Of a stretch of DNA of 64,000 nt, positions 1-64,000 are shown piece after piece. Numbering within the stretch: the first letter of the stretch is position 1; each line of letters starts with the position of its first letter. The stretch is from Streptomyces sp. NBC_00285. Its GTDB lineage: Bacteria > Actinomycetota > Actinomycetes > Streptomycetales > Streptomycetaceae. The stretch lies in NCBI RefSeq assembly GCF_036174265.1, contig NZ_CP108055.1:8990001-9054000 (forward strand), read 5' to 3'. The position numbers were made by a program, and so were the translations under genes. The notes beneath the pieces are model-generated. The model was not told the origin of the DNA. It saw only the letters and a program-made list of their open reading frames with translations, and ran no database searches.

Positions 1-250
1 CTACGGCCCGCCACGCCCTACGGCCCACCCGCGTCGATGCGCCGCCTGCCGCGCCTCCGTCCGCGTGCCGCCGACCACACCTGCGCCCAAGTGCCCTCGG
101 CTACGCCCGAGTCGGTGTGCCGCCGGCGAGGCCGGGACCCGTGCCGCCCGCCACGTCTGCGTACCCGCGCCGCCCACCACACCCGGGGCCGTGCGACCCG
201 TCCCGCGCCCGTGTTCGCGCGTCGCAGGCCGCACCCGGCCTACCCGACCG
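1..250. other. Window edge, no supported gene
   Basis: This GC-rich stretch lies downstream of the GPP34 gene. A minus-strand reading frame is open from about 234 to the left edge, but it encodes a low-complexity Arg/Gly/Ala-rich sequence with an internal imperfect repeat (GVVGG followed by G/R-T). It has no recognisable domain and no Shine-Dalgarno sequence. I see imperfect DNA repetition (blocks around CCACCACACC) but nothing I would call a gene. Confidence 0.3.
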
Positions 251-859
251 TCACACGCCTCCCCGCCAGATGTTGTCGAACGCGGCGCTCTCGATCGCCC
301 GCCGTTGGCGCACCGCCTCCAGTTCCATCACCGCGTCTCCGACGGCGGCCAGGACGGTCGTGATCGCCTCGCCGATGAGGCCTTCGCCGAACTCCGGCCC
401 CTTGTCGTCGACGCCGGCGGCCGCGGCCAGGGCGGCGAGGACGGGCTCGCCCGAAGTCCGGCGTTCCGCGGCGCCGCTGCGGGCGGGTGAGTCGACCGGT
501 ACCGTCCGTCCCGTCCTGAGCGGGAACCGGCGGCCGCGCTCGCGGGTGACCAGTCCGATCTTCTCCAGGTCGTCGACGTAGGCGGCGGAGAGCTCGCGGC
601 CCCGGCGCCACAGCCAGTCCTCGACCGTCTCGTAGGGCTCCCGCCGGACCAGCGAGGCGGCGGCGTCGTCCAGGAGCCGGTCTCCCGTCGCCGTCTTCGA
701 GCCCGGCACGATGCGGTCGCCGTCCAGGGCGAGTGCCTCGGCCTCGACGAGGTCGATGACCTCGGCCCCCGCGAGCGCGAGAGACAGGTCGCCCTGTTCC
801 ACGGAGCGTTCGGGCGGCATGTCCAGAGCGACGATCGCGAGGTCCCGTGCGGTGGTCAT
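251..859 (-). CDS. GPP34 (GOLPH3-like) family protein
   Basis: A protein of about 202 residues with the all-helical GPP34 fold of eukaryotic Golgi phosphoprotein 3, common and usually multicopy in Streptomyces. Family features are the opening TTARDLAIVALD, the acidic leucine-rich stretch LSLALAGAEVIDL, and the DRLLDDAAASL and W-x-x-R-G-R-E-L segments of the middle helices. In eukaryotes the fold binds phosphoinositide lipids; in actinomycetes the role is not established, and a peripheral membrane function is an inference. I chose the ATG at 859, preceded by GGAG six bases upstream, over the ATG four codons earlier, which has no ribosome binding site. It lies 13 bp downstream of the MFS gene on the same strand and may be its operon tail. 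Confidence 0.85.
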   Translation of the reverse strand: MTTARDLAIVALDMPPERSVEQGDLSLALAGAEVIDLVEAEALALDGDRIVPGSKTATGDRLLDDAAASLVRREPYETVEDWLWRRGRELSAAYVDDLEKIGLVTRERGRRFPLRTGRTVPVDSPARSGAAERRTSGEPVLAALAAAAGVDDKGPEFGEGLIGEAITTVLAAVGDAVMELEAVRQRRAIESAAFDNIWRGGV

Positions 860-872
860 GAGCGGCTCCACG

Positions 873-2096
873 TCAGTCGGCCGAGTGCGGGGCGAGGGCG
901 TCGGGACCGAGGTGCGTGGGCCGGGCGTCCTTGGTCGATTCTCTCCGGGATCCGCCCGCCGCGACCATGGGACGGGGGAATCCGATCCGGAGGACGACGG
1001 TGGCCGCGGCCGAGGCGAGCACCACGAGGGTGGCCAGGAACAGCGCCGCGCGGTAGCCGTCGTGGAGCAGCGGGGCCACGGCCGGCGGGCCGAGGATCTG
1101 TCCGACGGAGTACCCGGCGGTCAGCAGCGCGACGGAGCGCGGGAAGCCCAGCTGGGTGCCGGTGGCGAGGGCGAGGGTGCAGATCCCGAGGAAGGTGGCG
1201 CCGAACAGCACCGCGGAGACCAGTGCGGCCGCCACGCCGCCGACCAGGGCGGGCAGAGCGATGCCCACCGCCTGGACCAGCAGGGCGGCCGACAGCAGAC
1301 CGGGACGTGACCAGCGGCGCGCCAGACGGGCCCACAACGCCGTCGACGGTACGGCGGCCAGGCCCACGAGCACCCACGCGGCGCTGCCGACCCGGCCGGG
1401 GGAGTTCTGCCCGATCGCGGCCACCAGGAAGGTCCCGGCGACGATGTATCCGGCGCCCTCCAGGGTGTAGGCGACCAGCAGTGTCCAGAACCAGCGGTGC
1501 GTACGCCGGCCGGTCCCAGCGGCTGGACCGGAGGCCGACTCCTGGGGCCGTAGCGTCCACGCGCCGGCTGTGAGCACCGCGGCCAGTGCGGCCGACGCCC
1601 ACCACGCGGCTCGCCAGTCGGACGCCGTGCCCGGAGCGAGGACCAGCAGACCGGACAGCGCGATCCCGGCCCCCACGCCGCCGAAGGCCCAACCGGACAG
1701 ATGCGGCGGGTGGGCTCGCAGATGCTGCAGGAGCGAGCCGGCCGCCACGACGAAGACCAGGGCGCTGGCCACGCCGGCCACCAGCCGCAGAACCGCCCAC
1801 ACCGTCGTGCTGTGGGTGAGGGGCATCGCCGCGAGGGTCGCGGTGAGCACGATCAGCGAGCCGCGCAGCACGGCGCGCGAGCGGACCAGGGCCGGGACGA
1901 GGATGCCCGCGAGCGCTCCGAGAAGGTAGCCGGCGTAGTTGGCGGTGGCCAGATCCGCCCCGGCCGCGGCGGACAGCCCGGCGCGGGTCTGCATCAGGGG
2001 CAGGATCGGGGTGTAGACGAAGCGGCCGACGCCCATGCCGGCGGCCAGCGCGGCGGCGGTCCGGGCCACGTGGACCCACGGCGAGGCAATGCTCAT
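873..2096 (-). CDS. YbfB/YjiJ-type MFS transporter
   Basis: An integral membrane transporter of about 407 residues with roughly 12 predicted helices. The N-terminus (AAALAAGMGVGRFVYTPILP, then the MQTRAGLS segment) is characteristic of the YbfB/YjiJ branch of the major facilitator superfamily. The substrate is unknown. The reading frame is open further upstream, but the ATG at 2096 gives a normal first helix and overlaps the stop of the preceding isomerase-like gene by four bases (ATGA), so the pair is probably translationally coupled. With the divergent LysR gene it forms a typical regulator, enzyme and transporter unit, perhaps for an aromatic or small organic compound. That substrate class is inferred only from the isomerase-like partner. 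Confidence 0.88.
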   Translation of the reverse strand: MSIASPWVHVARTAAALAAGMGVGRFVYTPILPLMQTRAGLSAAAGADLATANYAGYLLGALAGILVPALVRSRAVLRGSLIVLTATLAAMPLTHSTTVWAVLRLVAGVASALVFVVAAGSLLQHLRAHPPHLSGWAFGGVGAGIALSGLLVLAPGTASDWRAAWWASAALAAVLTAGAWTLRPQESASGPAAGTGRRTHRWFWTLLVAYTLEGAGYIVAGTFLVAAIGQNSPGRVGSAAWVLVGLAAVPSTALWARLARRWSRPGLLSAALLVQAVGIALPALVGGVAAALVSAVLFGATFLGICTLALATGTQLGFPRSVALLTAGYSVGQILGPPAVAPLLHDGYRAALFLATLVVLASAAATVVLRIGFPRPMVAAGGSRRESTKDARPTHLGPDALAPHSAD

Positions 2097-2380
2097 CGGG
2101 CGGGATCGTTGGGGTGCGACTCCAGCGGGGTGACCGTGAGGGTCATCCAGGGACGCAGTGGCAGGGTGCCGAGCACCTTCTCGTGAAGTTCCTCCTCGTC
2201 CGTGGCCCGCCACAGGCCGATGCTGCGCAGCTCGCCGACCGGACGCCACAGACGGGCCAGGTGCCCCTCGGCGGCCAGCTCCGCGGCCCGGACGGATTCG
2301 GCGGCACGTCGGCGGTCGACCTCGTCCTGTCCGGTGCCCTCGGGGACGGTGGTGGTGATCTCGACCAGGAACTCCCGCAT
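2093..2380 (-). CDS. Muconolactone delta-isomerase-like protein
   Basis: A small protein of about 95 residues resembling the muconolactone delta-isomerase family (ferredoxin-like alpha/beta fold, usually 90-100 residues). The family-like start is M-R-E-F-L-V-E-I-T, followed by a helix rich in R-A-A-E and A-A-E-L-A and then H-L-A-R-L-W-R; the C-terminal part contains LPLRPWM and a final T-V-T-P-L. Classical members isomerise muconolactone in the beta-ketoadipate pathway, but no other catechol-pathway gene is nearby, so the substrate is open. GGAGG lies five bases before the ATG at 2380. It overlaps the MFS gene by four bases and faces a LysR gene across about 115 bp, a layout expected for inducer-dependent control. 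Confidence 0.8.
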   Translation of the reverse strand: MREFLVEITTTVPEGTGQDEVDRRRAAESVRAAELAAEGHLARLWRPVGELRSIGLWRATDEEELHEKVLGTLPLRPWMTLTVTPLESHPNDPAR

Positions 2381-2494
2381 GATGTCCTCCACTCGGACAG
2401 CGCATCCGCTGATGCCCTCATCCTGGACCCGTCACCAGCACCGATGCCACGACCGGTTGCCTCGCTGCTGAGAGGCGCAGGCTCGCAGCCCGCG

Positions 2495-2500
2495 TAGCAT
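2495..2500 (+). promoter_or_regulatory. -10 hexamer for a leaderless lysR transcript
   Basis: TAGCAT ends seven bases before the GTG at 2508, and no Shine-Dalgarno sequence precedes that codon. This is the spacing expected when transcription begins at the start codon. No convincing -35 element is visible. Confidence 0.5.
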
Positions 2501-2507
2501 GGCGGGC

Positions 2508-3428
2508 GTGGAGCTGCGCCAGTTGCGGTACTTCGTCGCGGTCGCCGAGGAGCTGAACTTCGGCCGGGCCGCCGAGCGGCTGCTCATCGCGGGCCCCTCG
2601 CTCTCCCAGCAGATCAAGGCGCTCGAACGCGACCTGGGTGTGCGGCTGTTCGACCGGGACCGGCGTTCGGTCTCCCTCACCTCGGCCGGCGCCGCCCTGC
2701 TCCCGCACACCCGGGCCCTGTTGGAGCGCGCCGACGACCTGCGACTGCGGGCGGGCCGGCTGTCGGGGTCGCAGGCGGTACGCGTCGGATACGTCAACTG
2801 GCTGCCGCCGAACCTGACGTCGCGAACGGAGGCGGTGGCGCAGGTGCATGTCGACGCCTGGGTCGCGCCCTCGCACACCCAGGCTGCCCGGGTCGCCGAC
2901 GGGAGTCTCGACCTGGCCGTGTGCTGGGTGCGGACCGGGGACCTGAAGCGGCTCGGTCTGCGGGCCGAACTCATCGGCGCGGACCGGCTCTTCGCCGTCG
3001 CCAAGGGCGTCGACACCGGTGACGTTCTGGCCCGCGACACCGACGTCCTGATCGACGACGACGTCACCGCCTGGGCGTCCTGGAACGAGTACGCCGAGGA
3101 ATCGGCGCGGGCCACCGGATCCCGCGCCGTGCCGATCTCCGACGGTGGTGTCACCGGGCCCGCCTTCTTCGACCACGTCCGCCGCAGCCGCCGGCCGGTT
3201 CTCAACTGCCCCAAAGGACAGACCGCTTCGCTCCCTCCTGACCTGGTCCGCCGCGAGGTCGTCGCGCCGAGGATCTACTGGACCTGGTCCCTGGTCCGCC
3301 GTGAGAGCGAGGACCGCGCCGGTGTGCTCGCGGTCGTCGACGCCCTCCGCGAGGGGGTGGGCGACCTGGGGATCCACGCCCCGGACGCCTGGCTGCCCGA
3401 GGACGACCCGCACGCCCGGTCGGCCTGA
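2508..3428 (+). CDS. LysR-family transcriptional regulator
   Basis: A LysR-type regulator of 306 residues. It has an N-terminal winged helix-turn-helix (about residues 1-60, start V-E-L-R-Q-L-R-Y-F, recognition segment PSLSQQIKALE) followed by an inducer-binding domain. The GTG at 2508 gives the canonical LysR N-terminus; an ATG three codons upstream is possible, but the -10-like TAGCAT seven bases before the GTG argues for a leaderless transcript from 2508. It is divergent from the isomerase-like/MFS pair and most likely controls it from the shared intergenic region; this is inferred from gene order. Confidence 0.9.
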   Translation: MELRQLRYFVAVAEELNFGRAAERLLIAGPSLSQQIKALERDLGVRLFDRDRRSVSLTSAGAALLPHTRALLERADDLRLRAGRLSGSQAVRVGYVNWLPPNLTSRTEAVAQVHVDAWVAPSHTQAARVADGSLDLAVCWVRTGDLKRLGLRAELIGADRLFAVAKGVDTGDVLARDTDVLIDDDVTAWASWNEYAEESARATGSRAVPISDGGVTGPAFFDHVRRSRRPVLNCPKGQTASLPPDLVRREVVAPRIYWTWSLVRRESEDRAGVLAVVDALREGVGDLGIHAPDAWLPEDDPHARSA

Positions 3429-3729
3429 CGCCGCCCGGCCGCGCGTCGCCCGCAGAGAGGTTCACCAGGACCGGTCTGCGCCTCGGTGCCCCCGGATGAG
3501 GACAGTGTGCCTCGCCGACTTCCACCTCACCTCACCGCATCCCGCTCGGGACGTACCGACACCTCGCCGCCCGGCCCGTGTGAAGCCAAGCTGTGGCGGC
3601 GCTTAAGAAATCCTCGATGGACCCGGACGGTTTCGTAGGGCAGATTGCTGAGCGATTCCACCCCTCACCCGGCCGCGGGCTGCTTCAGGCATGCCCGGGG
3701 CGCGGGATCGCACCCACAGGAGCCGTCGC
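3429..3729. other. Intergenic region upstream of tdh
   Basis: About 300 bp without a convincing gene. It should hold the tdh promoter. At 3644-3659 lies ATTGCTGAGCGATTCC, which resembles ATTGCGATAATCGATCC at 6014-6030 directly before the downstream lysR gene. It could be a shared LysR operator for the threonine genes. An SD-like AGGAG sits just upstream of the GTG at 3730. No terminator hairpin for the preceding lysR gene is evident. Confidence 0.4.
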
Positions 3730-4758
3730 GTGAAGGCGCTGGTCAAGGAGAAGGCGGAGCCCGGGCTGTGGCTCACGGACGTGCCGGAGCCGTCCGTCGG
3801 GCCCGGTGACGTGCTGATCAGGGTGCTGCGCACCGGCATCTGCGGCACCGATCTGCACATCCGGTCGTGGGACGGCTGGGCGCGGCGGACGATCAGCGCC
3901 CCGCTCGTCCTCGGACACGAGTTCGTCGGCGAGGTCGTCGAGACCGGGCGCGATGTCACGGAGATCGGGATCGGCGACCGGGTGAGCGGCGAGGGGCATC
4001 TCGTCTGCGGAAAGTGCCGCAACTGTCTCGCTGGGCGACGGCACCTGTGCCGGGCCACGGTCGGGCTGGGCGTCGGCCGGGACGGGGCCTTCGCGGAGTA
4101 CGTCGCCCTGCCCGCCGTCAATGTGTGGGTGCACCGGGTTCCCGTGGAGCTCGACGTGGCCGCGATCTTCGACCCGTTCGGCAACGCCGTGCACACCGCG
4201 CTGTCCTTCCCGCTGGTCGGGGAGGACGTGCTGATCACCGGCGCGGGGCCGATCGGCCTGATGGCGGCGGCCGTCGCACGGCACGCGGGTGCTCGCAACG
4301 TCGTGATCACCGATGTCAGCGAGGAGCGCCTGGAGCTGGCCCGCAAGGTCGGTGTGAGTCTCGCGCTGAACGTGTCGGACAGTCAGATCGCGGACGGGCA
4401 GCGGCAGTTGGCGTTGCGTGAGGGCTTCGACATCGGCCTGGAGATGTCCGGGCGGCCCGAGGCCCTGCGCGACATGATCGCCAACATGACACACGGCGGC
4501 CGGATCGCGATGCTCGGTCTGCCGGCCGAGGAGTTCCCGGTCGACTGGGCCCGGATCGTCACCTCGATGATCACCGTCAAGGGCATCTACGGCCGGGAGA
4601 TGTTCGAGACCTGGTACGCCATGTCGGTCCTCCTGGAGGGCGGCCTCGACCTCGCCCCCGTGATCACGGGACGCTATGACCACCGCGACTTCGAGGCGGC
4701 GTTCGCGGATGCCGCCAGTGGCCGCGGCGGCAAGGTCATTCTCGACTGGACCCGCTGA
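3730..4758 (+). CDS. tdh: L-threonine 3-dehydrogenase
   Basis: Zinc-dependent medium-chain dehydrogenase of 342 residues, the usual length for bacterial Tdh. It oxidises L-threonine to 2-amino-3-ketobutyrate with NAD+. Visible features are the catalytic zinc site (GICGTDLHI, then GHEFVGEV), a structural-zinc Cys cluster (residues around CGKCRNC and HLC), and the Rossmann motif [11 protein letters not shown] start it at the GTG at 3730, which has AGGAG upstream and gives the family N-terminus V-K-A-L-V-K; the longer in-frame ATG start would add an atypical Arg-rich extension. It is followed by kbl, the next enzyme of threonine degradation to glycine and acetyl-CoA, and then by a lysR gene. Confidence 0.93.
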
Positions 4759-4785
4759 ATCTCCTCTGGACCCACTGAATCTCAC
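4746..4785 (+). repeat. 20-bp tandem duplication across the tdh stop
   Basis: Two adjacent 20-bp units (4746-4765 and 4766-4785), the first 18 bases of each differing at one position (CTGGACCCGCTGAATCTC versus CTGGACCCACTGAATCTC). The first unit carries the last codons and TGA of tdh, and the second repeats them in the tdh-kbl spacer. Confidence 0.85.
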
Positions 4786-4797
4786 TAGGGACTGATG

Positions 4798-5992
4798 ATG
4801 TTCGACTCCGTGCGCGACGACCTGTGTGCCACCCTCGACGAGATCCGCGCTGCCGGCCTGCACAAGCCCGAGCGGGTCATCGACACCCCGCAGTCCAGGG
4901 CCGTGCACGTCTCCGCGGGCGGCCGCCCCGGCGAGGTGCTCAACTTCTGTGCCAACAACTACCTCGGCCTCGCCGACCACCCCGAGGTGATCGCCGCCGC
5001 ACACGAGGCCCTGGACCGCTGGGGCTACGGCATGGCCTCGGTCCGCTTCATCTGCGGCACCCAGGAGGTGCACAAGGAGCTGGAGGCGCGACTCGCCGCC
5101 TTCCTCGGCCAGGAGGACACGATCCTGTACTCCTCCTGCTTCGACGCCAACGGCGGTGTCTTCGAAACCCTCCTCGGCCCCGAGGACGCGGTGATCTCCG
5201 ACGCGCTCAACCACGCGTCGATCATCGACGGCATCCGGCTGTCCAAGGCTCGCCGCTTCCGGTACGCCAACCGTGATCTGGCCGACCTGGAACGGCAGTT
5301 GAAGGACGCCTCGGACGCCCGGCGACGTCTGATCGTCACCGACGGCGTCTTCTCGATGGACGGCTATGTGGCCCCCCCTCGGCGAGATCTGCGACCTGGC
5401 CGACCGCTACGACGCCATGGTCATGGTCGACGACTCCCACGCCGTCGGCTTCGTCGGACCCGGCGGCCGCGGAACCCCCGAGCTGCACCACGTCATGGAC
5501 CGCGTCGACATCATCACCGGCACCCTCGGCAAGGCGCTCGGCGGTGCCTCCGGGGGCTACGTCGCCGCCCGCGCCGAGATCGTCGCGCTGCTGCGCCAGC
5601 GCTCACGGCCGTACCTCTTCTCGAACACGCTCGCCCCGGTGATCGCCGCGGCCTCCCTCAAGGTGCTCGACATCCTGGAGTCCGCGGACGATCTGCGTAT
5701 CCGGTTGCGCGAGAACACCGGCCTTTTCCGTCGCCGTATGGCCGAGGAGGGCTTCGACGTCCTGCCCGGCGATCACGCCATCGCGCCCGTCATGATCGGA
5801 GATGCCTCCGAGGCGGGCCGGCTGGCGGAGCTGCTGCTTGAGCGCGGGGTGTACGTGATCGGTTTCTCGTATCCGGTGGTGCCGCACGGTCAGGCGCGAA
5901 TCCGCGTGCAGCTGTCGGCCGCGCACTCCACGGACGACGTGAACCGCGCGGTCGACGCCTTCGTGGCGGCCCGGGCCGAGCTGGCGGCCTGA
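4798..5992 (+). pseudogene. kbl: kbl, glycine C-acetyltransferase, with frameshift
   Basis: PLP-dependent 2-amino-3-ketobutyrate CoA ligase, which cleaves the Tdh product with CoA to glycine and acetyl-CoA. The reading frame is split. Residues 1 to about 193 are read from the ATG at 4798 (AGGG seven bases upstream). The rest continues one frame over and ends at 5992, giving about 397 residues in total as in intact Kbl. The break lies in a run of seven C at 5372-5378, where the expected sequence G-Y-V-A-P-L-G-E-I needs six. The PLP-binding lysine ([14 protein letters not shown]) lies downstream of the break, so the 5' product alone would be inactive. Both halves look otherwise intact, so this is either a very recent mutation, a phase-variable tract, or a sequencing error. 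Confidence 0.88.
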
Positions 5993-6013
5993 GCCGACGG
6001 CGGTCTCGGACAT

Positions 6014-6030
6014 ATTGCGATAATCGATCC
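6014..6030 (+). promoter_or_regulatory. Leaderless promoter and possible LysR site
   Basis: GATAAT at 6019-6024 lies six bases before the ATG at 6031, with no Shine-Dalgarno sequence between. The surrounding ATTGCGATAATCGAT resembles ATTGCTGAGCGAT upstream of tdh, so the regulator may bind here as well as at tdh. The similarity is short. Confidence 0.45.
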
Positions 6031-6933
6031 ATGATCGAAGCGCGGCGGCTCCACATCCTGCGTGCGGTGGCCGACCACCGCACGGTGACGGCGGCTGCCG
6101 CCGCGCTCTACCTCACACCCTCGGCGGTCTCGCAGCAGCTGACGGCTCTGGAACAGGAGACGGGCCACCGCCTCGTCGAGCGCGGCGCCAAGGGCGTACG
6201 GCTGACTCCGGCCGGTGAGATCCTGCTGAGCCACACCAACGCGGTCCTCGCCCAGCTGGAGCGGGCGGAGGCCGAACTCGCCGCGTACAGCTCGGGCGCC
6301 GCCGGCACGGTCACCGTCGCCTCCTTCGCGACCGGAATCGTCCTGGTCGTGGCGCCCGCGGTGGCCCGTCTGGCCTCGACGGCACCCGGTATCCGGATCC
6401 GCGTCCAGGACGCCGAGGGCGACGCCAGTCTGCCGATGGTCCTGGACCGGCAGGTCGACGTCGCGGTCGCGGTCGAATACCGCGGCGCTCCGCCTGCCGA
6501 CGACCCTCGCCTGGCGCACGTGCCGCTGTACGCCGAGCCCTTCGACGCGGTCGTGCCGGTGAGCCATCGGCTGGCCGACGCGGGCGAGGTACCGCTGGCG
6601 GAGCTCGCCAAGGACCCGTGGATCGGCCCCTACCCGGGCAACCCCTGCCATGACGTCGTGGTCCTGGCCTGCGAGAACGCCGGATTCCAGCCGCGTCTGG
6701 AGCACTCCTCGGACGACTTCCGCGCGGTGGTGGCACTGGCGTCGGCGGGAGCGGGAGTGGCGTTGGTGCCGCGTTCGGCGCTGCGGGGGATGGACCTCGC
6801 GGGAGTGGTCGTACGCCCGGTGGACGGGCCGGCGCCCACGCGGCGGGTGTTCGCGGCGGTACGGCGAGGAGCGGAGGGACATCCGCTGATCCGGCCGGTG
6901 CTGGAGGCGTTGGGGGAGGCGGCGGGGGCGTAG
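6031..6933 (+). CDS. LysR-family regulator downstream of tdh-kbl
   Basis: A LysR-type regulator of 300 residues. The N-terminal winged HTH opens M-I-E-A-R-R-L-H-I-L-R-A-V and carries the recognition helix SAVSQQLTALE; a periplasmic-binding-protein-like sensor domain follows, with a typical GAGVALVP segment near the end. The start is fixed by a -10-like GATAAT six bases upstream and the lack of a ribosome binding site. Because it immediately follows kbl on the same strand, and its upstream sequence resembles one before tdh, I infer that it regulates threonine degradation; the ligand is unknown. Confidence 0.88.
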   Translation: MIEARRLHILRAVADHRTVTAAAAALYLTPSAVSQQLTALEQETGHRLVERGAKGVRLTPAGEILLSHTNAVLAQLERAEAELAAYSSGAAGTVTVASFATGIVLVVAPAVARLASTAPGIRIRVQDAEGDASLPMVLDRQVDVAVAVEYRGAPPADDPRLAHVPLYAEPFDAVVPVSHRLADAGEVPLAELAKDPWIGPYPGNPCHDVVVLACENAGFQPRLEHSSDDFRAVVALASAGAGVALVPRSALRGMDLAGVVVRPVDGPAPTRRVFAAVRRGAEGHPLIRPVLEALGEAAGA

Positions 6934-6939
6934 GCCGCC

Positions 6940-7164
6940 GTGATCGTCACCAGCCTGAACGAGGCTCAACGTACGGTCCGCACCGAGGAGTCTGCTGACC
7001 TGCTGATCGACACCGGGATCGACAGCCTCGCCGAACGCCTCTACGGCTCGGGCGGCTGGATCCGGGCCGGGGCCATCCCCGACTGCGCTGCCGCTCCCGC
7101 CGGAGTGCCGCGGCCGACGACGCTGTACTGCCAGCGGTCGGGTGCGGCCGCTCCCACCAGGTGA
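6940..7164 (+). pseudogene. Remnant of a GNAT acetyltransferase (C-terminal part)
   Basis: A 74-residue frame matching only the C-terminal third of small GNAT N-acetyltransferases. It has L-L-I-D-T in place of the usual L-x-L-D-T strand, then AERLYGSGGWIRAG (family pattern AERLY-x-x-x-GW-x-x-x-G), IPDCAAAPAGVP, and a final T-L-Y-C-Q-R like the usual T-x-F-Y-x-K-x-L. The acetyl-CoA-binding R/Q-x-x-G-x-G/A motif and the N-terminal strands are missing, and there is no space for them after the lysR stop at 6933. I read it as a decayed 5'-truncated gene. A short expressed protein cannot be excluded. Confidence 0.6.
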
Positions 7165-7185
7165 TTGTCGGTACGGAAGGATACG

Positions 7186-7554
7186 GTGCCTGTCATGCCG
7201 GACGCCGAAGACGTACGCCGTGTCGCCCTCTCCCTGCCGGACACGACGGAGAAGATCGCCTGGAACATGCCCACGTTCCGGGTCGCGGGGAAGATGTTCG
7301 CCACCCTGCCCGAGGACGAGACCTCCATCGCCGTGCGCTGCCCGAAGGAGGAGCGGGACGAGCTGGTGCTCGCCGAGCCGGGGAAGTTCTGGATCGCCGA
7401 CCACGAGGCGCAGTTCGCCTGGGTGCGCGCCCGCCTCGCCGCGGTCGAGGACGAGGGGGAGCTGCGGGACATCCTCGCCGACTCGTGGCGCCAGGCGGCC
7501 CCGCCCCAGCTGCTCGACGTGTACCCGGGACTGGGGCGGCCGGACTCCGGCTGA
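7186..7554 (+). CDS. MmcQ/YjbR-family protein
   Basis: A small soluble protein of about 122 residues of the MmcQ/YjbR family (CyaY-like fold, sometimes called DNA-binding). Family features are the opening D-A-E-D-V-R-R-V-A-L-S-L-P-x-T, the T-E-K-I-A-W-N-M-P-T-F-R-V stretch, K-M-F-A-T-L, and the later P-G-K-F-W-I and W-V-R-A-R-L segments. Cellular role unknown. I use the GTG at 7186 because AAGGA lies five bases upstream; the ATG at 7195 is the alternative. It stands alone between the GNAT remnant and the tRNA gene. Confidence 0.82.
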   Translation: MPVMPDAEDVRRVALSLPDTTEKIAWNMPTFRVAGKMFATLPEDETSIAVRCPKEERDELVLAEPGKFWIADHEAQFAWVRARLAAVEDEGELRDILADSWRQAAPPQLLDVYPGLGRPDSG

Positions 7555-7693
7555 CGGCCCGCACGTCACCCGCACCAGCTGTGCGAGCTCGATCGACCCC
7601 GACGTCCGGCGGGTAAAGGAGTGCGCGACCATCGACCCGAGTGCGGTATGGTTTCTTTGCACGTTCGGCCAGGGGAAACCCCAGGTCAGACAG

Positions 7694-7808
<115 letters not shown>

Positions 7809-7907
7809 CCCTTTTTCGCGTGCCATGGGGTCGGACCCGGCGCCGGCCGTGTCGTGGATCGGCGCCGACGCCGGGCCCGTGAGTCGGCCGTGTGGTCGCG
7901 GGCCCTC

Positions 7908-9392
7908 CTATTCGCCCGACGGTGACGTCAGCGGGACGCCCAGAGCCACCGGGGTGCCGAAGTTCGGGGTGCCGTCGGCGTTCCAGGTGAACTTCTGTGC
8001 CCTGGTGGTGCGGTTCATGTCGCAGCCACCGCTCGCGGAATTGTTGGCGTGGTAGACGATCCAGTCCTCGGTCCCGTCGGGCGACTTGAAGAAGCCGTTG
8101 TGGCCGGGGCCGTACACCCCGTTGGCGTTGGACCGCTGAAAGACCGGGTTCGGTGACTTGACCCAGGAGGAGGCGCTGAGCGGGTCGCCGCCGTTGTAGG
8201 TGAGCATGCCCAGCTTGTAGTCGGGCGTGGAGCAGTGGCTCGCCGAGTACACGATGAACGTCCTGCCGTTCCGCTGGAGCACCTCGGCGCCCTCGTTGAC
8301 CGCGCCGCCCACGGTCTCCCAGCTGTAGGTCGGGGTGGACAGCACCCGGCGGGCACCGCTCGCGGTCCACGGGTTGGCGAGCGGCCGGATGAACATGGGT
8401 TGCGAACCGTTGTAGAAGGTCCCCAACAGATAGAGCTGACCGCCCAGTTGGAGGATGCCCGGATCCAGCTCCCAGGTGTTGTCCTGGGTCGGGTCGAGCA
8501 GGTCGGCCTTGAAGGTGTAGGGCCCCATCGGGTCCAGTCCGGCGCTCTCCAGCACATGGATCCGCTGGGTGCCGAGGTCGTACGGCTCCCGCCCGGCCGT
8601 GTAGTAGAAGTACCACCGTTTGCCGTTCGGACCGTCGAGCAGATGGAACTCCGGTGCCCACATCGTGCCCGCCCCGTTGGGCCGGGTCAGATTGAAGATC
8701 ACCTGGTCGGAGGCGGTGGCGAGCCCTGCCAGTGTGCTCGCCCTGCGCATGGTGACCGTGGAGTTCCAGGTCGTGGTGGCGAGGTAGTAGGAGCCGTCGT
8801 AGTACGTCAGCCAGGGGTCGGGCCCGTGCTGGGAGAGCGGGTTGGTGAAGGTGCCCGGTGTGGTGGTGCCGCCGGTGAAGGCGGGCAGCCGCCACACCCT
8901 GCCGCCGCTGGTGGAGCACGGCAGTTGGACCAGGGTGGTGTTCGACGCCGACGAACCGCCGCTCGGCGCCACGCACTTGCCCGAGCCGACCGACACGAGG
9001 TTGAAGGTCCTGTCGGTGCCGGAGACCGTCACGGGGACGAGTCGCCATTGCTGGTTGGTGCCGCCGTGGCACGGCCACTGGATGATTGCCGCGTTGTCCG
9101 CCGTGGAGGCACCGTAGACGTCGACGCACTGACCGGACTGGGTGGTGATCGTGTAGGTGTCGCTCGTACCGGAGACGGGTGTGTAGACGGTGTTCTGGTT
9201 GGCGCCCGATGAGCAGGTGAACGTCCGGAGTTGAGCACCGGCCGTCGTCGAACTGCCGGGCAGGTCGAGGCAGTTGCCTCCGCTCTGGTTCACGGCTGTC
9301 GACGTGAAGGTGACGGCGGCGGAGGCGGGTGGTGCGACGAGGAAAGCCGTCGCCAGGACGAGCAGGGCCAGGAGGATTCTGGTTCTGGTCAC
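7908..9392 (-). CDS. Secreted GH43-type glycosidase with ricin-type lectin domain
   Basis: A secreted enzyme of 494 residues. A Sec signal peptide (TRTRILLALLVLATAFLVA ending at ASA) is followed by a ricin-B/CBM13-like beta-trefoil (about residues 30-165, with Q-W and C-V-D/C-L-D repeats) and a five-bladed beta-propeller GH43 domain. Candidate catalytic residues are the Asp in HGPDPWLTYYDG, the pKa-modulating Asp in W-E-L-D-P-G and the Glu in AVNEGAEVL. GH43 members mostly release alpha-L-arabinofuranose or xylose; with the neighbouring GH127/GH146 genes an arabinan target is likely. The GTG at 9392 overlaps the upstream glycosidase stop by four bases, so the two secreted enzymes are probably co-translated under the LacI-controlled promoter. 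Confidence 0.88.
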   Translation of the reverse strand: MTRTRILLALLVLATAFLVAPPASAAVTFTSTAVNQSGGNCLDLPGSSTTAGAQLRTFTCSSGANQNTVYTPVSGTSDTYTITTQSGQCVDVYGASTADNAAIIQWPCHGGTNQQWRLVPVTVSGTDRTFNLVSVGSGKCVAPSGGSSASNTTLVQLPCSTSGGRVWRLPAFTGGTTTPGTFTNPLSQHGPDPWLTYYDGSYYLATTTWNSTVTMRRASTLAGLATASDQVIFNLTRPNGAGTMWAPEFHLLDGPNGKRWYFYYTAGREPYDLGTQRIHVLESAGLDPMGPYTFKADLLDPTQDNTWELDPGILQLGGQLYLLGTFYNGSQPMFIRPLANPWTASGARRVLSTPTYSWETVGGAVNEGAEVLQRNGRTFIVYSASHCSTPDYKLGMLTYNGGDPLSASSWVKSPNPVFQRSNANGVYGPGHNGFFKSPDGTEDWIVYHANNSASGGCDMNRTTRAQKFTWNADGTPNFGTPVALGVPLTSPSGE

Positions 9393-12300
9393 GGGCCGTA
9401 CACCTTTGCTTCGAGGAGGCCGACGGAGTTGCTGCCGTTGCTCGTGAGCAGCACTCGTAGCCGGGTGGTGTCGGTGGCGGTGAAAGTGACGCTGTTGTAC
9501 TGGTTCTTGGCCAGGGGATAGCCGCTCGCCCCGGGCACGTCGACGTAGGCGCTGCCGTTCCAGTACTGGAGCTTCCAGGAGGCGGGCATGTCGATGCCCT
9601 GGTCGTCGTCGAAGAAGTACACGTCGGCCTTGTTCAGGGTCTTCGCCGACGGCCAGGTCAGTTCGGCCCACTGCTGGCCCGTCTGCGGCCAGGTGCCCCA
9701 GCGCGGGTTGACGGTGTCGTTGGACGAGGGCGGATCGATGCCGTCGTTGACCGCCGCGACACTCTCCCAGGAGGAGGTGTACGACGCCGAAGCCGTCGCC
9801 GATGTCGCCTGGTTGGCCGGTGGCTGGACCCCGCCCCGGTTGAACACCTTGACCTCGGTCAGGCCCGTCCTGGCCCCGGACGCGTTGGTGGCCAGGATGC
9901 GCACGCGCTGGGCGCTGATCGCGGGGAACCGCACCAGGTCGTAGTTGGCGCGCGGAGCTGTCGGACTCTTCGTCTGTCCTGGGGCGTCCACCCATGAACT
10001 GCCGTTGTAGTACTGGACGGTGTACGCCGACGGAGCTCGATAGGTGGTCGACGCCGGGCGGCTGTCCTTGAAGTACAGGCGCACCTCGTTGAGCGTGCGG
10101 GCGGTGCCGAAGTTGAGCTCGTACCAGTCCTGGGCGGCCGACCCGCCGGCGCCCCAGAACGGCTCGTTGGTGGGGTAGCCGTCGACCGCGCCGGCCGTGC
10201 TGCTGCCGGAACCGGTGGAGGAGGCGGACACCGTGGCCCCGGCGGCGAGGTTGGTCAGGTCGGCGGTGAGGTCGACGCCCGCCTTGGCGAGCATGTCGAC
10301 CATGCGCGGGCTGTCCTGCACGACCTGGTTCGGCGCCTTGAGTCCGGGCACGGCCGTGTGGTGGGTGACGGTGCCGCTCGTGGTGACGTCACCGGTGGCC
10401 GGGTCCCAGGTGAAGGGCACCAGCGAGCCGACCGTGGCCACCCGGCTGCCGTTCACGTAGATCGAGTAGCCCTCCGGGATGCCCGGGTAGCGCACCACGC
10501 CGTCGGCCGGATCGTCCCAGACGACCGACAGGTCGGCGCCCCGGTAACGCAGGTTGTTGACCGTGAAGTGGTCCCAGCCGATGTCGATGGGGGAGAGCTC
10601 GACCTTGGCGTCGCTGCGCGGCCGCAGGCCCGCCACGTCCTCGATGACGGTCCAGTTGCTGCTGCCGAGGATGTTGTGGTGGATCCAGGAGCGGTAGTCG
10701 ATGCCGCTTCCGTTCCAGTCGGCCCAGAACTCGTTGGCGTCCGGCCACTGGGTGTTGCCGCCGACGTACTGCGCCCAGGTGTTCCAGTAGAGGAGCTTCT
10801 TGTAGTCCGTCGCGTTCATCCAGGAGTTGGGGTAGTTGCGCAACACCGAGGAGTAGAGGCGGAACTGGACCGTGGAGTTGATGGTCGAGAAGTTGTTGGA
10901 GCCCGGGTTCCCGGCTGCCGCGGCCGCCTGCTTGTCGACCTGGTTGGCCGTGTAGAAGGGGAAGACCGGGTACTGTGCCGGGTCGTCGAAAAGGCGCAAC
11001 GCCTGCTTGTACGTTGCCGTGTTGGGGACGGCTCCGACCGAGAACGGGTAGTAGTTGTTGATCTCCTTCCAGGGCACCCACTCGTTCGTCGACTTCAACC
11101 GGTGCTCGAACAGCTGCCTGTTGGGGTTCCACAGCACGGTGACGATGGCGTCCTTGATCTGTGTCGCCAGGGTGCGCATCTCGGTGGCCTTGGCGGTGTT
11201 GCCGGTCGCCTCGTAGGCCTGCGCGGCGGCGAGGGCGCCGCTGTACTGGTACGCGGACTCGGCGCGGTCCATGTTGCCGGGCTTCCAGTGGAAGGAGACC
11301 GCGTCGGCGTCGTTGCCGGTCAGGGCGCCCCAGTCGTACTCGATCAGCTTGTTGTTGTCGTGGTCGTAGTAGGCGAGCTGGCCCTTCACGTCGCCCTCGG
11401 CGTAGTGCGCGAGCTGGGCGGCGATCGCCGGCTGGCCGCCGTGGATCTGGTAGCTCTTCCAGGCCGCCTCGGCGATGTACTGGGTGTAGCTGTTGGACCA
11501 GTTCTCCGGATCGCCTGGGTTGTCGAGGAACCGGCCGCCCTTCGACACCTGGCCGACGCTGAGCCAGTCGCCGTACGAATAGGCGGGATTGCGCAGGTAC
11601 TTGAGGTCGTCGATGTGCATCGGCTGGGTCAGCGCGATCGCGTTGTTGTAGCCGAGGACGCCCTCGGTGGAGGTCGGGAACTGGAAGGTCTGCCCGGGGA
11701 TGTCGGCGTCGAGGTTGTTGAAGCGCATCAGCCACCAGCGGTAGTAGATGTTCTTCTTGATCGCCGGTTCGGGTACGTCGATGTAGGGCACGTTCTGGGC
11801 CCACCACAGGTTGTACGCCCGGACGTGGGTCGCGAAGGCGGTCGCGTTGGAGTAGCCCGCGTAGGCGTTGTACTCGCTGAGCGACTCGGGGATCTCGTCG
11901 GTGACGAAGCCCATCACCAGCTTGGCGGTCACCGTGGCCCCCGCCGCGACCGTCACCGACCGGTTGAGGCCGCCGCTCGAAACGCTGAAGCCGTCGCCGG
12001 TGAGCCGGGGCCGGATGGTGGTGAGGTTGTTGTAGGCGCCCACCTGCCCGGTCAGCTCGCTGCCGGTGCCCGTGGTGGCGTACGGCGAAGTCGCCCGCAG
12101 TTGCAGGGTGGTCGAGCCGCTGCCGTTGTTCCGGATCGACAGGTTCGTGACGGCGACGTTGTTGTCGGTGATGAACTTGGTCTGCTCGACCGTGACCGAG
12201 CCGCTGGTGTGCACGCTCTTCCAGTTGCTGGGCGTCTGGCGGCGCTGGGAGACCTGTTCGGTGAAGGTGCCCGGGGTGATCGCGACCGTGTAGGCGCTGT

Positions 12301-12661
12301 TGTCGCTGATGCTCTCCCAGTAGGCGACCTTGCCGGCGAACCCGAGCCGGGCCGGATCGTGCTCCTTCATGAAGAGCGCACGTCCACGGCTCATCAGCCA
12401 GGGACCGGACGGATCGTCGCCGGTACGGGCCAGCAGGCGGTCCATCCAGAAGTCGGTGCCCGAGCTTTCCGCGTCGTAGATGGCCCGCATCATGTCGCCC
12501 GTGGTCTGGGCGACGGGCGGGGCCGGGATCGCGGGTCCGCCGAAGGTGGGGAAGCCGATGGTCTGCGCGGCGCGGGCGGGCGTCGCGACGCAGACGGAAC
12601 ACAGGAGGAGCGCCAGGACCACGAGGAAGCGCTGGAGGACGGGCTCTGTTCGTCTTCGCAT
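9389..12661 (-). CDS. Large secreted MGH1-type glycoside hydrolase with discoidin-like domains
   Basis: A secreted protein of 1090 residues with an N-terminal Arg-rich Sec signal peptide (cleavage near A-R-A-A). A beta-sandwich region follows (about residues 60-260), then an (alpha/alpha)6-barrel glycosidase domain of the MGH1/clan GH-G-like type (about 270-720; W-W-L-M-R-F-N-N, EGVLGYNNAIAL, W-P-D-A-N-E-F-W-A-D-W), and two C-terminal F5/8 (discoidin-like) carbohydrate-binding modules (about 795-930 and 945-1090; repeated W-Y-E-L-N-F/W-A-E-L-T-W and R-V-R-I-L/R-L-R-V-L). The exact CAZy family and substrate are not clear to me; arabinoside context is inferred from neighbours. The ATG at 12661 has GGGAG upstream. 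It is the first gene of a two-gene minus-strand operon behind an operator-bearing promoter. Confidence 0.82.
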   Translation of the reverse strand: MRRRTEPVLQRFLVVLALLLCSVCVATPARAAQTIGFPTFGGPAIPAPPVAQTTGDMMRAIYDAESSGTDFWMDRLLARTGDDPSGPWLMSRGRALFMKEHDPARLGFAGKVAYWESISDNSAYTVAITPGTFTEQVSQRRQTPSNWKSVHTSGSVTVEQTKFITDNNVAVTNLSIRNNGSGSTTLQLRATSPYATTGTGSELTGQVGAYNNLTTIRPRLTGDGFSVSSGGLNRSVTVAAGATVTAKLVMGFVTDEIPESLSEYNAYAGYSNATAFATHVRAYNLWWAQNVPYIDVPEPAIKKNIYYRWWLMRFNNLDADIPGQTFQFPTSTEGVLGYNNAIALTQPMHIDDLKYLRNPAYSYGDWLSVGQVSKGGRFLDNPGDPENWSNSYTQYIAEAAWKSYQIHGGQPAIAAQLAHYAEGDVKGQLAYYDHDNNKLIEYDWGALTGNDADAVSFHWKPGNMDRAESAYQYSGALAAAQAYEATGNTAKATEMRTLATQIKDAIVTVLWNPNRQLFEHRLKSTNEWVPWKEINNYYPFSVGAVPNTATYKQALRLFDDPAQYPVFPFYTANQVDKQAAAAAGNPGSNNFSTINSTVQFRLYSSVLRNYPNSWMNATDYKKLLYWNTWAQYVGGNTQWPDANEFWADWNGSGIDYRSWIHHNILGSSNWTVIEDVAGLRPRSDAKVELSPIDIGWDHFTVNNLRYRGADLSVVWDDPADGVVRYPGIPEGYSIYVNGSRVATVGSLVPFTWDPATGDVTTSGTVTHHTAVPGLKAPNQVVQDSPRMVDMLAKAGVDLTADLTNLAAGATVSASSTGSGSSTAGAVDGYPTNEPFWGAGGSAAQDWYELNFGTARTLNEVRLYFKDSRPASTTYRAPSAYTVQYYNGSSWVDAPGQTKSPTAPRANYDLVRFPAISAQRVRILATNASGARTGLTEVKVFNRGGVQPPANQATSATASASYTSSWESVAAVNDGIDPPSSNDTVNPRWGTWPQTGQQWAELTWPSAKTLNKADVYFFDDDQGIDMPASWKLQYWNGSAYVDVPGASGYPLAKNQYNSVTFTATDTTRLRVLLTSNGSNSVGLLEAKVYGP

Positions 12662-12701
12662 CGATGCTCCCGGTTGCCGAAACGACCTTTGGCTGAAACG
12701 A

Positions 12702-12746
12702 CCTAAAAGGTTTTCGCAACGTAGAAGCGAGCTGAGGGAGTGTCAA
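12702..12746 (-). promoter_or_regulatory. Promoter and LacI-type operator of the glycosidase operon
   Basis: On the minus strand TTGACA (12741-12746), a 17-bp spacer and TACGTT (12718-12723) form a near-consensus promoter. Overlapping the -10 and start region is TTGCGAAAACCTTTTAGG (12702-12719), almost the same as the sequence at the divergent transporter promoter (13929-13946). Two copies of GAAACGACCT, 16 bp apart (12679 and 12695), follow in the leader. Confidence 0.75.
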
Positions 12747-12785
12747 GGGAGGTGTATGACAGTCGAGTTGAAACGAGGGTCCGGT

Positions 12786-13814
12786 TCAGGACAGGGAGGC
12801 CGTCGAGCCCCGGATCACCACTCGGCAGGGCAGCGTCTCGACCCCGGTGCTCGGGGCGCCGGCGATCGCGCCGAACAGCGCCTGCGCGGCCGCCCGCCCG
12901 ACCTGCTCCAGGTTCATGTCGACACTCGTCAGCTGTGGCCGGCAGGCGGAGGTCAGGACCTGCCAGTTGTCGAAGCCCATGACCGCCACGTCCTCCGGCA
13001 CTCGGTGCCCGCGCTCCCGCAGGATCTCGATGACGCCGCGCGCGATCTGGTCGCTGCCGCACAGCACCGCGTCCACGTCGGGGTGCCGCTCCAGCAGCAT
13101 CGCGGTGGCCGCCCGCCCCCAGCCCTCCGTCCACTCGGCGAACCGCGGTTCCCCGACGAAGGCCAGCCCCTCCTCGGCGAGCGCCGCCCGGGCCCCGTCC
13201 GCCCGGTCCCGCGCCGCGACATACCCCGGGTCGCCGGTGATGTGCGCGATCCGGGTGCGGCCGCAGGCCAGCAGGTGCTCCACCGCGATCCGGCCCGCGT
13301 CCACGTTGTCCGGCACGATCGACAGATCCGCCGGATCGGCCGAGGGGGCATAGGCGTACACGACGGGAACGGGCAGGTCACGGCCCAGGGACGGGCGCGG
13401 ATCGGTCCGGCTGCCCACCACGATCAGGCCGTCCACCCGGCGCCCGAGCAGGGCCCGCACATGATGCTGCTCGCGGATCGCGTCCCCCCTGGCGTCGCAC
13501 AGGAACACCGCGACCTCGCCCGCGCCGAAGGCGTCCTCGGCGCCCATGAGGATGGGGATGCTGAATCTGCCCTCCAGGTCGCTGGTGAGCAGTCCGACGG
13601 TGCCCGTCCGTCCGGCGAGCAGACCGCGGGCGACCTGGTTGGGCCGGAACGACAGCCGCTCGGCCGCCTCGATCACCCGCTGCCGGGTCTCGGCGCGCAC
13701 CTGGCTGCGGCCGTTGAGGGCCTTGGACGCGGTCGCCACGGAGACGCCCGCCAGCCGGGCGACGTCGGTGAGGGTGGCGGTGTGCGCACGAGAGGGGCCG
13801 GGGGCGGATGTCAT
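12786..13814 (-). CDS. LacI-family repressor of the arabinan locus
   Basis: A LacI/GalR regulator of 342 residues. The HTH begins T-L-T-D-V-A-R-L-A-G-V-S with the recognition segment VATASKALNG and hinge-helix residues near GLLAGRTGTVG; a sugar-binding periplasmic-type domain follows (about 65-335; VDGLIVVGSR, D-A-V-L-C-G-S-D-Q-I-A-R-G-V, AVMGFDNW). The ATG at 13814 has GGAG upstream; a longer in-frame start adds a non-family extension. It sits between two oppositely directed transport/hydrolase operons whose promoters share an operator, so it most likely represses both and is released by a sugar derived from the polysaccharide. The inducer is not known. Confidence 0.9.
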   Translation of the reverse strand: MTSAPGPSRAHTATLTDVARLAGVSVATASKALNGRSQVRAETRQRVIEAAERLSFRPNQVARGLLAGRTGTVGLLTSDLEGRFSIPILMGAEDAFGAGEVAVFLCDARGDAIREQHHVRALLGRRVDGLIVVGSRTDPRPSLGRDLPVPVVYAYAPSADPADLSIVPDNVDAGRIAVEHLLACGRTRIAHITGDPGYVAARDRADGARAALAEEGLAFVGEPRFAEWTEGWGRAATAMLLERHPDVDAVLCGSDQIARGVIEILRERGHRVPEDVAVMGFDNWQVLTSACRPQLTSVDMNLEQVGRAAAQALFGAIAGAPSTGVETLPCRVVIRGSTASLS

Positions 13815-13900
13815 GCGTGTCTCCTGTCTCGCATCGCGTGCCTGAACGGTACGCGAGAAGTTTCGGTAGCCCACCTGAACCCCTTGTTCTGCACAGGGGA

Positions 13901-13946
13901 TTGACGGGACGTCAGCTCGGTCCTAGCTTTGCGAAAGCCTTTTCGG
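13901..13946 (+). promoter_or_regulatory. Promoter and LacI-type operator of the sugar transporter operon
   Basis: TTGACG (13901-13906), a 17-bp spacer and TAGCTT (13924-13929) form the promoter. TTGCGAAAGCCTTTTCGG at 13929-13946 covers the expected start site. It is an imperfect palindrome with half-sites CGAAA and TTTCG, and matches the minus-strand site at 12702-12719 at 16 of 18 positions. Confidence 0.78.
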
Positions 13947-13985
13947 ATTGTTTCTTCCGGGTGCTCGTCACGAAGGGGGATCGCC

Positions 13986-15299
13986 ATGGGGAGCCCGACC
14001 GGATCACTGGGACCCGTCCGCCGACTCGTCACCGCCGCGGTCGCGCTGGTCGCCACCGTCGGCCTGGCCACGGCCTGCGGATCGGGGGACGACGACGGGG
14101 CCGGCGAGGGAGGGGGCACCGCGGACGCCAAGGGCGTCGACGACGGCGCCACGCTGACGATGTGGACCCGCGCGGCGACCCGCCCGCAGAGCGAGGCCCT
14201 GGTCAAGGCGTACAACGCGCACCACAAGAACAGGGTCGAGCTGACCGTCGTCCCCACCGACGACTACCAGGCCAAGGTCGGCGCGGCCGCCGGTTCCAAG
14301 GACCTCCCCGACCTCTTCGCCTCCGACGTGGTGTTCGTCCCGAACTACACCTCCAGCGGGCTGTTCGCCGACCTCACCAGCCGCATCGACGCCCTGCCCT
14401 TCGCCGACGACCTCGCGCAGTCGCACATCAAGGCGGGCACCTACGACGGCAAGAAGTACGTCGTCCCGCACACCCTCGACCTGTCGGTGCTCTTCTACAA
14501 CAAGGACCTCTACCGTAAGGCGAAGCTCGACCCGGACAAGCCGCCGACCACGCTCGCCGAATGGGACCGACAGGCCCGGGCCGTCGACAAGTTGGGCGGC
14601 GGCGTCAACGGCACCTTCTTCGGCGGCAACTGCGGCGGCTGCGGCGTCTTCACCTGGTGGCCGTCCATCTGGGCCGCCGGCGACGACGTACTGAACAAGG
14701 ACGGCACCGAGGCCACCCTCGCCTCCGACACCGCCAAGAAGGTCTACGACACCTACCGCGGCTGGGTCCAGGACGACATCGTCGCACCGGGCGCCCGCGA
14801 CGAGACCGGCGTGACCTGGACCGGCGTCTTCCCCAAGGGCAAGGTCGGCGTGATGCCGATGCCGTCGACGACCCTGGGCCTGATGCCCAAGGACCTCGAC
14901 CTCGGTGTCGCCCCCATCCCCGGGCCCGACGGCGGCAAGTCCACCTTCGTCGGCGGCGACGCCATCGGTATCTCCGCCACCAGCAGGAAGACCGACCAGG
15001 CCTGGAACTTCCTGGCCTGGTCCGTGGGTGATGAGGCGCAGGTCGACGTGGTCGCCGCCCACAAGGACGTGGTGGCGCGCACCGACCTCGCGTCCAACAA
15101 GTACTCCAAGGCCGACCCGCGCCTGGTCGCCATCAACCAGCTGGTTGCGGACGGCCGTACCCCCTACGCGCTCAAGTTCGGCCAGACCTTCAACGACCCC
15201 AACGGGCCCTGGCTGACCCTGATGCGCGACGCCGTCTTCGGTGACGCGGCGAAGGTCGAGAAGGACAACGAGGCCGTCACCGCCTCACTGGGCGACTGA
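13986..15299 (+). CDS. CUT1-type sugar-binding lipoprotein
   Basis: Extracellular solute-binding protein of 437 residues (family 1). The N-terminus is a lipoprotein signal with the lipobox ending in LATAC (Cys about residue 34) and a flexible Gly/Asp linker. The binding domain opens with L-T-M-W-T-R-A and has the typical ASDVVFVPNY and L-S-V-L-F-Y-N-K-D-L-Y segments. Start ATG 13986 with AGGGGGA upstream. It delivers a sugar to the two permeases that follow. No ATPase gene is present; in Streptomyces such systems generally share the ATPase MsiK, which is the expected partner here. Expression should follow the LacI operator immediately upstream. Confidence 0.92.
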   Translation: MGSPTGSLGPVRRLVTAAVALVATVGLATACGSGDDDGAGEGGGTADAKGVDDGATLTMWTRAATRPQSEALVKAYNAHHKNRVELTVVPTDDYQAKVGAAAGSKDLPDLFASDVVFVPNYTSSGLFADLTSRIDALPFADDLAQSHIKAGTYDGKKYVVPHTLDLSVLFYNKDLYRKAKLDPDKPPTTLAEWDRQARAVDKLGGGVNGTFFGGNCGGCGVFTWWPSIWAAGDDVLNKDGTEATLASDTAKKVYDTYRGWVQDDIVAPGARDETGVTWTGVFPKGKVGVMPMPSTTLGLMPKDLDLGVAPIPGPDGGKSTFVGGDAIGISATSRKTDQAWNFLAWSVGDEAQVDVVAAHKDVVARTDLASNKYSKADPRLVAINQLVADGRTPYALKFGQTFNDPNGPWLTLMRDAVFGDAAKVEKDNEAVTASLGD

Positions 15300-15331
15300 C
15301 CGTGCCCCACGGCCTACGGCTCAGGAGGGAC

Positions 15332-16282
15332 ATGCAGGTCAAGACACCGGACCGGGCGACAGTCGAACCCCCGGTCCGGACGGAACCCTGGCCCGCCCGC
15401 CGCCCGCTGTGGCACTCCCGCACACTCCAGGGCCTCGCCTACGCCGCCCCCACAGCCGTGTTCGTCGCCGTCCTCTTCGTCCTGCCGCTGCTCCTCGTCG
15501 GCCAGATGTCGTTGCACGACTGGCCGTTGCTCTCCGGCGACCGGGGCGGCAACGCCCCCGAGAACTACACCGACGTCACCGACAGCACCCTGTTCTGGCC
15601 CGCCGTGCGCTTCACGCTCCTCTACACAGGGATCGTCACGGTCGTCCTCCTCGGACTGGCCCTCCTCCTCGCGCTGCTTGTGCAGGAGTCCCGTCCCGGC
15701 ACCGGCTTCTTCCGTACGGTGTACTTCCTGCCCGGCGCCCTGGGCCTCGCCTCCGCGTCGCTGCTGTTCTGGGGCATGTACAGCCCCACCACCGGCCCCT
15801 TCAGCCACACCCTGGAGAAACTCGGCCTCGTCGACGACCCGGTGTCCTTCCTCGGCACCCCGAACTCCGCCCTGTTGTCGACGGTGTTCCTCGTCGTCTG
15901 GAAGTTCGCCGGCTTCTACATGCTCATCCTGCTCGTGGGCCTCCAGCGCATCCCGCCCGAGCTGTACGAGGCCGCACGCATGGACGGAGCGAGCCGCGGC
16001 CAGATCTTCCGCTCCATCACCCTGCCGCTGCTTCGGCCGTCCCTCGCCCTGTCGCTGCTGCTGTGCGTGACCGGATCGCTGCTCGCCTTCGACCAGTTCT
16101 TCGTCCTCACCAAGGGCGGTCCGGACAACAGCACGGTCACCGTGGTGCAGTTGATCTACCGGGAGGCGTTCCAGCGGCTGAACCTCGGTACGGCGGCAGC
16201 TCTTTCGATCATCGTGCTGGCCGCGCTGCTGCTCCTCAACGCCCTCCAGTTCCGCGGTCTGCGCCGCGCCGACGAATCATGA
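15332..16282 (+). CDS. Sugar ABC transporter permease (MalF type)
   Basis: An inner-membrane permease of 316 residues with about six helices (first GLAYAAPTAVFVAVLFVL). The EAA loop that contacts the ATPase is visible as E-L-Y-E-A-A-R-M-D-G-A-S-R-G-Q-I-F with the conserved Gly. I use the ATG at 15332, preceded by AGGAGG; a GTG at 15302 adds ten residues with no better ribosome site. It lies 32 bp after the binding protein and directly before the second permease, making a standard CUT1 transporter set for an arabinose-containing oligosaccharide (substrate inferred from the hydrolases). Confidence 0.9.
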   Translation: MQVKTPDRATVEPPVRTEPWPARRPLWHSRTLQGLAYAAPTAVFVAVLFVLPLLLVGQMSLHDWPLLSGDRGGNAPENYTDVTDSTLFWPAVRFTLLYTGIVTVVLLGLALLLALLVQESRPGTGFFRTVYFLPGALGLASASLLFWGMYSPTTGPFSHTLEKLGLVDDPVSFLGTPNSALLSTVFLVVWKFAGFYMLILLVGLQRIPPELYEAARMDGASRGQIFRSITLPLLRPSLALSLLLCVTGSLLAFDQFFVLTKGGPDNSTVTVVQLIYREAFQRLNLGTAAALSIIVLAALLLLNALQFRGLRRADES

Positions 16283-16296
16283 GGAGGGACCTCACC

Positions 16297-17118
16297 GTGC
16301 CCACCCGAGCTCTCGGCCGGACGCCGTACTACGTCGTCGCCTCAGGCCTGGCCGTCATCTTCCTCTTCCCGCTGCTGTGGAACACCTGGGCCTCGGTCAG
16401 CGCCCAGCCCGGCACCGCCCAGGAGTCCGGCTACGGCCTCGGCAACTACCGCACCCTCCTCGACTACGACGCCGGCCTGTGGCGCTACCTCCTCAACTCG
16501 ACCGTCGTCTCCGCCCTCACGGTGGCGCTCACCCTCGGCGTGTCCCTGTTCGGCGGTTACGCCTTCGCCCGCTTCAGCTTTCCCGGCAAGAACGTGCTGT
16601 TCCTGCTGACCCTGGCCATCCTCATGGTCCCGTACGCCACCCTCCTCATCCCGCTCTACGTCCTCCTCGGCCGGCTGCACCTGCAGAACTCCCTGATCGG
16701 GCTGAGCCTGGTGCTCGCCATGTTCCAACTCCCGTTCGCCACCTTCATGATGCGGATCTCCTTCGAGGCCGTCCCGCGCGAACTGGAGGAGTCGGCGCTC
16801 GTCGACGGCTGCGGCACGGCGGGCGCCCTGCGCCGGGTGCTGCTCCCGGCGGTACGGCCAGGGCTGATCACCGTGGGACTCTTCGCGTTCCTCGCGGCCT
16901 GGAACGACTTCATCGCACCGCTGATCCTCATCTCCGACAGCCAGAAGGCACCCCTGCCGCTGGCTGTGGCGAACCTGCGGCAACAGAGCATGGGCGCCGT
17001 CGACTACGGCGCCACCGAGGCCGGCGTGGTGGTCCTCGCCGTGCCCTGCCTCCTCGTTTTCCTGCTTCTGCAACGGCACTACGTGCGCGGGTTCATGTCC
17101 GGTGCCCTGAAGGGATGA
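16297..17118 (+). CDS. Sugar ABC transporter permease (MalG type)
   Basis: Second CUT1 permease of about 273 residues with six predicted helices. The EAA loop is P-R-E-L-E-E-S-A-L-V-D-G-C-G-T-A-G-A and the C-terminus ends R-G-F-M-S-G-A-L-K-G, typical of MalG partners. Two starts compete: an ATG at 16279 overlapping the previous stop by four bases, and the GTG at 16297, which I prefer because AGGAGG lies nine bases before it. It pairs with the preceding permease to form the membrane channel. Confidence 0.9.
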   Translation: MPTRALGRTPYYVVASGLAVIFLFPLLWNTWASVSAQPGTAQESGYGLGNYRTLLDYDAGLWRYLLNSTVVSALTVALTLGVSLFGGYAFARFSFPGKNVLFLLTLAILMVPYATLLIPLYVLLGRLHLQNSLIGLSLVLAMFQLPFATFMMRISFEAVPRELEESALVDGCGTAGALRRVLLPAVRPGLITVGLFAFLAAWNDFIAPLILISDSQKAPLPLAVANLRQQSMGAVDYGATEAGVVVLAVPCLLVFLLLQRHYVRGFMSGALKG

Positions 17119-17122
17119 CGCG

Positions 17123-19012
17123 TTGAAGTCTGAGTCGAAGCCTGATTCGAAGGCGCACACAGACCCTGTCGTACCGGTGGCGCCGAGCCGCGGCCGGCTA
17201 CGCCCCCTCGGCCTCGACGAGGTCAGGATCACCGGCGGCTTCTGGGCCCGGCGCCGGGAGGTCAACGCCACCGCCACCCTCGACCACTGCCTCCACTGGA
17301 TGGAACGCGTCGGCTGGACCGGCAACTTCCGCGCCCCCGTACAGGAGCGGCGCGGACGGGAGTTCGCCGACTCCGACGTCTACAAGCTGCTCGAAGCGAT
17401 GGCCTGGGCGGGAACCGGGTCCGACCCGGTCACCGAGGCGATCGCCTCCGCCCAGGAACCCGACGGCTACCTCAACACCGCCTTCGGCAGGCCCGGTCAG
17501 CAACCCCGCTACAGCGACCTCGAATGGGGCCACGAGCTGTACTGCTACGGCCACCTGATCCAGGCCGGCGTCGCCCAGATCCGCACCCGCGGCGAAGGGG
17601 AGCTGGCGAAGACCGCCCAGCGGGCGGCCGACCATGTGTGCAACACCTTCGGGCCCGGCGGCATCGAGAGCGTCTGCGGACACCCGGAGATCGAGACGGC
17701 CCTCGTCGAGCTGGCCAGGGCCACCGGCGAACAGCGCTACCTCGACCAGGCCGCGCTCTTCGTCGACCGCCGGGGCCACGGCACGCTCGCCGACGGAGAG
17801 TTCGGCCGCGCCTACCACCAGGACGACCTCCCCGTACGGCAGGCGAGCGTCCTGCGCGGCCACGCAGTCCGTGCCCTCTACCTCGCGGCCGGTGCCGTCG
17901 ACGTGGCCGTGGAGACGCACGACGACGAACTCCTCGCGGCGGTCGTACGGCAGTGGGAGGCCACGGTCGCCCGACGCACCTACCTCACCGGTGGCATGGG
18001 CTCCCACCACCGCGACGAGTCGTTTGGCGACGACTTCGTCCTCCCGCCCGACCGCGCCTACTCGGAGACCTGCGCGGCCGTGGCCTCCGTGATGCTCAGC
18101 TGGCGCCTGCTCCTCGCCACCGGCGAACCGCGCTTCGCCGACCTCGCCGAGCGGACCCTGTTCAACGTCGTCGCGACCTCACCGTCCACGGACGGCCGGT
18201 CCTTCTTCTACGCCAACACCCTGCACCGCCGCCGGCGCGGCACCGTGCCCGCCGCGGACGCCGTGAGCCCACGCGCCGAATCCAGCCTGCGCGCCCCCTG
18301 GTTCGCGGTGTCATGCTGCCCGACCAACGTGGCGCGCACGCTGGCCCTGCTGCCCACCTACCTCGCGTCGGTCGACGACCAGGGCATCCAGCTCCACCAG
18401 TACGCGGACGCGGAGATCTCCGTGGACGGCATCGCCCTGCGGGTCCGCACCGATTACCCGTCCGGCGGGGCGGTGACCGTCCGGATCGCCCGCTCCCCGG
18501 ACCACCCGTGGACCCTGTCGTTGCGCGTCCCGGCGTGGACGCAGGGTGCCACGGCCTGGCTGGTGGACCCGGACGGAACCCGTCGCCCGGCCCCTCCGGG
18601 CACGGCCACGGTCACCCGGGTCTTCCGCCCCGGCGACGAGATCCGGCTCGAACTGCCCGTCGCACCCCGCTGGATCGAGGCGGACCCCCGCGTCGACGCG
18701 GTGCGCGGGACGCTCGCCGTCCAGCGCGGCCCGCTCGTGTACTGCGCCGAGTCCGTGGACCTGCCGGACGGGCGGGAGGCCGACGCCGTACGGGTGGATG
18801 CGGCCGCCGAGCCCGTGGACGGGCCGGACGGCACCGTCGTGGCCCCGGGTGAACTCACCGAGCCGGACGACCCGGCATGGCCCTACCGCCCGCACGGGCA
18901 CGCCACCGCACCCGCCGCCGAACCGGCGGGGATCACCCTGGTGCCGTACAACTCCTGGGCGAACCGCGGCCCTTCGACGATGCGCGTGTGGCTGCCCCTC
19001 ACCCAGCGCTGA
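17123..19012 (+). CDS. GH127-type beta-L-arabinofuranosidase
   Basis: A cytoplasmic (no signal peptide) glycosidase of 629 residues with the (alpha/alpha)6 catalytic domain of GH127 (PF07944), the family of bifidobacterial HypBA1, which removes beta-1,2-linked L-arabinofuranose. The zinc/nucleophile set known from HypBA1 (Glu, Cys, Cys-Cys) appears here as E315-T-C317 in AYSETCAAV and C398-C399 in SCCPTNVAR. The start is TTG at 17123, five bases after the permease stop with an AAGGGA site upstream. Its position in the transporter operon suggests it cleaves imported arabino-oligosaccharides inside the cell. Confidence 0.9.
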   Translation: MKSESKPDSKAHTDPVVPVAPSRGRLRPLGLDEVRITGGFWARRREVNATATLDHCLHWMERVGWTGNFRAPVQERRGREFADSDVYKLLEAMAWAGTGSDPVTEAIASAQEPDGYLNTAFGRPGQQPRYSDLEWGHELYCYGHLIQAGVAQIRTRGEGELAKTAQRAADHVCNTFGPGGIESVCGHPEIETALVELARATGEQRYLDQAALFVDRRGHGTLADGEFGRAYHQDDLPVRQASVLRGHAVRALYLAAGAVDVAVETHDDELLAAVVRQWEATVARRTYLTGGMGSHHRDESFGDDFVLPPDRAYSETCAAVASVMLSWRLLLATGEPRFADLAERTLFNVVATSPSTDGRSFFYANTLHRRRRGTVPAADAVSPRAESSLRAPWFAVSCCPTNVARTLALLPTYLASVDDQGIQLHQYADAEISVDGIALRVRTDYPSGGAVTVRIARSPDHPWTLSLRVPAWTQGATAWLVDPDGTRRPAPPGTATVTRVFRPGDEIRLELPVAPRWIEADPRVDAVRGTLAVQRGPLVYCAESVDLPDGREADAVRVDAAAEPVDGPDGTVVAPGELTEPDDPAWPYRPHGHATAPAAEPAGITLVPYNSWANRGPSTMRVWLPLTQR

Positions 19013-19040
19013 CGAGACCCCCCACGATCGGAGACCGAGC

Positions 19041-21149
19041 ATGTCCCAACCCCCCACCCGCAGAAGAGTGTTAGGGATCGCCGCCGCCACCGCGGCCGCC
19101 GCGCCCCTCGCGCAGATCGCTTCTCCGTCCCATGCCGCCGCAGCACCCGACTGGGCGGTGCACCCCTTCCCTCTCGATCAAGTCGCCCTCGGCGAGGGCG
19201 TGTTCCGGCGCAAGCGCGACCTCATGCTCGACTACGCCCGCTCCTACCCCGCCGACCGCATCCTGGCCGTCTTCCGCGCCAACGCCGGGATCGACACCCG
19301 TGGCGCCCGGCCCCCCGGCGGCTGGGAGACCGCCGACGGCAATCTGCGCGGCCACTACGGCGGCCACTTCCTCTCGCTGATCGCCCAGGCGTACGCCGGG
19401 ACCAGGGAAGCCGCCCTCAAGACCAAACTCGACTACCTGGTCACCGCCCTCGGAGAGTGCCGGCGGGCCTTCGCGGAGCACGGTTCGCCGAGGCCGAGCC
19501 ACCCGGGTTACCTGGCGGCGTACCCGGAGACGCAGTTCATCCTGCTGGAGAGCTACACGACGTACCCCACGATCTGGGCGCCGTACTACACCTGCCACAA
19601 GATCATGCGAGGTCTGCTCGACGCCCACACCCTGGGCGGCAACCAGCAGGCGCTGCAGATCGCCTCGGCGATGGGCGACTGGGTGCACAGCCGCCTCGCC
19701 GGGCTGCCGAAGGCCCAGTTGGAGCGGATGTGGTCGATCTACATCGCGGGTGAGTACGGCGGCATGAACGAGGTGCTGGCCGACCTGCACGCCCTCACCG
19801 GACGGCCCGAACACCTGGCCGCCGCCCGCTGCTTCGACAACACCGCGTTGCTGGACGCCTGTTCCGAGGGCCGGGACGTCCTGGACGGGCGGCACGCCAA
19901 CCAGCACATCCCCCAGTTCACCGGATACATCCGGCTGTTCGACCACACAGGGGAGCCGCGGTACTCCGCCGCGGCCCGCAACTTCTGGGGCATGGTCGCA
20001 GGACCCCGCACCTACAGCCTCGGCGGCACAGGCCAGGGCGAGATGTTCCGGGCCAGGAACGCCATCGCGGCCACCCTGGGCGACAACAACGCCGAGACCT
20101 GCGCCACGTACAACATGCTCAAGCTGTCCCGTCAGCTCTTCTTCCGCGACCCGGACCCCAAGTACCCGGACTACTACGAGCGGGGCCTGACCAACCACAT
20201 CCTCGCCTCGCGCCGGGACACGCCCAGCACCAGCAGTCCGGAGGTCACGTACTTCGTGGGCATGGGCCCGGGGGTGGTGCGCGAGTACGACAACACCGGT
20301 ACGTGCTGCGGCGGCACCGGCATGGAGAACCACACCAAGTACCAGGACTCGATCTACTTCCGTTCCGCCGACGGCACCGCGCTGTACGTCAACCTGTACC
20401 TGGCCTCGACCCTGCGCTGGCCGGAGCGCGGGCTCGTCGTCGAGCAGACGAGCACCTACCCGTACGACGGTGTCCGCACGCTGACGTTCCGCGAGGGCGG
20501 CGGCAGGCTGGATCTGAAACTGCGCGTCCCGTCCTGGGCGACGGCAGGAGTCACCGTCACCGTCAACGGCGTACGGCAGGCGGTCGAGGCGGTGCCCGGC
20601 AGCTACGCCACCCTGAGCAGGGACTGGCGGGCCGGCGACCGGGTGGGCATCTCCACCCCCTACCGCCTGCGCATCGAGAGGGCGCCGGACGATCCGACGG
20701 TCCAGTCCCTCTTCCACGGTCCGGTCCTGCTGGTGGCGCAGAGCCCGGCCACGACCTTGCGCACGTTCTCCTTCTACAAGGACTTCACGCTGCGCGGCGA
20801 TCTCGCCGACACGGTTCGCCCCGAGGGCCGCCCGCTGCACTTCACCACGCACGGGCTCACCCTCGCCCCCTTCCACATCGCGGACGACACCCGCTATCAC
20901 GCCTACTTCAAGCGGGCCGAACCGGTCATCGTCTTCGGCGGGAGCGACTCGGGCGTCCCGAACCGGCCGCGTGGCGACGGGCTGACGTTCCTGGACGTGC
21001 TGTGGGCGCAGGCGCCCTTCACGTCCTCGGGCACCTTCGTCCAGGCGGTTCGCACACTGGCCGGAGTCTGGTTCTCCGCGGGGCTGTTGAGCGCCTCCGA
21101 ACGAGACCGGGTGATCACCGCCGCCCAGAACGCGAACCTCAGGCGCTGA
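19041..21149 (+). CDS. Secreted GH146-like beta-L-arabinofuranosidase
   Basis: A 702-residue enzyme of the same PF07944 fold, but with a twin-arginine signal peptide (RRRVLGIAAATAAAAPLAQ, cleavage near S-H-A-A-A), so exported folded with its metal. Active-site candidates are E352-T-C354 in NNAETCATY and C422-C423 in GTCCGGTGMENH, the latter a signature of the GH146/BT0349-type branch. GH146 members release beta-L-arabinofuranose from complex pectin side chains. The ATG at 19041 is preceded by GGAGACC. It is the last gene of the transporter operon and converges on the GH43 gene 15 bp away. Confidence 0.87.
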   Translation: MSQPPTRRRVLGIAAATAAAAPLAQIASPSHAAAAPDWAVHPFPLDQVALGEGVFRRKRDLMLDYARSYPADRILAVFRANAGIDTRGARPPGGWETADGNLRGHYGGHFLSLIAQAYAGTREAALKTKLDYLVTALGECRRAFAEHGSPRPSHPGYLAAYPETQFILLESYTTYPTIWAPYYTCHKIMRGLLDAHTLGGNQQALQIASAMGDWVHSRLAGLPKAQLERMWSIYIAGEYGGMNEVLADLHALTGRPEHLAAARCFDNTALLDACSEGRDVLDGRHANQHIPQFTGYIRLFDHTGEPRYSAAARNFWGMVAGPRTYSLGGTGQGEMFRARNAIAATLGDNNAETCATYNMLKLSRQLFFRDPDPKYPDYYERGLTNHILASRRDTPSTSSPEVTYFVGMGPGVVREYDNTGTCCGGTGMENHTKYQDSIYFRSADGTALYVNLYLASTLRWPERGLVVEQTSTYPYDGVRTLTFREGGGRLDLKLRVPSWATAGVTVTVNGVRQAVEAVPGSYATLSRDWRAGDRVGISTPYRLRIERAPDDPTVQSLFHGPVLLVAQSPATTLRTFSFYKDFTLRGDLADTVRPEGRPLHFTTHGLTLAPFHIADDTRYHAYFKRAEPVIVFGGSDSGVPNRPRGDGLTFLDVLWAQAPFTSSGTFVQAVRTLAGVWFSAGLLSASERDRVITAAQNANLRR

Positions 21150-21164
21150 GCACCTGTCGGGGCC

Positions 21165-22184
21165 TCACCCGTCGCCGTCGAGGTCGGTGCACTGCCGCAG
21201 CACCCGCAGCTCGTCGCCCTCGAACCCCACCTCGTACAGCTTCCCCCGAGCGTTCTCGAAGGGACGGTGAAGGATCATCATCAGCCGGCCGTCGAAGGCC
21301 CGGAACAGCATGCCGTGCCCGCTGTCGTCCCGCACCAGCGGCCGGCGCTGCTCCCAGGGGCCGGTCAGCGCACCGGACCTGGAGACGGCGTAGGTCTGCA
21401 CGTACCCACCGCTGACGGTGCCGTCCGCACCGGCCGTGTTCTTCTCGTAGGTGGACCACAGCATGAGGAGGGCGCCGTCAGGGGTGCGGTAGAGCTGCGG
21501 CCCGTCGGTGACGTAGGGCGCGAGCTGGTGCGGTACGCCGGCGGGGATCTGCTCGGTGAGCCAGAACGCGTCCGATCCCCTGAACAGGAACACGGGGTCG
21601 CCGATCGTCGCGGTCAGGTCCGGAGCCAGCCGGATCGCCTCCATGGTGCCGTCGACGGTCTGCAGCCACTCGTGCGCGTACACCATCCAGGGCTGCCCGG
21701 CCGGATCGACGTACAGCGTGCCGTCCAGGGTCATGAGATGCGCGGGCGGGGTGGGCCGCGCCGGGTCCACGACGGTGAAGGGGCCCAGCAGCGAGTCGGA
21801 CACGGCGGTGACCGTGCCGCGCAGATGGTTCGGCAGTGCGAAGGGGGTACCCCAGCGGCCGGGCGGCGGCACCGGGAGCGGGCTGTTCTCGTCGTGCAGG
21901 GTGGTGAACAGGTAGTACCTGCCCGCCCGTTCGTGCACCTCGGGAGCCCAGCCGCCGTCAGCCGCCCAGATCCCTTCCTGCTCACCCGCCCGGAACACCA
22001 CGACCGGCCGGGTCCACTCCCGAAGATCACGGCTCCGGTAGACCATCGTGCCGACGCCCTCCACCCCGGACACGGACGGCTCGTTGGACGTGTACAGGTA
22101 GTAGGTCCGCGTCTGTTCGTCGGCGACGACGAACGGGTCGTGCAGCGGCATGTCGGGCAGGCGCATCGGCTCGGTCTGGATCAC
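21165..22184 (-). CDS. GH43-type glycosidase, cytoplasmic
   Basis: A five-bladed beta-propeller glycosidase of about 339 residues without a signal peptide. Candidate catalytic residues: Asp in MPLHDPFVVAD (base), Asp in MTLDGTLYVD (modulator) and Glu in AFWLTEQIPAG (acid). GH43 activities include arabinofuranosidase and endo/exo-arabinanase. The GTG at 22184 has no ribosome site but TATCGT lies six bases before it, so a leaderless transcript is likely; MRLP at 22166 is an alternative. It converges on the arabinan operon and probably finishes imported arabino-oligosaccharides. Confidence 0.85.
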   Translation of the reverse strand: MIQTEPMRLPDMPLHDPFVVADEQTRTYYLYTSNEPSVSGVEGVGTMVYRSRDLREWTRPVVVFRAGEQEGIWAADGGWAPEVHERAGRYYLFTTLHDENSPLPVPPPGRWGTPFALPNHLRGTVTAVSDSLLGPFTVVDPARPTPPAHLMTLDGTLYVDPAGQPWMVYAHEWLQTVDGTMEAIRLAPDLTATIGDPVFLFRGSDAFWLTEQIPAGVPHQLAPYVTDGPQLYRTPDGALLMLWSTYEKNTAGADGTVSGGYVQTYAVSRSGALTGPWEQRRPLVRDDSGHGMLFRAFDGRLMMILHRPFENARGKLYEVGFEGDELRVLRQCTDLDGDG

Positions 22185-22227
22185 GGCTGAACGATACGTG
22201 GACGGGCTGATCGGGTCCCCGTGGGAA

Positions 22228-22515
22228 TCAGAAGCGGACCGTCAGCTGCACACTCACGGTGTCCCCGGCGGCCAGCCCCTGCGGTGTGCGCACCGCTTGC
22301 TTGAGCGGCAGCAGATAGCCGCCGTCCTTCGGGAAGAGCGACGTCGTGAACGCGGCCCCGCCGATGCGGGCCTCCACCGGGATCACGCCCCAGCCGTACG
22401 TGGCCATCCGGGCCACCTCGCCGATGTCGGCGGACTCCTGCTGGGGCACCGGGACGAAGAAGTACGGCGCCGGACCGCGCCATTCGATCACCCGGCCGGT
22501 GAAGGAGAGTTGCAT
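22228..22515 (-). CDS. DUF1905 domain protein
   Basis: A 95-residue protein matching the DUF1905 family: opening M-Q-L-S-F-T-G-R-V-I-E-W-R-G, then P-Y-F-F-V-P-V, G-W-G-V-I-P-V-E-A-R-I-G and a final V-x-L. The fold is a small beta-barrel of unknown function, often encoded near or fused to YdeI-like proteins. It lies between the TetR gene and the GH43 gene on the same strand; no strong ribosome site is visible at the ATG at 22515. Confidence 0.85.
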   Translation of the reverse strand: MQLSFTGRVIEWRGPAPYFFVPVPQQESADIGEVARMATYGWGVIPVEARIGGAAFTTSLFPKDGGYLLPLKQAVRTPQGLAAGDTVSVQLTVRF

Positions 22516-22537
22516 GAGGCACCGTCTCTCGAGAACG

Positions 22538-23197
22538 TCAGGACACGTCGTACCGCGCGGCGATGTCAGTCAGATAACCACGCAGCAGGATCTTCGCCTC
22601 CTCCAGCAGGGCCGCGTCCCCCTTCGTGTCCCTGCGGAAGGCCTCCTGGGCGAGGACGTCGGCCGCGAGCATGGCGGCGTGGCAGGCACGGGCGAGGTTG
22701 TCGTCGTCCTCGGCGAGGTGCAGGGCGAGCAGGATGCGCCGGATCCCGTCGGCCATCCGGCGCTTGTGCTCACGGTCCGCGGCCCGGGTCCGCTCGGTCA
22801 GTCCGTTGCCGAACCACAGGGCGCGGAAGCCGTGTTCGGTGCGGTAGATCTCGGCGTACGCGTCGATGAGGACGCCGACCGGGTCCGTCCAGCGCTCGGC
22901 GGACGCGGCCCGGACGAGCTCGTCCATCGCCGCTTCCAGCTTGGCGAAGTAGCCGGCCGCGAGCGCCTCGATGATCGCCCCGCGGTCGGGCAGGTACTGG
23001 TACAGGGAACCGACCGACACCCGCGCCTCGGCCGCGATCCGGGTCGTGGTGAGCGACTCGACGCCCTCCTCGACCAGGATGCGTTCGGCGGCGTCCAGCA
23101 CTCTGGCCAACCGGGCACGACTGCGGGCCTGTTGGGGCGTGCGCCGCAGCGACGCGATCCATGCCGCCGAGTCGGCGTCCGGGGTGGGCTCACCCAC
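22538..23197 (-). CDS. TetR-family regulator
   Basis: A TetR/AcrR regulator of 219 residues. The N-terminal HTH (about 22-70) reads R-A-R-L-A-R-V-L-D-A-A-E-R-I-L then T-T-T-R-I-A-A-E-A-R-V-S-V-G-S-L-Y-Q-Y; the C-terminal helical domain binds an unknown ligand. GTG start at 23197 with GGAGG seven bases upstream. It is divergent from the aldolase/kinase operon across 58 bp, where TGAAC...GTTTCA (about 23213-23233) could be its operator, so control of itself and that operon is likely. Confidence 0.9.
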   Translation of the reverse strand: MGEPTPDADSAAWIASLRRTPQQARSRARLARVLDAAERILVEEGVESLTTTRIAAEARVSVGSLYQYLPDRGAIIEALAAGYFAKLEAAMDELVRAASAERWTDPVGVLIDAYAEIYRTEHGFRALWFGNGLTERTRAADREHKRRMADGIRRILLALHLAEDDDNLARACHAAMLAADVLAQEAFRRDTKGDAALLEEAKILLRGYLTDIAARYDVS

Positions 23198-23255
23198 GTG
23201 ACAACCTCCGAATGTGAACGTGACTTTGTTTCAGGTTTAGGTTAGCGTCGCGCGC

Positions 23256-23933
23256 ATGACCGACTCAAGCCCGGCACTGGACCAGGAGCGGGCCGCCGTG
23301 GCGGACGCCTGCCGCCGTCTGGGAGCCGAGGGCCTGCTCATCGGTACGGCCGGCAACGTCAGCGTACGGGCCGGGGACCACGTGGCGATCACCGCGACCG
23401 GCGCGGTCCTCGCCGAGCTCACCCCGGACCAGGTGACCGTCGTCGACCTCGACGGCGAGATCGTGACCGGCAGCCTCCTGCCGACCTCCGAGCTCGACCT
23501 CCACCTGGGCGTCTACCGGCGATACGGCACCACCGCCGTCGTGCACACCCACGCCCCGATGGCCACCGCGCTCTCCCTCGTCCTCGACGAACTCCCCTGC
23601 ATCCATTACCAGATGCTGGCCCTCGGCGGCACCGTCAGGGTCGCGCCGTACGCCACCTTCGGCACCCCGGACCTCGCCGAGTCGGTCCTCGCCGCCCTGG
23701 AGGGCCGGGGCGCGGCCCTGATGGCCAACCACGGGGCCGTCACCCACGCCCCGAGCCTGGACAAGGCGGTCGAGCACGCGCTGCTCCTGGAGTGGGCCTG
23801 CGGCGTGTACCAGCACGCGGCCGCCCTCGGGAAACCACGCGCCCTCGACGAACAGCAGCAGATCGCGGTGATCGAGGCAGCCCTCGCCCGCAACTACGGC
23901 ACCACGCAATCCGCTCAGGAGGGAAACCGATGA
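23256..23933 (+). CDS. Class II aldolase (fuculose-phosphate aldolase type)
   Basis: A zinc-dependent class II aldolase/adducin-family protein of 225 residues, the size of L-fuculose-1-phosphate aldolase. Metal and substrate motifs: G-T-A-G-N-V-S-V-R near residue 31, the S-E-L-D-L-H loop with Glu/Asp, V-V-H-T-H-A-P (two zinc His) and M-A-N-H-G-A-V (third His). It cleaves a phosphorylated ketose to dihydroxyacetone phosphate and an aldehyde. TAGCGT seven bases before the ATG and no ribosome site suggest a leaderless mRNA. It overlaps the sugar kinase by four bases; the pair resembles a kinase-aldolase route for a deoxy- or pentulose sugar. Confidence 0.87.
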   Translation: MTDSSPALDQERAAVADACRRLGAEGLLIGTAGNVSVRAGDHVAITATGAVLAELTPDQVTVVDLDGEIVTGSLLPTSELDLHLGVYRRYGTTAVVHTHAPMATALSLVLDELPCIHYQMLALGGTVRVAPYATFGTPDLAESVLAALEGRGAALMANHGAVTHAPSLDKAVEHALLLEWACGVYQHAAALGKPRALDEQQQIAVIEAALARNYGTTQSAQEGNR

Positions 23934-24868
23934 AGGCGCAGAACGTCGTCACCATGGGTGTGCACGTACTGGACGTGCTGGTCCGGCCGGTCGAGGAGAT
24001 ACCCGAGGGCCAGGGCACGACCCTGGTCGAGGACATCCGCATGACCGCCGCCGGCACCGCCGCCGGCACCGCCCTGACCCTCGCCAAGCTGGGCGCCTCG
24101 GTGCGCACCGCCGGAGCGATCGGCACCGACCCGACCGGCGACCTGCTCACGCAGCTCCTCGACAGGGCGGGCATCGACACCGCGCTGCTCGTCCGCCGCG
24201 TCGACACCTCCACCTCCGCGACCGTCCTGCCCATCCGCCCCAACGGCGACCGCCCCACCCTCCACCTGCTCGGTGCCAACATCACCTACGGCCTCGACGA
24301 CGTGCCCTGGGACGCGGTCGCCGAGGCGACCCACCTGCACCTCGGCGGCCCCGAGCTGATCGGCGCCGAAGTCGCCGCGCGCATCCTGGCGCACGCCAAG
24401 GACCACGGCGTGGTCACCTCGGTGGACCTCCTCGCCCCCGGCGAACTCGGCACCTTCGACCAGATCGAACCGCTGCTGCCGTACGTCGACTACCTGCTCC
24501 CCAACGAGGACCAGGTCCTCGGCTTCAGTGAGGAACAGGACCTGGTGACCGGCGCGAAGAAGTTCCTGGCCGGCGGTGCGGGTCTGGTCGCGGTCACCCG
24601 TGGCGGCGACGGTGCCCTCCTGGTCACCGCCGAGGGCACGGAGACCGTCCCCGCCTTCGATGTCGACGTCATCGACACCACCGGCTGCGGCGACGCCTTC
24701 TCGGCAGGGTTCCTGCGGGGCGTGAGCCTGGGCCGTACGCCGCGTGAGGCGGCCGTACTCGGCAGTGCCGCCGCGGCACTGGTGGCACAGGGGCTGGGCA
24801 GCGACCACGGCCAGTTCGACCTCGCGGAGGCCGACGAGTTCTCGATGACGCACAAGACGCGCGCCTGA
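23930..24868 (+). CDS. PfkB-family carbohydrate kinase
   Basis: A ribokinase-like sugar kinase of 312 residues. Visible motifs are the N-terminal M-T-A-A-G-T-A-A-G-T-A glycine region, the nucleotide-binding V-A-V-T-R-G-G-D-G, and the PfkB signature D-T-T-G-C-G-D-A-F-S-A-G-F with catalytic Asp near residue 258. The start ATG overlaps the aldolase stop (ATGA) and has AGGAGGG upstream, so the two are co-translated. Inferred pathway: phosphorylation of a ketose by this kinase followed by aldol cleavage by the upstream enzyme. The sugar is unknown; the adjacent arabinan locus makes a pentulose worth testing. Confidence 0.88.
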   Translation: MKAQNVVTMGVHVLDVLVRPVEEIPEGQGTTLVEDIRMTAAGTAAGTALTLAKLGASVRTAGAIGTDPTGDLLTQLLDRAGIDTALLVRRVDTSTSATVLPIRPNGDRPTLHLLGANITYGLDDVPWDAVAEATHLHLGGPELIGAEVAARILAHAKDHGVVTSVDLLAPGELGTFDQIEPLLPYVDYLLPNEDQVLGFSEEQDLVTGAKKFLAGGAGLVAVTRGGDGALLVTAEGTETVPAFDVDVIDTTGCGDAFSAGFLRGVSLGRTPREAAVLGSAAAALVAQGLGSDHGQFDLAEADEFSMTHKTRA

Positions 24869-24923
24869 AGCGCACCCGTACCCGGCGATCTGCGACGGGC
24901 GGGGAATGGGCCCATGGTGCCCG

Positions 24924-24956
24924 GTGTTGCGGGAGCATCGAGTCGTCCCGCAGCAC
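24924..24956 (+). terminator. Hairpin after the kinase gene
   Basis: GTGTTGCGGGA and TCCCGCAGCAC pair over 11 bp (one G-U in RNA) around an 11-nt loop, between the kinase stop and the DUF2218 start. There is no T-run, so termination strength is uncertain. Confidence 0.45.
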
Positions 24957-24977
24957 CGCACCACAGGGAGTCGTCCC

Positions 24978-25307
24978 ATGCCCCGCTCCGAAGCGCGCGT
25001 CGCCACCGACCGCCCGCACCGCTACGCCAAGCAGCTCGCCTCGCACCTGGGCCGCCGCAGCGAGACCAGCTGGGACGAGGACAGCGGTGCGGGCAGCATC
25101 GCCTTCCAGAACGGCGGCAGGGGCACCCTCACCGCCACCGAGGGCGCGCTGCTGCTCGCCCTGGAGACCGAGGCCGAGCACCTCGACCTCCTGGAGGGCG
25201 TCGTCGGCAGCCATCTGGTCCGCTTCGGCACCAAGGACGAGCTGGTCGTCGAATGGACGCGGGACACCGGCGAGCCCGGCACCACACAGCGCAAGGACAC
25301 CGACTGA
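24978..25307 (+). CDS. DUF2218 domain protein
   Basis: A 109-residue protein of the DUF2218 family: R-P-H-R-Y-A-K-Q-L-A-S-H-L, then F-Q-N-G-G-R-G-T-L-T, and H-L-V-R-F-G in the second half. Homologues are often found near siderophore or oxidoreductase genes; the function is unknown. AGGGAG precedes the ATG at 24978. It converges on the DUF4916 gene with only 9 bp between the stops. Confidence 0.87.
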   Translation: MPRSEARVATDRPHRYAKQLASHLGRRSETSWDEDSGAGSIAFQNGGRGTLTATEGALLLALETEAEHLDLLEGVVGSHLVRFGTKDELVVEWTRDTGEPGTTQRKDTD

Positions 25308-25316
25308 GGGGCGACC

Positions 25317-25853
25317 TCAGACGACGCAGCCCACATGGGCCAGCGCCTGCTTGAGCAGCACGCCGTGACCACCGGGCATCTCGCTCTCCACCGCGGGTGA
25401 CAGGGCCTCCTGCGGGCTGAACCACACCAGGTCCAGGGCGTCCTGACGGGGCCGGCAGTCACCGGCCACCGAGACGACGTAGGCCAGGGACACCGCGTGC
25501 TGACGCGGGTCGTGGTACGGCGTGACCCCGTGGGTCGGGAAGTACTCCGCCACCGTGAACGGCTGGAGCGAGGACGGAATCCGGGGCAGGGCCACGGGTC
25601 CCAGGTCCTTCTCCAGGTGGCGCAGAAGGGCGTCCCTGACCCGCTCGTGGTGCAGGACGCGGCCGGAGACCAGCGTCCGGCTGACCGTTCCGTCGGGGCC
25701 GATGCGCAGCAGCAGGCCGACGCTGGTGACTTCGCCGCTGTCGTCGACGCGCACGGGCACGGCCTCGACGTACAGGATGGGCATCTGGGCGCGCGCCTGC
25801 TCGAGGTCGTCGGCGCTCAGCCAGCCGGGCGTGGTTTCGGTCAAGTCAGACAT
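25317..25853 (-). CDS. DUF4916 (Nudix-like) protein
   Basis: A 178-residue protein resembling DUF4916, an actinobacterial Nudix-fold family: T-P-G-W-L-S-A-D-D-L-E near the start, PILYVEAVPVR, then L-L-L-R-I-G-P-D-G and a degenerate Nudix-box region. No classical G-x5-E-x7-R-E-U-x-E-E box is evident, so hydrolase activity is doubtful. TATGAT lies six bases before the ATG at 25853, inside the end of the amidohydrolase gene, and no ribosome site is present: probably its own leaderless transcript. Confidence 0.75.
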   Translation of the reverse strand: MSDLTETTPGWLSADDLEQARAQMPILYVEAVPVRVDDSGEVTSVGLLLRIGPDGTVSRTLVSGRVLHHERVRDALLRHLEKDLGPVALPRIPSSLQPFTVAEYFPTHGVTPYHDPRQHAVSLAYVVSVAGDCRPRQDALDLVWFSPQEALSPAVESEMPGGHGVLLKQALAHVGCVV

Positions 25854-25855
25854 TG

Positions 25856-27043
25856 CTAGATCATACTTTCCGGGGACGGCGGGCGCGTGGTCGCGCTCGC
25901 CTGGTGGGACGGGGCGGGGGCAGGAAGTCCGTAGAGGCGGCGGGCGTTGTCGCCGCTCGTCCAGGCCGCGACGCGCAACGCGTCCGGCAGGCTCAGCTCG
26001 TCGGCGTCCACCCGCTCCTGGAGCAGCCCGGCCAGTCCGTGCCGGAAGGACAGCGCGCCGAGCAGATGGAATTCGGCCACGCCGTACGCGTCGGAGCTGT
26101 ACAGCAGCTTGCGGAACGGCGTGATCTCCAGCGCCTCCGCCAGGATCGCCCGGGACCGCGCGGGGCCGACGTAGTGCAGGGTGAGACCCACGTCCAGGTA
26201 CACCTGCTCGAACACCGCGGCCAGATAGGCGGCCTGCCGCTGATACGGCCAGCAGTGCAGCAGCAGGACGGGGATGGTGCCCGCGGTCAGGTGCAGCCAG
26301 TCCGTGAGGTGGGTCGGGTCCACGCGGTGCATCCGGATGTCGCTGTCGCCGAACCCGGTGTGCAGCTGGAGCGGCAGCCCCAGGTCCACGGCGGTCCACA
26401 GCAGATGCCGGACGAGAACCGGATCGGCCAGCCGCCCACCCCGGGCCAGCCAGCCGGCGGCGGCACGGGTGACCTCCTCGTCCGAGGGACGCGCCGGGTC
26501 CAGGTCGAAGCCCGTCCGGTAGGCAGCCACGGACTTCACCGCGACCACTCCCGGGCGCCCCACGGCCTCCAGACAGGAAGCACGGAACACGTCCGCGTAC
26601 GCGTCGGGCTCCACGCCCCGCGCCGCCACCGCCTCCGCGACACCCTCCAGCCGCACGATCTCGTACGCCGTCCCGCCCGCGGCCTCCGCCAGCTGCGCCG
26701 CGGTGGTGAGACGTTCCGGCGTGTACCCGGTGTCCACACAGAACACGTCCGTGCCCGCGGCGGTCAGGAAGCGGCGGTTGACCTCCCGCGGGCCGAGCTC
26801 GGCCCGCCGGGCCAGGTAGTCCTCGGGCTGCGCGTGCCGCGGCAGATCCAGCACCGGAGCGCAGTGGCGGCGGACCGCCACACCGACAGGGCTGTCGAAG
26901 GGGGAGATCCCGGGCCAGAGCGCGCCCTCGGTGATCAGTGACGCGAAGCCGGCCCCGTCCAGGCCGTCGGTGACCACCCCGTGGCAGTGGTGATCCACCA
27001 GCCGGGCGGCATCGAGGGCCTCGTGGACCGGGTGCGCGCCCAT
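25856..27043 (-). CDS. Amidohydrolase, FluG N-terminal-like
   Basis: A metal-dependent amidohydrolase (amidohydrolase-2 type) of 395 residues. Metal ligands visible: H-x-H in L-V-D-H-H-C-H-G near residue 19, His in PLQLHTGFGD, His in PVLLLHCWPY and Asp in LLYSSDAYG. It starts two bases after the stop of the glutamine-synthetase-like gene, so the two are co-translated. In fungal and plant FluG proteins these same two domains are fused as amidohydrolase plus GS-like. The bacterial pair may act on a gamma-glutamyl or amide compound; the substrate is not known. Confidence 0.86.
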   Translation of the reverse strand: MGAHPVHEALDAARLVDHHCHGVVTDGLDGAGFASLITEGALWPGISPFDSPVGVAVRRHCAPVLDLPRHAQPEDYLARRAELGPREVNRRFLTAAGTDVFCVDTGYTPERLTTAAQLAEAAGGTAYEIVRLEGVAEAVAARGVEPDAYADVFRASCLEAVGRPGVVAVKSVAAYRTGFDLDPARPSDEEVTRAAAGWLARGGRLADPVLVRHLLWTAVDLGLPLQLHTGFGDSDIRMHRVDPTHLTDWLHLTAGTIPVLLLHCWPYQRQAAYLAAVFEQVYLDVGLTLHYVGPARSRAILAEALEITPFRKLLYSSDAYGVAEFHLLGALSFRHGLAGLLQERVDADELSLPDALRVAAWTSGDNARRLYGLPAPAPSHQASATTRPPSPESMI

Positions 27044-27045
27044 GC

Positions 27046-28449
27046 TCAGTACGTCCAGCGGTACGCGGCCGCGAGCTGCTCGTCGTCCAGGTCGGCCACC
27101 GAATCGACCTCGCCGAACCGCACGGCGACCACGGCGTCGGCGAGGGCCGGGCCCAGCGCGGCCCGCAGCCGTTCGTCGGCGCGGAACGCCTTGACCGCCT
27201 GGGAGAGCGACGTCGGCAGTCGGCGTACGCCCGCCGCGGCCGCCTCGTCGGGCGTGAGCATGGCCGGGTCCCCGGTGATCTCCTCGGGCAGCGGGGCGGA
27301 CGAGGTCAGGCCGTCGAGTCCGGCGGCGATCAGACCGGTGAACGCCAGATACGGGTTGGCGGCCAGGTCGACCGGCTTCAGCTCCAGGTTCGCGGCCCGG
27401 TCGGTCAGTCCCGTCGTGCCGGTGATGATCCGGACGGCCGCCTCCCGCGTCTCGCGGCCCCACGCGGTGAACACCCCGGCCCACTGCGAGGGCTTGAGGC
27501 GCAGATAGCTGGCCGGGCTGGGCGCGGTCAGGGCCGTGAGCGCGTGCAGGTGGGCGACGACTCCCGCCACGAACGACTCGGCCTCGGACGTCATGCCGTA
27601 GCGGCCCTCGCCCGAGGAGTGCAGGTTCACGCCCGCGCGCCAGGCGGAGAGGTGGAGATGGCCGCCGTTGCCGACGCCCTCGGCGAAGACCGACGGGGCG
27701 AAGGAGACGACGAGCCCGTGCCGGCCGGCCACCGCCCTGATCGTCTGCCGTACGAGCACGCTGACGTCGGCCGCCGCCACCGGGTCCAGGGCGGCCGTCG
27801 AGATCTCGAACTGCCCGGCCGCGTACTCGGGATGCAGCTGCTCGACCTCGATGCCCTGCTCTTCGCAGGCCGCCAGCAGGTCGGCCGTGTAGTCGGAGAG
27901 CTCCACCTGCCGGGTGGCGCCGTACGCCGGTCCCGACACCGCGGGCACGAAAGCGCCGTCGGCCGCCGGGCCCCGGCCCACCGCCCACTCGATCTCGATG
28001 CCCGCCTTGAAGGAGATCCCGTGCAGCTCGGCGGCCTCGGTGACGATCCGCCTGAGGGCGGTGCGGGAGCAACCCGGATGCGGTGCGCCCTCCTGAGTGA
28101 TCCTGTCGACCGGTGCCCACGCCCAGCCGGGCTGCCCGGCCAGTGCCACGAGCCGGTCCAGGTCGGGATACAGACGCAGGTCGCCGTCGGGGGAGCCGAG
28201 GGTGTCGGTGGTGACGATGGAGTCGTTCGCCAGGAAGGTGTCGAACACCGGGGACATGCCCACGCCCCAGGCCGCGGCCGAGGCCAGCTTCGCCGTGGGG
28301 ACCGTCTTCACCCGGCAGACGCCCGCCGTGTCCACGTAGGCCAGCACGATGCCGCGCACCCCTCGGCCCGACAGGTCCTCGGTGAGCGCGCCGGCGCGCT
28401 TCACGTCACCGGGGCGGCCGCCGGGGACAGGGTCGGCAAGGGTGGTCAT
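27046..28449 (-). CDS. Glutamine synthetase-like enzyme
   Basis: A GS-I fold protein of 467 residues, comparable in length to GlnA-type enzymes. Landmarks: E-I-E-W in place of the usual first metal Glu loop, AAGQFEIST, V-G-N-G-G-H-L-H-L-S (His ligand region) and N-L-E-L-K-P near the end. It lacks the adenylylation loop Tyr context of housekeeping GlnA, and its pairing with an amidohydrolase argues for ligation of glutamate to an amine other than ammonia, as for GlnA-like gamma-glutamylpolyamine or gamma-glutamylethanolamide synthetases. Starts at the ATG at 28449. Regulation is not visible. Confidence 0.86.
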   Translation of the reverse strand: MTTLADPVPGGRPGDVKRAGALTEDLSGRGVRGIVLAYVDTAGVCRVKTVPTAKLASAAAWGVGMSPVFDTFLANDSIVTTDTLGSPDGDLRLYPDLDRLVALAGQPGWAWAPVDRITQEGAPHPGCSRTALRRIVTEAAELHGISFKAGIEIEWAVGRGPAADGAFVPAVSGPAYGATRQVELSDYTADLLAACEEQGIEVEQLHPEYAAGQFEISTAALDPVAAADVSVLVRQTIRAVAGRHGLVVSFAPSVFAEGVGNGGHLHLSAWRAGVNLHSSGEGRYGMTSEAESFVAGVVAHLHALTALTAPSPASYLRLKPSQWAGVFTAWGRETREAAVRIITGTTGLTDRAANLELKPVDLAANPYLAFTGLIAAGLDGLTSSAPLPEEITGDPAMLTPDEAAAAGVRRLPTSLSQAVKAFRADERLRAALGPALADAVVAVRFGEVDSVADLDDEQLAAAYRWTY

Positions 28450-28488
28450 ACGTCCTCCACGACGGGCTCGGATGGATCGGATCCCGCG

Positions 28489-29301
28489 TCAGGGTTTCAC
28501 GGCCACCGCGCCGAACTGCGGTACCACCACCGGGGTCCCGGACTCGGCACGCCACTGCGAGCAGGAGACCAGGCCGGGGTCGAGGAGGTCGAGGCCCTCG
28601 AAGAACGTGGCGATGTCCGCACCGCTGCGGGCGGTGATCGGCGGAGTGGCGTTCTCGTTCCAGAACTTCATGGCCGGGATCTGGCCCTCGCCGCCGAGGT
28701 CGGCGTCGAACGTGGGGTGCGTCAGGGCGAGATGGCTGCCCGCGGGCAGCGCGGACATAATCTCGCGCGCGATCCGCCGCGCCTCGTCGGTGTCGAGGAC
28801 GAAGTTGAGGATGCCGAGCATCATCACCGCGACCGGTTCGGTGAAGTCGAGGGTCCGCGCGGCGCGTTCGAGGATGGCGGCCGTGTCGTGGACGTCGGCG
28901 TCGATGTAGTCGGTGACGCCCTCCTGGGTGCTGGTCAGCAGGGTGCGGGCGTGGACGAGGACGATCGGGTCGTTGTCGACGTAGACGATCCGCGACTCGG
29001 GAGCGATGCGCTGGGCGATCTCGTGGGTGTTGTCCACCGTCGGCAGCCCGGTGCCGATGTCGAGAAACTGCCGGATGCCCTGCTCCTCGGCGAGGAAGCG
29101 CACCGAGCGGCCCAGGAACCAGCGGTCCGCGCGCGCGATCTCCCGGATGATCGGGAACATCCCGGCGACGTGATCGCCGACTCCCTGGTCGACCTCGTAG
29201 TTGTCCTTGCCGCCGATCCAGTAGTTCCACACGCGCGCGTTGTGCGCCACACCTGTGTTCAGCCTCGCCGACGCACCCGACGGGGTGTGGCTGTCGCTCA
29301 C
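28489..29301 (-). CDS. DUF574 (SAV2177-like) SAM methyltransferase
   Basis: A 270-residue methyltransferase-like protein of the actinomycete DUF574 family. Signature segments: A-R-V-W-N-Y-W-I-G-G-K-D-N-Y, the SAM-binding F-L-D-I-G-T-G-L-P-T, V-Y-V-D-N-D-P-I-V-L and the late W-R-A. Substrates are unknown for the family. GTG at 29301 is chosen because AAGGAG lies seven bases upstream; an ATG thirteen codons earlier is less likely. A paralogue is at 38553-39347. Confidence 0.9.
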   Translation of the reverse strand: MSDSHTPSGASARLNTGVAHNARVWNYWIGGKDNYEVDQGVGDHVAGMFPIIREIARADRWFLGRSVRFLAEEQGIRQFLDIGTGLPTVDNTHEIAQRIAPESRIVYVDNDPIVLVHARTLLTSTQEGVTDYIDADVHDTAAILERAARTLDFTEPVAVMMLGILNFVLDTDEARRIAREIMSALPAGSHLALTHPTFDADLGGEGQIPAMKFWNENATPPITARSGADIATFFEGLDLLDPGLVSCSQWRAESGTPVVVPQFGAVAVKP

Positions 29302-29424
29302 GACTGTGCTCCTTCTCGTGCGTACGGCCGTTGCCGCCATTGTGCCGCCCGATGATCAGCCTGTCCCCGAAACGGCGACTCGGACGCCCGCCGCCTTCCG
29401 CTGGAGCGATGCGGAAAGGGCCGG

Positions 29425-30123
29425 TCAGCCCTCCGGCTGCGCGTGTCCGTACTGCCAGGCCCAGGCCGCGATCTCGACGCGGTTCCGTGCGGCGAGCTTG
29501 ATCTGGACGCTGGACAGGTGGGTCTTGACCGTGGAGAGGGACACATACAGTTCGGCGGCGATCTCGGCGTTCGTACGGCCGAGGGCGACCAGGCGGACCA
29601 CGTCGAGCTCACGCTCGGTCAGAGGCTCGGTGACCGGCGCCTGGCGGGCCGTGACGACCGGTTCCGGCGCCGGGCCGGCCGTGAGGTGGCGGAGCAGGCG
29701 CACGGTGACCGAGGGGGAGACCAGCGAGTCGCCGGCCGCGGCCGCGCGGACCGCCTCCGCGAGGAGCGTGGGCCCGGAGTCCTTCAGCAGGAATCCGCAG
29801 GCCCCGCCGCGCAGCGCGCCGTAGACGTACTCGTCCAGGTCGAAGGTGGTGACCACGACCACCCGCATCGGGTCGGCCACCTCGGGCCCCGCCAGTATGC
29901 GGGTCGCCGCCAGGCCGTCCAGTTTCGGCATCCGGATGTCCAGCAGACAGACGTCGGGCCGCACCTCCCGCGCCAGCCGCACCGCCGCCTCCCCGTCCGC
30001 GGCCTCGGCGACCACCGTGATGTCGGGCTGCGCGTCCAGGAAGAAACGGAATCCGGTACGGACCATGTCCTGGTCGTCGGCGATCAGCACGCGGATGGGC
30101 ACGGCCGACGGGGGGCTCGTCAT
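29425..30123 (-). CDS. NarL/FixJ-type response regulator
   Basis: A two-component response regulator of 232 residues: receiver domain with the acidic pair in VLIADDQDM, phospho-acceptor Asp62 in VCLLDIRMPKLDG and the K in F-L-L-K-D, followed by a LuxR-type HTH (about 165-225; L-T-E-R-E-L-D-V-V-R-L, STVKTHLSSV). The kinase is encoded divergently at 30400. The ATG at 30123 has no ribosome site; it lies seven bases after the stop of a 31-codon ORF with a strong site, suggesting translational coupling. Confidence 0.9.
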   Translation of the reverse strand: MTSPPSAVPIRVLIADDQDMVRTGFRFFLDAQPDITVVAEAADGEAAVRLAREVRPDVCLLDIRMPKLDGLAATRILAGPEVADPMRVVVVTTFDLDEYVYGALRGGACGFLLKDSGPTLLAEAVRAAAAGDSLVSPSVTVRLLRHLTAGPAPEPVVTARQAPVTEPLTERELDVVRLVALGRTNAEIAAELYVSLSTVKTHLSSVQIKLAARNRVEIAAWAWQYGHAQPEG

Positions 30124-30130
30124 GGGTCGA

Positions 30131-30226
30131 TCATGCCTCAGGCGAGGTGCCGGCCAGGAAACGGCCGCCGGGTCCGGACACGACGGCGGCTCCGGCCATC
30201 GCGCCGACGGCGTACGTGCCGTGCAT
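30131..30226 (-). CDS. Small 31-residue protein upstream of the response regulator
   Basis: ATG at 30226 to TGA at 30131 encodes a 31-residue Gly/Ala-rich peptide starting M-H-G-T-Y-A-V-G-A-M-A-G-A-A and ending G-T-S-P-E-A. AGGAG stands six bases before the ATG, and nearly all codons end in G or C as in neighbouring genes. Its stop is seven bases from the response regulator start, which itself lacks a ribosome site, so this may be a leader or partner peptide co-translated with it. I do not recognise a family. Confidence 0.55.
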   Translation of the reverse strand: MHGTYAVGAMAGAAVVSGPGGRFLAGTSPEA

Positions 30227-30305
30227 GACGTGCTCCTGAGGACAGGGGAGGAGGGCTCTCCCGGGGAAGTGGCTCCACCCTCACCCGCGGGGCCGGGCAC
30301 CCGCC

Positions 30306-30364
30306 TCGGCCGAACGGCCACGGTTCCGGGGCCCGGCGCGGCGGTGCCTCGACCGTTCGGCCGA
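30306..30364. repeat. 12-bp inverted repeat between the two-component genes
   Basis: TCGGCCGAACGG (30306-30317) and CCGTTCGGCCGA (30353-30364) are perfect reverse complements separated by 35 bp. They lie in the divergent spacer, just upstream of the leaderless kinase promoter, and could be a binding site for the response regulator or a structured leader. Confidence 0.6.
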
Positions 30365-30399
30365 TCCCGGCGTCGTCGGTTGCGCATACCGTGATCGCC

Positions 30400-31545
30400 A
30401 TGAAGTCCGTTTCCGCCCGTGGCTGCGTATGGGGCGCAGGTGTGGGCGCCCTCGTCGCGGCGGCGGTGGTCGACCTCCTCGCCTCCGGCGCCGAGAGCGG
30501 CGTCCACTGGCTGCAGGTGGCCGTGCTGCTGCTCGGCGGCTCCGCCGTACTGTGGCCCGCCCACCGGCGTCCGCCCTGGCTCACCCCGCAGGTGCGTACG
30601 GTCGCGCCCGCCGTGGCCTCCCTCCTGTGCACGGCCGACTCGGTGGTGCGTTCCGGCGCCGACTTCGGCCCGGGTGAGCCGGCGATCCTGCTGTGCCTGC
30701 TGTTCGTCGCCGTACGGCACTGTCCGCGCAAAGCGGTGGTGGTGTGCGCGTCGCTCGACGGGGGCGCCGTGCTGGCGCTTCCGGTACGGGCGTTCCCGCA
30801 CCAGACCGACACCATGCTGGCGTACATGCTGGTCGGGCTCGTCCTGGTGGGGCTGACGGTGGCGTTCGCGGCGTATCTGCGCTCGCAGGACTACCGGCGG
30901 ACCGTCGCCGTCAGCGAGACCCGGCGCTCGGAGCGGCTCGCCATCGCCGCCGACCTGCACGACTTCGTCGCCCACCATGTCACCGGCATCCTGGTGCAGA
31001 CCCAGGTGGCCCGCATGATGGCGGACAACGACTCCGACGACCTCGACCCGGTCCTCGCCGGCATCGAGCGCGCCGCGACCGAGGCCCTCGCGTCGATGCG
31101 CCGCACGGTCGGTGTGCTGCGCGACACCGACGACGCGGCGGACCGCCGCCCCGTGGGCGACCTCGCGGGCATCGCCGGACTCATCGACGGCTTCGCGAGC
31201 CCCGTCCAGAAGGCGACCCTGCACCGCGGACCCGCCGTGCCCGACACCCTCCCGCACGAGGTCCAGGCGGCGGCCTTCCGCGTCGTGCAGGAGGCGCTGA
31301 CGAACGTACGGCGGCACGCGGGCGACGCCACCCAGGTCACCGTCGGGCTGCGGTACGAGGAAGGCCGCCTGGCGGTGACCGTGTCCGACGACGGGCGCGG
31401 TGGCAGCCAGTTGCCCGCCGCGGCGCACGGGGGCGGGTTCGGGCTGGTCGGGCTCAGGGAGCGGGTGACGGCACTGGGCGGGAAACTCCACGCGGGACCA
31501 CGGACCGGGCACGGGTGGGAGGTGCGGGCGATCTTCCCGGGGTGA
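30400..31545 (+). CDS. NarL-partner sensor histidine kinase
   Basis: A membrane histidine kinase of 381 residues. Several hydrophobic helices occupy residues 5-160; then comes the HisKA_3 dimerisation motif with phospho-acceptor His187 in AADLHDFVAHHVTG, and an ATPase domain with A-L-T-N-V-R-R-H-A (N box), VSDDGRGG and G-L-V-G-L-R-E-R. TACCGT lies seven bases before the ATG at 30400 and no ribosome site is present, so I prefer this start over the GTG at 30391 and expect a leaderless mRNA. It is divergent from its response regulator; more often such pairs are co-oriented. The signal is unknown. Confidence 0.9.
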   Translation: MKSVSARGCVWGAGVGALVAAAVVDLLASGAESGVHWLQVAVLLLGGSAVLWPAHRRPPWLTPQVRTVAPAVASLLCTADSVVRSGADFGPGEPAILLCLLFVAVRHCPRKAVVVCASLDGGAVLALPVRAFPHQTDTMLAYMLVGLVLVGLTVAFAAYLRSQDYRRTVAVSETRRSERLAIAADLHDFVAHHVTGILVQTQVARMMADNDSDDLDPVLAGIERAATEALASMRRTVGVLRDTDDAADRRPVGDLAGIAGLIDGFASPVQKATLHRGPAVPDTLPHEVQAAAFRVVQEALTNVRRHAGDATQVTVGLRYEEGRLAVTVSDDGRGGSQLPAAAHGGGFGLVGLRERVTALGGKLHAGPRTGHGWEVRAIFPG

Positions 31546-31656
31546 GGCGGGCGGTGGCTGTGGGTGGGGCGGGTGGTGTTCTGAGTGGGGCGGGTGGTCT
31601 GTTCCGGGGTGGGCTTCGGGATGTTCAATGGAGCTGCACACGAGAGGAGCCCACCC

Positions 31657-32289
31657 GTGTCCCCTGCCCCCGCGCCGTCCGTCGGCGCGCGCATCCGGCA
31701 GGCGCGTCTGGAGCGCGGCCTGGGCCTGCGCGCCCTGGCCCGCGAGATCGGCGTCTCCGCGAGCCTGGTCTCCCAGATCGAGACCGGCAAGAGCCAGCCG
31801 TCGGTGAGCACGCTGTACGCCATCACCACGGCTCTCGGGATCTCCGTCGAATCCCTGTTCGAGGTGCGGGAGACCGCCGTGGCGTTGAGTCCGGCCACCG
31901 TCGTGCCCGCCCTCGCGGCCTTCGCCGCCGACCCCGGCCGGCGTATCGGCCCCCTGGTCACCCCGGGTGAGCGGGAGGTGCTGGAACTGGACTCCGGCGT
32001 GGTGTGGGAGCGGCTCGGGCACGTCCCCGGCACGGACGTCGGCTTCCTCCTCGTCACCTACCGGCCCGGCGGCTCCTCCTCCGGCTCGGGCGGCCTGATG
32101 CGGCACGCCGGCACGGAGTACGGCTGTCTGACCTCCGGCGAACTCGTCCTGACCCTCGGTTTCGACGAGCAGGTCCTGCACCCCGGTGACGCCGTCTGCT
32201 TCGAGTCCACGACCCCCCACCGCTACCGCAACGACGGCGACGAGCCGGCCGTGGGCGTCTGGTTCGTGACCGGCCAAACTGTTCAGTGA
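31657..32289 (+). CDS. XRE-cupin transcriptional regulator
   Basis: A 210-residue regulator combining an N-terminal Cro/C1-type HTH (about residues 9-65; G-A-R-I-R-Q-A-R-L, VSASLVSQIETGKSQPS) with a C-terminal cupin-2 domain (about 115-200; HPGDAVCFESTTPHRYRN). Such proteins sense small catabolites. GTG at 31657 has GAGGAG eight bases upstream. It is the first gene of a seven-gene plus-strand cluster and probably controls it. TGTTCAATG upstream (31622-31630) and TGTTCAGTG at the end of the gene before the next promoter (32280-32288) could be its half-sites. Confidence 0.88.
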   Translation: MSPAPAPSVGARIRQARLERGLGLRALAREIGVSASLVSQIETGKSQPSVSTLYAITTALGISVESLFEVRETAVALSPATVVPALAAFAADPGRRIGPLVTPGEREVLELDSGVVWERLGHVPGTDVGFLLVTYRPGGSSSGSGGLMRHAGTEYGCLTSGELVLTLGFDEQVLHPGDAVCFESTTPHRYRNDGDEPAVGVWFVTGQTVQ

Positions 32290-32292
32290 CAC

Positions 32293-32321
32293 TTGACACC
32301 CCCCGCGGACGGTCGTTCACT
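32293..32321 (+). promoter_or_regulatory. Promoter of the M24/E1/amidohydrolase operon
   Basis: TTGACA (32293-32298), a 17-bp spacer and TTCACT (32316-32321). The element TGTTCAGTGACAC, also related to a site before the xre gene, directly precedes the -35. The -10 is weak. Confidence 0.5.
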
Positions 32322-32341
32322 CGAAGGTGGGGGTGGTCGCC

Positions 32342-33667
32342 ATGGCGATCCGCACTTACGGCCCCAACGCCGTCGACTGGGAAGAACGCGTCGACCTGGA
32401 CCGGCTGCGCCGGCAGCGCCTGGCCCGGCTCCACGACTCGCTGAACCGCTCCGAGCTGGGCGCCGTGCTCAGCTTCGACTTCGCCAACATCCGCTACATG
32501 ACCGCCACGCACATCGGCACCTGGGCGATGGACAAGCTGATCCGCTTCGCCCTGCTGGTCCGCGGCGGTGAACCGGTCGTCTGGGACTTCGGCTCGGCCG
32601 CCCGCCACCACCAGCTCTACAACCCCTGGCTCGACCACAGCGACGGCAAGGGCGGCCCGCCCACCGGAGCCCGCGCCGGCATCTCCACCCTGCGCGGCGC
32701 CTTCCACCCGGACGCGGGGATCGCCGAGGACGTCGCCGCGAAGGTCGCCTCGGAACTGCGCGCCCACGGCCTCGCCGGTGAACCGCTCGGCATCGACGTC
32801 GCCGAGATGCCCGTCCTGGCCGCCCTGCGGGCCGAGGGCATCGACGTAGTCGACGGTCAGCAGGTCTTCCTGGAGGCCCGCCGCGTCAAGACCGGAGACG
32901 AGATCTCCCTGCTCGCCCAGGCCTGCGCGATGGTCGACGCGGCCTACGAGGAGCTCTACGGCTACCTGCGCCCCGGCGTCCGCGAGAACGAGTGCGTGGG
33001 ACTCGTCAGCAAGGTCCTCTACGACCTGGGCAGCGAGTACGTCGAAGGCGTCAACGCCATCTCGGGGGAACGCTGTTCACCCCACCCGCACGTCTACAGC
33101 GACCGCCTGATCCGCCCCGGCGACCCCGCCTTCTTCGACATCCTGCACAGCCACCTCGGCTACCGCACCTGCTACTACCGCACCTTCGCCGTCGGCAGCG
33201 CCTCGCGCGCCCAGCAGGACGCCTACGTGCGCTGCCGGGAGTACATGGACGAGGCGATCTCCCTGGTCCGGCCCGGCGCCACCACCGCCGACATCGTCCA
33301 GGTGTGGCCGCGCGCCGAGGAGTTCGGCTTCGCCGACGAGACAGCCGCCTTCGCCCTCCAGTACGGCCACGGGGTGGGCCTGTCGATCTGGGAGAAGCCC
33401 ATCTTCAGCCGGCTGGTCTCCCTCGACCACCCCGAAGTCCTCGAAGCGGGCATGGTGTTCGCCCTGGAGACCTACTGGCCCGCCGCCGACGGCTGGTCCG
33501 CCGCCCGGATCGAGGAGGAACTGGTCGTCACCGCCGACGGCTGCGAGGTCATCACCAAGTTCCCCGCCGAGGAACTGCTGGTGGCGGGCCGCAAGTACTG
33601 GACGGTGGGCGGCGAGCTGAACACCCGCCGTGAGTCGCAGTCGCATCTCAACAACGGGAAGCACTGA
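32342..33667 (+). CDS. M24 (creatinase/aminopeptidase P-fold) protein with altered metal site
   Basis: A 441-residue protein with an N-terminal creatinase-like domain (about 1-175) and a pita-bread M24 domain (about 185-425). In metallo-aminopeptidases five residues (Asp, Asp, His, Glu, Glu) bind two metals. Here the first Asp is D266 in AFFDILHSH, but the second falls in G-Y-R-T-C277-Y-Y-R-T-F, where the family has G-Y-x-S-D-x-T-R-T, so it is Cys. The His (YGHGVGL), first Glu (ALETYW) and last Glu (RIEEELVVT) remain. A creatinase-like or lyase activity is as likely as peptidase. ATG 32342; the upstream frame is open to 32327. It shares one base with the next gene. Confidence 0.82.
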   Translation: MAIRTYGPNAVDWEERVDLDRLRRQRLARLHDSLNRSELGAVLSFDFANIRYMTATHIGTWAMDKLIRFALLVRGGEPVVWDFGSAARHHQLYNPWLDHSDGKGGPPTGARAGISTLRGAFHPDAGIAEDVAAKVASELRAHGLAGEPLGIDVAEMPVLAALRAEGIDVVDGQQVFLEARRVKTGDEISLLAQACAMVDAAYEELYGYLRPGVRENECVGLVSKVLYDLGSEYVEGVNAISGERCSPHPHVYSDRLIRPGDPAFFDILHSHLGYRTCYYRTFAVGSASRAQQDAYVRCREYMDEAISLVRPGATTADIVQVWPRAEEFGFADETAAFALQYGHGVGLSIWEKPIFSRLVSLDHPEVLEAGMVFALETYWPAADGWSAARIEEELVVTADGCEVITKFPAEELLVAGRKYWTVGGELNTRRESQSHLNNGKH

Positions 33668-34644
33668 TGGAAGCGGCCGAACTCCTCACCCTGTACGAGC
33701 AGATGGCCCTCATCCGCCGCACGGAGAAGGCCGCCCACGACCTGTTCCTCCAGGGCCTCGTCAAGGGCACCACCCACCTCGCCGCCGGCCACGAGGCGAT
33801 CGCCGTCGGAGCGAGCGCCGCCCTGCGCGACGACGACTACGTCTTCGCCACCTACCGCGGCCACCACCACGCGCTGGCCCGGGGCGCCACCCCGGAGGAA
33901 TGCCTCGCCGAACTCATGAGCAGGGCAACGGGGTTGTGCCGGGCCAAGGGCGGCTCCATGCACCTCACCAAGGCCGATGCGAACATGCTCGGTTCCTACG
34001 CCATCGTCGGCGCCCACCTCCCGATGGCGGTCGGCGCCGCCTGGTCCGCCCGGCTGCGCGGCACCGGACAGCTCGCGGTCGCCTTCTTCGGCGACGGCGC
34101 CACCAACATCGGTGCCTTCCACGAGGCGCTCAACCTGGCCGCCGTATGGAAGCTGCCCGTGCTGTTCATCTGCGAGAACAACCTGTACATGGAGTACACG
34201 CCGATCGCCTCCGTGACCGCGGTGCCCCGGCCCGCCGCCGACCGGGCACCCGCGTACGGCATCCCCGGCGAGGTCGTCGACGGCAACGACGTCGTCGCCG
34301 TACGAGAGGTGGTGGCACGGCTGGCGCGGCGGGCCCGGGCCGGAGACGGGCCCGCTGTGCTGGAGGCCGAGACCTACCGTCACTTCGGGCACAGCCGGAC
34401 CGATCCGGCGACGTACCGCCCGGCCGAGGAGGTCGAACGCTGGCTCAGGCACGACCCGTTGGACATCGCGCGGGGCCGGCTGACCGAGGCCGGAGTGCCG
34501 CAGGAGACGGTCGACGCGGCCGACGCGCGCGCCCAGGAGACCGTACGACAGGCCGTCGAGGCGGCGAAGGGCGCACCGCCGCCGGATCCGGGCGAGGCGT
34601 TCACCGACGTATGGGCCGACGGAGGTGCCGCATGGCGGACGTGA
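33667..34644 (+). CDS. 2-oxoacid dehydrogenase E1 component, alpha subunit
   Basis: ThDP-dependent E1 alpha of 325 residues, AcoA/PdhA type. Features: T-Y-R-G-H-H-H-A-L-A-R-G, the G-G-S-M-H-L loop, and the ThDP motif G142-D-G-A-T-N ... C-E-N-N. Together with the next gene it forms an alpha2beta2 decarboxylase that normally passes an acyl group to a lipoyl E2. The ATG overlaps the stop of the M24 gene by one base (TGATG). No E2 or E3 is in the cluster, so it either borrows another complex's E2 or releases its product differently. Confidence 0.9.
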   Translation: MEAAELLTLYEQMALIRRTEKAAHDLFLQGLVKGTTHLAAGHEAIAVGASAALRDDDYVFATYRGHHHALARGATPEECLAELMSRATGLCRAKGGSMHLTKADANMLGSYAIVGAHLPMAVGAAWSARLRGTGQLAVAFFGDGATNIGAFHEALNLAAVWKLPVLFICENNLYMEYTPIASVTAVPRPAADRAPAYGIPGEVVDGNDVVAVREVVARLARRARAGDGPAVLEAETYRHFGHSRTDPATYRPAEEVERWLRHDPLDIARGRLTEAGVPQETVDAADARAQETVRQAVEAAKGAPPPDPGEAFTDVWADGGAAWRT

Positions 34645-35612
34645 TCACCTATCGCGAGGCGGTCGCCGAGGGCATCGCGCGGGAGATGCGCCGGGACACG
34701 GCCGTCGTGTGCCTGGGGGAGGACATCGGCGAGGCCGGCGGGGTGTTCAAGACGACCGCCGGGCTCTTCAAGGAGTTCGGACCCGAGCGGGTGTGGGACA
34801 CCCCGATCTCCGAACAGGCCATCGTGGGTGCGGCGATGGGCGCCGCGATGACCGGGATGCGGCCCGTCGCGGAGATCATGTTCTCCGACTTCCTTGCCTG
34901 TTGCTGGGACTACCTCGCCAACGAGATACCCAAGGTGCGGTACATGACGGGCGGTCAGGTCACCGTGCCCCTCGTCGTTCGCACCGCCAACGGCGGCGGG
35001 CTCGGTTTCGGCGCCCAGCACTCCCAGGCCACCGAGAACTGGGCGCTGACCGTTCCCGGGCTGAAGATCGCGGCGCCTTCCACTCCCGCCGACGTGGTCG
35101 GGATGATGGCGGCGGCGATCCGCAGCGACGACCCGGTCGTCTTCTTCGAGCACAAGGGACTGCTGGCCACCAAGGGCGCGCCCCCGCCACCGGGCCACGT
35201 GGTCGAGCTGGGCCGGGCCGCCGTCGTCCGTGAGGGCGCCGACGTGACGCTGGTGGCGCTCGCGTCGATGGTGCCGGTCGCGCTGAAGGCGGCCGCACTG
35301 CTCGCCGTGGACGGCATCGACGTCGAGGTCGTCGACCTGCGCTGTCTCGTCCCCCTGGACATGGCCACCGTCCTCGCCTCACTCGGCCGGACGTCCCGGC
35401 TGGTCGTCGTCGAGGAGAACCCGTACCAGGGCGGCTGGGGCGCCACCGTCGTCTCCGTCGTCGCCGACGAGGGGTTCGGGCTGCTGGACGCGCCGGTGCG
35501 GCGGGTGGCGGGGGAGTGCGTGCCGCTGCCGTTCGCCGACGCGCTGGAGGAACAGGTCATTCCCACCGTCGACAAGGTCGTGGCGGCCGTCAGGAGCCTG
35601 GCCGCGTACTGA
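34632..35612 (+). CDS. 2-oxoacid dehydrogenase E1 component, beta subunit
   Basis: E1 beta of 326 residues, AcoB/PdhB type: Y-R-E-A-V-A-E-G-I near the start, G-E-D-I-G with the ThDP-activating Glu, DTPISEQAIVGAAMGAA, and a C-terminal transketolase-C domain (V-E-V-V-D-L-R-C-L-V-P-L-D). Start ATG 34632 with GGAGG upstream, 13 bp inside the alpha-subunit gene. Best matches by motif are to branched-chain/acetoin-type enzymes; the substrate oxoacid is unknown. Confidence 0.9.
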   Translation: MADVITYREAVAEGIAREMRRDTAVVCLGEDIGEAGGVFKTTAGLFKEFGPERVWDTPISEQAIVGAAMGAAMTGMRPVAEIMFSDFLACCWDYLANEIPKVRYMTGGQVTVPLVVRTANGGGLGFGAQHSQATENWALTVPGLKIAAPSTPADVVGMMAAAIRSDDPVVFFEHKGLLATKGAPPPPGHVVELGRAAVVREGADVTLVALASMVPVALKAAALLAVDGIDVEVVDLRCLVPLDMATVLASLGRTSRLVVVEENPYQGGWGATVVSVVADEGFGLLDAPVRRVAGECVPLPFADALEEQVIPTVDKVVAAVRSLAAY

Positions 35613-35634
35613 ACACCCCTGAGGAGGAAGCGCG

Positions 35635-36981
35635 ATGACCCATCGGACACTCCTTCGTGCCGGACATGTGCTCTCGATGGACCCCGCGGTCGGGGACCTG
35701 CCGAGGGGAGACGTCCTGATCGAGGACGGCAGGATCGCGGCGGTGGAGCGCGAGATCAGCGCGGACGCCGAAGTCCTCGACATGACCGGCCGGATCGTCA
35801 TCCCCGGCTTCGTCGACACCCACCGCCACACCTGGGAGGCCTCGATCCGGAACGTGGCGCCCGACGCCACCCTCGACGACTACTTCGTCGACATCCTCGA
35901 CACCTTCGCGCCCCTCTACACACCCGAGGACGTGTACGCCGCCAACCTCGCGGGCGCCCTGGAATGCCTCAACGCCGGCATCACCACGCTCGTCGACTGG
36001 TCCCACATCAACAACACCCCCGAGCACCCGGACGCGGCGATCCGGGCCCTCACGGAGAGCGGCATCCGCGCCCAGTACGCGTACGGCAGCGCCAACACCT
36101 CCCTCGCCGACTACTGGTTCGAGAGCAAGATCGCGATCCCGGGCGACGACGTACGCCGCATCCGCACCGAGCACTTCGCCTCCGACGACGGCCTGCTCAC
36201 CCTGGCCCTGGCCACCCGCGGCCCCGGTTTCTGCGTCACCGACGTCGTCACCTCCGAATGGGCCCTGGCCCGCGAACTCGACATCCCGATCACCGTGCAC
36301 GTGGCCATGGGACGGCTCGCCGGCCGCTTCGGCATGGTCAAGCAGCTCCACGACCTCGGCCTCCTCGGCCCCGACACCACCTACATCCACTGCTGCCATC
36401 TCAGCGAGGAGGAGTGGCGGCTGGTCGCCGACAGCGGCGGTACGGTCTCCATCGCGCCGCAGGTCGAGACGCAGATGGGGCACGGCTGGCCGCCGGTGAT
36501 GAAGGCGATCGAGTACGGGCTGCGACCGTCGCTCAGCATCGACGTCGTCACCACCGTGCCCGGCGACATGTTCACCCAGATCCGCGCGGCCTTCGGCGCC
36601 GAGCGTGCCCGCGTCAACGCAGCCAGCTGGCAGGCCGATGTACCGGTCCCCGACACGATGTTGACGGCACGTCAGATGCTGGAGATCGCCACCCGCAACG
36701 GCGCGCATGTGGCGGGCCTGGAGGGCCGCACCGGCTCGCTAACCCCGGGCAGGCGTGCCGACGTCGTCGCGATCGACGCGACCGCCCTGAACGTGGCCCC
36801 GGTTCACGACGCCGCCGCGGCGGTGGCACTGAGCGCCGACGTCTCCAACGTGGAGACCGTCATCGTCGACGGGGTCGTCCGCAAGCGCGACGGAAAGCTC
36901 ACGGCCGACACGGCACGCGCCGTGCGGCTCGTCGAGGAGTCCCGCGACCGGCTGCTGGCCGCCAAGGAGGCCCGGGCGTGA
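35635..36981 (+). CDS. Amidohydrolase of the AtzA/TrzN/8-oxoguanine deaminase group
   Basis: A 448-residue amidohydrolase with an N- and C-terminal beta-sandwich around a TIM barrel. Metal ligands: H63-R-H65 in VDTHRHTW, His in PITVHVAMG, and Asp in LSIDVVTTVPGD; a His in TYIHCCHLS and Glu nearby complete the site. Relatives hydrolyse amino or chloro groups on N-heterocycles and cytosine or guanine analogues. The ATG at 35635 has AGGAGGA upstream. In this operon it may open or deaminate a nitrogenous substrate. Four-base overlap with the bicupin gene. Confidence 0.87.
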   Translation: MTHRTLLRAGHVLSMDPAVGDLPRGDVLIEDGRIAAVEREISADAEVLDMTGRIVIPGFVDTHRHTWEASIRNVAPDATLDDYFVDILDTFAPLYTPEDVYAANLAGALECLNAGITTLVDWSHINNTPEHPDAAIRALTESGIRAQYAYGSANTSLADYWFESKIAIPGDDVRRIRTEHFASDDGLLTLALATRGPGFCVTDVVTSEWALARELDIPITVHVAMGRLAGRFGMVKQLHDLGLLGPDTTYIHCCHLSEEEWRLVADSGGTVSIAPQVETQMGHGWPPVMKAIEYGLRPSLSIDVVTTVPGDMFTQIRAAFGAERARVNAASWQADVPVPDTMLTARQMLEIATRNGAHVAGLEGRTGSLTPGRRADVVAIDATALNVAPVHDAAAAVALSADVSNVETVIVDGVVRKRDGKLTADTARAVRLVEESRDRLLAAKEARA

Positions 36982-37850
36982 CACGGCACCTGGTGCGCCG
37001 GGCCACCGACGCCCCACAGCCGTCGTACGACGAACACGGCTACCGGCGACGGGAGTTGGTCGGCGAGGGCGACGGCAGCTCGCACACCGGTTTCGGGGTG
37101 TGCGAGCTGCGCCCCGACGGGACGGTCGCGGCCCATGTGCACTCGTACGAGGAGAGCTTCCACGTCCTCGACGGGACCGTGATCCTCGATGCGCCCGAAG
37201 GGTCGTATCTGCTGGAGGACGGTGACTACGGGCTCCTTCCGACCGGAGTCCCGCACGCCTGGCGCGGTGCCGGGGACGGCGTCGCCCGCTGGGCGGACAT
37301 GCTGGCGCCGGTACCGAGAGCCCGGTATGGGTACGACACCACGTCCGTCCCCCCGTGGCCCGTGCGCCCGCCCGTCCGCATCGACGTCCGCGACCCGCGC
37401 ACCCGGTCCTTCGGTCACTTCGAACCCGCCCAGATGGATCCCGGGAAGCAGTCCCAGGACCTGCTCGCGGTCTCGGCGAGCATGCGCACGGCGCTCCTCG
37501 TGTACAGCGGAATCACCGTGAAGATGATGGTCGACGGCGATCTGGGCGCGGTCGCCTCGACGATGTTCATGGTGCAGTACGCGCCCGACGGCGTCGCGGG
37601 CACCCACGATCATCCCTTCGAGGAGACCTATCTGTTCCTCGAAGGTGAGGCGGACGCGGTCTTCGACGGTTCGCGACACCGGCTCGGCCCGGGCGACTGC
37701 GCGTGGGCGGGCGCCGGTTGCGTGCACGGCTTCGCCAACGCCGGTGACGGGCCGCTGCGTTGGCTGGAAACACAGGCACCGCAACCGCCGGTGCGGCACT
37801 CCTACCGGTTCACCAGGGACTGGGAGTACCTGAGGGAGGCGTCCCGATGA
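36978..37850 (+). CDS. Two-domain cupin (bicupin) protein
   Basis: A 290-residue protein with two cupin domains. Each keeps a metal-type motif: A-A-H-V-H-S-Y-E-E-S-F near residue 53 and T-H-D-H-P-F-E-E-T-Y near residue 210, with matching C-terminal His motifs (P-H-A-W, V-H-G-F). The arrangement recalls (S)-ureidoglycine aminohydrolase and other bicupins. The GTG at 36978 overlaps the previous stop by four bases. Function probably enzymatic within this operon, since both metal sites look intact. Confidence 0.83.
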   Translation: MTRHLVRRATDAPQPSYDEHGYRRRELVGEGDGSSHTGFGVCELRPDGTVAAHVHSYEESFHVLDGTVILDAPEGSYLLEDGDYGLLPTGVPHAWRGAGDGVARWADMLAPVPRARYGYDTTSVPPWPVRPPVRIDVRDPRTRSFGHFEPAQMDPGKQSQDLLAVSASMRTALLVYSGITVKMMVDGDLGAVASTMFMVQYAPDGVAGTHDHPFEETYLFLEGEADAVFDGSRHRLGPGDCAWAGAGCVHGFANAGDGPLRWLETQAPQPPVRHSYRFTRDWEYLREASR

Positions 37851-38536
37851 GCAGTGTCGTGGTGGTCGGCGGAACCTCGGGCATCGGGCGGGAGTTCGCC
37901 CGGGTGCGCGCGGCGCGGGGCGACGAGGTGGTGATCACCGGACGGGACGCCCACCGCACGGACACCGTGGCCAAGGAGATCGGCGCCCGGGGGCTCGCCC
38001 TCGATCTCGCCCGGCCCAGGGGGATCGCCGACGCGCTGAGCGACGTGGGACGCGTCGACCACCTCGTGCTCGCGGGTGTCTCCCGTGACGAGAACCGGGT
38101 GAGCGACTACGACATCGACGCGGCCGTCCACCTCGTCACGCTCAAACTCGTCGGCTACACCGAGGTCGTGCACACACTGCGGTCCCGGCTGCACGACGAC
38201 AGCGCCATCGTGCTGTTCGGCGGCCAGGCCAAGGAGCGCCCCTATCCCGGGGCGACGACCGTGGCGACCGTCAACGCCGGAGTGAGGGGGCTGACGCACA
38301 CCCTCGCCGTCGAACTCGCTCCCGTCCGGGTCAACGCGATCCATCCCGGTGTGGTGGGGGACAGCCCCTACTGGCGGGCCAAACCGGAGGAGGTACTGGC
38401 GGGACCGCGGGCCAGGACACCGACGGGACGGCTCGCGAGCGTGGCGGACGTGGTGGACGCCGTGGACTTCCTGCTGCGCAACGGCTCCGTCAACGCGGTG
38501 GAGTTGAGCGTGGACGGCGGATGGCTGCTGGGGTGA
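37847..38536 (+). CDS. SDR-fold protein lacking the catalytic Ser-Tyr-Lys
   Basis: A 229-residue short-chain dehydrogenase-fold protein. The nucleotide-binding motif G-G-T-S-G-I-G is intact at residues 8-14. The catalytic set is not: the Ser strand reads I-V-L-F-G-G-Q, and the segment that should be Y-x-x-x-K before A-x-x-x-x-L reads V-A-T-V-N-A-G-V-R-G-L, so Tyr and Lys are Val and Asn. It may bind NAD(P) without classical oxidoreductase chemistry, or use other residues. It overlaps the bicupin gene by four bases (ATGA) and ends the operon; AGGGAGG precedes the ATG. Confidence 0.82.
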   Translation: MSSVVVVGGTSGIGREFARVRAARGDEVVITGRDAHRTDTVAKEIGARGLALDLARPRGIADALSDVGRVDHLVLAGVSRDENRVSDYDIDAAVHLVTLKLVGYTEVVHTLRSRLHDDSAIVLFGGQAKERPYPGATTVATVNAGVRGLTHTLAVELAPVRVNAIHPGVVGDSPYWRAKPEEVLAGPRARTPTGRLASVADVVDAVDFLLRNGSVNAVELSVDGGWLLG

Positions 38537-38552
38537 GGGGTGGCTCGCGGGC

Positions 38553-39347
38553 TCAGCGCTTGATGCCGACCGCCCCGTACAGCGACACGAGGTCGCCGTC
38601 CTCCCGCTCGTCCGGACGCCACCGCGACAGGGACACGATCCCGGGCTCCAGCACCTCAAGTCCCTTGAAGAGACGGCTCACTTCGTCGTGCGAGCGGGCC
38701 ACCAGGGTCACCCCGCTCGCCGTGTACGCCGCGATGCCCGCGTTCACCTTCTCCGGATCGAAGTCCGCCGTCATCGCCGACAGCACCAGACAGCTGCCCG
38801 GGGCGAGCGCACCGACCAGCTTGTCCACCAGCTCCTGGGCGCCGTCCTCGTCGGAGATGAAGTGCAGCAGGGCGACCAGCGACAGCGCGACGGGCTGCTC
38901 GAAGTCGAGGACGGCCGAGGCTCCTTGGAGGATCCGCTCCGGTTCGCGGGCGTCGGCCTGCAGGTAGTGCGTCGCCCCCTCCGGCGTGCCGTGCAGCAGG
39001 GCCGCCGCGTGGGCGAGGACGATCGGGTCGTTGTCGACGTACACCACCCGCGCGTCCGGTACGGCGGACTGGGCGATCTGGTGGAGGTTGGGCTCGGTGG
39101 GGATGCCGGAGCCGATGTCGAGGAACTGGCGGATTCCCGCCTCCCGCACGGCGACCCGCGTGGCCCGCTCCATGAAGCGGCGGTTGGCGCGCGCCTGCCG
39201 GGGAGCGTCCCCCTGGGCCGTGATCCGCCGTCCGAGTTCCTCGTCGACGGGGTAGTTGTCCTTCCCGCCGAGGAACCAGTCGTACACCCGTGCCGAATGC
39301 GGCCTGCTCGTGTCGATCCGCCGGCCGGCCGACTCGGTCCCGGTCAC
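38553..39347 (-). CDS. DUF574 (SAV2177-like) SAM methyltransferase, second copy
   Basis: A 264-residue paralogue of the protein at 28489-29301, with the same V-Y-D-W-F-L-G-G-K-D-N-Y, F-L-D-I-G-S-G-I-P-T and V-Y-V-D-N-D-P-I-V-L segments. Substrate unknown. GTG at 39347 with a GAGGAG site a few bases upstream. It converges on the SDR gene 16 bp away, so the two paralogues bracket the TCS and the XRE/E1 operon. Confidence 0.88.
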   Translation of the reverse strand: MTGTESAGRRIDTSRPHSARVYDWFLGGKDNYPVDEELGRRITAQGDAPRQARANRRFMERATRVAVREAGIRQFLDIGSGIPTEPNLHQIAQSAVPDARVVYVDNDPIVLAHAAALLHGTPEGATHYLQADAREPERILQGASAVLDFEQPVALSLVALLHFISDEDGAQELVDKLVGALAPGSCLVLSAMTADFDPEKVNAGIAAYTASGVTLVARSHDEVSRLFKGLEVLEPGIVSLSRWRPDEREDGDLVSLYGAVGIKR

Positions 39348-39463
39348 ACACGGCTCCTCTGCTCGGGTTCGGCACTGTGTGCGAGCAGTGTGCCACGATC
39401 ACCCGGCACGGAGGCCGTCTTCGGCCACCTCGCCGCTCAAGGCCGCACCGGCCCGGAAACGCC

Positions 39464-39501
39464 ACAGCACCAGCAGCCGATACAGGGGCTGCTGGTGCTG
39501 T
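39464..39501. terminator. 15-bp perfect hairpin between dps/DUF3140 unit and methyltransferase
   Basis: ACAGCACCAGCAGCC and its exact reverse complement around an eight-base loop. It lies just past the end of the DUF3140 gene in the direction of transcription. There is no T-run on either strand. Confidence 0.65.
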
Positions 39502-39528
39502 CCTCGACGGTGGCCGGCAACGACCGCT

Positions 39529-39861
39529 TCACGCCTTGAGCGGGTCGTGCCCCAGCGTCATCAACCGGCGCCGGCGGCGGGTCGACTCGGCCTCGGGTTC
39601 GTGTCCCACGTCGGCCTCCGCGGCGACGGTGTCCACCACCTCGTACATCACCTCGAGGTCGGTGTCCGTCAGGTCCGTCCGCCGCTTCTGGAGGATCGCC
39701 AGGACATGCTGTCCCGTCGGCTCACCCGCGTGCTCCGGCAGCGGCTGCGTGGACTCGTCCGCGTCGATCACCCGCAGCCAGGCGGCGAGTTCCTGCGAGG
39801 TCATGTTCACCGCACGGTGGAAGTCCTCCCACAGCGCGTCGAGTTCGAGGGCGTCGGTCAT
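39529..39861 (-). CDS. DUF3140 domain protein
   Basis: A 110-residue protein of the DUF3140 family: W-E-D-F-H-R-A-V-N-M-T, E-L-A-A-W-L, a middle G-x-x-V-L-A-I-L-x-K-R-R and a basic R-R-R-R stretch near the end. No function is known. It follows dps on the same strand with 36 bp between, and the next feature downstream is a strong hairpin, so whiB-dps-DUF3140 is probably one transcript. Confidence 0.85.
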   Translation of the reverse strand: MTDALELDALWEDFHRAVNMTSQELAAWLRVIDADESTQPLPEHAGEPTGQHVLAILQKRRTDLTDTDLEVMYEVVDTVAAEADVGHEPEAESTRRRRRLMTLGHDPLKA

Positions 39862-39897
39862 CGGGGCCCCTTCCGTCCGTACGTCCGCCGCGCGCTC

Positions 39898-40374
39898 TCA
39901 GTCCTTGGGCCAGTTCTCCGCGTCGAACATCCAGCGCTGCTTCTCCAGTTCCGCCGTGATGCCGATCAGCAGGTCCTGGGAGACCGGGTCGGCCTTCTCG
40001 GTCGACTCGATGCGCTCGCGCAGTCGTCCGACGGCCGCCGTCAGGCACTCGACCATGACCTCGACGACCTCGGTGTCCCGCACCCAGCCGTCCTTCGGGC
40101 TGGGAAGCGTGAAGGCGGACGCGATCGTCTCGGGCCGGCCGTCGGGCGGCAGGCCGAGCGCGGCGGCGCGCTCCGCGACCGTGTCGGAGAAGTCGCGGGC
40201 GGCCGTGACCACCTCGTCGAGCTGGAGATGGATGGAACGGAAACGCGGCCCCACCAGGTTCCAGTGGGCCTGCTTCCCGATGAGGGAGAGCCCGACGAGA
40301 TCCACCAGGGTGCTCTGCAACGCGTCCCCGGTGACCTGACGGTCATCGTCGGGAAGTGTGCTCTTGACAGTCAT
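39898..40374 (-). CDS. dps: Dps-family DNA-binding ferritin-like protein
   Basis: A 158-residue ferritin-like protein of the Dps family. The ferroxidase-site pattern at the dimer interface is visible: H-W-N-L-V-G-P-R-F then H-L-Q-L-D-E-V, with D-F-S-D-T-V-A-E-R-A. Such proteins store iron and protect DNA in stress. The N-terminus is short, without a long Lys-rich tail. ATG at 40374 with AAGGAG upstream. It overlaps the whiB gene by four bases, so a stress-type WhiB may be co-expressed with it. Confidence 0.92.
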   Translation of the reverse strand: MTVKSTLPDDDRQVTGDALQSTLVDLVGLSLIGKQAHWNLVGPRFRSIHLQLDEVVTAARDFSDTVAERAAALGLPPDGRPETIASAFTLPSPKDGWVRDTEVVEVMVECLTAAVGRLRERIESTEKADPVSQDLLIGITAELEKQRWMFDAENWPKD

Positions 40375-40649
40375 ACGGTGCTTCTCCTTCCGGCGTCGGC
40401 CGTGGACGTCCGGGTGCGGTCCTCGGACGTCCGGAGCAGTGCGTCGCGTTCCTTCTCGCAGGTCCCTCCCCACACACCCGCGGCCTGTCGGCTGCTGAGG
40501 GCGTAGGACAGACACTGGACCGACACCGGGCAGCGGGCGCAGACGCGTTTCGCGGCCGCCGCGTCCCGCAGTGCCGGTCCCTGAGTGCCCACGGGAAAGA
40601 ACAGCTCGGGGTCCTCTCCCACGCAGGCAGCTCGACGCAACCACTCCAT
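40371..40649 (-). CDS. WhiB-family iron-sulfur regulator
   Basis: A 92-residue Wbl protein. The four cluster-binding Cys are in R-A-A-C-V-G-E-D and V-C-A-R-C-P-V-S-V-Q-C; the G-V-W-G-G turn typical of the family follows. Wbl proteins hold a [4Fe-4S] cluster and modulate sigma-factor-dependent transcription. ATG at 40649; the frame is open far upstream but without family sequence. Its stop overlaps the dps start (ATGA), an unusual direct link of a redox regulator with an iron-storage protein. Confidence 0.92.
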   Translation of the reverse strand: MEWLRRAACVGEDPELFFPVGTQGPALRDAAAAKRVCARCPVSVQCLSYALSSRQAAGVWGGTCEKERDALLRTSEDRTRTSTADAGRRSTV

Positions 40650-40928
40650 GCAGGCGCGGGTGCCCCGGGCGAACCCCCGCAAACGGCGTCGTCTCAGCGT
40701 GTGGGCACACCGTCGATGAGGTCCGTCACATCCGCGAGGACGGCCACCCTGTTCGTCTCCTCGAACACGTCGGGCCGGCCGGTGCCTCCGGCTGCGCACG
40801 GGGCCGGGATCGGCGAGGCTCGTCGCAGCCCTCCGGCTGCCTTTCCCGCCCTCGGCCCGATCGACAGGACCACAAGGCGAGACGACACTTACACCGCCCC
40901 GCTGCCTGCACCTACCATCGGTCTCCGC

Positions 40929-41702
40929 ATGAACACGATGATCCTCTGGCACATCTCCGGCTGGCAGTTCGCCGCCCTCGCCGCCGCGGCCGTGCTCGTC
41001 GGCTTCTCCAAGACGGCCGTGAGCGGGGCCAACACGGTCAGCCTCGCGATCTTCGCCGCCGTGCTGCCCGCCCGCGCCTCCACCGGCGCGCTGCTGCCGA
41101 TCCTGATCGCCGGGGACGTGCTCGCGGTGCTCACCTACCGACGGCACGCCCACTGGCCCACGCTGTGGAAACTGTTCCCCGCGGTCGCCGTCGGTGTGGT
41201 CGCCGGAACGCTGTTCCTCACGTGGGCGGACGACGGGATCGTACGGACGTCGATCGGTGCGATCCTGCTGCTGATGGCCGGGGTCACGATGTGGCGCCGC
41301 CGCACGGCCGACGCGGAGGAGGACCCCGACTCGGTCGGCACTCGGACCGGCCGCGTCAAGGCCCGCTCCTTCGGCGTCCTCGGCGGCTTCACCACGATGG
41401 TCGCCAACGCCGGCGGCCCGGTGATGTCGATGTATCTGCTGTCGGCGGGCTTCCGCAAACTCGGCTTCCTCGGCACCTCGGCGTTCTTCTTCCTGATCGT
41501 CAACGTCTCCAAGGTGCCCTTCAGTGTCGGCCTGGGCCTGATCGACGGCCACTCGCTGCTGCTCGACCTCGCCCTCGTGGCGTTCGTCGTGCCCGGCGCG
41601 TTCCTGGGCAAATGGGCTGTGAACCGGATCAACCAGCGACTCTTCGAGCAACTGGTGATCGCGGCAACGGTGGTGGGCGGCGTACAACTGCTGATCGGCT
41701 GA
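40929..41702 (+). CDS. TauE/SafE-family membrane permease
   Basis: A 257-residue membrane protein with about eight helices, TauE/SafE family (sulfite/sulfonate-type exporters, PF01925). Family features: G-F-S-K-T-A-V-S-G near the start, P-I-L-I-A-G-D in the middle and G-G-F-T-T-M-V-A-N-A-G-G-P in the second repeat. Substrate not established. No ribosome site precedes the ATG; TACCAT lies ten bases upstream, a little far for a leaderless start. It is divergent from whiB. Confidence 0.9.
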   Translation: MNTMILWHISGWQFAALAAAAVLVGFSKTAVSGANTVSLAIFAAVLPARASTGALLPILIAGDVLAVLTYRRHAHWPTLWKLFPAVAVGVVAGTLFLTWADDGIVRTSIGAILLLMAGVTMWRRRTADAEEDPDSVGTRTGRVKARSFGVLGGFTTMVANAGGPVMSMYLLSAGFRKLGFLGTSAFFFLIVNVSKVPFSVGLGLIDGHSLLLDLALVAFVVPGAFLGKWAVNRINQRLFEQLVIAATVVGGVQLLIG

Positions 41703-41820
41703 CGCCGCGCAGGTGGCGTCGGAGCAGGTGACTGCGGGTGCTCAGGGACCTGGCCACGCTCCCTGCCGAACCGGCCACCCAGCGTGCCGCCCCCGCCCCC
41801 GGCCTCGTACGCTACCCGCC

Positions 41821-42567
41821 ATGTCCCCGCACGTCCTGATCCTCGGCGGCACCACCGAGGCCCGCGAACTGGCCGCACAGCTCGCGGCCCGCCCGGGTAC
41901 GCGGGTCACGACCTCCCTCGCGGGGCGTGTGACCCGGCCGGGGGCGATCGCGGGGGAGGTACGGATCGGGGGCTTCGGCGGGGCGCAGGGGCTGGCCGAG
42001 TGGCTGCGCCACGAACACGTCGACGCCCTGGTCGACGCCACGCACCCCTTCGCCCGCACGATCACCGCCCATGCCGCGCAGGCGGCGGAGGCGACCGGCC
42101 TGCCCTCGGTGGTGCTGCGCCGCCCGGGCTGGCGGCCCGGACCGAAGGACCGCTGGCATCCGGTCGGCTCCCTCGACGAGGCCGCGCGGGCACTGCCGGG
42201 CCTCGGCCGGCGGGTGTTCCTCACCACGGGCCGCATGGAGCTCGCCGCCTTCGCCCACCTCACCGGCCTGCACTTCCTCGTACGGTCGGTGGAGCCGCCC
42301 GAGCCGCCGATGCCCCCGCACACTGAAGTGCTCCTGGCCCGCGGCCCGTTCACGGTGGCCGACGAGTCGAGGCTCCTGCGGGAGCACTGCATCGACGTCC
42401 TGGTGACCAAGGACAGCGGGGGAGCGGCGACGTCCGCCAAACTCACGGCCGCCCGTGAACTGGCCCTGCCCGTGGTGGTCGTACGCCGACCACCCCTCCC
42501 GGACGGGACGACAGCCGTGCCCGACGTGGCAGCGGCAGTGCAGTGGCTGGGCGACAGCGTGTCGTGA
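41821..42567 (+). CDS. cobK: Precorrin-6A reductase
   Basis: A 248-residue enzyme of the CobK family, reducing precorrin-6A to precorrin-6B with NADPH in aerobic cobalamin synthesis. Motifs: H-V-L-I-L-G-G-T-T-E-A-R-E-L-A near the start, D-A-T-H-P-F-A, and V-T-K-D-S-G-G near residue 198. The ATG at 41821 is preceded by TACGCT with seven bases between and no ribosome site, pointing to a leaderless mRNA. The cobF gene lies 2 kb away on the other strand; the rest of the pathway is not in the window. Confidence 0.9.
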   Translation: MSPHVLILGGTTEARELAAQLAARPGTRVTTSLAGRVTRPGAIAGEVRIGGFGGAQGLAEWLRHEHVDALVDATHPFARTITAHAAQAAEATGLPSVVLRRPGWRPGPKDRWHPVGSLDEAARALPGLGRRVFLTTGRMELAAFAHLTGLHFLVRSVEPPEPPMPPHTEVLLARGPFTVADESRLLREHCIDVLVTKDSGGAATSAKLTAARELALPVVVVRRPPLPDGTTAVPDVAAAVQWLGDSVS

Positions 42568-42589
42568 CGCAGCCCCCCCGTGCGAGGCG

Positions 42590-44698
42590 TCATGACGTCG
42601 TGCTGCCGGTCAACTCCTTCGACCGCTGCGGCAGTCCGCTGTTGAGGTCCTCCACCAGGAGCCGCTTGGCGATCGTGTCCACGGCGGCCCGCAGGTCCGT
42701 GCCCGACGGCCGGCCGAGGTCCCGCTGAACGCGTTCCGCCAGCCAGGAGCCCCACGCCTCACCGATGACCCGGGCCTCGCGCGCCCCTGCCCCGGTGTGC
42801 GAGAGCAGGTTGCCGTCGCGGGTCAGATAGCCCTCCTCGACCATCCGGTCGAAGACCGGCAGCAGCACCTCGGGAGGCAGTTGGCGGCGCGCGGCGATCA
42901 TGCCGAGACTGGCATGGCCGACCATCCGCGTGTGCAGTTCCACCTGCATCACGGCCCAGGCCCCGGCGACATCGAGCCGCGTGTCCGAGTCCGTCATGAT
43001 CCGGTGCACGGTACTGCGGTCCGCACCGCCGAGGATCTTCGCCACGGTGGTCTCCAGCACCCGCTGCGAGTCCGCGCCGGACGGCGACGCGAACCCCTCG
43101 CCCAGGTCGGTCGAACCGGCCCGCGCGCTGTCGCGCAACTGGACCTGCTTGAGGAACAGGGCGACGACGAAGCCCAGGCCGGCCACCGGCACGGTCCACA
43201 GGAAGACGGTCTGGATCGTGTCGGCGTACGCGTCGATGATCGGCGCGGCGACCGCCGACGGGAGCCCGTGCAGGCCGTCCGGGCTGGTCGCCGCTCTGGT
43301 GAGGGTGGCCAGGTCCGCGCCGCCGCCCGCCTGCGCCGCGGAGGCGATGCCGTCCTTGAGATGGGAGGTCAGGGAGTTGGTGTAGATCGTGCCGAAGACC
43401 GCGGTGCCGAAGGAACTGCCCAGCGTACGGAAGAAGGTGACGCCCGACGTCGCGGTGCCGAGGTCGGCGTACTCGACCGTGTTCTGCACGGCGATCGTCA
43501 GGACCTGCATGCACAGCCCGATCCCGGCGCCGAGCACGAACATGTACAGCGACTCCAGCCAGGCCCCGGTGGACGGCCCCATCAGGGACATCAGGAACAG
43601 CCCGAACCCCATCACCAGGGAGCCCGCGATCGGGAAGAGCCGGTAGTGCCCGGTCTTGCTGACCACGTTGCCGCTCACGACGGACGCGATGAGCAGGCCG
43701 ACCACCATGGGCAGGGTCCGCACGCCCGAGACCGTCGCCGAGTCACCGTCGACGTACTGCAGATAGGTGGGCAGATACGTCATCGCGCCCAGCATCGCGA
43801 AGCCCACGATGAAGCTGAGGATCGAGCAGACCGTGAACACCGGGTTCGCGAACAGCCGCATCGGCAGCATCGGTTCGGCCGCCCGGGTCTCCACCCAGCA
43901 GAACAGCCCCAGCGCGACCGTGCCGCCGACGAACAGGCCGACGATGACGCCGGAACCCCACGCGTACTCGTTGCCTCCCCAACTCGTCGCCAGGATCAGG
44001 GAGCTGGCACCCAGCGCGACGAACGCGATGCCCAGATAGTCGATGACGGGCCGCACGGCCGACTTCACCACAGGGATGGTGCGCGCGGCAGCGAAGACCA
44101 CGACGACCGCGATCGGGACGTTGACGTAGAACGCCCAGCGCCAGGTCAGATGGTCGGTGAACAGTCCGCCCAGCAACGGCCCGATGACCGTGGCCACCCC
44201 GAACACGGCACCGATGGCGCCCTGGTACTTGCCGCGCTCACGCAGCGGGATGACGTCGGCGATCAGTGCCATCGCCGTCACCATCAGACCGCCCGCACCG
44301 ACGCCCTGCATCGCCCGCCAGGCGATCAGCAGCGACATGTTGGACGCGAGCCCGCACAGGAACGAACCCGTGATGAACACGATCGCCGAGACCTGGAAGA
44401 CCACCTTGCGGCCGAACAGGTCACCGAACTTGCCGACCAGCACGGTCGCGACGGTCTCGGCGAGGAGGTACGAGGTCACGACCCACGACATGTGCTCGGC
44501 GCCGCCGAGATCCGACACGATCGTCGGGAGCGCGGTGCCCACGATGGTCTGGTCGAGGGCGGCGAGCAGCATCCCCAGCATGATCGTCACGAAGACGACG
44601 TTGCGACGCCGGGCGTCCAGCACGGGCGGTTGGGAGGCGGCGGGCGGTGCGGTTTCCGCGGCGACTGTCACAAGGGCACGATCACACCGCTGGGCCAT
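42590..44698 (-). CDS. DHA2-type MFS exporter with long C-terminal domain
   Basis: A 702-residue transporter. Residues to about 510 form the 14-helix DHA2 drug/H+ antiporter, with motif A-like G-D-L-F-G-R-K and the antiporter motif C-like region GPLLGGL. After that comes a soluble tail of about 190 residues with a predicted winged-helix-like segment ([21 protein letters not shown]). The tail is much longer than in common DHA2 pumps and may regulate transport. Start at ATG 44698 is uncertain; a GTG nine codons later is possible. Substrate unknown. It lies 30 bp after cobF on the same strand. Confidence 0.87.
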
Positions 44699-44728
44699 CC
44701 GTGCATGCCGGGCGGTCCAGCCGGGTGG

Positions 44729-45502
44729 CTACCCCCGTCGCGGGTTACGGCGCAGCAGATACGTGTCCATGATCCAGCCCTTGCGCTCCCGGGCCTCGGC
44801 CCGCAGCCGCTCGATCCGGGGCGCGGCCTCGGCGATCGGTCCGGAGGCCAGGATCTCGTCCGGCGTGCCGATGTAGGCACCCCAGTAGATGTCGATGTCC
44901 TCATCGGCGTACGCCCGGAAGGCCTGGTGGGCGTCGAGCATCACCACCACGTCGTCCACGCCCTCGGGGAAGCCCTCGGCGAGACGCCGGCCGGTGGTGA
45001 TCTGGACGGGCCGGGCGACCCGGTTCAGACCGGTGCGGTGCCGGGCGACGAGCGCCGACACACTGCTGATCCCCGGCACGACGTCGTACGCGAAGGACAC
45101 CGAGCCCCGCTCCAGGATCTCCTCCAGAACGCCCAGCGTGCTGTCGTACAGCGCAGGGTCCCCCCACACCAGGAACGCGCCGCTCTCCTCCTCGCCCAGC
45201 TCCTCCGTGATCAGCCGCTCGTAGATGTCGGCGCGGGCGCTGCGCCAGTCCCCGACGGCGGGGGAGTACGCGGTGCCGTCCGCACCGCGGTCCCGCTCCG
45301 GGTCGCGGGCCTCGACCACGCGGTACGACCCCTCGGGCAGGTGCGCGTCGAGCATGTCCCGGCGCAACCGCGTCAGGTCGCTCTTCACCTCGCCCTTGTC
45401 CAGGACGAAGAACACGTCCGTGCTTCGCAGCACCCGGACCGCCTGGAGGGTCAGCTGCTCGGGGTCGCCCGCGCCGATACCGATGACATGAATCTTTCGC
45501 AC
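44729..45502 (-). CDS. cobF: Precorrin-6A synthase (deacetylating)
   Basis: A 258-residue SAM-dependent methyltransferase of the CobF family, acting at C-1 with loss of acetate in aerobic B12 synthesis. Motifs of the tetrapyrrole methylase fold: H-V-I-G-I-G-A-G-D-P, V-W-G-D-P-A-L-Y-D-S, V-V-P-G-I-S-S-V-S-A. The GTG at 45502 gives the family N-terminus; CAGACT six bases before it is a weak leaderless -10. Converges with no gene; cobK is on the other strand across the MFS gene. Confidence 0.9.
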   Translation of the reverse strand: MRKIHVIGIGAGDPEQLTLQAVRVLRSTDVFFVLDKGEVKSDLTRLRRDMLDAHLPEGSYRVVEARDPERDRGADGTAYSPAVGDWRSARADIYERLITEELGEEESGAFLVWGDPALYDSTLGVLEEILERGSVSFAYDVVPGISSVSALVARHRTGLNRVARPVQITTGRRLAEGFPEGVDDVVVMLDAHQAFRAYADEDIDIYWGAYIGTPDEILASGPIAEAAPRIERLRAEARERKGWIMDTYLLRRNPRRG

Positions 45503-45608
45503 ACCCCGAGTCTGCCGCACACCACTGACAGCGCGTGCACCGCGTCCTTCGGCGCCGTTCGCGAGGCTGGGGCGTGCCCCTTCAGCGAGGTGCCCGCGCC
45601 CACCGGCA

Positions 45609-46124
45609 CTATCCCCGCAGCCGCGGTGCCCATGCCGTCGCGTCGATGCCCGCGGCGGTGTCCTCCACGGATTGCGCGAGCCGCAGGGCCCAGTCGGTCA
45701 GCCCGGTGAGGTCCATCCCATGAGGCCGCGCCTGCCCGGTCTGCGAAATCCACTCCTCCAGAGCCCCGGCGCCCCGCCGCAGCAGCCGCGCACCGCCCGT
45801 GACGTTCCCGCGTCCCGCGTGGGTCAGCCCCACGGCGAGCTGGGCCAGGCCCCGCCACAGACCGCGCTCCCCGTCCGGGCCCGACTTCCAGGCGTCCTCG
45901 AAGACCTCGTGCGCATGGAACGGACGCCCGGCGTCGAGCAGCTCCTGGGCCTCGGCCACGGTCTCCCGCGGGCCGCGCACCACGCCCTCCGGCTGCCGGG
46001 CGACGCCGTCGGCGCCGTAGGGCAGGGGCCGCCCGAGCCCGTCACGGGGCCGGGCGTTGCGCGCCCGCCCCTCACTGTCCCGGTCCCGCCCGTCCGCCTG
46101 CCGTCCTGACGATGTACTGGCCAT
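45609..46124 (-). CDS. DUF309 domain protein
   Basis: A 171-residue protein ending in a DUF309 domain: E-L-L-D-A-G-R-P-F-H-A-H-E-V-F-E-D-A-W-K, then Q-L-A-V-G-L-T-H-A-G-R-G. The His-x-x-x-x-Glu-x-x-W pattern is typical and may bind metal, but no activity is known. The N-terminal 50 residues are Arg/Gly-rich and disordered. It is alone, between cobF and the tRNA gene. Confidence 0.85.
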   Translation of the reverse strand: MASTSSGRQADGRDRDSEGRARNARPRDGLGRPLPYGADGVARQPEGVVRGPRETVAEAQELLDAGRPFHAHEVFEDAWKSGPDGERGLWRGLAQLAVGLTHAGRGNVTGGARLLRRGAGALEEWISQTGQARPHGMDLTGLTDWALRLAQSVEDTAAGIDATAWAPRLRG

Positions 46125-46218
46125 ACGTCGATTGTCGCGCGCCCGGTGCCCACGTTCGTCCGGCCCCCGACGTGGGGTAAAGTTCCGTACGCGTGTCCCC
46201 GGTACATCCCGGGGCAGC

Positions 46219-46333
<115 letters not shown>

Positions 46334-46464
46334 GCCCTTTTCGTGTGCCCGGTGCCCTCGCGGTCGTCCTCCGCCCGATGTCTCGGGCCAGGCGGCAACC
46401 TCGCCGGAGCCGACGGCGACCTATGGGCGAACCTTCGGATGACGGACGACCTGAGGATCCCCCC

Positions 46465-47511
46465 ATGACCGACACCGAAAAAACCGAACCCTCCGGATTG
46501 GGGCGGCGCAGCGTGCTGCTCGGCGCGGCGGCCGGCGCGGGCGCGCTCGCCCTGGGCGCCGGCCCCCTGGCGACCCCGGCGCAGGCCGCCTCCTTCGTCA
46601 GGGGCGCCGACGTCAGCTGGCTGCCGCAGATGGAGGCACAGGGCTACTACTGGAACAACAGCGCCGGAGTGCGGCAGGATCCGTTCACCGTCCTCAAGGG
46701 GTACGGCATCACCGCGATCAGCCTGCGGACCTGGGTCAACCCCTCCAGCGACCCGGCCAACGGGCACTGCTCCATCGAGGAGACCGCCCAGCTGGCGAAA
46801 CGGGCCAAGGACGCCGGAATGCAGGTCCTCGTCGGCTTCCACTTCGGCGACACCTGGAACTCCGTCGGCGTGCAGAACCCGCCCGCGGCGTGGGCGAACA
46901 TGACCTACAGCCAGATGCTCGACGCCATGTACGACTACGTGTACCACTCGTGCAACGTTATCAAGTACTACGGCGTGACACCGGCCTGGGTGAAGATCGG
47001 CAACGAGAGCAACTCCGGTATCTGCAGGCCGGTCGGCAGTGTCAGCCGCCCCGCTCAGATGACGGGCCTGCTGAACGCCGCGTACGACATGTCCAAGCAG
47101 GCATTCCCCAGCACCCCGGTGCTGGTGCACCTGGCGCAGCCGCAGAACCTCACCGGCATCCAGACCTTCCTCAACGCCTACCGGGACAACGGCGGACGGT
47201 GGGACATCACCGGCCTGTCCTCCTACGCGCAGGGCGGCAACGTGCCGGGCGTGCTGGCCAACATGCGGACCATCCAGTCGAGTTACGGCAAGCCCGTCAT
47301 GCAGGTCGAGTACGGCGGCCCGGTGGGCAAGCCCGCCCAGGTGCGTGACTCGCTGCGGGCGTTCATCACCGGGCTGCAGGGCTTCGGCGGCCTCGGCACC
47401 TTCTTCTGGGAGCCCGAGGGCTACCCCTCCTTCAACAACTACAACAGCTCGGCCTGGGACGAGAGCACGCGGCGGCCCACGGCGGCCATGGACGGATTCC
47501 TCGGCGCATGA
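46465..47511 (+). CDS. Secreted GH53 endo-beta-1,4-galactanase
   Basis: A 348-residue TIM-barrel enzyme with a Tat signal peptide (GRRSVLLGAAAGAGALALG, cleavage near A-Q-A-A). GH53 enzymes hydrolyse the beta-1,4-galactan of type I arabinogalactan. The acid/base Glu is in WVKIGNESNSG and the nucleophile Glu in VMQVEYGG. ATG at 46465 with GAGGA upstream; a longer start at 46423 has no advantage. It directly follows tRNA-Pro copy 2 and precedes a pectate lyase, forming a two-gene pectin side-chain unit. Confidence 0.9.
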   Translation: MTDTEKTEPSGLGRRSVLLGAAAGAGALALGAGPLATPAQAASFVRGADVSWLPQMEAQGYYWNNSAGVRQDPFTVLKGYGITAISLRTWVNPSSDPANGHCSIEETAQLAKRAKDAGMQVLVGFHFGDTWNSVGVQNPPAAWANMTYSQMLDAMYDYVYHSCNVIKYYGVTPAWVKIGNESNSGICRPVGSVSRPAQMTGLLNAAYDMSKQAFPSTPVLVHLAQPQNLTGIQTFLNAYRDNGGRWDITGLSSYAQGGNVPGVLANMRTIQSSYGKPVMQVEYGGPVGKPAQVRDSLRAFITGLQGFGGLGTFFWEPEGYPSFNNYNSSAWDESTRRPTAAMDGFLGA

Positions 47512-47525
47512 ACACGGAGGCAACG

Positions 47526-48866
47526 ATGAGCTCTGCCCAGCGTGCCGGGCGGGCCCTGCTGATCACGGCGGTCGCCCTGAGCCCCTTCACGATCCCGGCC
47601 GGTTCGGCGGCCGTGAGCGACGCGGCGGCCGCGACCGCCTACTACGTCGCCCCGGGCGGCAGCGACAGCGCCGCAGGAACACAGTCCGCTCCCTGGGCGA
47701 CGATCGCCCACGCGCAGGCCGCCGTCCAGCCCGGCGACACCGTGTACCTGCGGGGCGGCACCTACCGCTACACCAAGGCGAACAGCACCTGCACGAGCCA
47801 GACGGCCAGGGTGGACGCCATCACCCTGAACAGGAGCGGCAGTTCGGGCAGCCCGATCCGCTACTGGGCCTACCCCGGAGAGAAACCGGTCTTCGACTTC
47901 TCGGGGATGACGGACGACTGCCGGATCAAGGGCTTCGACGTCACCGGCAGCTGGATCCACCTCAAGGGCCTGGAGGTCACCGGGGTACGGCAGAACAACA
48001 ACCTCAACCACGAGTCCTGGGGCATCTGGATCTCGGGCAGCAACAACACCTTCGAGCAGATCGACACCCACCACCACATGGGCCCCGGCCTGTTCATCCA
48101 GAGCGGCGGCAACAACCTCGTCCTCAACTCCGACTCGCACGACAACTACGACACCAACTCCTCGAACGGGGCAGGGGAGAACGCCGACGGATTCGGTGCG
48201 CACATCCCGGCCGGCAATCCCGGCAACGTGTTCCGGGGCTGCCGCGCGTGGTGGAACGCCGACGACGGCTTCGACCTCATCAGCGCCTACTCGTCCGTGA
48301 CCATCGAGAACTCCTGGGCGTGGCGCAACGGGTACAAACCGGAAACGACCACGGCGGCCGGCAACGGAACCGGCTTCAAAGCGGGTGGCTACGGGGGCGT
48401 CTACGACGCCGGCGCCGTCAAGCACACCGTCCGCACGTCGGTGGCCTTCCTCAACAGGGCGTCGGGCTTCTACGCCAACCACCATCCGGTCGCCAACGAC
48501 TATTTCAACAACACGGGTTACGGCAATCACCCCGACTTCAACATGCTGGGGATCGACTCGGCCGGCGCCGCTGTCGGCCGGGGCAACCTGCGCAACAACC
48601 TCGCCTACACCGGCACGCTGACGTCGAACATGACCGGCACGAGCGCCGCGAACAACTCCTGGAACCTGGGAGTCGCTCTGTCCGACGCGCAGTTCCAGAG
48701 CGTGTCGACGTCCGGCTGGGACGCGGCCCGCCAGGCCGACGGCAGCCTGCCCGTGCTGCCCGCCCTGCGCCCCGCGGTGAACGGCACCCTGATCGACAAG
48801 GGCATCGGTGTCGGCCTGCCGTACCGGGGACAGGCGCCCGATCTCGGCGCCTTCGAGGTCTCATGA
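47526..48866 (+). CDS. Secreted PL9 pectate lyase
   Basis: A 446-residue right-handed parallel beta-helix protein with a Sec signal peptide (GRALLITAVALSPFTIPAG). The sequence A-Y-Y-V-A-P-G-G-S-D-S-A-A-G-T starting the mature part and repeated N-N-T-F/N-L-V-L/T-I-E-N turns are typical of PL9, which cleaves polygalacturonate by Lys-assisted beta-elimination with Ca2+. The ATG at 47526 has GGAGG five bases upstream; another ATG at 47508 overlaps the galactanase stop. Part of the same operon. Confidence 0.87.
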   Translation: MSSAQRAGRALLITAVALSPFTIPAGSAAVSDAAAATAYYVAPGGSDSAAGTQSAPWATIAHAQAAVQPGDTVYLRGGTYRYTKANSTCTSQTARVDAITLNRSGSSGSPIRYWAYPGEKPVFDFSGMTDDCRIKGFDVTGSWIHLKGLEVTGVRQNNNLNHESWGIWISGSNNTFEQIDTHHHMGPGLFIQSGGNNLVLNSDSHDNYDTNSSNGAGENADGFGAHIPAGNPGNVFRGCRAWWNADDGFDLISAYSSVTIENSWAWRNGYKPETTTAAGNGTGFKAGGYGGVYDAGAVKHTVRTSVAFLNRASGFYANHHPVANDYFNNTGYGNHPDFNMLGIDSAGAAVGRGNLRNNLAYTGTLTSNMTGTSAANNSWNLGVALSDAQFQSVSTSGWDAARQADGSLPVLPALRPAVNGTLIDKGIGVGLPYRGQAPDLGAFEVS

Positions 48867-48912
48867 TCCGAGGTCCGATGACGTGAGTGCCTGCCGTGTG
48901 CGGCGGTCCCGG

Positions 48913-50469
48913 TCAGGGCTGTCGGCCGGTGCCGAAGTTGCTGCCGGTCACCTCGCCGTCCTCCGTGATCGCCGCCGCGACGCACCGGAAGACCCGCAGT
49001 CCCTCGGACCACTGGGTGGCGGACGGCGGAATGATGTCCACGTTCCATTCGGCGGCGGCCCTCGCGCCGGCGGCGTTCATGGACCGCTTCCTGACCTGCT
49101 GCGAGCACAGCGCCTTGACGTCGGGATGCCTGATGAGGTCCCGTGCGTTGTTCGTCGTCCCGTCCGAGGGCAGCGGGGCGACGGCGAACGTCTCCCACAC
49201 ATGGCTGGTGTGGCAGTCCGCGGCGCTCACGGTGACGCTGCCCGAGATGTCGGTGATGCCGCTCCAGCACTCCGGTGTGAGGACACACCGCCCGCCGACG
49301 CCCTCGACCCCGGCGGCGGGGCAGTCCTCCGTGGTCGTCGCCACACCGCCGAAGGCGGCCTTCTTGTCGGAGGCGGCCCGGCCGGAGCCGCCGGACGGGG
49401 TCCCGGTCGCCGAGGCAGGGGGCGAGGTGACCGTCTGCCGGTTCTCGTGGACGACCACCGAGACGGACACCGTCACCGAGACCGCCACCGCGGCGAGCCC
49501 GGCGACCAGCCACGGCCGCCGCCCCCTCGCCTCACCCACGGTCGGCGCCCCGGACGGCACCGGCGGCACGGTGTCGTGAGCGGCCCGCGGATACGGCGAC
49601 GCGGGCGCATCCCGGTGTGCGGGGACCGTGCTCACGGTCGGGCCGCCGGCCAGGTCCACCGCGGCCAGGGCGTCGCGCAGCACCGCGGCGTCCTGGATGC
49701 GCTGCGCGGGATCCGCCGCCAGGGCGTGCCGCAGCACCTCGTTCAGCGGGTGCGGTACCCCGGGCAGGTCGGGGTAGGGCCAGGTGTGCCGCACGATCAG
49801 TTCGGCGAGGCTGAGCTGGCCGCCGTCCTGGGGGTAGTGGGGCGGGCGGCCGAGCAGGAGGGCGTAGACCGTCGCCGCGAGCGCGTACACGTCGCCGGCG
49901 GTTGAGGGTTCGGCCAGGTGGAACGCCTCCGGCGGTGCGTAGGCGGGGGTGAGGGCCTCTCGGGTGACCGACAGTTCGCGGTCGGGCCGGGGCATGGCCG
50001 CGAGCCCGAAGTCGGCCAGGGCGACACCGCCGTACCGGTTGACCAGGATGTTGCCGGGCTTGATGTCACGGTGCAGCACGCCGGCGGCATGGGCCGCGGC
50101 GACCGCGTCGGCTATGCCCACGCCGATGTCCCGTGCCTCCTTGAGGGGCAGCGGGCCGTGCCGGTGGAGGCGGTCGCCCAGGGAGCCGCCCGGGCACAGC
50201 TCCAGCACCATGTAGGGGCGGTTGTCGGCGAGCACCCCGGCGTCGTACACCGGGACCACGTGCGGGTGTCCGGACAGCTGCCCGGCCGCGGTGACCTCCC
50301 GCAGGAATCGCTGCCGGTCCCGGGGTGAGGCCAGCACCCTGCTGTCGACCTTGAGCGCCACCTCCCGGCCCACGGCGAGCTGCTGCGCCCGGTACACCGT
50401 GGCGAAACCGCCCTGGCCCAGGGCTTCCTGGATCGTGTACCCCGACAGTTCCACGTCGTCGAACCGCAT
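48913..50469 (-). CDS. Membrane Ser/Thr protein kinase
   Basis: A 518-residue PknB-type kinase. Kinase domain about residues 9-270: Gly loop G-Q-G-G-F-A, Lys in V-A-L-K-V, catalytic HRDIKPGN and DFG in ALADFGLA. A proline-rich linker leads to one membrane helix (W-L-V-A-G-L-A-A-V-A-V-S-V) near 330 and an extracellular tail with paired Cys and a D-C-H-T-S-H-V-W-E-T-F motif like the septum-formation domain. ATG 50469. The ligand is unknown. It converges on the pectate lyase gene. Confidence 0.9.
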   Translation of the reverse strand: MRFDDVELSGYTIQEALGQGGFATVYRAQQLAVGREVALKVDSRVLASPRDRQRFLREVTAAGQLSGHPHVVPVYDAGVLADNRPYMVLELCPGGSLGDRLHRHGPLPLKEARDIGVGIADAVAAAHAAGVLHRDIKPGNILVNRYGGVALADFGLAAMPRPDRELSVTREALTPAYAPPEAFHLAEPSTAGDVYALAATVYALLLGRPPHYPQDGGQLSLAELIVRHTWPYPDLPGVPHPLNEVLRHALAADPAQRIQDAAVLRDALAAVDLAGGPTVSTVPAHRDAPASPYPRAAHDTVPPVPSGAPTVGEARGRRPWLVAGLAAVAVSVTVSVSVVVHENRQTVTSPPASATGTPSGGSGRAASDKKAAFGGVATTTEDCPAAGVEGVGGRCVLTPECWSGITDISGSVTVSAADCHTSHVWETFAVAPLPSDGTTNNARDLIRHPDVKALCSQQVRKRSMNAAGARAAAEWNVDIIPPSATQWSEGLRVFRCVAAAITEDGEVTGSNFGTGRQP

Positions 50470-50581
50470 CGTGCCGTCAGCCCCCAGCGCAGACCACCCG
50501 CGGCAGAACATCCGCCCGGGGACGGCGCAGACTCTAACCCAGGGCTCCGACAGCGGTGCGAATTGCCCATGAGTGCGGGGG

Positions 50582-52297
50582 TCAGGTGTCCCGGGGGGCC
50601 GGTTCGGGACGGTGGATGCCGCGCGGGCGGTAGCCGAGTTCGTCGGAGCGGCCCAGCAGGTCGGCGAGGTACCAGGCGATGGCCAGCCACATCTCCGTGC
50701 CTTGGAGCCCGGGCTCGGGTCCCGGGCCGGCGGCGCCCGGGCCGAACGCGAAGCCCTGGCCGTCCTGCCAGCGCGGCACGGCCAGGGCCAGTTGCCGCTC
50801 GGCCCAGGCGCGGATCTCGCCCGAGCGGTAGCCGTCGGTGCCCCGGCCGAGCTGTCGCGTGCTCAGCCACAGGGGATGGGCGACGTCGAGCACGTTGCAG
50901 GCGTTCTCCCGTCCCGGCCCGAAGTGCCGCGCGTCGCGCGCATGGTCCAGGACCGCGTCCACGACCCGCTCCGGATAAGGCACCGGAAGCCCGAACTGGG
51001 CGAACGAGCCCCGCGTCAGCCGGTAGTAGCCGTTGACCACCTGGAGCCTGCCGGCCTCCGCCGAGGGGCTGCCCCACATCCCGGTCCACGGGTCGGCCCG
51101 GGTCAGCAGCCAGCCGAACAGCGTCTCCGGCGTCGCGTCGCCGCCGTGCCCCTGCCGCCGGTTCCAATGAGCCGCGGTGGCCCAGGAGTCGACCCACGCC
51201 CCGGCGCCCCACGCACCCGTGTCCCACGGCAACGCGTCCAGCCGTGCCACGAGTTGACGTGCCGTCATATCTCTTACGCCGGACACCGGGTGGGGGAGTC
51301 CGGCGCCCAGCAGGTCGAGGGCGTAGCCGGCGCACAGTACGTGATAGAGCGCCGCCCCCGCGTCGACGAAGCCGTCCGTGTCCGTGACGGGCGAAGGCTC
51401 GCCGAACTCCGGCACGAGACCGCTCGTCGGATCCTGGAGTCCGCTCAGCCGCTCGATGTGCTCGCCCGCGGACAACTGCTCCGGCACGGTCCCGAGCAGC
51501 AGGTCGGCGATCTCCACGGCGTCGCAGTGCGCCCGCACGGTGGGGGCGGCGCCGGGCCGGTCGACGTACCGCTCGCCGTCCCAGCAACGGTCGACGAGCT
51601 CCGCGGCCCGGGCGCGGGCGGCGTCGGCGAAGGCGGCCAGGGTGCTGGGGCGGGAGCTGGTCACCGGGCGAGCCGTGGACGTACGGCGGCCCTCCGTGTC
51701 CGCTGCGCCTTCGGAGACCGCCGCCTTCGTGTCCCGCCGGTCGCGCAGCACCCGCGCCGGATTCCCCGCGGCCACCGACCAGGCCGGGAGATCCCTCGTG
51801 ACCACGGCACCCGCCCCGACGACACAGTGGTCACCGATGCGTACGCCGTCCACGACGACCACGTGCGAGCCGATCCACACGTCGTCGCCGACCCGGATGC
51901 CCCGGCTGGTGAGCGGTTGCCGGTGGACGGGCCGGTCGGGAGCCATGGAGTGGTTGAATCCGAGCAGCGAGGTATGGGCGCCGATACGGACGCCGTCGCC
52001 CAGTACGACGTTCCCGCGCACCGTGGTGAACGGGTTGAGCGTGCAGTGCGAGCCGGTGCTCAGCTCCCCGGTGACGTAGGCGTGCGCGGCGATGTACGAG
52101 TCGGTGCCGAGCCGCAGCCGGTCCGGGAAGACCGCAGCGGACCCGGCGACGTAGCACCGTTCACTGATCTCGGTGTCGCCGCCGATGCCCCGCTGCGTCT
52201 TGCGCTGCGCGGCGCGCTGTTCCTCGGTGGCCTCCTCGGCGAAGAGCCAGGGGCAGTGGTCGAAGTGCCGTGCGGACGGCTGCCGGCGATGATCCAT
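50582..52297 (-). CDS. Acetyltransferase (left-handed beta-helix) fused to an alpha-toroid-like domain
   Basis: A 571-residue fusion. Residues about 35-190 are a hexapeptide-repeat acyltransferase like maltose/galactoside O-acetyltransferases (I-A-A-H-A-Y-V-T-G, V-R-I-G-A-H-T-S-L-L-G-F-N-H, I-G-S-H-V-V-V-V, V-V-G-A-G-A-V-V). Residues about 220-560 are helical with regular W/G-rich repeats (D-P-T-S-G-L, D-P-W-T-G-M-W-G, W-Q-D-G-Q-G-F-A-F) like an (alpha/alpha) toroid. The second part may bind or cleave the acylated glycan; no catalytic residues are assigned. TAGCGT lies six bases before the ATG at 52297 without a ribosome site. Confidence 0.78.
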   Translation of the reverse strand: MDHRRQPSARHFDHCPWLFAEEATEEQRAAQRKTQRGIGGDTEISERCYVAGSAAVFPDRLRLGTDSYIAAHAYVTGELSTGSHCTLNPFTTVRGNVVLGDGVRIGAHTSLLGFNHSMAPDRPVHRQPLTSRGIRVGDDVWIGSHVVVVDGVRIGDHCVVGAGAVVTRDLPAWSVAAGNPARVLRDRRDTKAAVSEGAADTEGRRTSTARPVTSSRPSTLAAFADAARARAAELVDRCWDGERYVDRPGAAPTVRAHCDAVEIADLLLGTVPEQLSAGEHIERLSGLQDPTSGLVPEFGEPSPVTDTDGFVDAGAALYHVLCAGYALDLLGAGLPHPVSGVRDMTARQLVARLDALPWDTGAWGAGAWVDSWATAAHWNRRQGHGGDATPETLFGWLLTRADPWTGMWGSPSAEAGRLQVVNGYYRLTRGSFAQFGLPVPYPERVVDAVLDHARDARHFGPGRENACNVLDVAHPLWLSTRQLGRGTDGYRSGEIRAWAERQLALAVPRWQDGQGFAFGPGAAGPGPEPGLQGTEMWLAIAWYLADLLGRSDELGYRPRGIHRPEPAPRDT

Positions 52298-52380
52298 ACC
52301 CGCACGCTAAGCAGCGCGGGGCCGGCAGGGGAAGAGGTGCCCCCCGCGACGCGGCCGGCTCCGAAGTGGTAGAAGCGGTC

Positions 52381-52434
52381 ATGACCAACTCGCACCACTC
52401 CCGCTTCTCCCTCCGCCCGGCCGGTGCCCGATGA
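52381..52434 (+). CDS. 17-residue upstream ORF overlapping nudK
   Basis: ATG at 52381 to TGA at 52434 encodes a 17-residue peptide (starts M-T-N-S-H-H-S-R-F-S-L). The stop overlaps the nudK ATG by four bases (ATGA), nudK has no ribosome site of its own, and 14 of 16 internal codons end in G or C. TAGAAG five bases before the ATG could serve a leaderless start. It looks like a leader peptide that couples translation into nudK. No family recognised. Confidence 0.5.
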   Translation: MTNSHHSRFSLRPAGAR

Positions 52435-53093
52435 CCGAGGGCGTCGACACCCCCGACCGCCGCGGCCGCACCGGACTCGACCGCACCGGCCTGGACCTGA
52501 CGGGGAACCCGCGCGTCAAGGTCCGGGACGTGAAACTGCTGTCCAGCCACTGGTACGTCGAGCGGGCCACGACCTTCGACCTCCAGCGCGCCGACGGCAC
52601 CTGGAGCACCCAGCAGCGCGAGACCCACGACCGCGGCAACGGCGCCACCATGCTGCTGTACGACGCGGACCGCGAAACCGTGCTGCTCACCCGCCAGTTC
52701 CGCTTCCCGGTGTATGTCAACGGACACCCGGACGGACTGTTGATCGAGGCCCCCGGCGGCCTGCTCGACGACGATGACGAGCACCCCGAGATCGCCGTAC
52801 GGCGTGAGGTGGTCGAGGAGACCGGACACACCATCGGCGAGGTCCGGCACGTCTTCGACGTCTACATGAGCCCCGGTTCGGTCACCGAGCGGGTCAGCTT
52901 CTACGCCGCCGAGTACGCCCCCTCGACCCGCACCCACGAGGGAGGCGGCCTCGACGAGGAGGGCGAGGACATCGAGATCCTCGAACTGCCCTTCCGCAGA
53001 GCCCTGGAGATGATCCGCAACGGGGAGATCGCCGACGCCAAGACCATCATGCTGCTCCAATGGGCCGCGTTGGACGGCCCGTTCGCCAAGTGA
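52431..53093 (+). CDS. nudK: Nudix hydrolase, GDP-mannose pyrophosphatase type
   Basis: A 220-residue Nudix enzyme similar to E. coli NudK, which hydrolyses GDP-mannose. The N-terminal swapped beta-sheet domain precedes E-A-P-G-G-L-L-D-D-D-D-E and the metal-binding REVVEETG helix; the first Gly-to-Glu spacing is one longer than the canonical box. After it V-Y-M-S-P-G-S-V-T-E-R-V. Probably intracellular sugar-nucleotide clean-up. Start ATG 52431, coupled to the 17-codon ORF. Divergent from the acetyltransferase fusion. Confidence 0.85.
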   Translation: MTEGVDTPDRRGRTGLDRTGLDLTGNPRVKVRDVKLLSSHWYVERATTFDLQRADGTWSTQQRETHDRGNGATMLLYDADRETVLLTRQFRFPVYVNGHPDGLLIEAPGGLLDDDDEHPEIAVRREVVEETGHTIGEVRHVFDVYMSPGSVTERVSFYAAEYAPSTRTHEGGGLDEEGEDIEILELPFRRALEMIRNGEIADAKTIMLLQWAALDGPFAK

Positions 53094-53105
53094 GCGCGCG
53101 GGGCC

Positions 53106-53136
53106 TTGACTTGAAGTGCGCTTCAAGATGAAGACT
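53106..53136 (+). promoter_or_regulatory. MerR-type promoter of the aldo-keto reductase
   Basis: TTGACT (53106-53111) and AAGACT (53131-53136) are separated by 19 bp, the long spacer used by MerR activators. CTTGAAG-TGCG-CTTCAAG (53110-53127) forms the dyad between them. No MerR gene is nearby. Confidence 0.8.
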
Positions 53137-53169
53137 CCCGTGTGGGCCCCGAAGCAGGGTCCACACGGG
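53137..53169 (+). promoter_or_regulatory. 5' leader hairpin next to the ribosome site
   Basis: CCCGTGTGG and CCACACGGG pair perfectly over nine bases, with an inner CCC/GGG possible. The 3' arm runs into the Shine-Dalgarno GGGAGG ten bases before the ATG at 53180, so folding could reduce translation. Confidence 0.6.
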
Positions 53170-53179
53170 AGGAACCATC

Positions 53180-54163
53180 ATGAAGTACCGCACCATCGGC
53201 ACCGATCCGGCGACCCGCCGCGAGGTCAGTGTCCTCGCCCTCGGCGCGATGCTGTTCGGCTCACGGACCGACGAGAAGACCGCCTTCGCCGTCCTCGACC
53301 GCTATGTCGAGGCCGGCGGCACCTTCATCGACACGTCCGACAACTACGCCTTCTGGGAGGACGGCGGCCAGGGCGGCCAGAGCGAGGAACTGCTCGGCCG
53401 GTGGCGGCGCAGCCGCGGCATCGGCGACGAGATCGTCATCGCCACGAAGCTGGGAGCCCGCCCCCTGGCCCCCGGCACGAGCTACGTCGACAACGCGGAG
53501 GGCCTGTCGGCGAAGGTGATCCGCGAGTCCGCGGAACGCAGCCGCGAACGCCTGGGCGTGGCGAGGCTGGACCTGCTCTACGCGCACATCGAGGACCACG
53601 GCGTCCCGCTGCAGGAGACGGTGGAGGGATTCGCGGAGCTGGTGGCCGAGGGCACCGTCGGCATGCTGGGGGCGAGCAACCACGCGATCTGGCGGGTCGA
53701 ACGGGCCCGTGCGCTCGCCGCCGCGGCCGGCCTCCCCGGCTACGAGATCCTCCAGTACGCGCACAGCCATCTGCGGCCCCGCACCGACATCCCCGACGCT
53801 CTGTTCCCCGACGGCAGCCTCGGCCACGCGGGCGCGGACCTGCTGAGCTATCTGCGGGCCGAACCTGGGCTGACCCTCGTCGCCTACTCACCGCTGCTGA
53901 AGGGCGCCTACACCCATCAGGACCGGCTGCCCCCGGACTTCGACCACCCGGGCACCCCGGCCCGCCTGAAGGTCCTCGGTGAGGTGGCGAAGGAGACCGG
54001 CGCGACCGTCAACCAGGTCGTGCTGTCCTGGCAGATCGGCGCCGACCTCCCGATCGTCCCCCTGGTCGGCATGTCGTCCTTGGCGCAGCTGGACGAGAAC
54101 CTGGCCGCCGTCGACCTGGAACTGACGCGCGAGCAGCGGGACCGACTGGACGCGGCCCACTGA
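53180..54163 (+). CDS. Aldo/keto reductase
   Basis: A 327-residue NADPH-dependent aldo/keto reductase with a TIM barrel. The tetrad is seen as D in F-I-D-T-S-D-N-Y (Asp, Tyr), K in VIATKLGAR, and a His in the Y-A-H-I-E segment; S-N-H and the late A-Y-S-P-L-L-K-G contact NADPH. Substrate unknown; members often detoxify aldehydes or quinones. ATG 53180. Expression under a MerR-family activator is indicated by the 19-bp-spaced promoter with a dyad. Confidence 0.9.
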   Translation: MKYRTIGTDPATRREVSVLALGAMLFGSRTDEKTAFAVLDRYVEAGGTFIDTSDNYAFWEDGGQGGQSEELLGRWRRSRGIGDEIVIATKLGARPLAPGTSYVDNAEGLSAKVIRESAERSRERLGVARLDLLYAHIEDHGVPLQETVEGFAELVAEGTVGMLGASNHAIWRVERARALAAAAGLPGYEILQYAHSHLRPRTDIPDALFPDGSLGHAGADLLSYLRAEPGLTLVAYSPLLKGAYTHQDRLPPDFDHPGTPARLKVLGEVAKETGATVNQVVLSWQIGADLPIVPLVGMSSLAQLDENLAAVDLELTREQRDRLDAAH

Positions 54164-54213
54164 GCCCGCCGCCCCTCGGAGGCGGTGGCGTCGATTGGCC
54201 GGGCGACACCTGC

Positions 54214-54256
54214 ACAGGTGTGGCCCGGCCGGTGACTCCGGCCGGGCCACACCTGT
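54214..54256. terminator. Bidirectional terminator, 19-bp stem
   Basis: ACAGGTGTGGCCCGGCCGG and its exact reverse complement flank a five-base loop between two convergent genes, the aldo-keto reductase and the siderophore-binding protein. Confidence 0.88.
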
Positions 54257-54267
54257 ATGACGGAACG

Positions 54268-55329
54268 TCAGCCGGTCGGCTCGGTCACCTTGGTGTCCGT
54301 CTTGCCGTCGACGGCCGCCTGCAGCTGCGGGACGAGCCGCTCCAGCATGTACGGCAGGCTCAGCACCGACACGAACGACACGGAGTTGCCGTAGTCGCTG
54401 CTCTCCTTGACGAAGACCTCACGGTCCTCCTTGGCCACCTTCAGGTCGGCATACAGCGGGTCCTTGCGGAGCGTCGCCTTGTCCTTGGTGGTGTCGGAGA
54501 CGATCCACACGATCGCATCCGTGTTCAGGAGGTCGGTGCGCTCCTTGCTGATGTTGGCGCCGAACTTGTCACCGATGACCTTGTCCAGGTCGGCGGGCAG
54601 CTTGAAGCCGAGGTCCGTGAGGATGCGGGAGCGCGGGTCCTGGCTGCCGAAGACGAAGGTGCCCTCGTACGGGGTCGCCATCAGGCCGGTCGCACCGGCG
54701 AACTCGGGGTGCTCGGCCGCCGCCTTCTTGAAGTCGCCCTCGACACCGGAGACCAGCTCCTTCGCCTTGGTCTCCTGGCCGAGCGCCTTGCCGATGATCT
54801 CGGTCTGGTCCTGCCACGGCACGCCGTAGTCGTTGTACTCCTTCGGCTGGGCCACCACCGGGGCGAACTTCGACAGCGTGTCGTACTGCGCCTTCGTCAG
54901 ACCGCCGTAGACCGCGAGGATCAGGTCGGGCCTGAGCGCGGCGATCTTCTCGGTCTGCGGGCCGGTGCCGGTGTCCTTGAGAACGGTCGGCGCCGCCGCA
55001 CTGCCCAGCTTGTCCGCCGCCCACGGGCCGATCGCGCCCTTGTAGCCGCCCAGCCACTCGGTCGTACCGACCGGCACCTTGCCCAGTGCGAGCACGGCGT
55101 CCTGGTCGGTCAGACCGACCGTGACGATCCGCTTGGGCTCGGACTTGATGGTGGTGCTGCCGTACTTGTGCGAAAGGGTCACCGGGAAGGCGGAGTCGGC
55201 GGACGCGCCGGCGGCGGGGGCCGTCGTGTCGGAGTCGTCGTCGGAGCCGCAGGCGGCGGCGGTGCCGAAGAGGAGGAGTACGGAGGTGAGCGCCGCGGCG
55301 AGCCGAGTGCCTCTGGGAGAGCCGAACAT
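54268..55329 (-). CDS. Iron-siderophore-binding lipoprotein (CchF-like)
   Basis: A 353-residue FepB/FhuD-type class III binding protein with a lipoprotein signal (lipobox G-T-A-A-A-C, Cys about residue 27). Segments: R-I-V-T-V-G-L-T-D-Q-D, L-R-P-D-L-I-L-A, and a C-terminal Y-M-L-E-R-L. It should deliver ferric hydroxamate to the FecCD/FepC system at the window end. The ATG shares one base with the stop of the ABC exporter gene (TGATG), so it is the third gene of an iron-box-controlled operon. Confidence 0.9.
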   Translation of the reverse strand: MFGSPRGTRLAAALTSVLLLFGTAAACGSDDDSDTTAPAAGASADSAFPVTLSHKYGSTTIKSEPKRIVTVGLTDQDAVLALGKVPVGTTEWLGGYKGAIGPWAADKLGSAAAPTVLKDTGTGPQTEKIAALRPDLILAVYGGLTKAQYDTLSKFAPVVAQPKEYNDYGVPWQDQTEIIGKALGQETKAKELVSGVEGDFKKAAAEHPEFAGATGLMATPYEGTFVFGSQDPRSRILTDLGFKLPADLDKVIGDKFGANISKERTDLLNTDAIVWIVSDTTKDKATLRKDPLYADLKVAKEDREVFVKESSDYGNSVSFVSVLSLPYMLERLVPQLQAAVDGKTDTKVTEPTG

Positions 55330-57158
55330 CAGTGGTCCTTCACGGTGGTGGTTGTGTCGGTGCTGGGACGCGTGGGGGGCTTCTCGGCCGGCGTACGGGT
55401 ACCGGACCAGGCCTGCCAGAGCAGGGCGTAGGTGCCGGCCGCCGCGCACAGCTCGTCATGGGTGCCGCTCTCCACGATCCGGCCGCCGTCCATGACGACG
55501 ATCCGGTCCGCGTCCGCGGCCTGGGTGAGACGGTGGGCGACCACGAGGGCGGTGCGGTCCTCGATCGCCCGGTCGGCCGCCCTCTCCAGCAGCCGCGCTC
55601 CGGTACTGCCGGCCTCGGCCGTCGCCTCGTCCAGCACGGCGACCTGCGGATCCGCCAGCACCAGCCGGGCCAGGGCGAGTTGCTGCACCTGGGCGGCGGT
55701 GAGCCGGTGCCCGCCCTCGCCGACGACGGTGTCCAGACCCTCCGGCAGCGCGGACACCCAGTCCAGCGCGTCCACTTCGGCCAGGGCCGTACGCAGGGCC
55801 TCGTCGTCCGCGTCGGCGCGCGCGAGCCGCAGATCGTCGGCGAGGGGGCCCGCGAAGACGTGCGTCTCCTGGGTGACCAGGGCAACGGGCAGGCTGCCAG
55901 GGGTCGTCGGCACTCCGGTGAGGCGGACCGTGCCCGAGGTCGGCTGGTGCACCCCCGCGATGAGCTTGGCGAGTGTCGTCTTGCCCGCGCCGCTCGGCCC
56001 GACCAGCGCGACCCGCTCCCCGGCGGCCAGCGTGAGATGCACGTCCCGCAGGACGGGACGCCCCGGCTCGTACTCGTGGTGGACCCCGGTCACGGTCACC
56101 GTGGCGCCCTCACGGTGCGGTGCGGTGGGCGCCGGGGGAGCCCCCTCCGGGGCCGGTACGTCCACGACGCCGACCAGTCGGGCCAGCGCCGCCGTCGCCG
56201 ACTGGGCGTCGTCGAGCAGGGCGAGGGCCTGGTTGACCGGGCCGAAGAGGCTGTGGAAGTAGAGCGCGGCGGTCGTGGCCGTACCGATGGACACCGAGTC
56301 GGCGCGCACCAGCAGGACCCCGGTGACCAGGACGGCGGCCAGACCGGTGTACTCGGCGATGTGCAGCCGGTTGTAGAAGTCCAGCACCAGCCGCACGCCC
56401 CGCATGGTCAATGTGACGGCGGCGGACGACCGGCGGGTGACCGACTCGGTGTGCGGTCCCTCCAGCCGGAACGCCCGTACGGTCCCGGCGCCCGCGATGG
56501 TGTCCAGGAGCTGCTGCTGCTGGGCGCCCATGGCGATGCGCTGCTCCGCGTACAGGGGCACCGCGTGGCGTACATACCACCGCGCGGTGCCCGCCTGGAT
56601 GGGCACCGCGAGGAGCGCGGCCAGCAGGAAGCGCCAGTCCAGGGCGGCCAGTGCGACAAAGGTCAGCACGATGGCGAGCAGGGAGCGGGCCAGCTCGGGC
56701 AGCGCGCCCCGCACCGCCTCGCCGACCACCGAGACATCCCGGGTGACCCGGGCGTTGAGGTCGCCCGAACCGGCCTTCTCGACCTGCTCCAGGGGCAGTT
56801 GCAGCGCCCGCTCGACGAACCGCTCGCGCAGCTGGGCCAGTACGGTCTCGCCGAGCCGGGACACCAGGGAGAGTCCGAGCGCGGTGGTGCCGCCCTGGGC
56901 GAGTGCGACCAGGACCAGGAGGACCACGGGCAGGGTGAGTTCGTCCGGTGGGCGGTGGTCGGCGACCAGGTCCACCATCCGGCCCAGCAACGGCTGGACG
57001 AGGAGTCCGACCGCGGTCGCGGCGACCATCACGGCGAAGGCGCCGACGGCGAGCGGGCGGTGCGGGCGGACGAGTTCGCCGACCGCGGCACGGGTGCGCC
57101 GGGGAGTCGCCGTGGGCAGCAACTCCCTTGTCGTACCAGGGAGGTCCTGGCCGCTCAT
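55329..57158 (-). CDS. ABC exporter half (intact Walker A/B, degenerate signature)
   Basis: A 609-residue TM-NBD half-transporter with six helices to about residue 310. NBD: Walker A GPSGAGKT at 387-394, Walker B V-A-V-L-D-E with catalytic Glu at 511, switch His at about 542. The ABC signature, which should be LSGGQ, is L-T-A-A-Q at 486-490. It overlaps the second half by four bases. The partner has the opposite defects, so the two should form a heterodimer with one active ATP site. Siderophore export is inferred from the locus; exporters CchG and CchI of the coelichelin cluster are comparable. Confidence 0.9.
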   Translation of the reverse strand: MSGQDLPGTTRELLPTATPRRTRAAVGELVRPHRPLAVGAFAVMVAATAVGLLVQPLLGRMVDLVADHRPPDELTLPVVLLVLVALAQGGTTALGLSLVSRLGETVLAQLRERFVERALQLPLEQVEKAGSGDLNARVTRDVSVVGEAVRGALPELARSLLAIVLTFVALAALDWRFLLAALLAVPIQAGTARWYVRHAVPLYAEQRIAMGAQQQQLLDTIAGAGTVRAFRLEGPHTESVTRRSSAAVTLTMRGVRLVLDFYNRLHIAEYTGLAAVLVTGVLLVRADSVSIGTATTAALYFHSLFGPVNQALALLDDAQSATAALARLVGVVDVPAPEGAPPAPTAPHREGATVTVTGVHHEYEPGRPVLRDVHLTLAAGERVALVGPSGAGKTTLAKLIAGVHQPTSGTVRLTGVPTTPGSLPVALVTQETHVFAGPLADDLRLARADADDEALRTALAEVDALDWVSALPEGLDTVVGEGGHRLTAAQVQQLALARLVLADPQVAVLDEATAEAGSTGARLLERAADRAIEDRTALVVAHRLTQAADADRIVVMDGGRIVESGTHDELCAAAGTYALLWQAWSGTRTPAEKPPTRPSTDTTTTVKDH

Positions 57159-58852
57159 GACAGCACCGCCGCTCGGTAGGTCTCATGACGGTGGATCAGG
57201 TCGGCGTGCGGGGCCGTCTCGGTCACCCGACCGTCCTCCAGCAGGACGACCCGGTCGGTCACCGACAGCAGTGCGGGACTGTTGGTCACCAGCACCGTCG
57301 TGCGGCCCTTGCGGATCTCCCGGACTCCGCCTGCGATGCCCGCCTCGGTCACCGCGTCGACGGCGGTGGTCGGGTCGTGGACGACGAGGACGGGCCGCTC
57401 GGCCGCCAACGCCCGGGCCAGTGCGACGCGTTGACGCTGCCCGCCGGAGAGGGAACGGCCCTGCTCACTCACGGCCGTGTTCTCGCCGTCCGGCAGGGTC
57501 TGGGCGACCTGGGTCACTCCGGCCGCCGTCATCGCGGCTTCCGGGTCGGCCGCGTCGGGGGCGGCTGCCGTGACGTTGGTCCGGACGGTGCCCTCGAAAA
57601 GGTCCGCGTCGTGCTCGGCCACCAGGAGCGCGGTGCGCAGTTCGGCCGGGTCCAGGTCCCGCAGCGGTACGCCGTCCAGTTCGACGGTGCCCGCCTCCGG
57701 GTCGGACTGCCGGGCCAGACAGCGCAGCAGGTCGGTGGCGTGCGCGGGGTCGGTCGAGACCACGCCGAGCAGCTCGCCCGGCGCGATGTCGAGGTCGAGG
57801 CCCCGGAGCCCGCCGAGGCGGACGCCGGTGAGACGGACGGCGCCGCGTACCGGTTCGGTGAGGGTCGCCGTGCCCGGGGTGACGGCGGGCGGGGCGGAGA
57901 GGACCTCCGCGACGCGGGTGGCCGAGGCGCGGCCCTGGGCCAGCTCGGCGTTGACCCACGCGAGGACCTCCAGCGGGCCGAGGAGGAAGAGCGCGAGGCC
58001 GACCGCCGACACCAACTGGCCCAGACTGATGTCCCCTTGAGCCGCGAGCCGGCCCCCGACCAGTGCCACGGCGGCGATCAGACAGCCGGTGAGGGAGAGC
58101 ACCATGCCGCTCTGGAAAGCCTGCGCCCGGGCCGCCTTCAAGGTGGCCCGGAGGGAGTCGCGGCTGGTCGTGCGGTACCGGCCCAGGGCGGTCGACTCGC
58201 CGCCGATGCCCTTGAGGACGCGCAGACCGGCCACGAGGTCGGCGGCGACGGCCGAGGCGTGCGCGGCCCGTTCCTGTTCGGCCTCGCTGCGCGACTCCAG
58301 CGGCTTGCTCAGCAGATGGCCCAGCCACAGCAGCACCGGCGTGCCGAGCAGCACGACCAGGCCGAGCGTGACGGACATCCGGAGCAGCACGACCGCGCTG
58401 ACGACAACACCGGCGAGGGCCGAAATACCGGCCGTGGCGGCCATGTTGACGGCGCCGACGCGTTTGGCGTCCTCGGTGGCGATGTTGGCGAGGGCGCCGG
58501 GCAGCCGGCCCTCCTCGGCGCCGCCCCCGGGTGCCAGGACCCGGCGTACGAGAGAGATACGCAGGGTGTGTTCGGCCTGGGCGGCGGCCCGGTCGGCGGA
58601 CCAGGCGCTGTAACGCCAGCTGAGCGCGAGAGCGACGTAGACGACGGCGAGGACGGCCAGCCAGCTCAGCAGGGAGCCGGTGTCGGAATCCGTGACGGCG
58701 CGGTCGATGACCAGACCTATCAGGACCGGCACCATCGCCTCGCCCAGTTGGTGGCCGGAGCCGAGGAGCGCGCCGAGGACGACGTCACGACGCTGCCCTC
58801 GGACCGTCTGTCGCAGGACGTCCCGCCCCGACAGCTGTGAAGGACTACTCAC
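57155..58852 (-). CDS. ABC exporter half (degenerate Walker A/B, intact signature)
   Basis: A 565-residue TM-NBD half-transporter, first gene of the operon. The NBD lacks a P-loop: where GxxGxGKST is expected it has V-V-S-T-D-P-A-H-A-T. The Walker B region is V-V-H-D-P, without the catalytic Glu, and the switch His is Asn in V-L-V-T-N-S. The signature LSGGQRQR is perfect. It can therefore complete the active site of its partner but not hydrolyse ATP in its own. I use the GTG at 58852 (GGAGG upstream); a GTG two codons earlier is too close to that site. An iron box precedes it. Confidence 0.88.
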   Translation of the reverse strand: MSSPSQLSGRDVLRQTVRGQRRDVVLGALLGSGHQLGEAMVPVLIGLVIDRAVTDSDTGSLLSWLAVLAVVYVALALSWRYSAWSADRAAAQAEHTLRISLVRRVLAPGGGAEEGRLPGALANIATEDAKRVGAVNMAATAGISALAGVVVSAVVLLRMSVTLGLVVLLGTPVLLWLGHLLSKPLESRSEAEQERAAHASAVAADLVAGLRVLKGIGGESTALGRYRTTSRDSLRATLKAARAQAFQSGMVLSLTGCLIAAVALVGGRLAAQGDISLGQLVSAVGLALFLLGPLEVLAWVNAELAQGRASATRVAEVLSAPPAVTPGTATLTEPVRGAVRLTGVRLGGLRGLDLDIAPGELLGVVSTDPAHATDLLRCLARQSDPEAGTVELDGVPLRDLDPAELRTALLVAEHDADLFEGTVRTNVTAAAPDAADPEAAMTAAGVTQVAQTLPDGENTAVSEQGRSLSGGQRQRVALARALAAERPVLVVHDPTTAVDAVTEAGIAGGVREIRKGRTTVLVTNSPALLSVTDRVVLLEDGRVTETAPHADLIHRHETYRAAVLS

Positions 58853-58936
58853 CCGCACCCCTCCGGGGATCGGACTTCGGCCTGAACCAGCAAGGCCTGC
58901 CCAATGCGCGTACGTGACCTTGGGCAGGCCTAAAAC

Positions 58937-58955
58937 TTAGGTGAGGCTACTCTAA
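58937..58955 (-). promoter_or_regulatory. Iron box before the exporter operon
   Basis: TTAGGTGAGGCTACTCTAA matches the DmdR1/IdeR consensus TTAGGTTAGGCTAACCTAA at 16 of 19 positions. It overlaps the last codon of the monooxygenase gene and lies upstream of the exporter/binding-protein operon. Confidence 0.8.
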
Positions 58956-60304
58956 CTAGGAACCGGTTGCCCAGCGCTCACACCCTCCTCGCTCGTGCGC
59001 CGGAGGAGCAGGGAGTCGAGGATTTCTCCCGAGCGCACGGCGGTCGTCGACAGCAGGGTCGAGGTCAGGCCGTGCGTGTGCTCGGTCGCGCCCTGGAGGT
59101 AGATGCCGGCGGTGACCTCGGGCGAGAGCTCGACCCGGTGGTCCCGGCCGACGCGTACGGCGTCGTTGTCGTCCCGCAGACAGAGTTTGGCGGCTCTGCC
59201 CAGCATGGTGTCGAGGTCGCGGGGGCGGTAGCCGGTGGCGTGCACGAGCACGTCGCAGGTGAGCACCTCCCGTTCTCCGGTGGGGAGATACTCGACGGTC
59301 ACGTCCAGCCGGTCGTCCAGCTGCTCGACGTCCCGGATGCGGGACACGTTGCGCATCCGCAGCCGCTCGTGGCCCTGGACCTTCTCGCGGTACATGGTGG
59401 CGTACAGCGTCTCGATCAGATCCATGTCCACCACCGAGTAGTTGGTGGAGCGGTGGTAGTCGTGCAGGGACTGCTTCACCTCCGGCCGCGACCGGAAGTA
59501 GACGTCCACGGCCTCCGGGTCGAAGATCCGGTTGGCGAACGGGCTGTCGTCGGCGGGCGTGTAGCCGTACTTGGCGAACACCGCGCAGACCTCGGTGTCG
59601 GGGAAGGAACGGTGCAGGTAGTCGACCGCCTCGGCGCCGCTCTGGCCCGCGCCGAGCACGAGGATGCGGTCCACGGAGGCACCCGTGCCGGTCAGTTCGC
59701 GGGTGCGCGGGACCAGTTCGCTGTTGTGCCAGATGCGGTCCGACAGGGCGGTACCCGGCGGGACGTGCGGTTCGAGGCCGACGGCCACCGAGATGTTGCG
59801 GGCCCGGCGTACCACCGTGCGCCCCGGCTCGCCGGGTACGCGGCTGACCACGTCGAACCAGCGGACCTCGCCGGTCTCGGTCAGTACGGGCTCCACGGAC
59901 ACGACCTCCGCGTCGTACGTGACCTGGTCCGCGACCCGGGACGCCGCCCACTCGAAGTACTCGTGGAACTCGATCCGCAGCGGGAAGAGGGTCTTCGCGT
60001 TGAGGAAGTCCACCAGCCGGCCGCGGTCCCGCAGGAAACACAGGAAGCTGAAATCGCTGGTGGGATTGCGCATGGTGACCAGGTCCTTGAGAAAGGACAC
60101 CTGCATGGTCGCGTCGTCGATGAGCATGCCGCGGTGCCAGCCGAACCGCGGCTGGCGCTCCAGGAACTCGGCGTGAATGTGCTCCTCGGGCGCGGCTTGT
60201 GCGTTGTGTTCGGCGATGGCTATGGCCAGCGCCAGATTCGACGGGCCAAACCCAATACCGAGCACGTCATGGACGGCGTCCGGTTCGTCGTGCAGTGCGT
60301 TCAC
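58952..60304 (-). CDS. L-ornithine N5-monooxygenase (CchB-like)
   Basis: A 450-residue flavin N-hydroxylase for hydroxamate siderophores. FAD motif D-V-L-G-I-G-F-G-P-S-N near residue 12, NADPH motif L-V-L-G-A-G-Q-S-G near 220, and the C-terminal H-A-T-G-Y-R-P. It makes N5-hydroxyornithine, the iron-binding unit after formylation. GTG at 60304 with an AAGGGAA site upstream. It is divergent from the formyltransferase, with an iron box in the shared promoter. Confidence 0.92.
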   Translation of the reverse strand: MNALHDEPDAVHDVLGIGFGPSNLALAIAIAEHNAQAAPEEHIHAEFLERQPRFGWHRGMLIDDATMQVSFLKDLVTMRNPTSDFSFLCFLRDRGRLVDFLNAKTLFPLRIEFHEYFEWAASRVADQVTYDAEVVSVEPVLTETGEVRWFDVVSRVPGEPGRTVVRRARNISVAVGLEPHVPPGTALSDRIWHNSELVPRTRELTGTGASVDRILVLGAGQSGAEAVDYLHRSFPDTEVCAVFAKYGYTPADDSPFANRIFDPEAVDVYFRSRPEVKQSLHDYHRSTNYSVVDMDLIETLYATMYREKVQGHERLRMRNVSRIRDVEQLDDRLDVTVEYLPTGEREVLTCDVLVHATGYRPRDLDTMLGRAAKLCLRDDNDAVRVGRDHRVELSPEVTAGIYLQGATEHTHGLTSTLLSTTAVRSGEILDSLLLRRTSEEGVSAGQPVPS

Positions 60305-60340
60305 CGCAACTTCCCTTCCCCTAGGCGCCCTGATGGTAAA

Positions 60341-60359
60341 TAAGGTTAGCCTTACCTTG
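60341..60359. promoter_or_regulatory. Iron box in the divergent monooxygenase/formyltransferase promoter
   Basis: TAAGGTTAGCCTTACCTTG matches the DmdR1/IdeR consensus at 14 of 19 positions with a clear dyad. It is placed to repress both genes when iron is sufficient. Confidence 0.78.
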
Positions 60360-60388
60360 CAATGGTGTGTCCTACGGAAGGATCGGCT

Positions 60389-61336
60389 ATGCGGGTCGTC
60401 ATGTTCGGCTATCAGACCTGGGGGCATCGGACCCTCCAGGCTTTGCTGGACTCCGGTCACGAGGTGGTCATGGCAGTCACCCACCCCAAGAGCGATCACG
60501 TGTACGAGAAGATCTGGGACGACTCGGTGGCCGACCTCGCCGAGAAGCACGGCATCCCGGTACTGCTGAGGAATCGCCCGGACGATCCCGAACTCCTCGG
60601 TGCGCTAAGGGAGTTGGAGCCTGATCTGATCGTCGCCAACAACTGGCGCACCGTGCTGCCCCCCGAGGTCTTCGACCTCCCGGAGCACGGCACGCTCAAC
60701 ATCCACGACTCGCTGCTCCCGGCGTACGCGGGCTTCTCGCCGCTGATCTGGGCGCTCCTCAACGGCGAACGGGAGGTCGGTGTCACCGCACACCGTATGA
60801 ACGCGGAGTTGGATGCCGGTGACGTGCTGTTGCAACGGGCCGTACCGGTGGGGGCCCGTGACACGGTGACAGACCTCTTCCATCGCACTGTGGACTTGAT
60901 CACACCGGTGGTCCACGAGTCCCTCGCGCTCATCGCGTCGGGCCGCGCGCAGTGGATCCCGCAGGACCGCAGCAGGGCGAGCTTCTTCCACAAGCGGTCG
61001 CTGGAGGACAGCCGCATCGACTGGAGTTGGCCCGCCGAGGCGCTGGAGCGACTGATCCGCGCTCAGTCGGACCCGTATCCGAACGCCTTCACTCATCACA
61101 AGGGCCGGCGGATACGCATCGTCGAGGCCGCGGTCTCGGAGGGCTGCTACGGCGGCACCCCGGGCCGGATCTTCATCCGCGAGGGCGACGGGATCGTGGT
61201 GGTCGCGGGGGCGGAGGCGCGGAACGGGCGGCTGCGGGGGCTGTTGGTGAAGCGGGTGCGGACGGAGGACGGGGCGGAGGTCGCGGCGACGGAGTACTTC
61301 CGCACGATGGGCGGATATCTGACGGGGCACCCCTAG
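60389..61336 (+). CDS. Hydroxyornithine formyltransferase (CchA-like)
   Basis: A 315-residue formyltransferase of the Fmt/ArnA type using 10-formyl-tetrahydrofolate. Catalytic residues: N104 and H106 in L-N-I-H-D-S-L-L-P, and D145 in L-D-A-G-D-V. A C-terminal Fmt-like domain follows. With the monooxygenase it should make N5-formyl-N5-hydroxyornithine, the coelichelin building block. ATG 60389 with AAGGA six bases upstream. Confidence 0.9.
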   Translation: MRVVMFGYQTWGHRTLQALLDSGHEVVMAVTHPKSDHVYEKIWDDSVADLAEKHGIPVLLRNRPDDPELLGALRELEPDLIVANNWRTVLPPEVFDLPEHGTLNIHDSLLPAYAGFSPLIWALLNGEREVGVTAHRMNAELDAGDVLLQRAVPVGARDTVTDLFHRTVDLITPVVHESLALIASGRAQWIPQDRSRASFFHKRSLEDSRIDWSWPAEALERLIRAQSDPYPNAFTHHKGRRIRIVEAAVSEGCYGGTPGRIFIREGDGIVVVAGAEARNGRLRGLLVKRVRTEDGAEVAATEYFRTMGGYLTGHP

Positions 61337-61344
61337 CGGTGTGC

Positions 61345-61431
61345 TCGCCCCCGCCGCCCCTCCCCGTCCCTGGGGGCTGACATCGGGGGCGCAGCCCCCA
61401 GGGACGGGACGGGTAGGGGCGGCGGGGGCGA
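61345..61431. terminator. Large two-stem bidirectional terminator
   Basis: Two nested perfect stems: an outer 16 bp (61345-61360 with 61416-61431) and an inner 17 bp (61363-61379 with 61392-61408). They sit between convergent siderophore genes and should stop transcription from both. Confidence 0.85.
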
Positions 61432-61438
61432 GGAAAAC

Positions 61439-62329
61439 CTACCGGTCCCGGTGGTGGCGGCCCATCGGGATCACCATCGGGGTGTTGCTGACCGGATCCA
61501 GGGTGATGCGGCAGGTCAGGTCGAAGACATCCTCGACCGTCTCCTCCGTGATCACCTCCGCCGGCGAACCCTCCGCCACAATCCGCCCCGACTTCATCGC
61601 GACCACGTGATCGGCGTACCGGCAGGCCTGGTTGAGGTCGTGCAGGACCATCACCACCGTGCGGTTCTCACGGCGGTTGAGGTCCGTGATCAGGTCCAGC
61701 ACGTCGATCTGGTGGGCGAGGTCGAGATACGTCGTCGGCTCGTCCAGGAGCAGCACGGGCGTGCCCTGCGCGACCGCCATCGCGATCCACGCACGCTGCC
61801 GCTGCCCACCGGACAACTCGTCCACCGGCCGATCCGCCAGGTCGGTCATGTCGGTCGCGGCCAACGCCCCGTGCACGGCCTGCTCGTCCGCCTTCGACCA
61901 CTGCCGCCACCAGGTCTGGTGCGGTGAACGACCCCGGTTCACCAGGTCGATGACCGTCAACCCCTCCGGCGCCGTGGGGCTTTGGGGCAGGATGCCGAGC
62001 CGCTGCGCCAACTCCCGCGTGGGGATGGACTGGAGGGCACGCCCGTCCAACTGGACCGCGCCCTCTCGGGGCGTCAGCAGCCGGGCCAGGGCACGCAACA
62101 GCGTCGACTTCCCGCACGCGTTGGCGCCGACGATCGCGGTGATCCGGCCCGGCGGCACGGCCAGGTCGAGGCCGTCCACGACCACCCGGTTGTCGTACGA
62201 CAGACGCAGGCCCGTCGCCCTCAGCTCCGGGTCGGGAACCGGGTCCCCGGGAGTGGGCAGGGGATCGACCGGCATGGCCTCGGCCGCCGTGGACAGCGCG
62301 TCAGCCGGCATCGTGGGGTCCGTCGACAT
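61439..62329 (-). CDS. Ferric-siderophore ABC ATPase (FepC/CchE type)
   Basis: A 296-residue ATPase of the iron-siderophore uptake family. Walker A G-A-N-A-C-G-K-S-T, signature L-S-G-G-Q-R-Q-R, Walker B L-L-L-D-E-P-T-T, switch His in V-L-H-D-L-N-Q. About 40 extra N-terminal residues are Pro/Ala-rich. AGGAGG precedes the ATG at 62329, four bases after the permease stop. It powers the two FecCD permeases that follow. Confidence 0.92.
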   Translation of the reverse strand: MSTDPTMPADALSTAAEAMPVDPLPTPGDPVPDPELRATGLRLSYDNRVVVDGLDLAVPPGRITAIVGANACGKSTLLRALARLLTPREGAVQLDGRALQSIPTRELAQRLGILPQSPTAPEGLTVIDLVNRGRSPHQTWWRQWSKADEQAVHGALAATDMTDLADRPVDELSGGQRQRAWIAMAVAQGTPVLLLDEPTTYLDLAHQIDVLDLITDLNRRENRTVVMVLHDLNQACRYADHVVAMKSGRIVAEGSPAEVITEETVEDVFDLTCRITLDPVSNTPMVIPMGRHHRDR

Positions 62330-62333
62330 GGGA

Positions 62334-63452
62334 TCAGCCTCCTGAACCCGCGCGGTTGGCGCGGATGAGCAGCCAGAGCAGGATGGGCGCGCCGAGCACG
62401 CCGGTGACGATTCCGACCGGCAGTTCCGTGCCGGAGATGAGCGTGCGGGCGATGAGGTCGCTGCCCAGGACCATCAGCGCCCCGGTCAGTCCCGAGGTCA
62501 GCGTGGGCGGCCAGGCGGTGCGGGCGAGCCGCTGGGCGATCTGCGGGGCGGCCAGCGCCACGAAGGCGACCGGTCCGGCGGCTGCCGTCGCGAAGGCGAT
62601 CAGGCCGACGCCGGAGAGCAGGACCGCCAGGCGTACGGGCTGGACGCGGGTGCCGAGGCCGGTCGCCACGTCGTCGCCGAGTTGGAGTGTGCGCAGCAGC
62701 CGGCCGAGCAGCAGTGCCGTCGGCAGCAGGACGGCCAGGGAGATCGCGAGCGGTCCGACCTCCGACCAGGTGCGGCCGTTGAGGTTGCCGACCAGCCAGC
62801 CCGTCGCGGCCTGGGCCTCGAACCGGCCGCCCCTGGCGACCAGGTAGTCGGTGGCGCTCGTGCAGATCCAGGCGACGCCGATGCCGACCAGGATGATCCG
62901 GTAGCCGGTGGTGCCGCGCCGCCAGGCCAGTACGTACACGATGACGGCCGAGGCCAGCGCGCCGAGCAGGCCGAGCGCCTGGGTGCCGAGGCCGCCGTCC
63001 CAGCCCAGGACGATGCCCGCGACCACGAACAGTCCCGCGCCCTGGGTGAGGCCGATCATGTCGGGGCTGGCCAGCGGATTGCGGGTCATGGTCTGGAAGA
63101 GCCCGCCGGACGCCCCGAACGCGATCCCGGCCAGCAGCCCCACCAGGGAGCGCGGCAGCCGCAGTTCCTGGACGACGAGCACGGTGCCGGGGTCGCCGGA
63201 GCCGGCCAGGGCCCGTACGACGTCGGTGAGGGCGATCGGGTAGTCGCCGATCGTCAGGCTCCAGCAGAAGAGCAGGAAGGCGCCCACGGCGAGCAGCACA
63301 CCGACCGTCACCAGGCGGGGGCGGAGGATCCCGGAGACCGGGGGTGCCGTCAGACGGAAGGCGCGCCGGCCCCGAAGGGACGGGGTGGCGGGCGCCGGAG
63401 TGGCCGTGGGGTCGGCGGAGTCCGTGAGGCCGGTGGTCCTGGGATTCGTCAT
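62334..63452 (-). CDS. FecCD-type siderophore permease
   Basis: A 372-residue membrane permease with about ten helices: L-R-L-P-R-S-L-V-G-L-L-A-G, G-G-L-F-Q-T-M-T-R-N-P-L-A-S-P, and G-P-V-A-F-V-A-L-A-A-P-Q-I-A-Q-R-L (coupling region). ATG 63452 with GGAGG seven bases upstream; a GTG six bases earlier would overlap the next gene by four bases. Partner of the truncated permease at the window end. Confidence 0.9.
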   Translation of the reverse strand: MTNPRTTGLTDSADPTATPAPATPSLRGRRAFRLTAPPVSGILRPRLVTVGVLLAVGAFLLFCWSLTIGDYPIALTDVVRALAGSGDPGTVLVVQELRLPRSLVGLLAGIAFGASGGLFQTMTRNPLASPDMIGLTQGAGLFVVAGIVLGWDGGLGTQALGLLGALASAVIVYVLAWRRGTTGYRIILVGIGVAWICTSATDYLVARGGRFEAQAATGWLVGNLNGRTWSEVGPLAISLAVLLPTALLLGRLLRTLQLGDDVATGLGTRVQPVRLAVLLSGVGLIAFATAAAGPVAFVALAAPQIAQRLARTAWPPTLTSGLTGALMVLGSDLIARTLISGTELPVGIVTGVLGAPILLWLLIRANRAGSGG

Positions 63453-63454
63453 GC

Positions 63455-64000
63455 TCACACCTCCGCCAGTTTCCGGTGCCGCACCAGGGCGATGAAGAAG
63501 GGCCCGCCGATGAAGGCGACGATCACTCCGGCCTGGACCTCGATGGGCCGGGCGATCAGGCGCCCGATGATGTCGGCGCTGAGCAGCAGGATCGGCGCGA
63601 GGACGGCGGACAGCGGCAGCAGCCAGCGCTGGTCGGGGCCGATGCCCGCCAACTGGGCCAGCACCCGGGCGACATGGGGTACCACGAGTCCGATGAAGAC
63701 GACCGGGCCGATGACCGCGACGGCGGCGCCGGTCAGCAGGGTGACCGCTGCCACGCCCTGGAGCCGGACCAGGCCGAGGCGGCGGCCGAGCGAGGCGGCC
63801 ACGTCGTCGCCGAGGGCCATGCTGTTGAGCGCGGGCGCACTGGCGAGGGCCAGCACCGCGCCGACGGCGAGGAACGGCAGAATCCGTAGCACGGTCTCGC
63901 CGTCCTGGTCGGACATCGAACCGGCCGACCAGAAGCGGTAGCGGTCCAGGGCGTCGGGGTCGGTCAGCACGATCGCGCTGGTCAGGGACGAGAGGAAGGA
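63455..64000 (-). CDS. FecCD-type siderophore permease, partial
   Basis: The C-terminal 181 residues of a second FecCD permease; the gene continues beyond the right edge. Features: L-N-S-M-A-L-G-D-D-V-A-A-S-L-G and P-V-V-F-I-G-L-V-V-P-H-V-A-R. Its stop is three bases from the ATG of the other permease. With that permease and the ATPase it forms a CchCDE-like uptake system. Confidence 0.9.
   Translation of the reverse strand, partial: SFLSSLTSAIVLTDPDALDRYRFWSAGSMSDQDGETVLRILPFLAVGAVLALASAPALNSMALGDDVAASLGRRLGLVRLQGVAAVTLLTGAAVAVIGPVVFIGLVVPHVARVLAQLAGIGPDQRWLLPLSAVLAPILLLSADIIGRLIARPIEVQAGVIVAFIGGPFFIALVRHRKLAEV

Follow-up and report, generated by a model that had tools for sequence, protein, structure and literature searches.

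A conserved Streptomyces operon encoding an M24 enzyme and an acetoin-like E1 pair: a tentative route for the catabolism of a small carbon compound

What would a bacterium do with an operon in which a peptidase-fold M24 enzyme is encoded next to both E1 subunits of a ThDP enzyme? This question is raised by seven genes of Streptomyces sp. NBC_00285 (contig NZ_CP108055.1), located at positions 31657-38536 on the + strand of the 64-kb window, i.e., the whole stretch of DNA analyzed. In agreement with the original prediction, open-licence full text searched for the gene set or for M24-based catabolism yielded no description of such a pathway, which probably serves to degrade a small carbon compound.

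Gene order and putative control of the operon

An ORF check and profile searches confirmed all seven + strand reading frames and the families assigned to them. The genes had been described as overlapping by 1-13 bp from the M24 gene on, which is correct for only four of the five junctions (1 bp for M24/E1 alpha, 13 bp for E1 alpha/E1 beta and 4 bp for both amidohydrolase/bicupin and bicupin/SDR), since a 22-bp gap separates the E1 beta and amidohydrolase genes. Direct reading of the sequence places 52 bp between the XRE-cupin and M24 genes. The Streptomyces operon contains no transporter gene, and neither its ORFs nor profile searches revealed an E2 or E3 gene in it; five E2 genes are located elsewhere in the genome.

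The original prediction called for a comparison of gene order in other genomes, and the operon proved to be conserved as a whole. Of 80 related loci in a collection of named genomes, 65 have the complete set in this order on a single strand, and 70 do so for the six genes from M24 to SDR. Because all seven genes are kept in order in these 65 loci, the arrangement is, by this comparison, not due to chance, and the seven genes form a real, conserved operon. Among the 15 other loci, five stop at a sequence end (L052, L066, L109, L111 and L117), four have a divergent regulator gene (L112, L113, L118 and L120) and one (L056, from S. fulvoviolaceus) has the other five genes but neither E1 gene. In the same comparison, the bicupin was not detected in L107, nor the amidohydrolase and bicupin in L115; gene order differs in L116, and L114 and L119 have the M24 gene without the other six although their sequence runs on. 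Across 200 Streptomycetaceae genomes, orthologues of the M24 enzyme (≥93% identity), the bicupin (≥80%) and the amidohydrolase (≥85%) coincide in exactly the same 12 genomes.

The first gene (31657-32289, +) encodes a 210-aa protein with Pfam HTH_3 and Cupin_2 domains. Its stop codon is overlapped by a 19-bp near-palindromic putative operator, TGTTCAGTG-A-CACTTGACA (32280-32298, +), which also covers a -35-like element ahead of the M24 gene. The corresponding motif, NGTTCAGTN5TTGACA, was matched in 71 of 73 intergenic regions and has one copy within the window. Sequence and intergenic alignment further suggest a promoter for the M24-SDR genes (32293-32321), with a -35-like TTGACA (32293-32298, +) and, after a 17-bp spacing, a weak -10-like TTCACT (32316-32321, +). 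Allowing up to two mismatches, the putative operator is present at the operon locus in all 12 carrier genomes, whereas a reversed-pattern control gave a single match across them. As the palindrome occurs only once genome-wide in 11 of these genomes and twice in the other (G182), the XRE-cupin protein is probably a dedicated local regulator. The operon, which has its own putative promoter and a palindrome specific to the locus, would most simply be under the control of this adjacent protein.

An apparently single-target regulator and the lack of a transporter gene would also fit an operon for biosynthesis or signalling (small-molecule or cofactor tailoring), as would the carboligase activity possible for an E1 that has no E2 partner. 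With ABC importers, LacI regulators, ALDH and E2/E3 among the neighbours in other M24 loci, and with no biosynthetic gene cluster having come to notice there, such a function is improbable.

The M24 subfamily and its partner enzymes

The M24 'pita-bread' enzyme (32342-33667, +; 441 aa from ATG) belongs to the peptidase M24 superfamily (PF00557, 128 bits vs a cut-off of 23). Canonical dinuclear M24 metallopeptidases bind their metals through five ligands, Asp, Asp, His, Glu and Glu. Here this set is altered: within the signature GYR[TS]CYYRT, Cys277 aligns to the second Asp of solved relatives and takes its place, making the metal site unlike theirs. A cysteine occupies this position in all 13 rows of one alignment (A1) and all 17 of another (A3), and also in a haloarchaeal homologue (L128). 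The enzyme belongs to a sharply defined subfamily. Its relatives are very common in soil-type sequence data, with at least 8000 found; the best 120 of these are at least 83% identical to it, and most are of metagenome origin.

NCBI annotates subfamily members as Xaa-Pro or M24 peptidases, and in the fold comparison, in which creatinase and ectoine hydrolase are among the relatives, Xaa-Pro dipeptidase is a tied match. A role as an ordinary dipeptidase of the Xaa-Pro or a related type, in an operon handling peptides or opines, is nevertheless highly improbable given the invariant cysteine, a PepQ model score of 72.5 bits (cut-off 630) and the lack of a peptide transporter. The DMSP lyase and ectoine hydrolase functions were also rejected. 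The score for the DMSP lyase DddP (NF043017) is 114.1 bits (cut-off 600); of two DddP residues named in an excerpt of its description, ligand Asp307 and Asp377 (PMC4108388), the former corresponds to a Cys in this enzyme and the latter is unmatched. Models of the ectoine hydrolase DoeA gave 56.6 vs 575 bits (NF038259) and 46.4 vs 613 bits (TIGR02993), and the partner genes differ from those of creatinase and DoeA, both M24 non-peptidases. C-N cleavage of the creatinase kind is conceivable for this enzyme.

The amidohydrolase-superfamily enzyme (35635-36981, +; 448 aa) is a member of the PRK08204 subfamily (NF006056, 630.5 bits vs 391), as are relatives in L031 and L118, while the L204 relative fails with 359 bits. 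It shares its superfamily and metal His/Asp residues with AtzB/8-oxoguanine-deaminase-like enzymes, but scores 150.5 bits against 532 with the 8-oxoguanine deaminase model and has Met in place of the HxxE Glu. In the 21 of 22 aligned relatives with a residue there, this position is never Glu and once Asp (L026), which rules against an AtzA/TrzN/AtzB-type deaminase-hydrolase. The last gene encodes an atypical SDR (37847-38536, +; 229 aa), PRK07041-like with 141 bits (below the cut-off of 257). It is no classical SDR oxidoreductase with Ser and Tyr-x3-Lys: V139 and N143 replace Tyr and Lys, Gly replaces Ser, and these changes are conserved in a 15-row alignment.

Owing to these altered amidohydrolase and SDR residues and to the Cys-for-Asp exchange in M24, the hydrolysis or deamination of an N-heterocycle suggested in the original prediction finds no support. 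The route built on it, in which the amidohydrolase would act on an N-heterocycle or amide, M24 would cleave a C-N bond and E1 would take the resulting 2-oxoacid, is thus unlikely. It draws on the creatinase and ectoine hydrolase fold relatives, on RidA genes near M24 on Paenarthrobacter plasmids (in one case with an amidase and a Liv-type transporter) and on a gene of L116 that resembles gamma-glutamylputrescine synthetase (206 bits against a cut-off of 650); the Streptomyces operon contains neither RidA nor an amidase.

The bicupin (36978-37850, +; 290 aa, GTG start) has a quercetinase-like fold, with H,H,E,H as metal residues in each of its two cupin motifs, and is a putative dioxygenase, with 17% identity to the bicupin quercetin 2,3-dioxygenase YxaG. 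N-terminal site residues are missing in its homologues of L021, L113, L198 and L200. A function as (S)-ureidoglycine aminohydrolase was rejected (TIGR03214, 21.1 vs 200 bits).

Placement of the E1 pair

E1 alpha (33667-34644, +; 325 aa) and E1 beta (34632-35612, +; 326 aa) are ThDP enzyme subunits of the acetoin/pyruvate type, with the domains expected of 2-oxoacid and acetoin dehydrogenases (PF00676, 252.8 bits; PF02779, 144.2; PF02780, 125.1). E1 alpha fails the pyruvate dehydrogenase model TIGR03182 (338.6 vs 393.85), and the only model that E1 beta passes, at subfamily level, is NF006667, named pyruvate dehydrogenase (337.1 vs 321). In a midpoint-rooted E1 tree, which has labels on few of its tips and includes no reference for TIGR03182-type ('y') pyruvate dehydrogenases, the pair is sister to a group with acetoin-operon E1s and not to the three other E1 alpha/beta sets of the genome, which are of TIGR03181 type. 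A single clade (support 1.0) unites the M24-linked E1s of actinobacteria. Its sister group (0.96) contains two aco operons as well as the M24-linked E1s of Roseobacters, and a Sphingobium pair, with an alpha subunit likewise annotated as acetoin oxidoreductase, lies just outside the acetoin group. A haloarchaeal E1 adjoining an M24 gene is a separate lineage. This placement lends support, in kind, to a ThDP-dependent step acting on a carbonyl intermediate.

The two labelled aco operons are the nearest labelled relatives in the tree and share subunits of about 325 aa, but identity to them is only 40-46%. The Streptomyces operon moreover lacks the E2/E3 genes of an acetoin dehydrogenase operon and adds M24, the PRK08204 amidohydrolase, the bicupin and the atypical SDR. 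With the roles of acoABC and acoD as the basis of comparison, related M24 loci resemble such operons in the genes that follow: an ALDH, in Roseobacters also E2, and in Phaeobacter also E3.

The E1 pair could instead decarboxylate a 2-oxoacid formed by the upstream enzymes, either with housekeeping E2/E3 or to a free aldehyde for an SSADH-like ALDH. The NF006667 match, pyruvate dehydrogenases as the closest solved structures to E1 alpha, the five E2 genes of the genome and SSADH-like ALDHs near M24 in L202 and L124 (567 and 555 bits against a cut-off of 646) are consistent with this possibility. It remains doubtful in view of the E1 tree and of L027 and L029, in which a split transketolase takes the place of E1; transketolases act on ketols rather than 2-oxoacids.

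M24 loci elsewhere and the candidate pathway

Among 70 wider M24 neighbourhoods, 43 encode an E1 subunit, which is or includes E1 alpha in 39, and in 30 of 68 loci the E1 alpha gene lies next to M24 and in the same orientation. As a yardstick, the 10.3 Mb of the Streptomyces genome contain 9 E1_dh matches, of which 6 are strong. No E1 ORF was called in 27 of the 70, some of which end at contig ends. A beta-hydroxyacid dehydrogenase accompanies M24 in 28 loci and an ALDH in 25. Other Actinomycetota have M24-E1a-E1b-ALDH operons, and Roseobacter plasmids M24-E1a-E1b-E2-ALDH-E2, with lpdA in addition in Phaeobacter; the Roseobacter E2 catalytic subunit is closest to PDH acetyltransferases (329 bits, below the cut-off of 552). 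Transporters are not the same everywhere: 18 of the 70 loci have Liv-type ATPases and 13 RbsA-like sugar-type ABC ATPases, and a Pot-like one lies near M24 in a single case, so that the substrates may differ between loci.

We tentatively favor, while giving it somewhat less than an even chance, a catabolic operon in which M24 and its partners unmask a carbonyl compound that the acetoin-like E1 cleaves. M24 would not act as a peptidase but, in a metal-dependent manner, as a lyase or hydrolase on a C-N or C-O bond, assisted by the amidohydrolase and the SDR, and its product an alpha-hydroxyketone, 1,2-dicarbonyl or 2-oxo compound. E1 alpha/beta, with ThDP, would break the bond beside the carbonyl. 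A small acyl unit, probably acetyl, would either be set free or pass to a lipoyl E2 whose gene lies elsewhere, and the remaining half, an aldehyde, would be oxidized by an SSADH-like aldehyde dehydrogenase, whose gene is in the operon of other Actinomycetota and absent from that of Streptomyces. The bicupin probably oxidizes or isomerizes an enolized intermediate. As its substrate, the pathway would probably take a small polar molecule resembling a sugar or polyol, or else an amine derivative. Conserved order, co-occurrence in 12 genomes, the operator-like site, recurrence of M24 with E1, beta-hydroxyacid dehydrogenase and ALDH, the E1 tree, the split transketolase of L027 and L029, the Roseobacter E2, the sugar-type ABC ATPases and the altered M24 site all argue for this pathway at the sequence level; the missing E2, the limits of the E1 tree, the pyruvate dehydrogenase name of NF006667, the variable transporters, L056, the loci with no E1 ORF and those with an aromatic context argue against it.

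Two loci and one plasmid suggest an aromatic context instead. In L021, an 80%-identical M24 lies near a DesA/LigM-like O-demethylase gene (566 bits, below the DesA cut-off of 800), PurU and a gene which, judging by its sequence, we take to be MTHFR-like; all three recur in L023. An M24-carrying R. opacus plasmid encodes E1/E2/E3, SSADH, a GST-domain protein and MTHFR, at least ~45 kb away from M24. PRK08204 relatives elsewhere cluster with VOC, FAH-family or extradiol dioxygenase genes, and the bicupin fold resembles salicylate/gentisate dioxygenases as well as quercetinase. M24 might then cleave a C-O bond in a lignin-type ether or ketone, and E1 an aryl-propanedione or acyloin side chain. 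Such aromatic degradation has little probability, as the Streptomyces operon contains no ring-modifying or ring-cleaving gene and sugar-type transporters are found in Roseobacter and several actinobacterial loci.

A broader and rather unlikely proposal is a widespread and undescribed soil-carbon pathway around a new M24 class, whose Asp-to-Cys enzyme would eliminate a C-N or C-O substituent (from, e.g., aminoketose/Amadori-type or ether-type substrates) to give a 1,2-dicarbonyl or acyloin. To cleave this product, Actinomycetota, Roseobacters and haloarchaea would independently have recruited different ThDP enzymes, namely acetoin-like E1s, another E1 lineage and a split transketolase. If a ThDP-linked catabolic route truly has M24 as a central step, the Xaa-Pro/M24 peptidase label is wrong in many genomes, and a soil-carbon pathway is absent from current maps. 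The operon itself is compact and is found in culturable Streptomyces.

Layout, conservation and putative operator of the operon

In the 10.3-Mb source genome (window at G000:C1:8990001-9054000), the seven ORFs of the families originally named are present on the + strand at 31657-38536, and the closest named relatives of their products are from Streptomyces. The original prediction also held that the genes overlap from M24 on, which proved true of four junctions (1, 13, 4 and 4 bp); the E1 beta and amidohydrolase genes are separated by a 22-bp gap (35613-35634). A histidine-kinase-like gene (30391-31545) lies directly upstream of the operon. The region is also flanked by a pair of Methyltransf_19 (S-adenosyl methyltransferase) genes, one on each side and both on the - strand, directly downstream (38553-39347) and further upstream (28489-29340). 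Genes for a GH127 beta-L-arabinofuranosidase (17123-19012) and a class II aldolase (23256-23933) are likewise found upstream in the window.

The proposal that these genes belong together has been supported by their order in other genomes. Of at least 539 confirmed loci, the best 80, all from named genomes, were compared; all seven genes occur in order on one strand in 65 of these, and the block from M24 to SDR is retained in 70. Of the 15 loci without the full set, five are cut short by a sequence end, the regulator gene is divergent in four, and the last six are exceptions, real or apparent: L056 has no E1 genes, the bicupin was not detected in L107, M24 stands alone in L114 and L119, the amidohydrolase and bicupin were not detected in L115, and the gene order differs in L116. 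L056, from S. fulvoviolaceus (10001-14600), resembles a natural deletion, both E1 genes being gone between M24 and the amidohydrolase and the other five genes retained. Laboratory species such as S. canus and S. viridochromogenes also have the operon. Similarly, M24 at 93% identity or more was found in 12 of 200 Streptomycetaceae genomes, and a bicupin of at least 80% and an amidohydrolase of at least 85% identity occur in exactly these 12 carriers and in none of the others. Two more of the 200 genomes (G021 and G141) have a 44-45% bicupin sharing a contig with a 59-60% M24. As judged from gene order and co-occurrence, the seven genes form an operon.

This operon has a putative operator of its own. 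Between the XRE-cupin gene and M24, TGTTCAGTGACACTTGACA (32280-32298) forms an imperfect palindrome matching at 7 of 9 half-site positions and includes a -35-like TTGACA, 17 bp upstream of TTCACT. The pattern NGTTCAGTN5TTGACA is a single copy in the 64-kb window, and 71 of the 73 intergenic regions, all except L111 and L116, retain it. In L113 and L120, two loci with a divergent regulator gene, a related palindrome, TGTTAAGTA-n-TACTTGAC, was found, whose score was matched by 1/200 and 0/200 random locus stretches of the same length, respectively; L112 and L118 gave weaker matches only (1/200 and 4/200 random stretches reaching the score). With two mismatches allowed, the putative operator is present at the operon locus in all 12 carrier genomes, and no second conserved target was found in them: 11 have no further site and G182 alone has one extra, with two mismatches. 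A reversed-pattern control gave one match over the 12 genomes. The simplest reading is that the XRE-cupin protein would be a dedicated local regulator of this putative operator.

ThDP enzymes associated with M24

Of 396 genomes sampled from the phylum, 40 have M24 by a profile search (E <= 1e-60). Altogether, 77 M24 loci were gathered from near relatives, Streptomycetaceae paralogues, plasmids and the phylum survey; seven were dropped, the simple ORF caller having given no M24 ORF, which left 70. These loci are not an independent sample (L209/L210 and L211/L212 overlap), and since the ORF caller misses genes, each neighbour count is a minimum. At least 39 of the 70 loci have an E1 alpha relative and at least 43 have E1 alpha or beta, no E1 ORF being called in the other 27. 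Other neighbours are beta-hydroxyacid dehydrogenases of the HIBADH/TSR type (at least 28), ALDH (at least 25), LacI regulators (at least 19), Liv-type ATPases and amidohydrolases (at least 18 each), and RbsA-type ATPases and bicupins (at least 13 each). Same-strand adjacency of E1 alpha and M24 was counted over 68 loci, L041 and L046 being excluded, and occurs in 30 of them.

The arrangement varies with the lineage. Other Actinomycetota have the order M24-E1a-E1b-ALDH (L190, L193-L195, L197 and L219), followed in L200 by AmidoH-bicupin-SDR; L202 is likewise, with M24 moved. Roseobacter plasmids carry SDR-M24-E1a-E1b-E2-ALDH-E2', with an M24 about 55% identical and a ribose-type ABC transporter alongside, and in Phaeobacter lpdA follows this set. 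The Streptomyces operon contains neither E2 nor ALDH, and five E2 genes lie elsewhere in the source genome. In Haloferax mediterranei, E1 alpha/beta directly adjoin a 34% M24, with a ThDP-binding protein within 3 kb; on this plasmid (L220, 11761-19669), the E1 genes, the distant M24 gene and the gene for the further ThDP-binding protein all fit inside 8 kb. A ThDP-binding protein is also encoded near M24 in Natrialba. On Paenarthrobacter plasmids, M24 is found near RidA, a beta-hydroxyacid dehydrogenase, an SDR and lpdA, or near an amidase and a Liv-type transporter. Such plasmid islands include L122 (12196-18002) and L123/L129; the one in L122 adjoins sulR, which encodes a flavin reductase and is listed among sulfonamide genes, a link that may be mere neighbourhood.

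For the E1 proteins, 30 alpha/beta pairs were concatenated and compared in a tree rooted at its midpoint, which leaves out M24 loci without both subunits or with fused subunits and uses the remainder in part. The actinobacterial M24-linked pairs form one clade (support 1.0) together with a Rhodococcus pair that adjoins ALDH and not M24. The latter stretch, on a plasmid of Rhodococcus USK13 (L224, 7849-12999), encodes a Rieske-type oxygenase, ALDH and E1 alpha/beta of the window's clade, and has no M24. This clade is sister (support 0.96) to a group with a Thermus pair annotated acoA and two aco operons, one labeled by its acetoin reductase and butanediol dehydrogenase and the other by its acetoin-dehydrogenase E2. 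The acetoin group takes in the M24-linked pairs from Roseobacter (0.84-0.87). A Sphingobium pair that likewise bears the annotation acetoin oxidoreductase is placed just outside this group, and the Haloferax pair elsewhere. The three other E1 sets of the source genome lie outside both the acetoin-type group and the M24-linked clade. Their matches are to the model TIGR03181, named for pyruvate dehydrogenase E1 alpha 'x', and of their three partial sequences one scores over the cut-off. The tree contains no TIGR03182-type pyruvate dehydrogenase, which makes its division into acetoin and pyruvate types provisional.

In place of E1, a transketolase-like enzyme split in two adjoins M24 in L027 and L029. 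The L027 halves score 196 and 212 bits against transketolase models, below the cut-off of 488, and those of L029 share sequence clusters with them. Association of this M24 with a different ThDP enzyme has therefore arisen on more than one occasion, and genome comparison establishes the M24-ThDP association at the level of gene neighbourhood. This repeated pairing is the strongest hint at the chemistry, in which M24 would yield, or pave the way for, a compound whose carbonyl lies beside a cleavable C-C bond. From its family and context, the E1 would cleave an acyloin, a dione or a 2-oxo compound.

The M24 enzyme and clues to its substrate

The nearest solved relatives of M24 are Xaa-Pro dipeptidases and DddP. 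In the alignment, Cys277, within GYRTCYYRT, occupies the position of the second Asp ligand of these relatives. It is invariant, along with R244, C245, H248, H250, D266, H343, E376 and E391, in two alignments of M24 relatives (A1, 13 rows; A3, 17 rows), and a haloarchaeal relative 35% identical to M24 retains GYRSCYYRT. The metal ligands of DddP are reported to be Asp295, Asp297, Asp307, His371, Glu406 and Glu421, and Asp377 is favoured as the base (PMC4108388). Asp307 and Asp377 have no match in the operon M24. DddP, Xaa-Pro dipeptidase, DoeA and creatinase rank within about 2.5 Z of each other against the predicted M24 model, a ranking which tells only of the 'pita-bread' fold since the model is of low confidence (mean pLDDT 66). 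By family and context, M24 would be a C-N/C-O lyase or hydrolase, possibly a new enzyme subfamily within the operon, and the bicupin a dioxygenase or isomerase.

Every operon protein is from a known superfamily. The original prediction knew of no described pathway with this seven-gene set, and searches of open-licence full texts for the gene set or M24 catabolism likewise found none; searches of the same type of source on ephedrine degradation and sulfonamide plasmids gave nothing relevant to the operon. We thus regard the system as a probable catabolic operon with one possibly new enzyme subfamily.

Regarding the substrate, the matches of the sugar-type binding protein from Roseobacter are many ribose or sugar binders and those of the Liv-type protein only binders of amino acids, amides or unnamed ligands; neither set named a ligand. 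In several loci, the presence of LacI regulators and sugar-type transporters suggests polyol- or sugar-like compounds. Pantothenate degradation, which would fit the dehydrogenases and E1 but not M24, the bicupin or the amidohydrolase, was set aside as an idea, as were methylerythritol and mycosporines. Amidohydrolases 41-43% identical to that of the window are clustered in L130, L132 and L133 with FAH-family, VOC, extradiol-dioxygenase or CoA-transferase genes, company in which this subfamily may act on C-C or lactone bonds and not on amines.

The O-demethylase set in L021/L023 and the IS-rich plasmid region of R. opacus point to aromatics in those loci. The 80%-identical M24 of L021 (14428-18154) has a DesA/LigM-like O-demethylase and PurU among its neighbours. 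The plasmid of R. opacus 1CP (L222) encodes, at least 45 kb from its M24, MTHFR, pabB, a GST-domain protein, E1/E2/E3 and SSADH.
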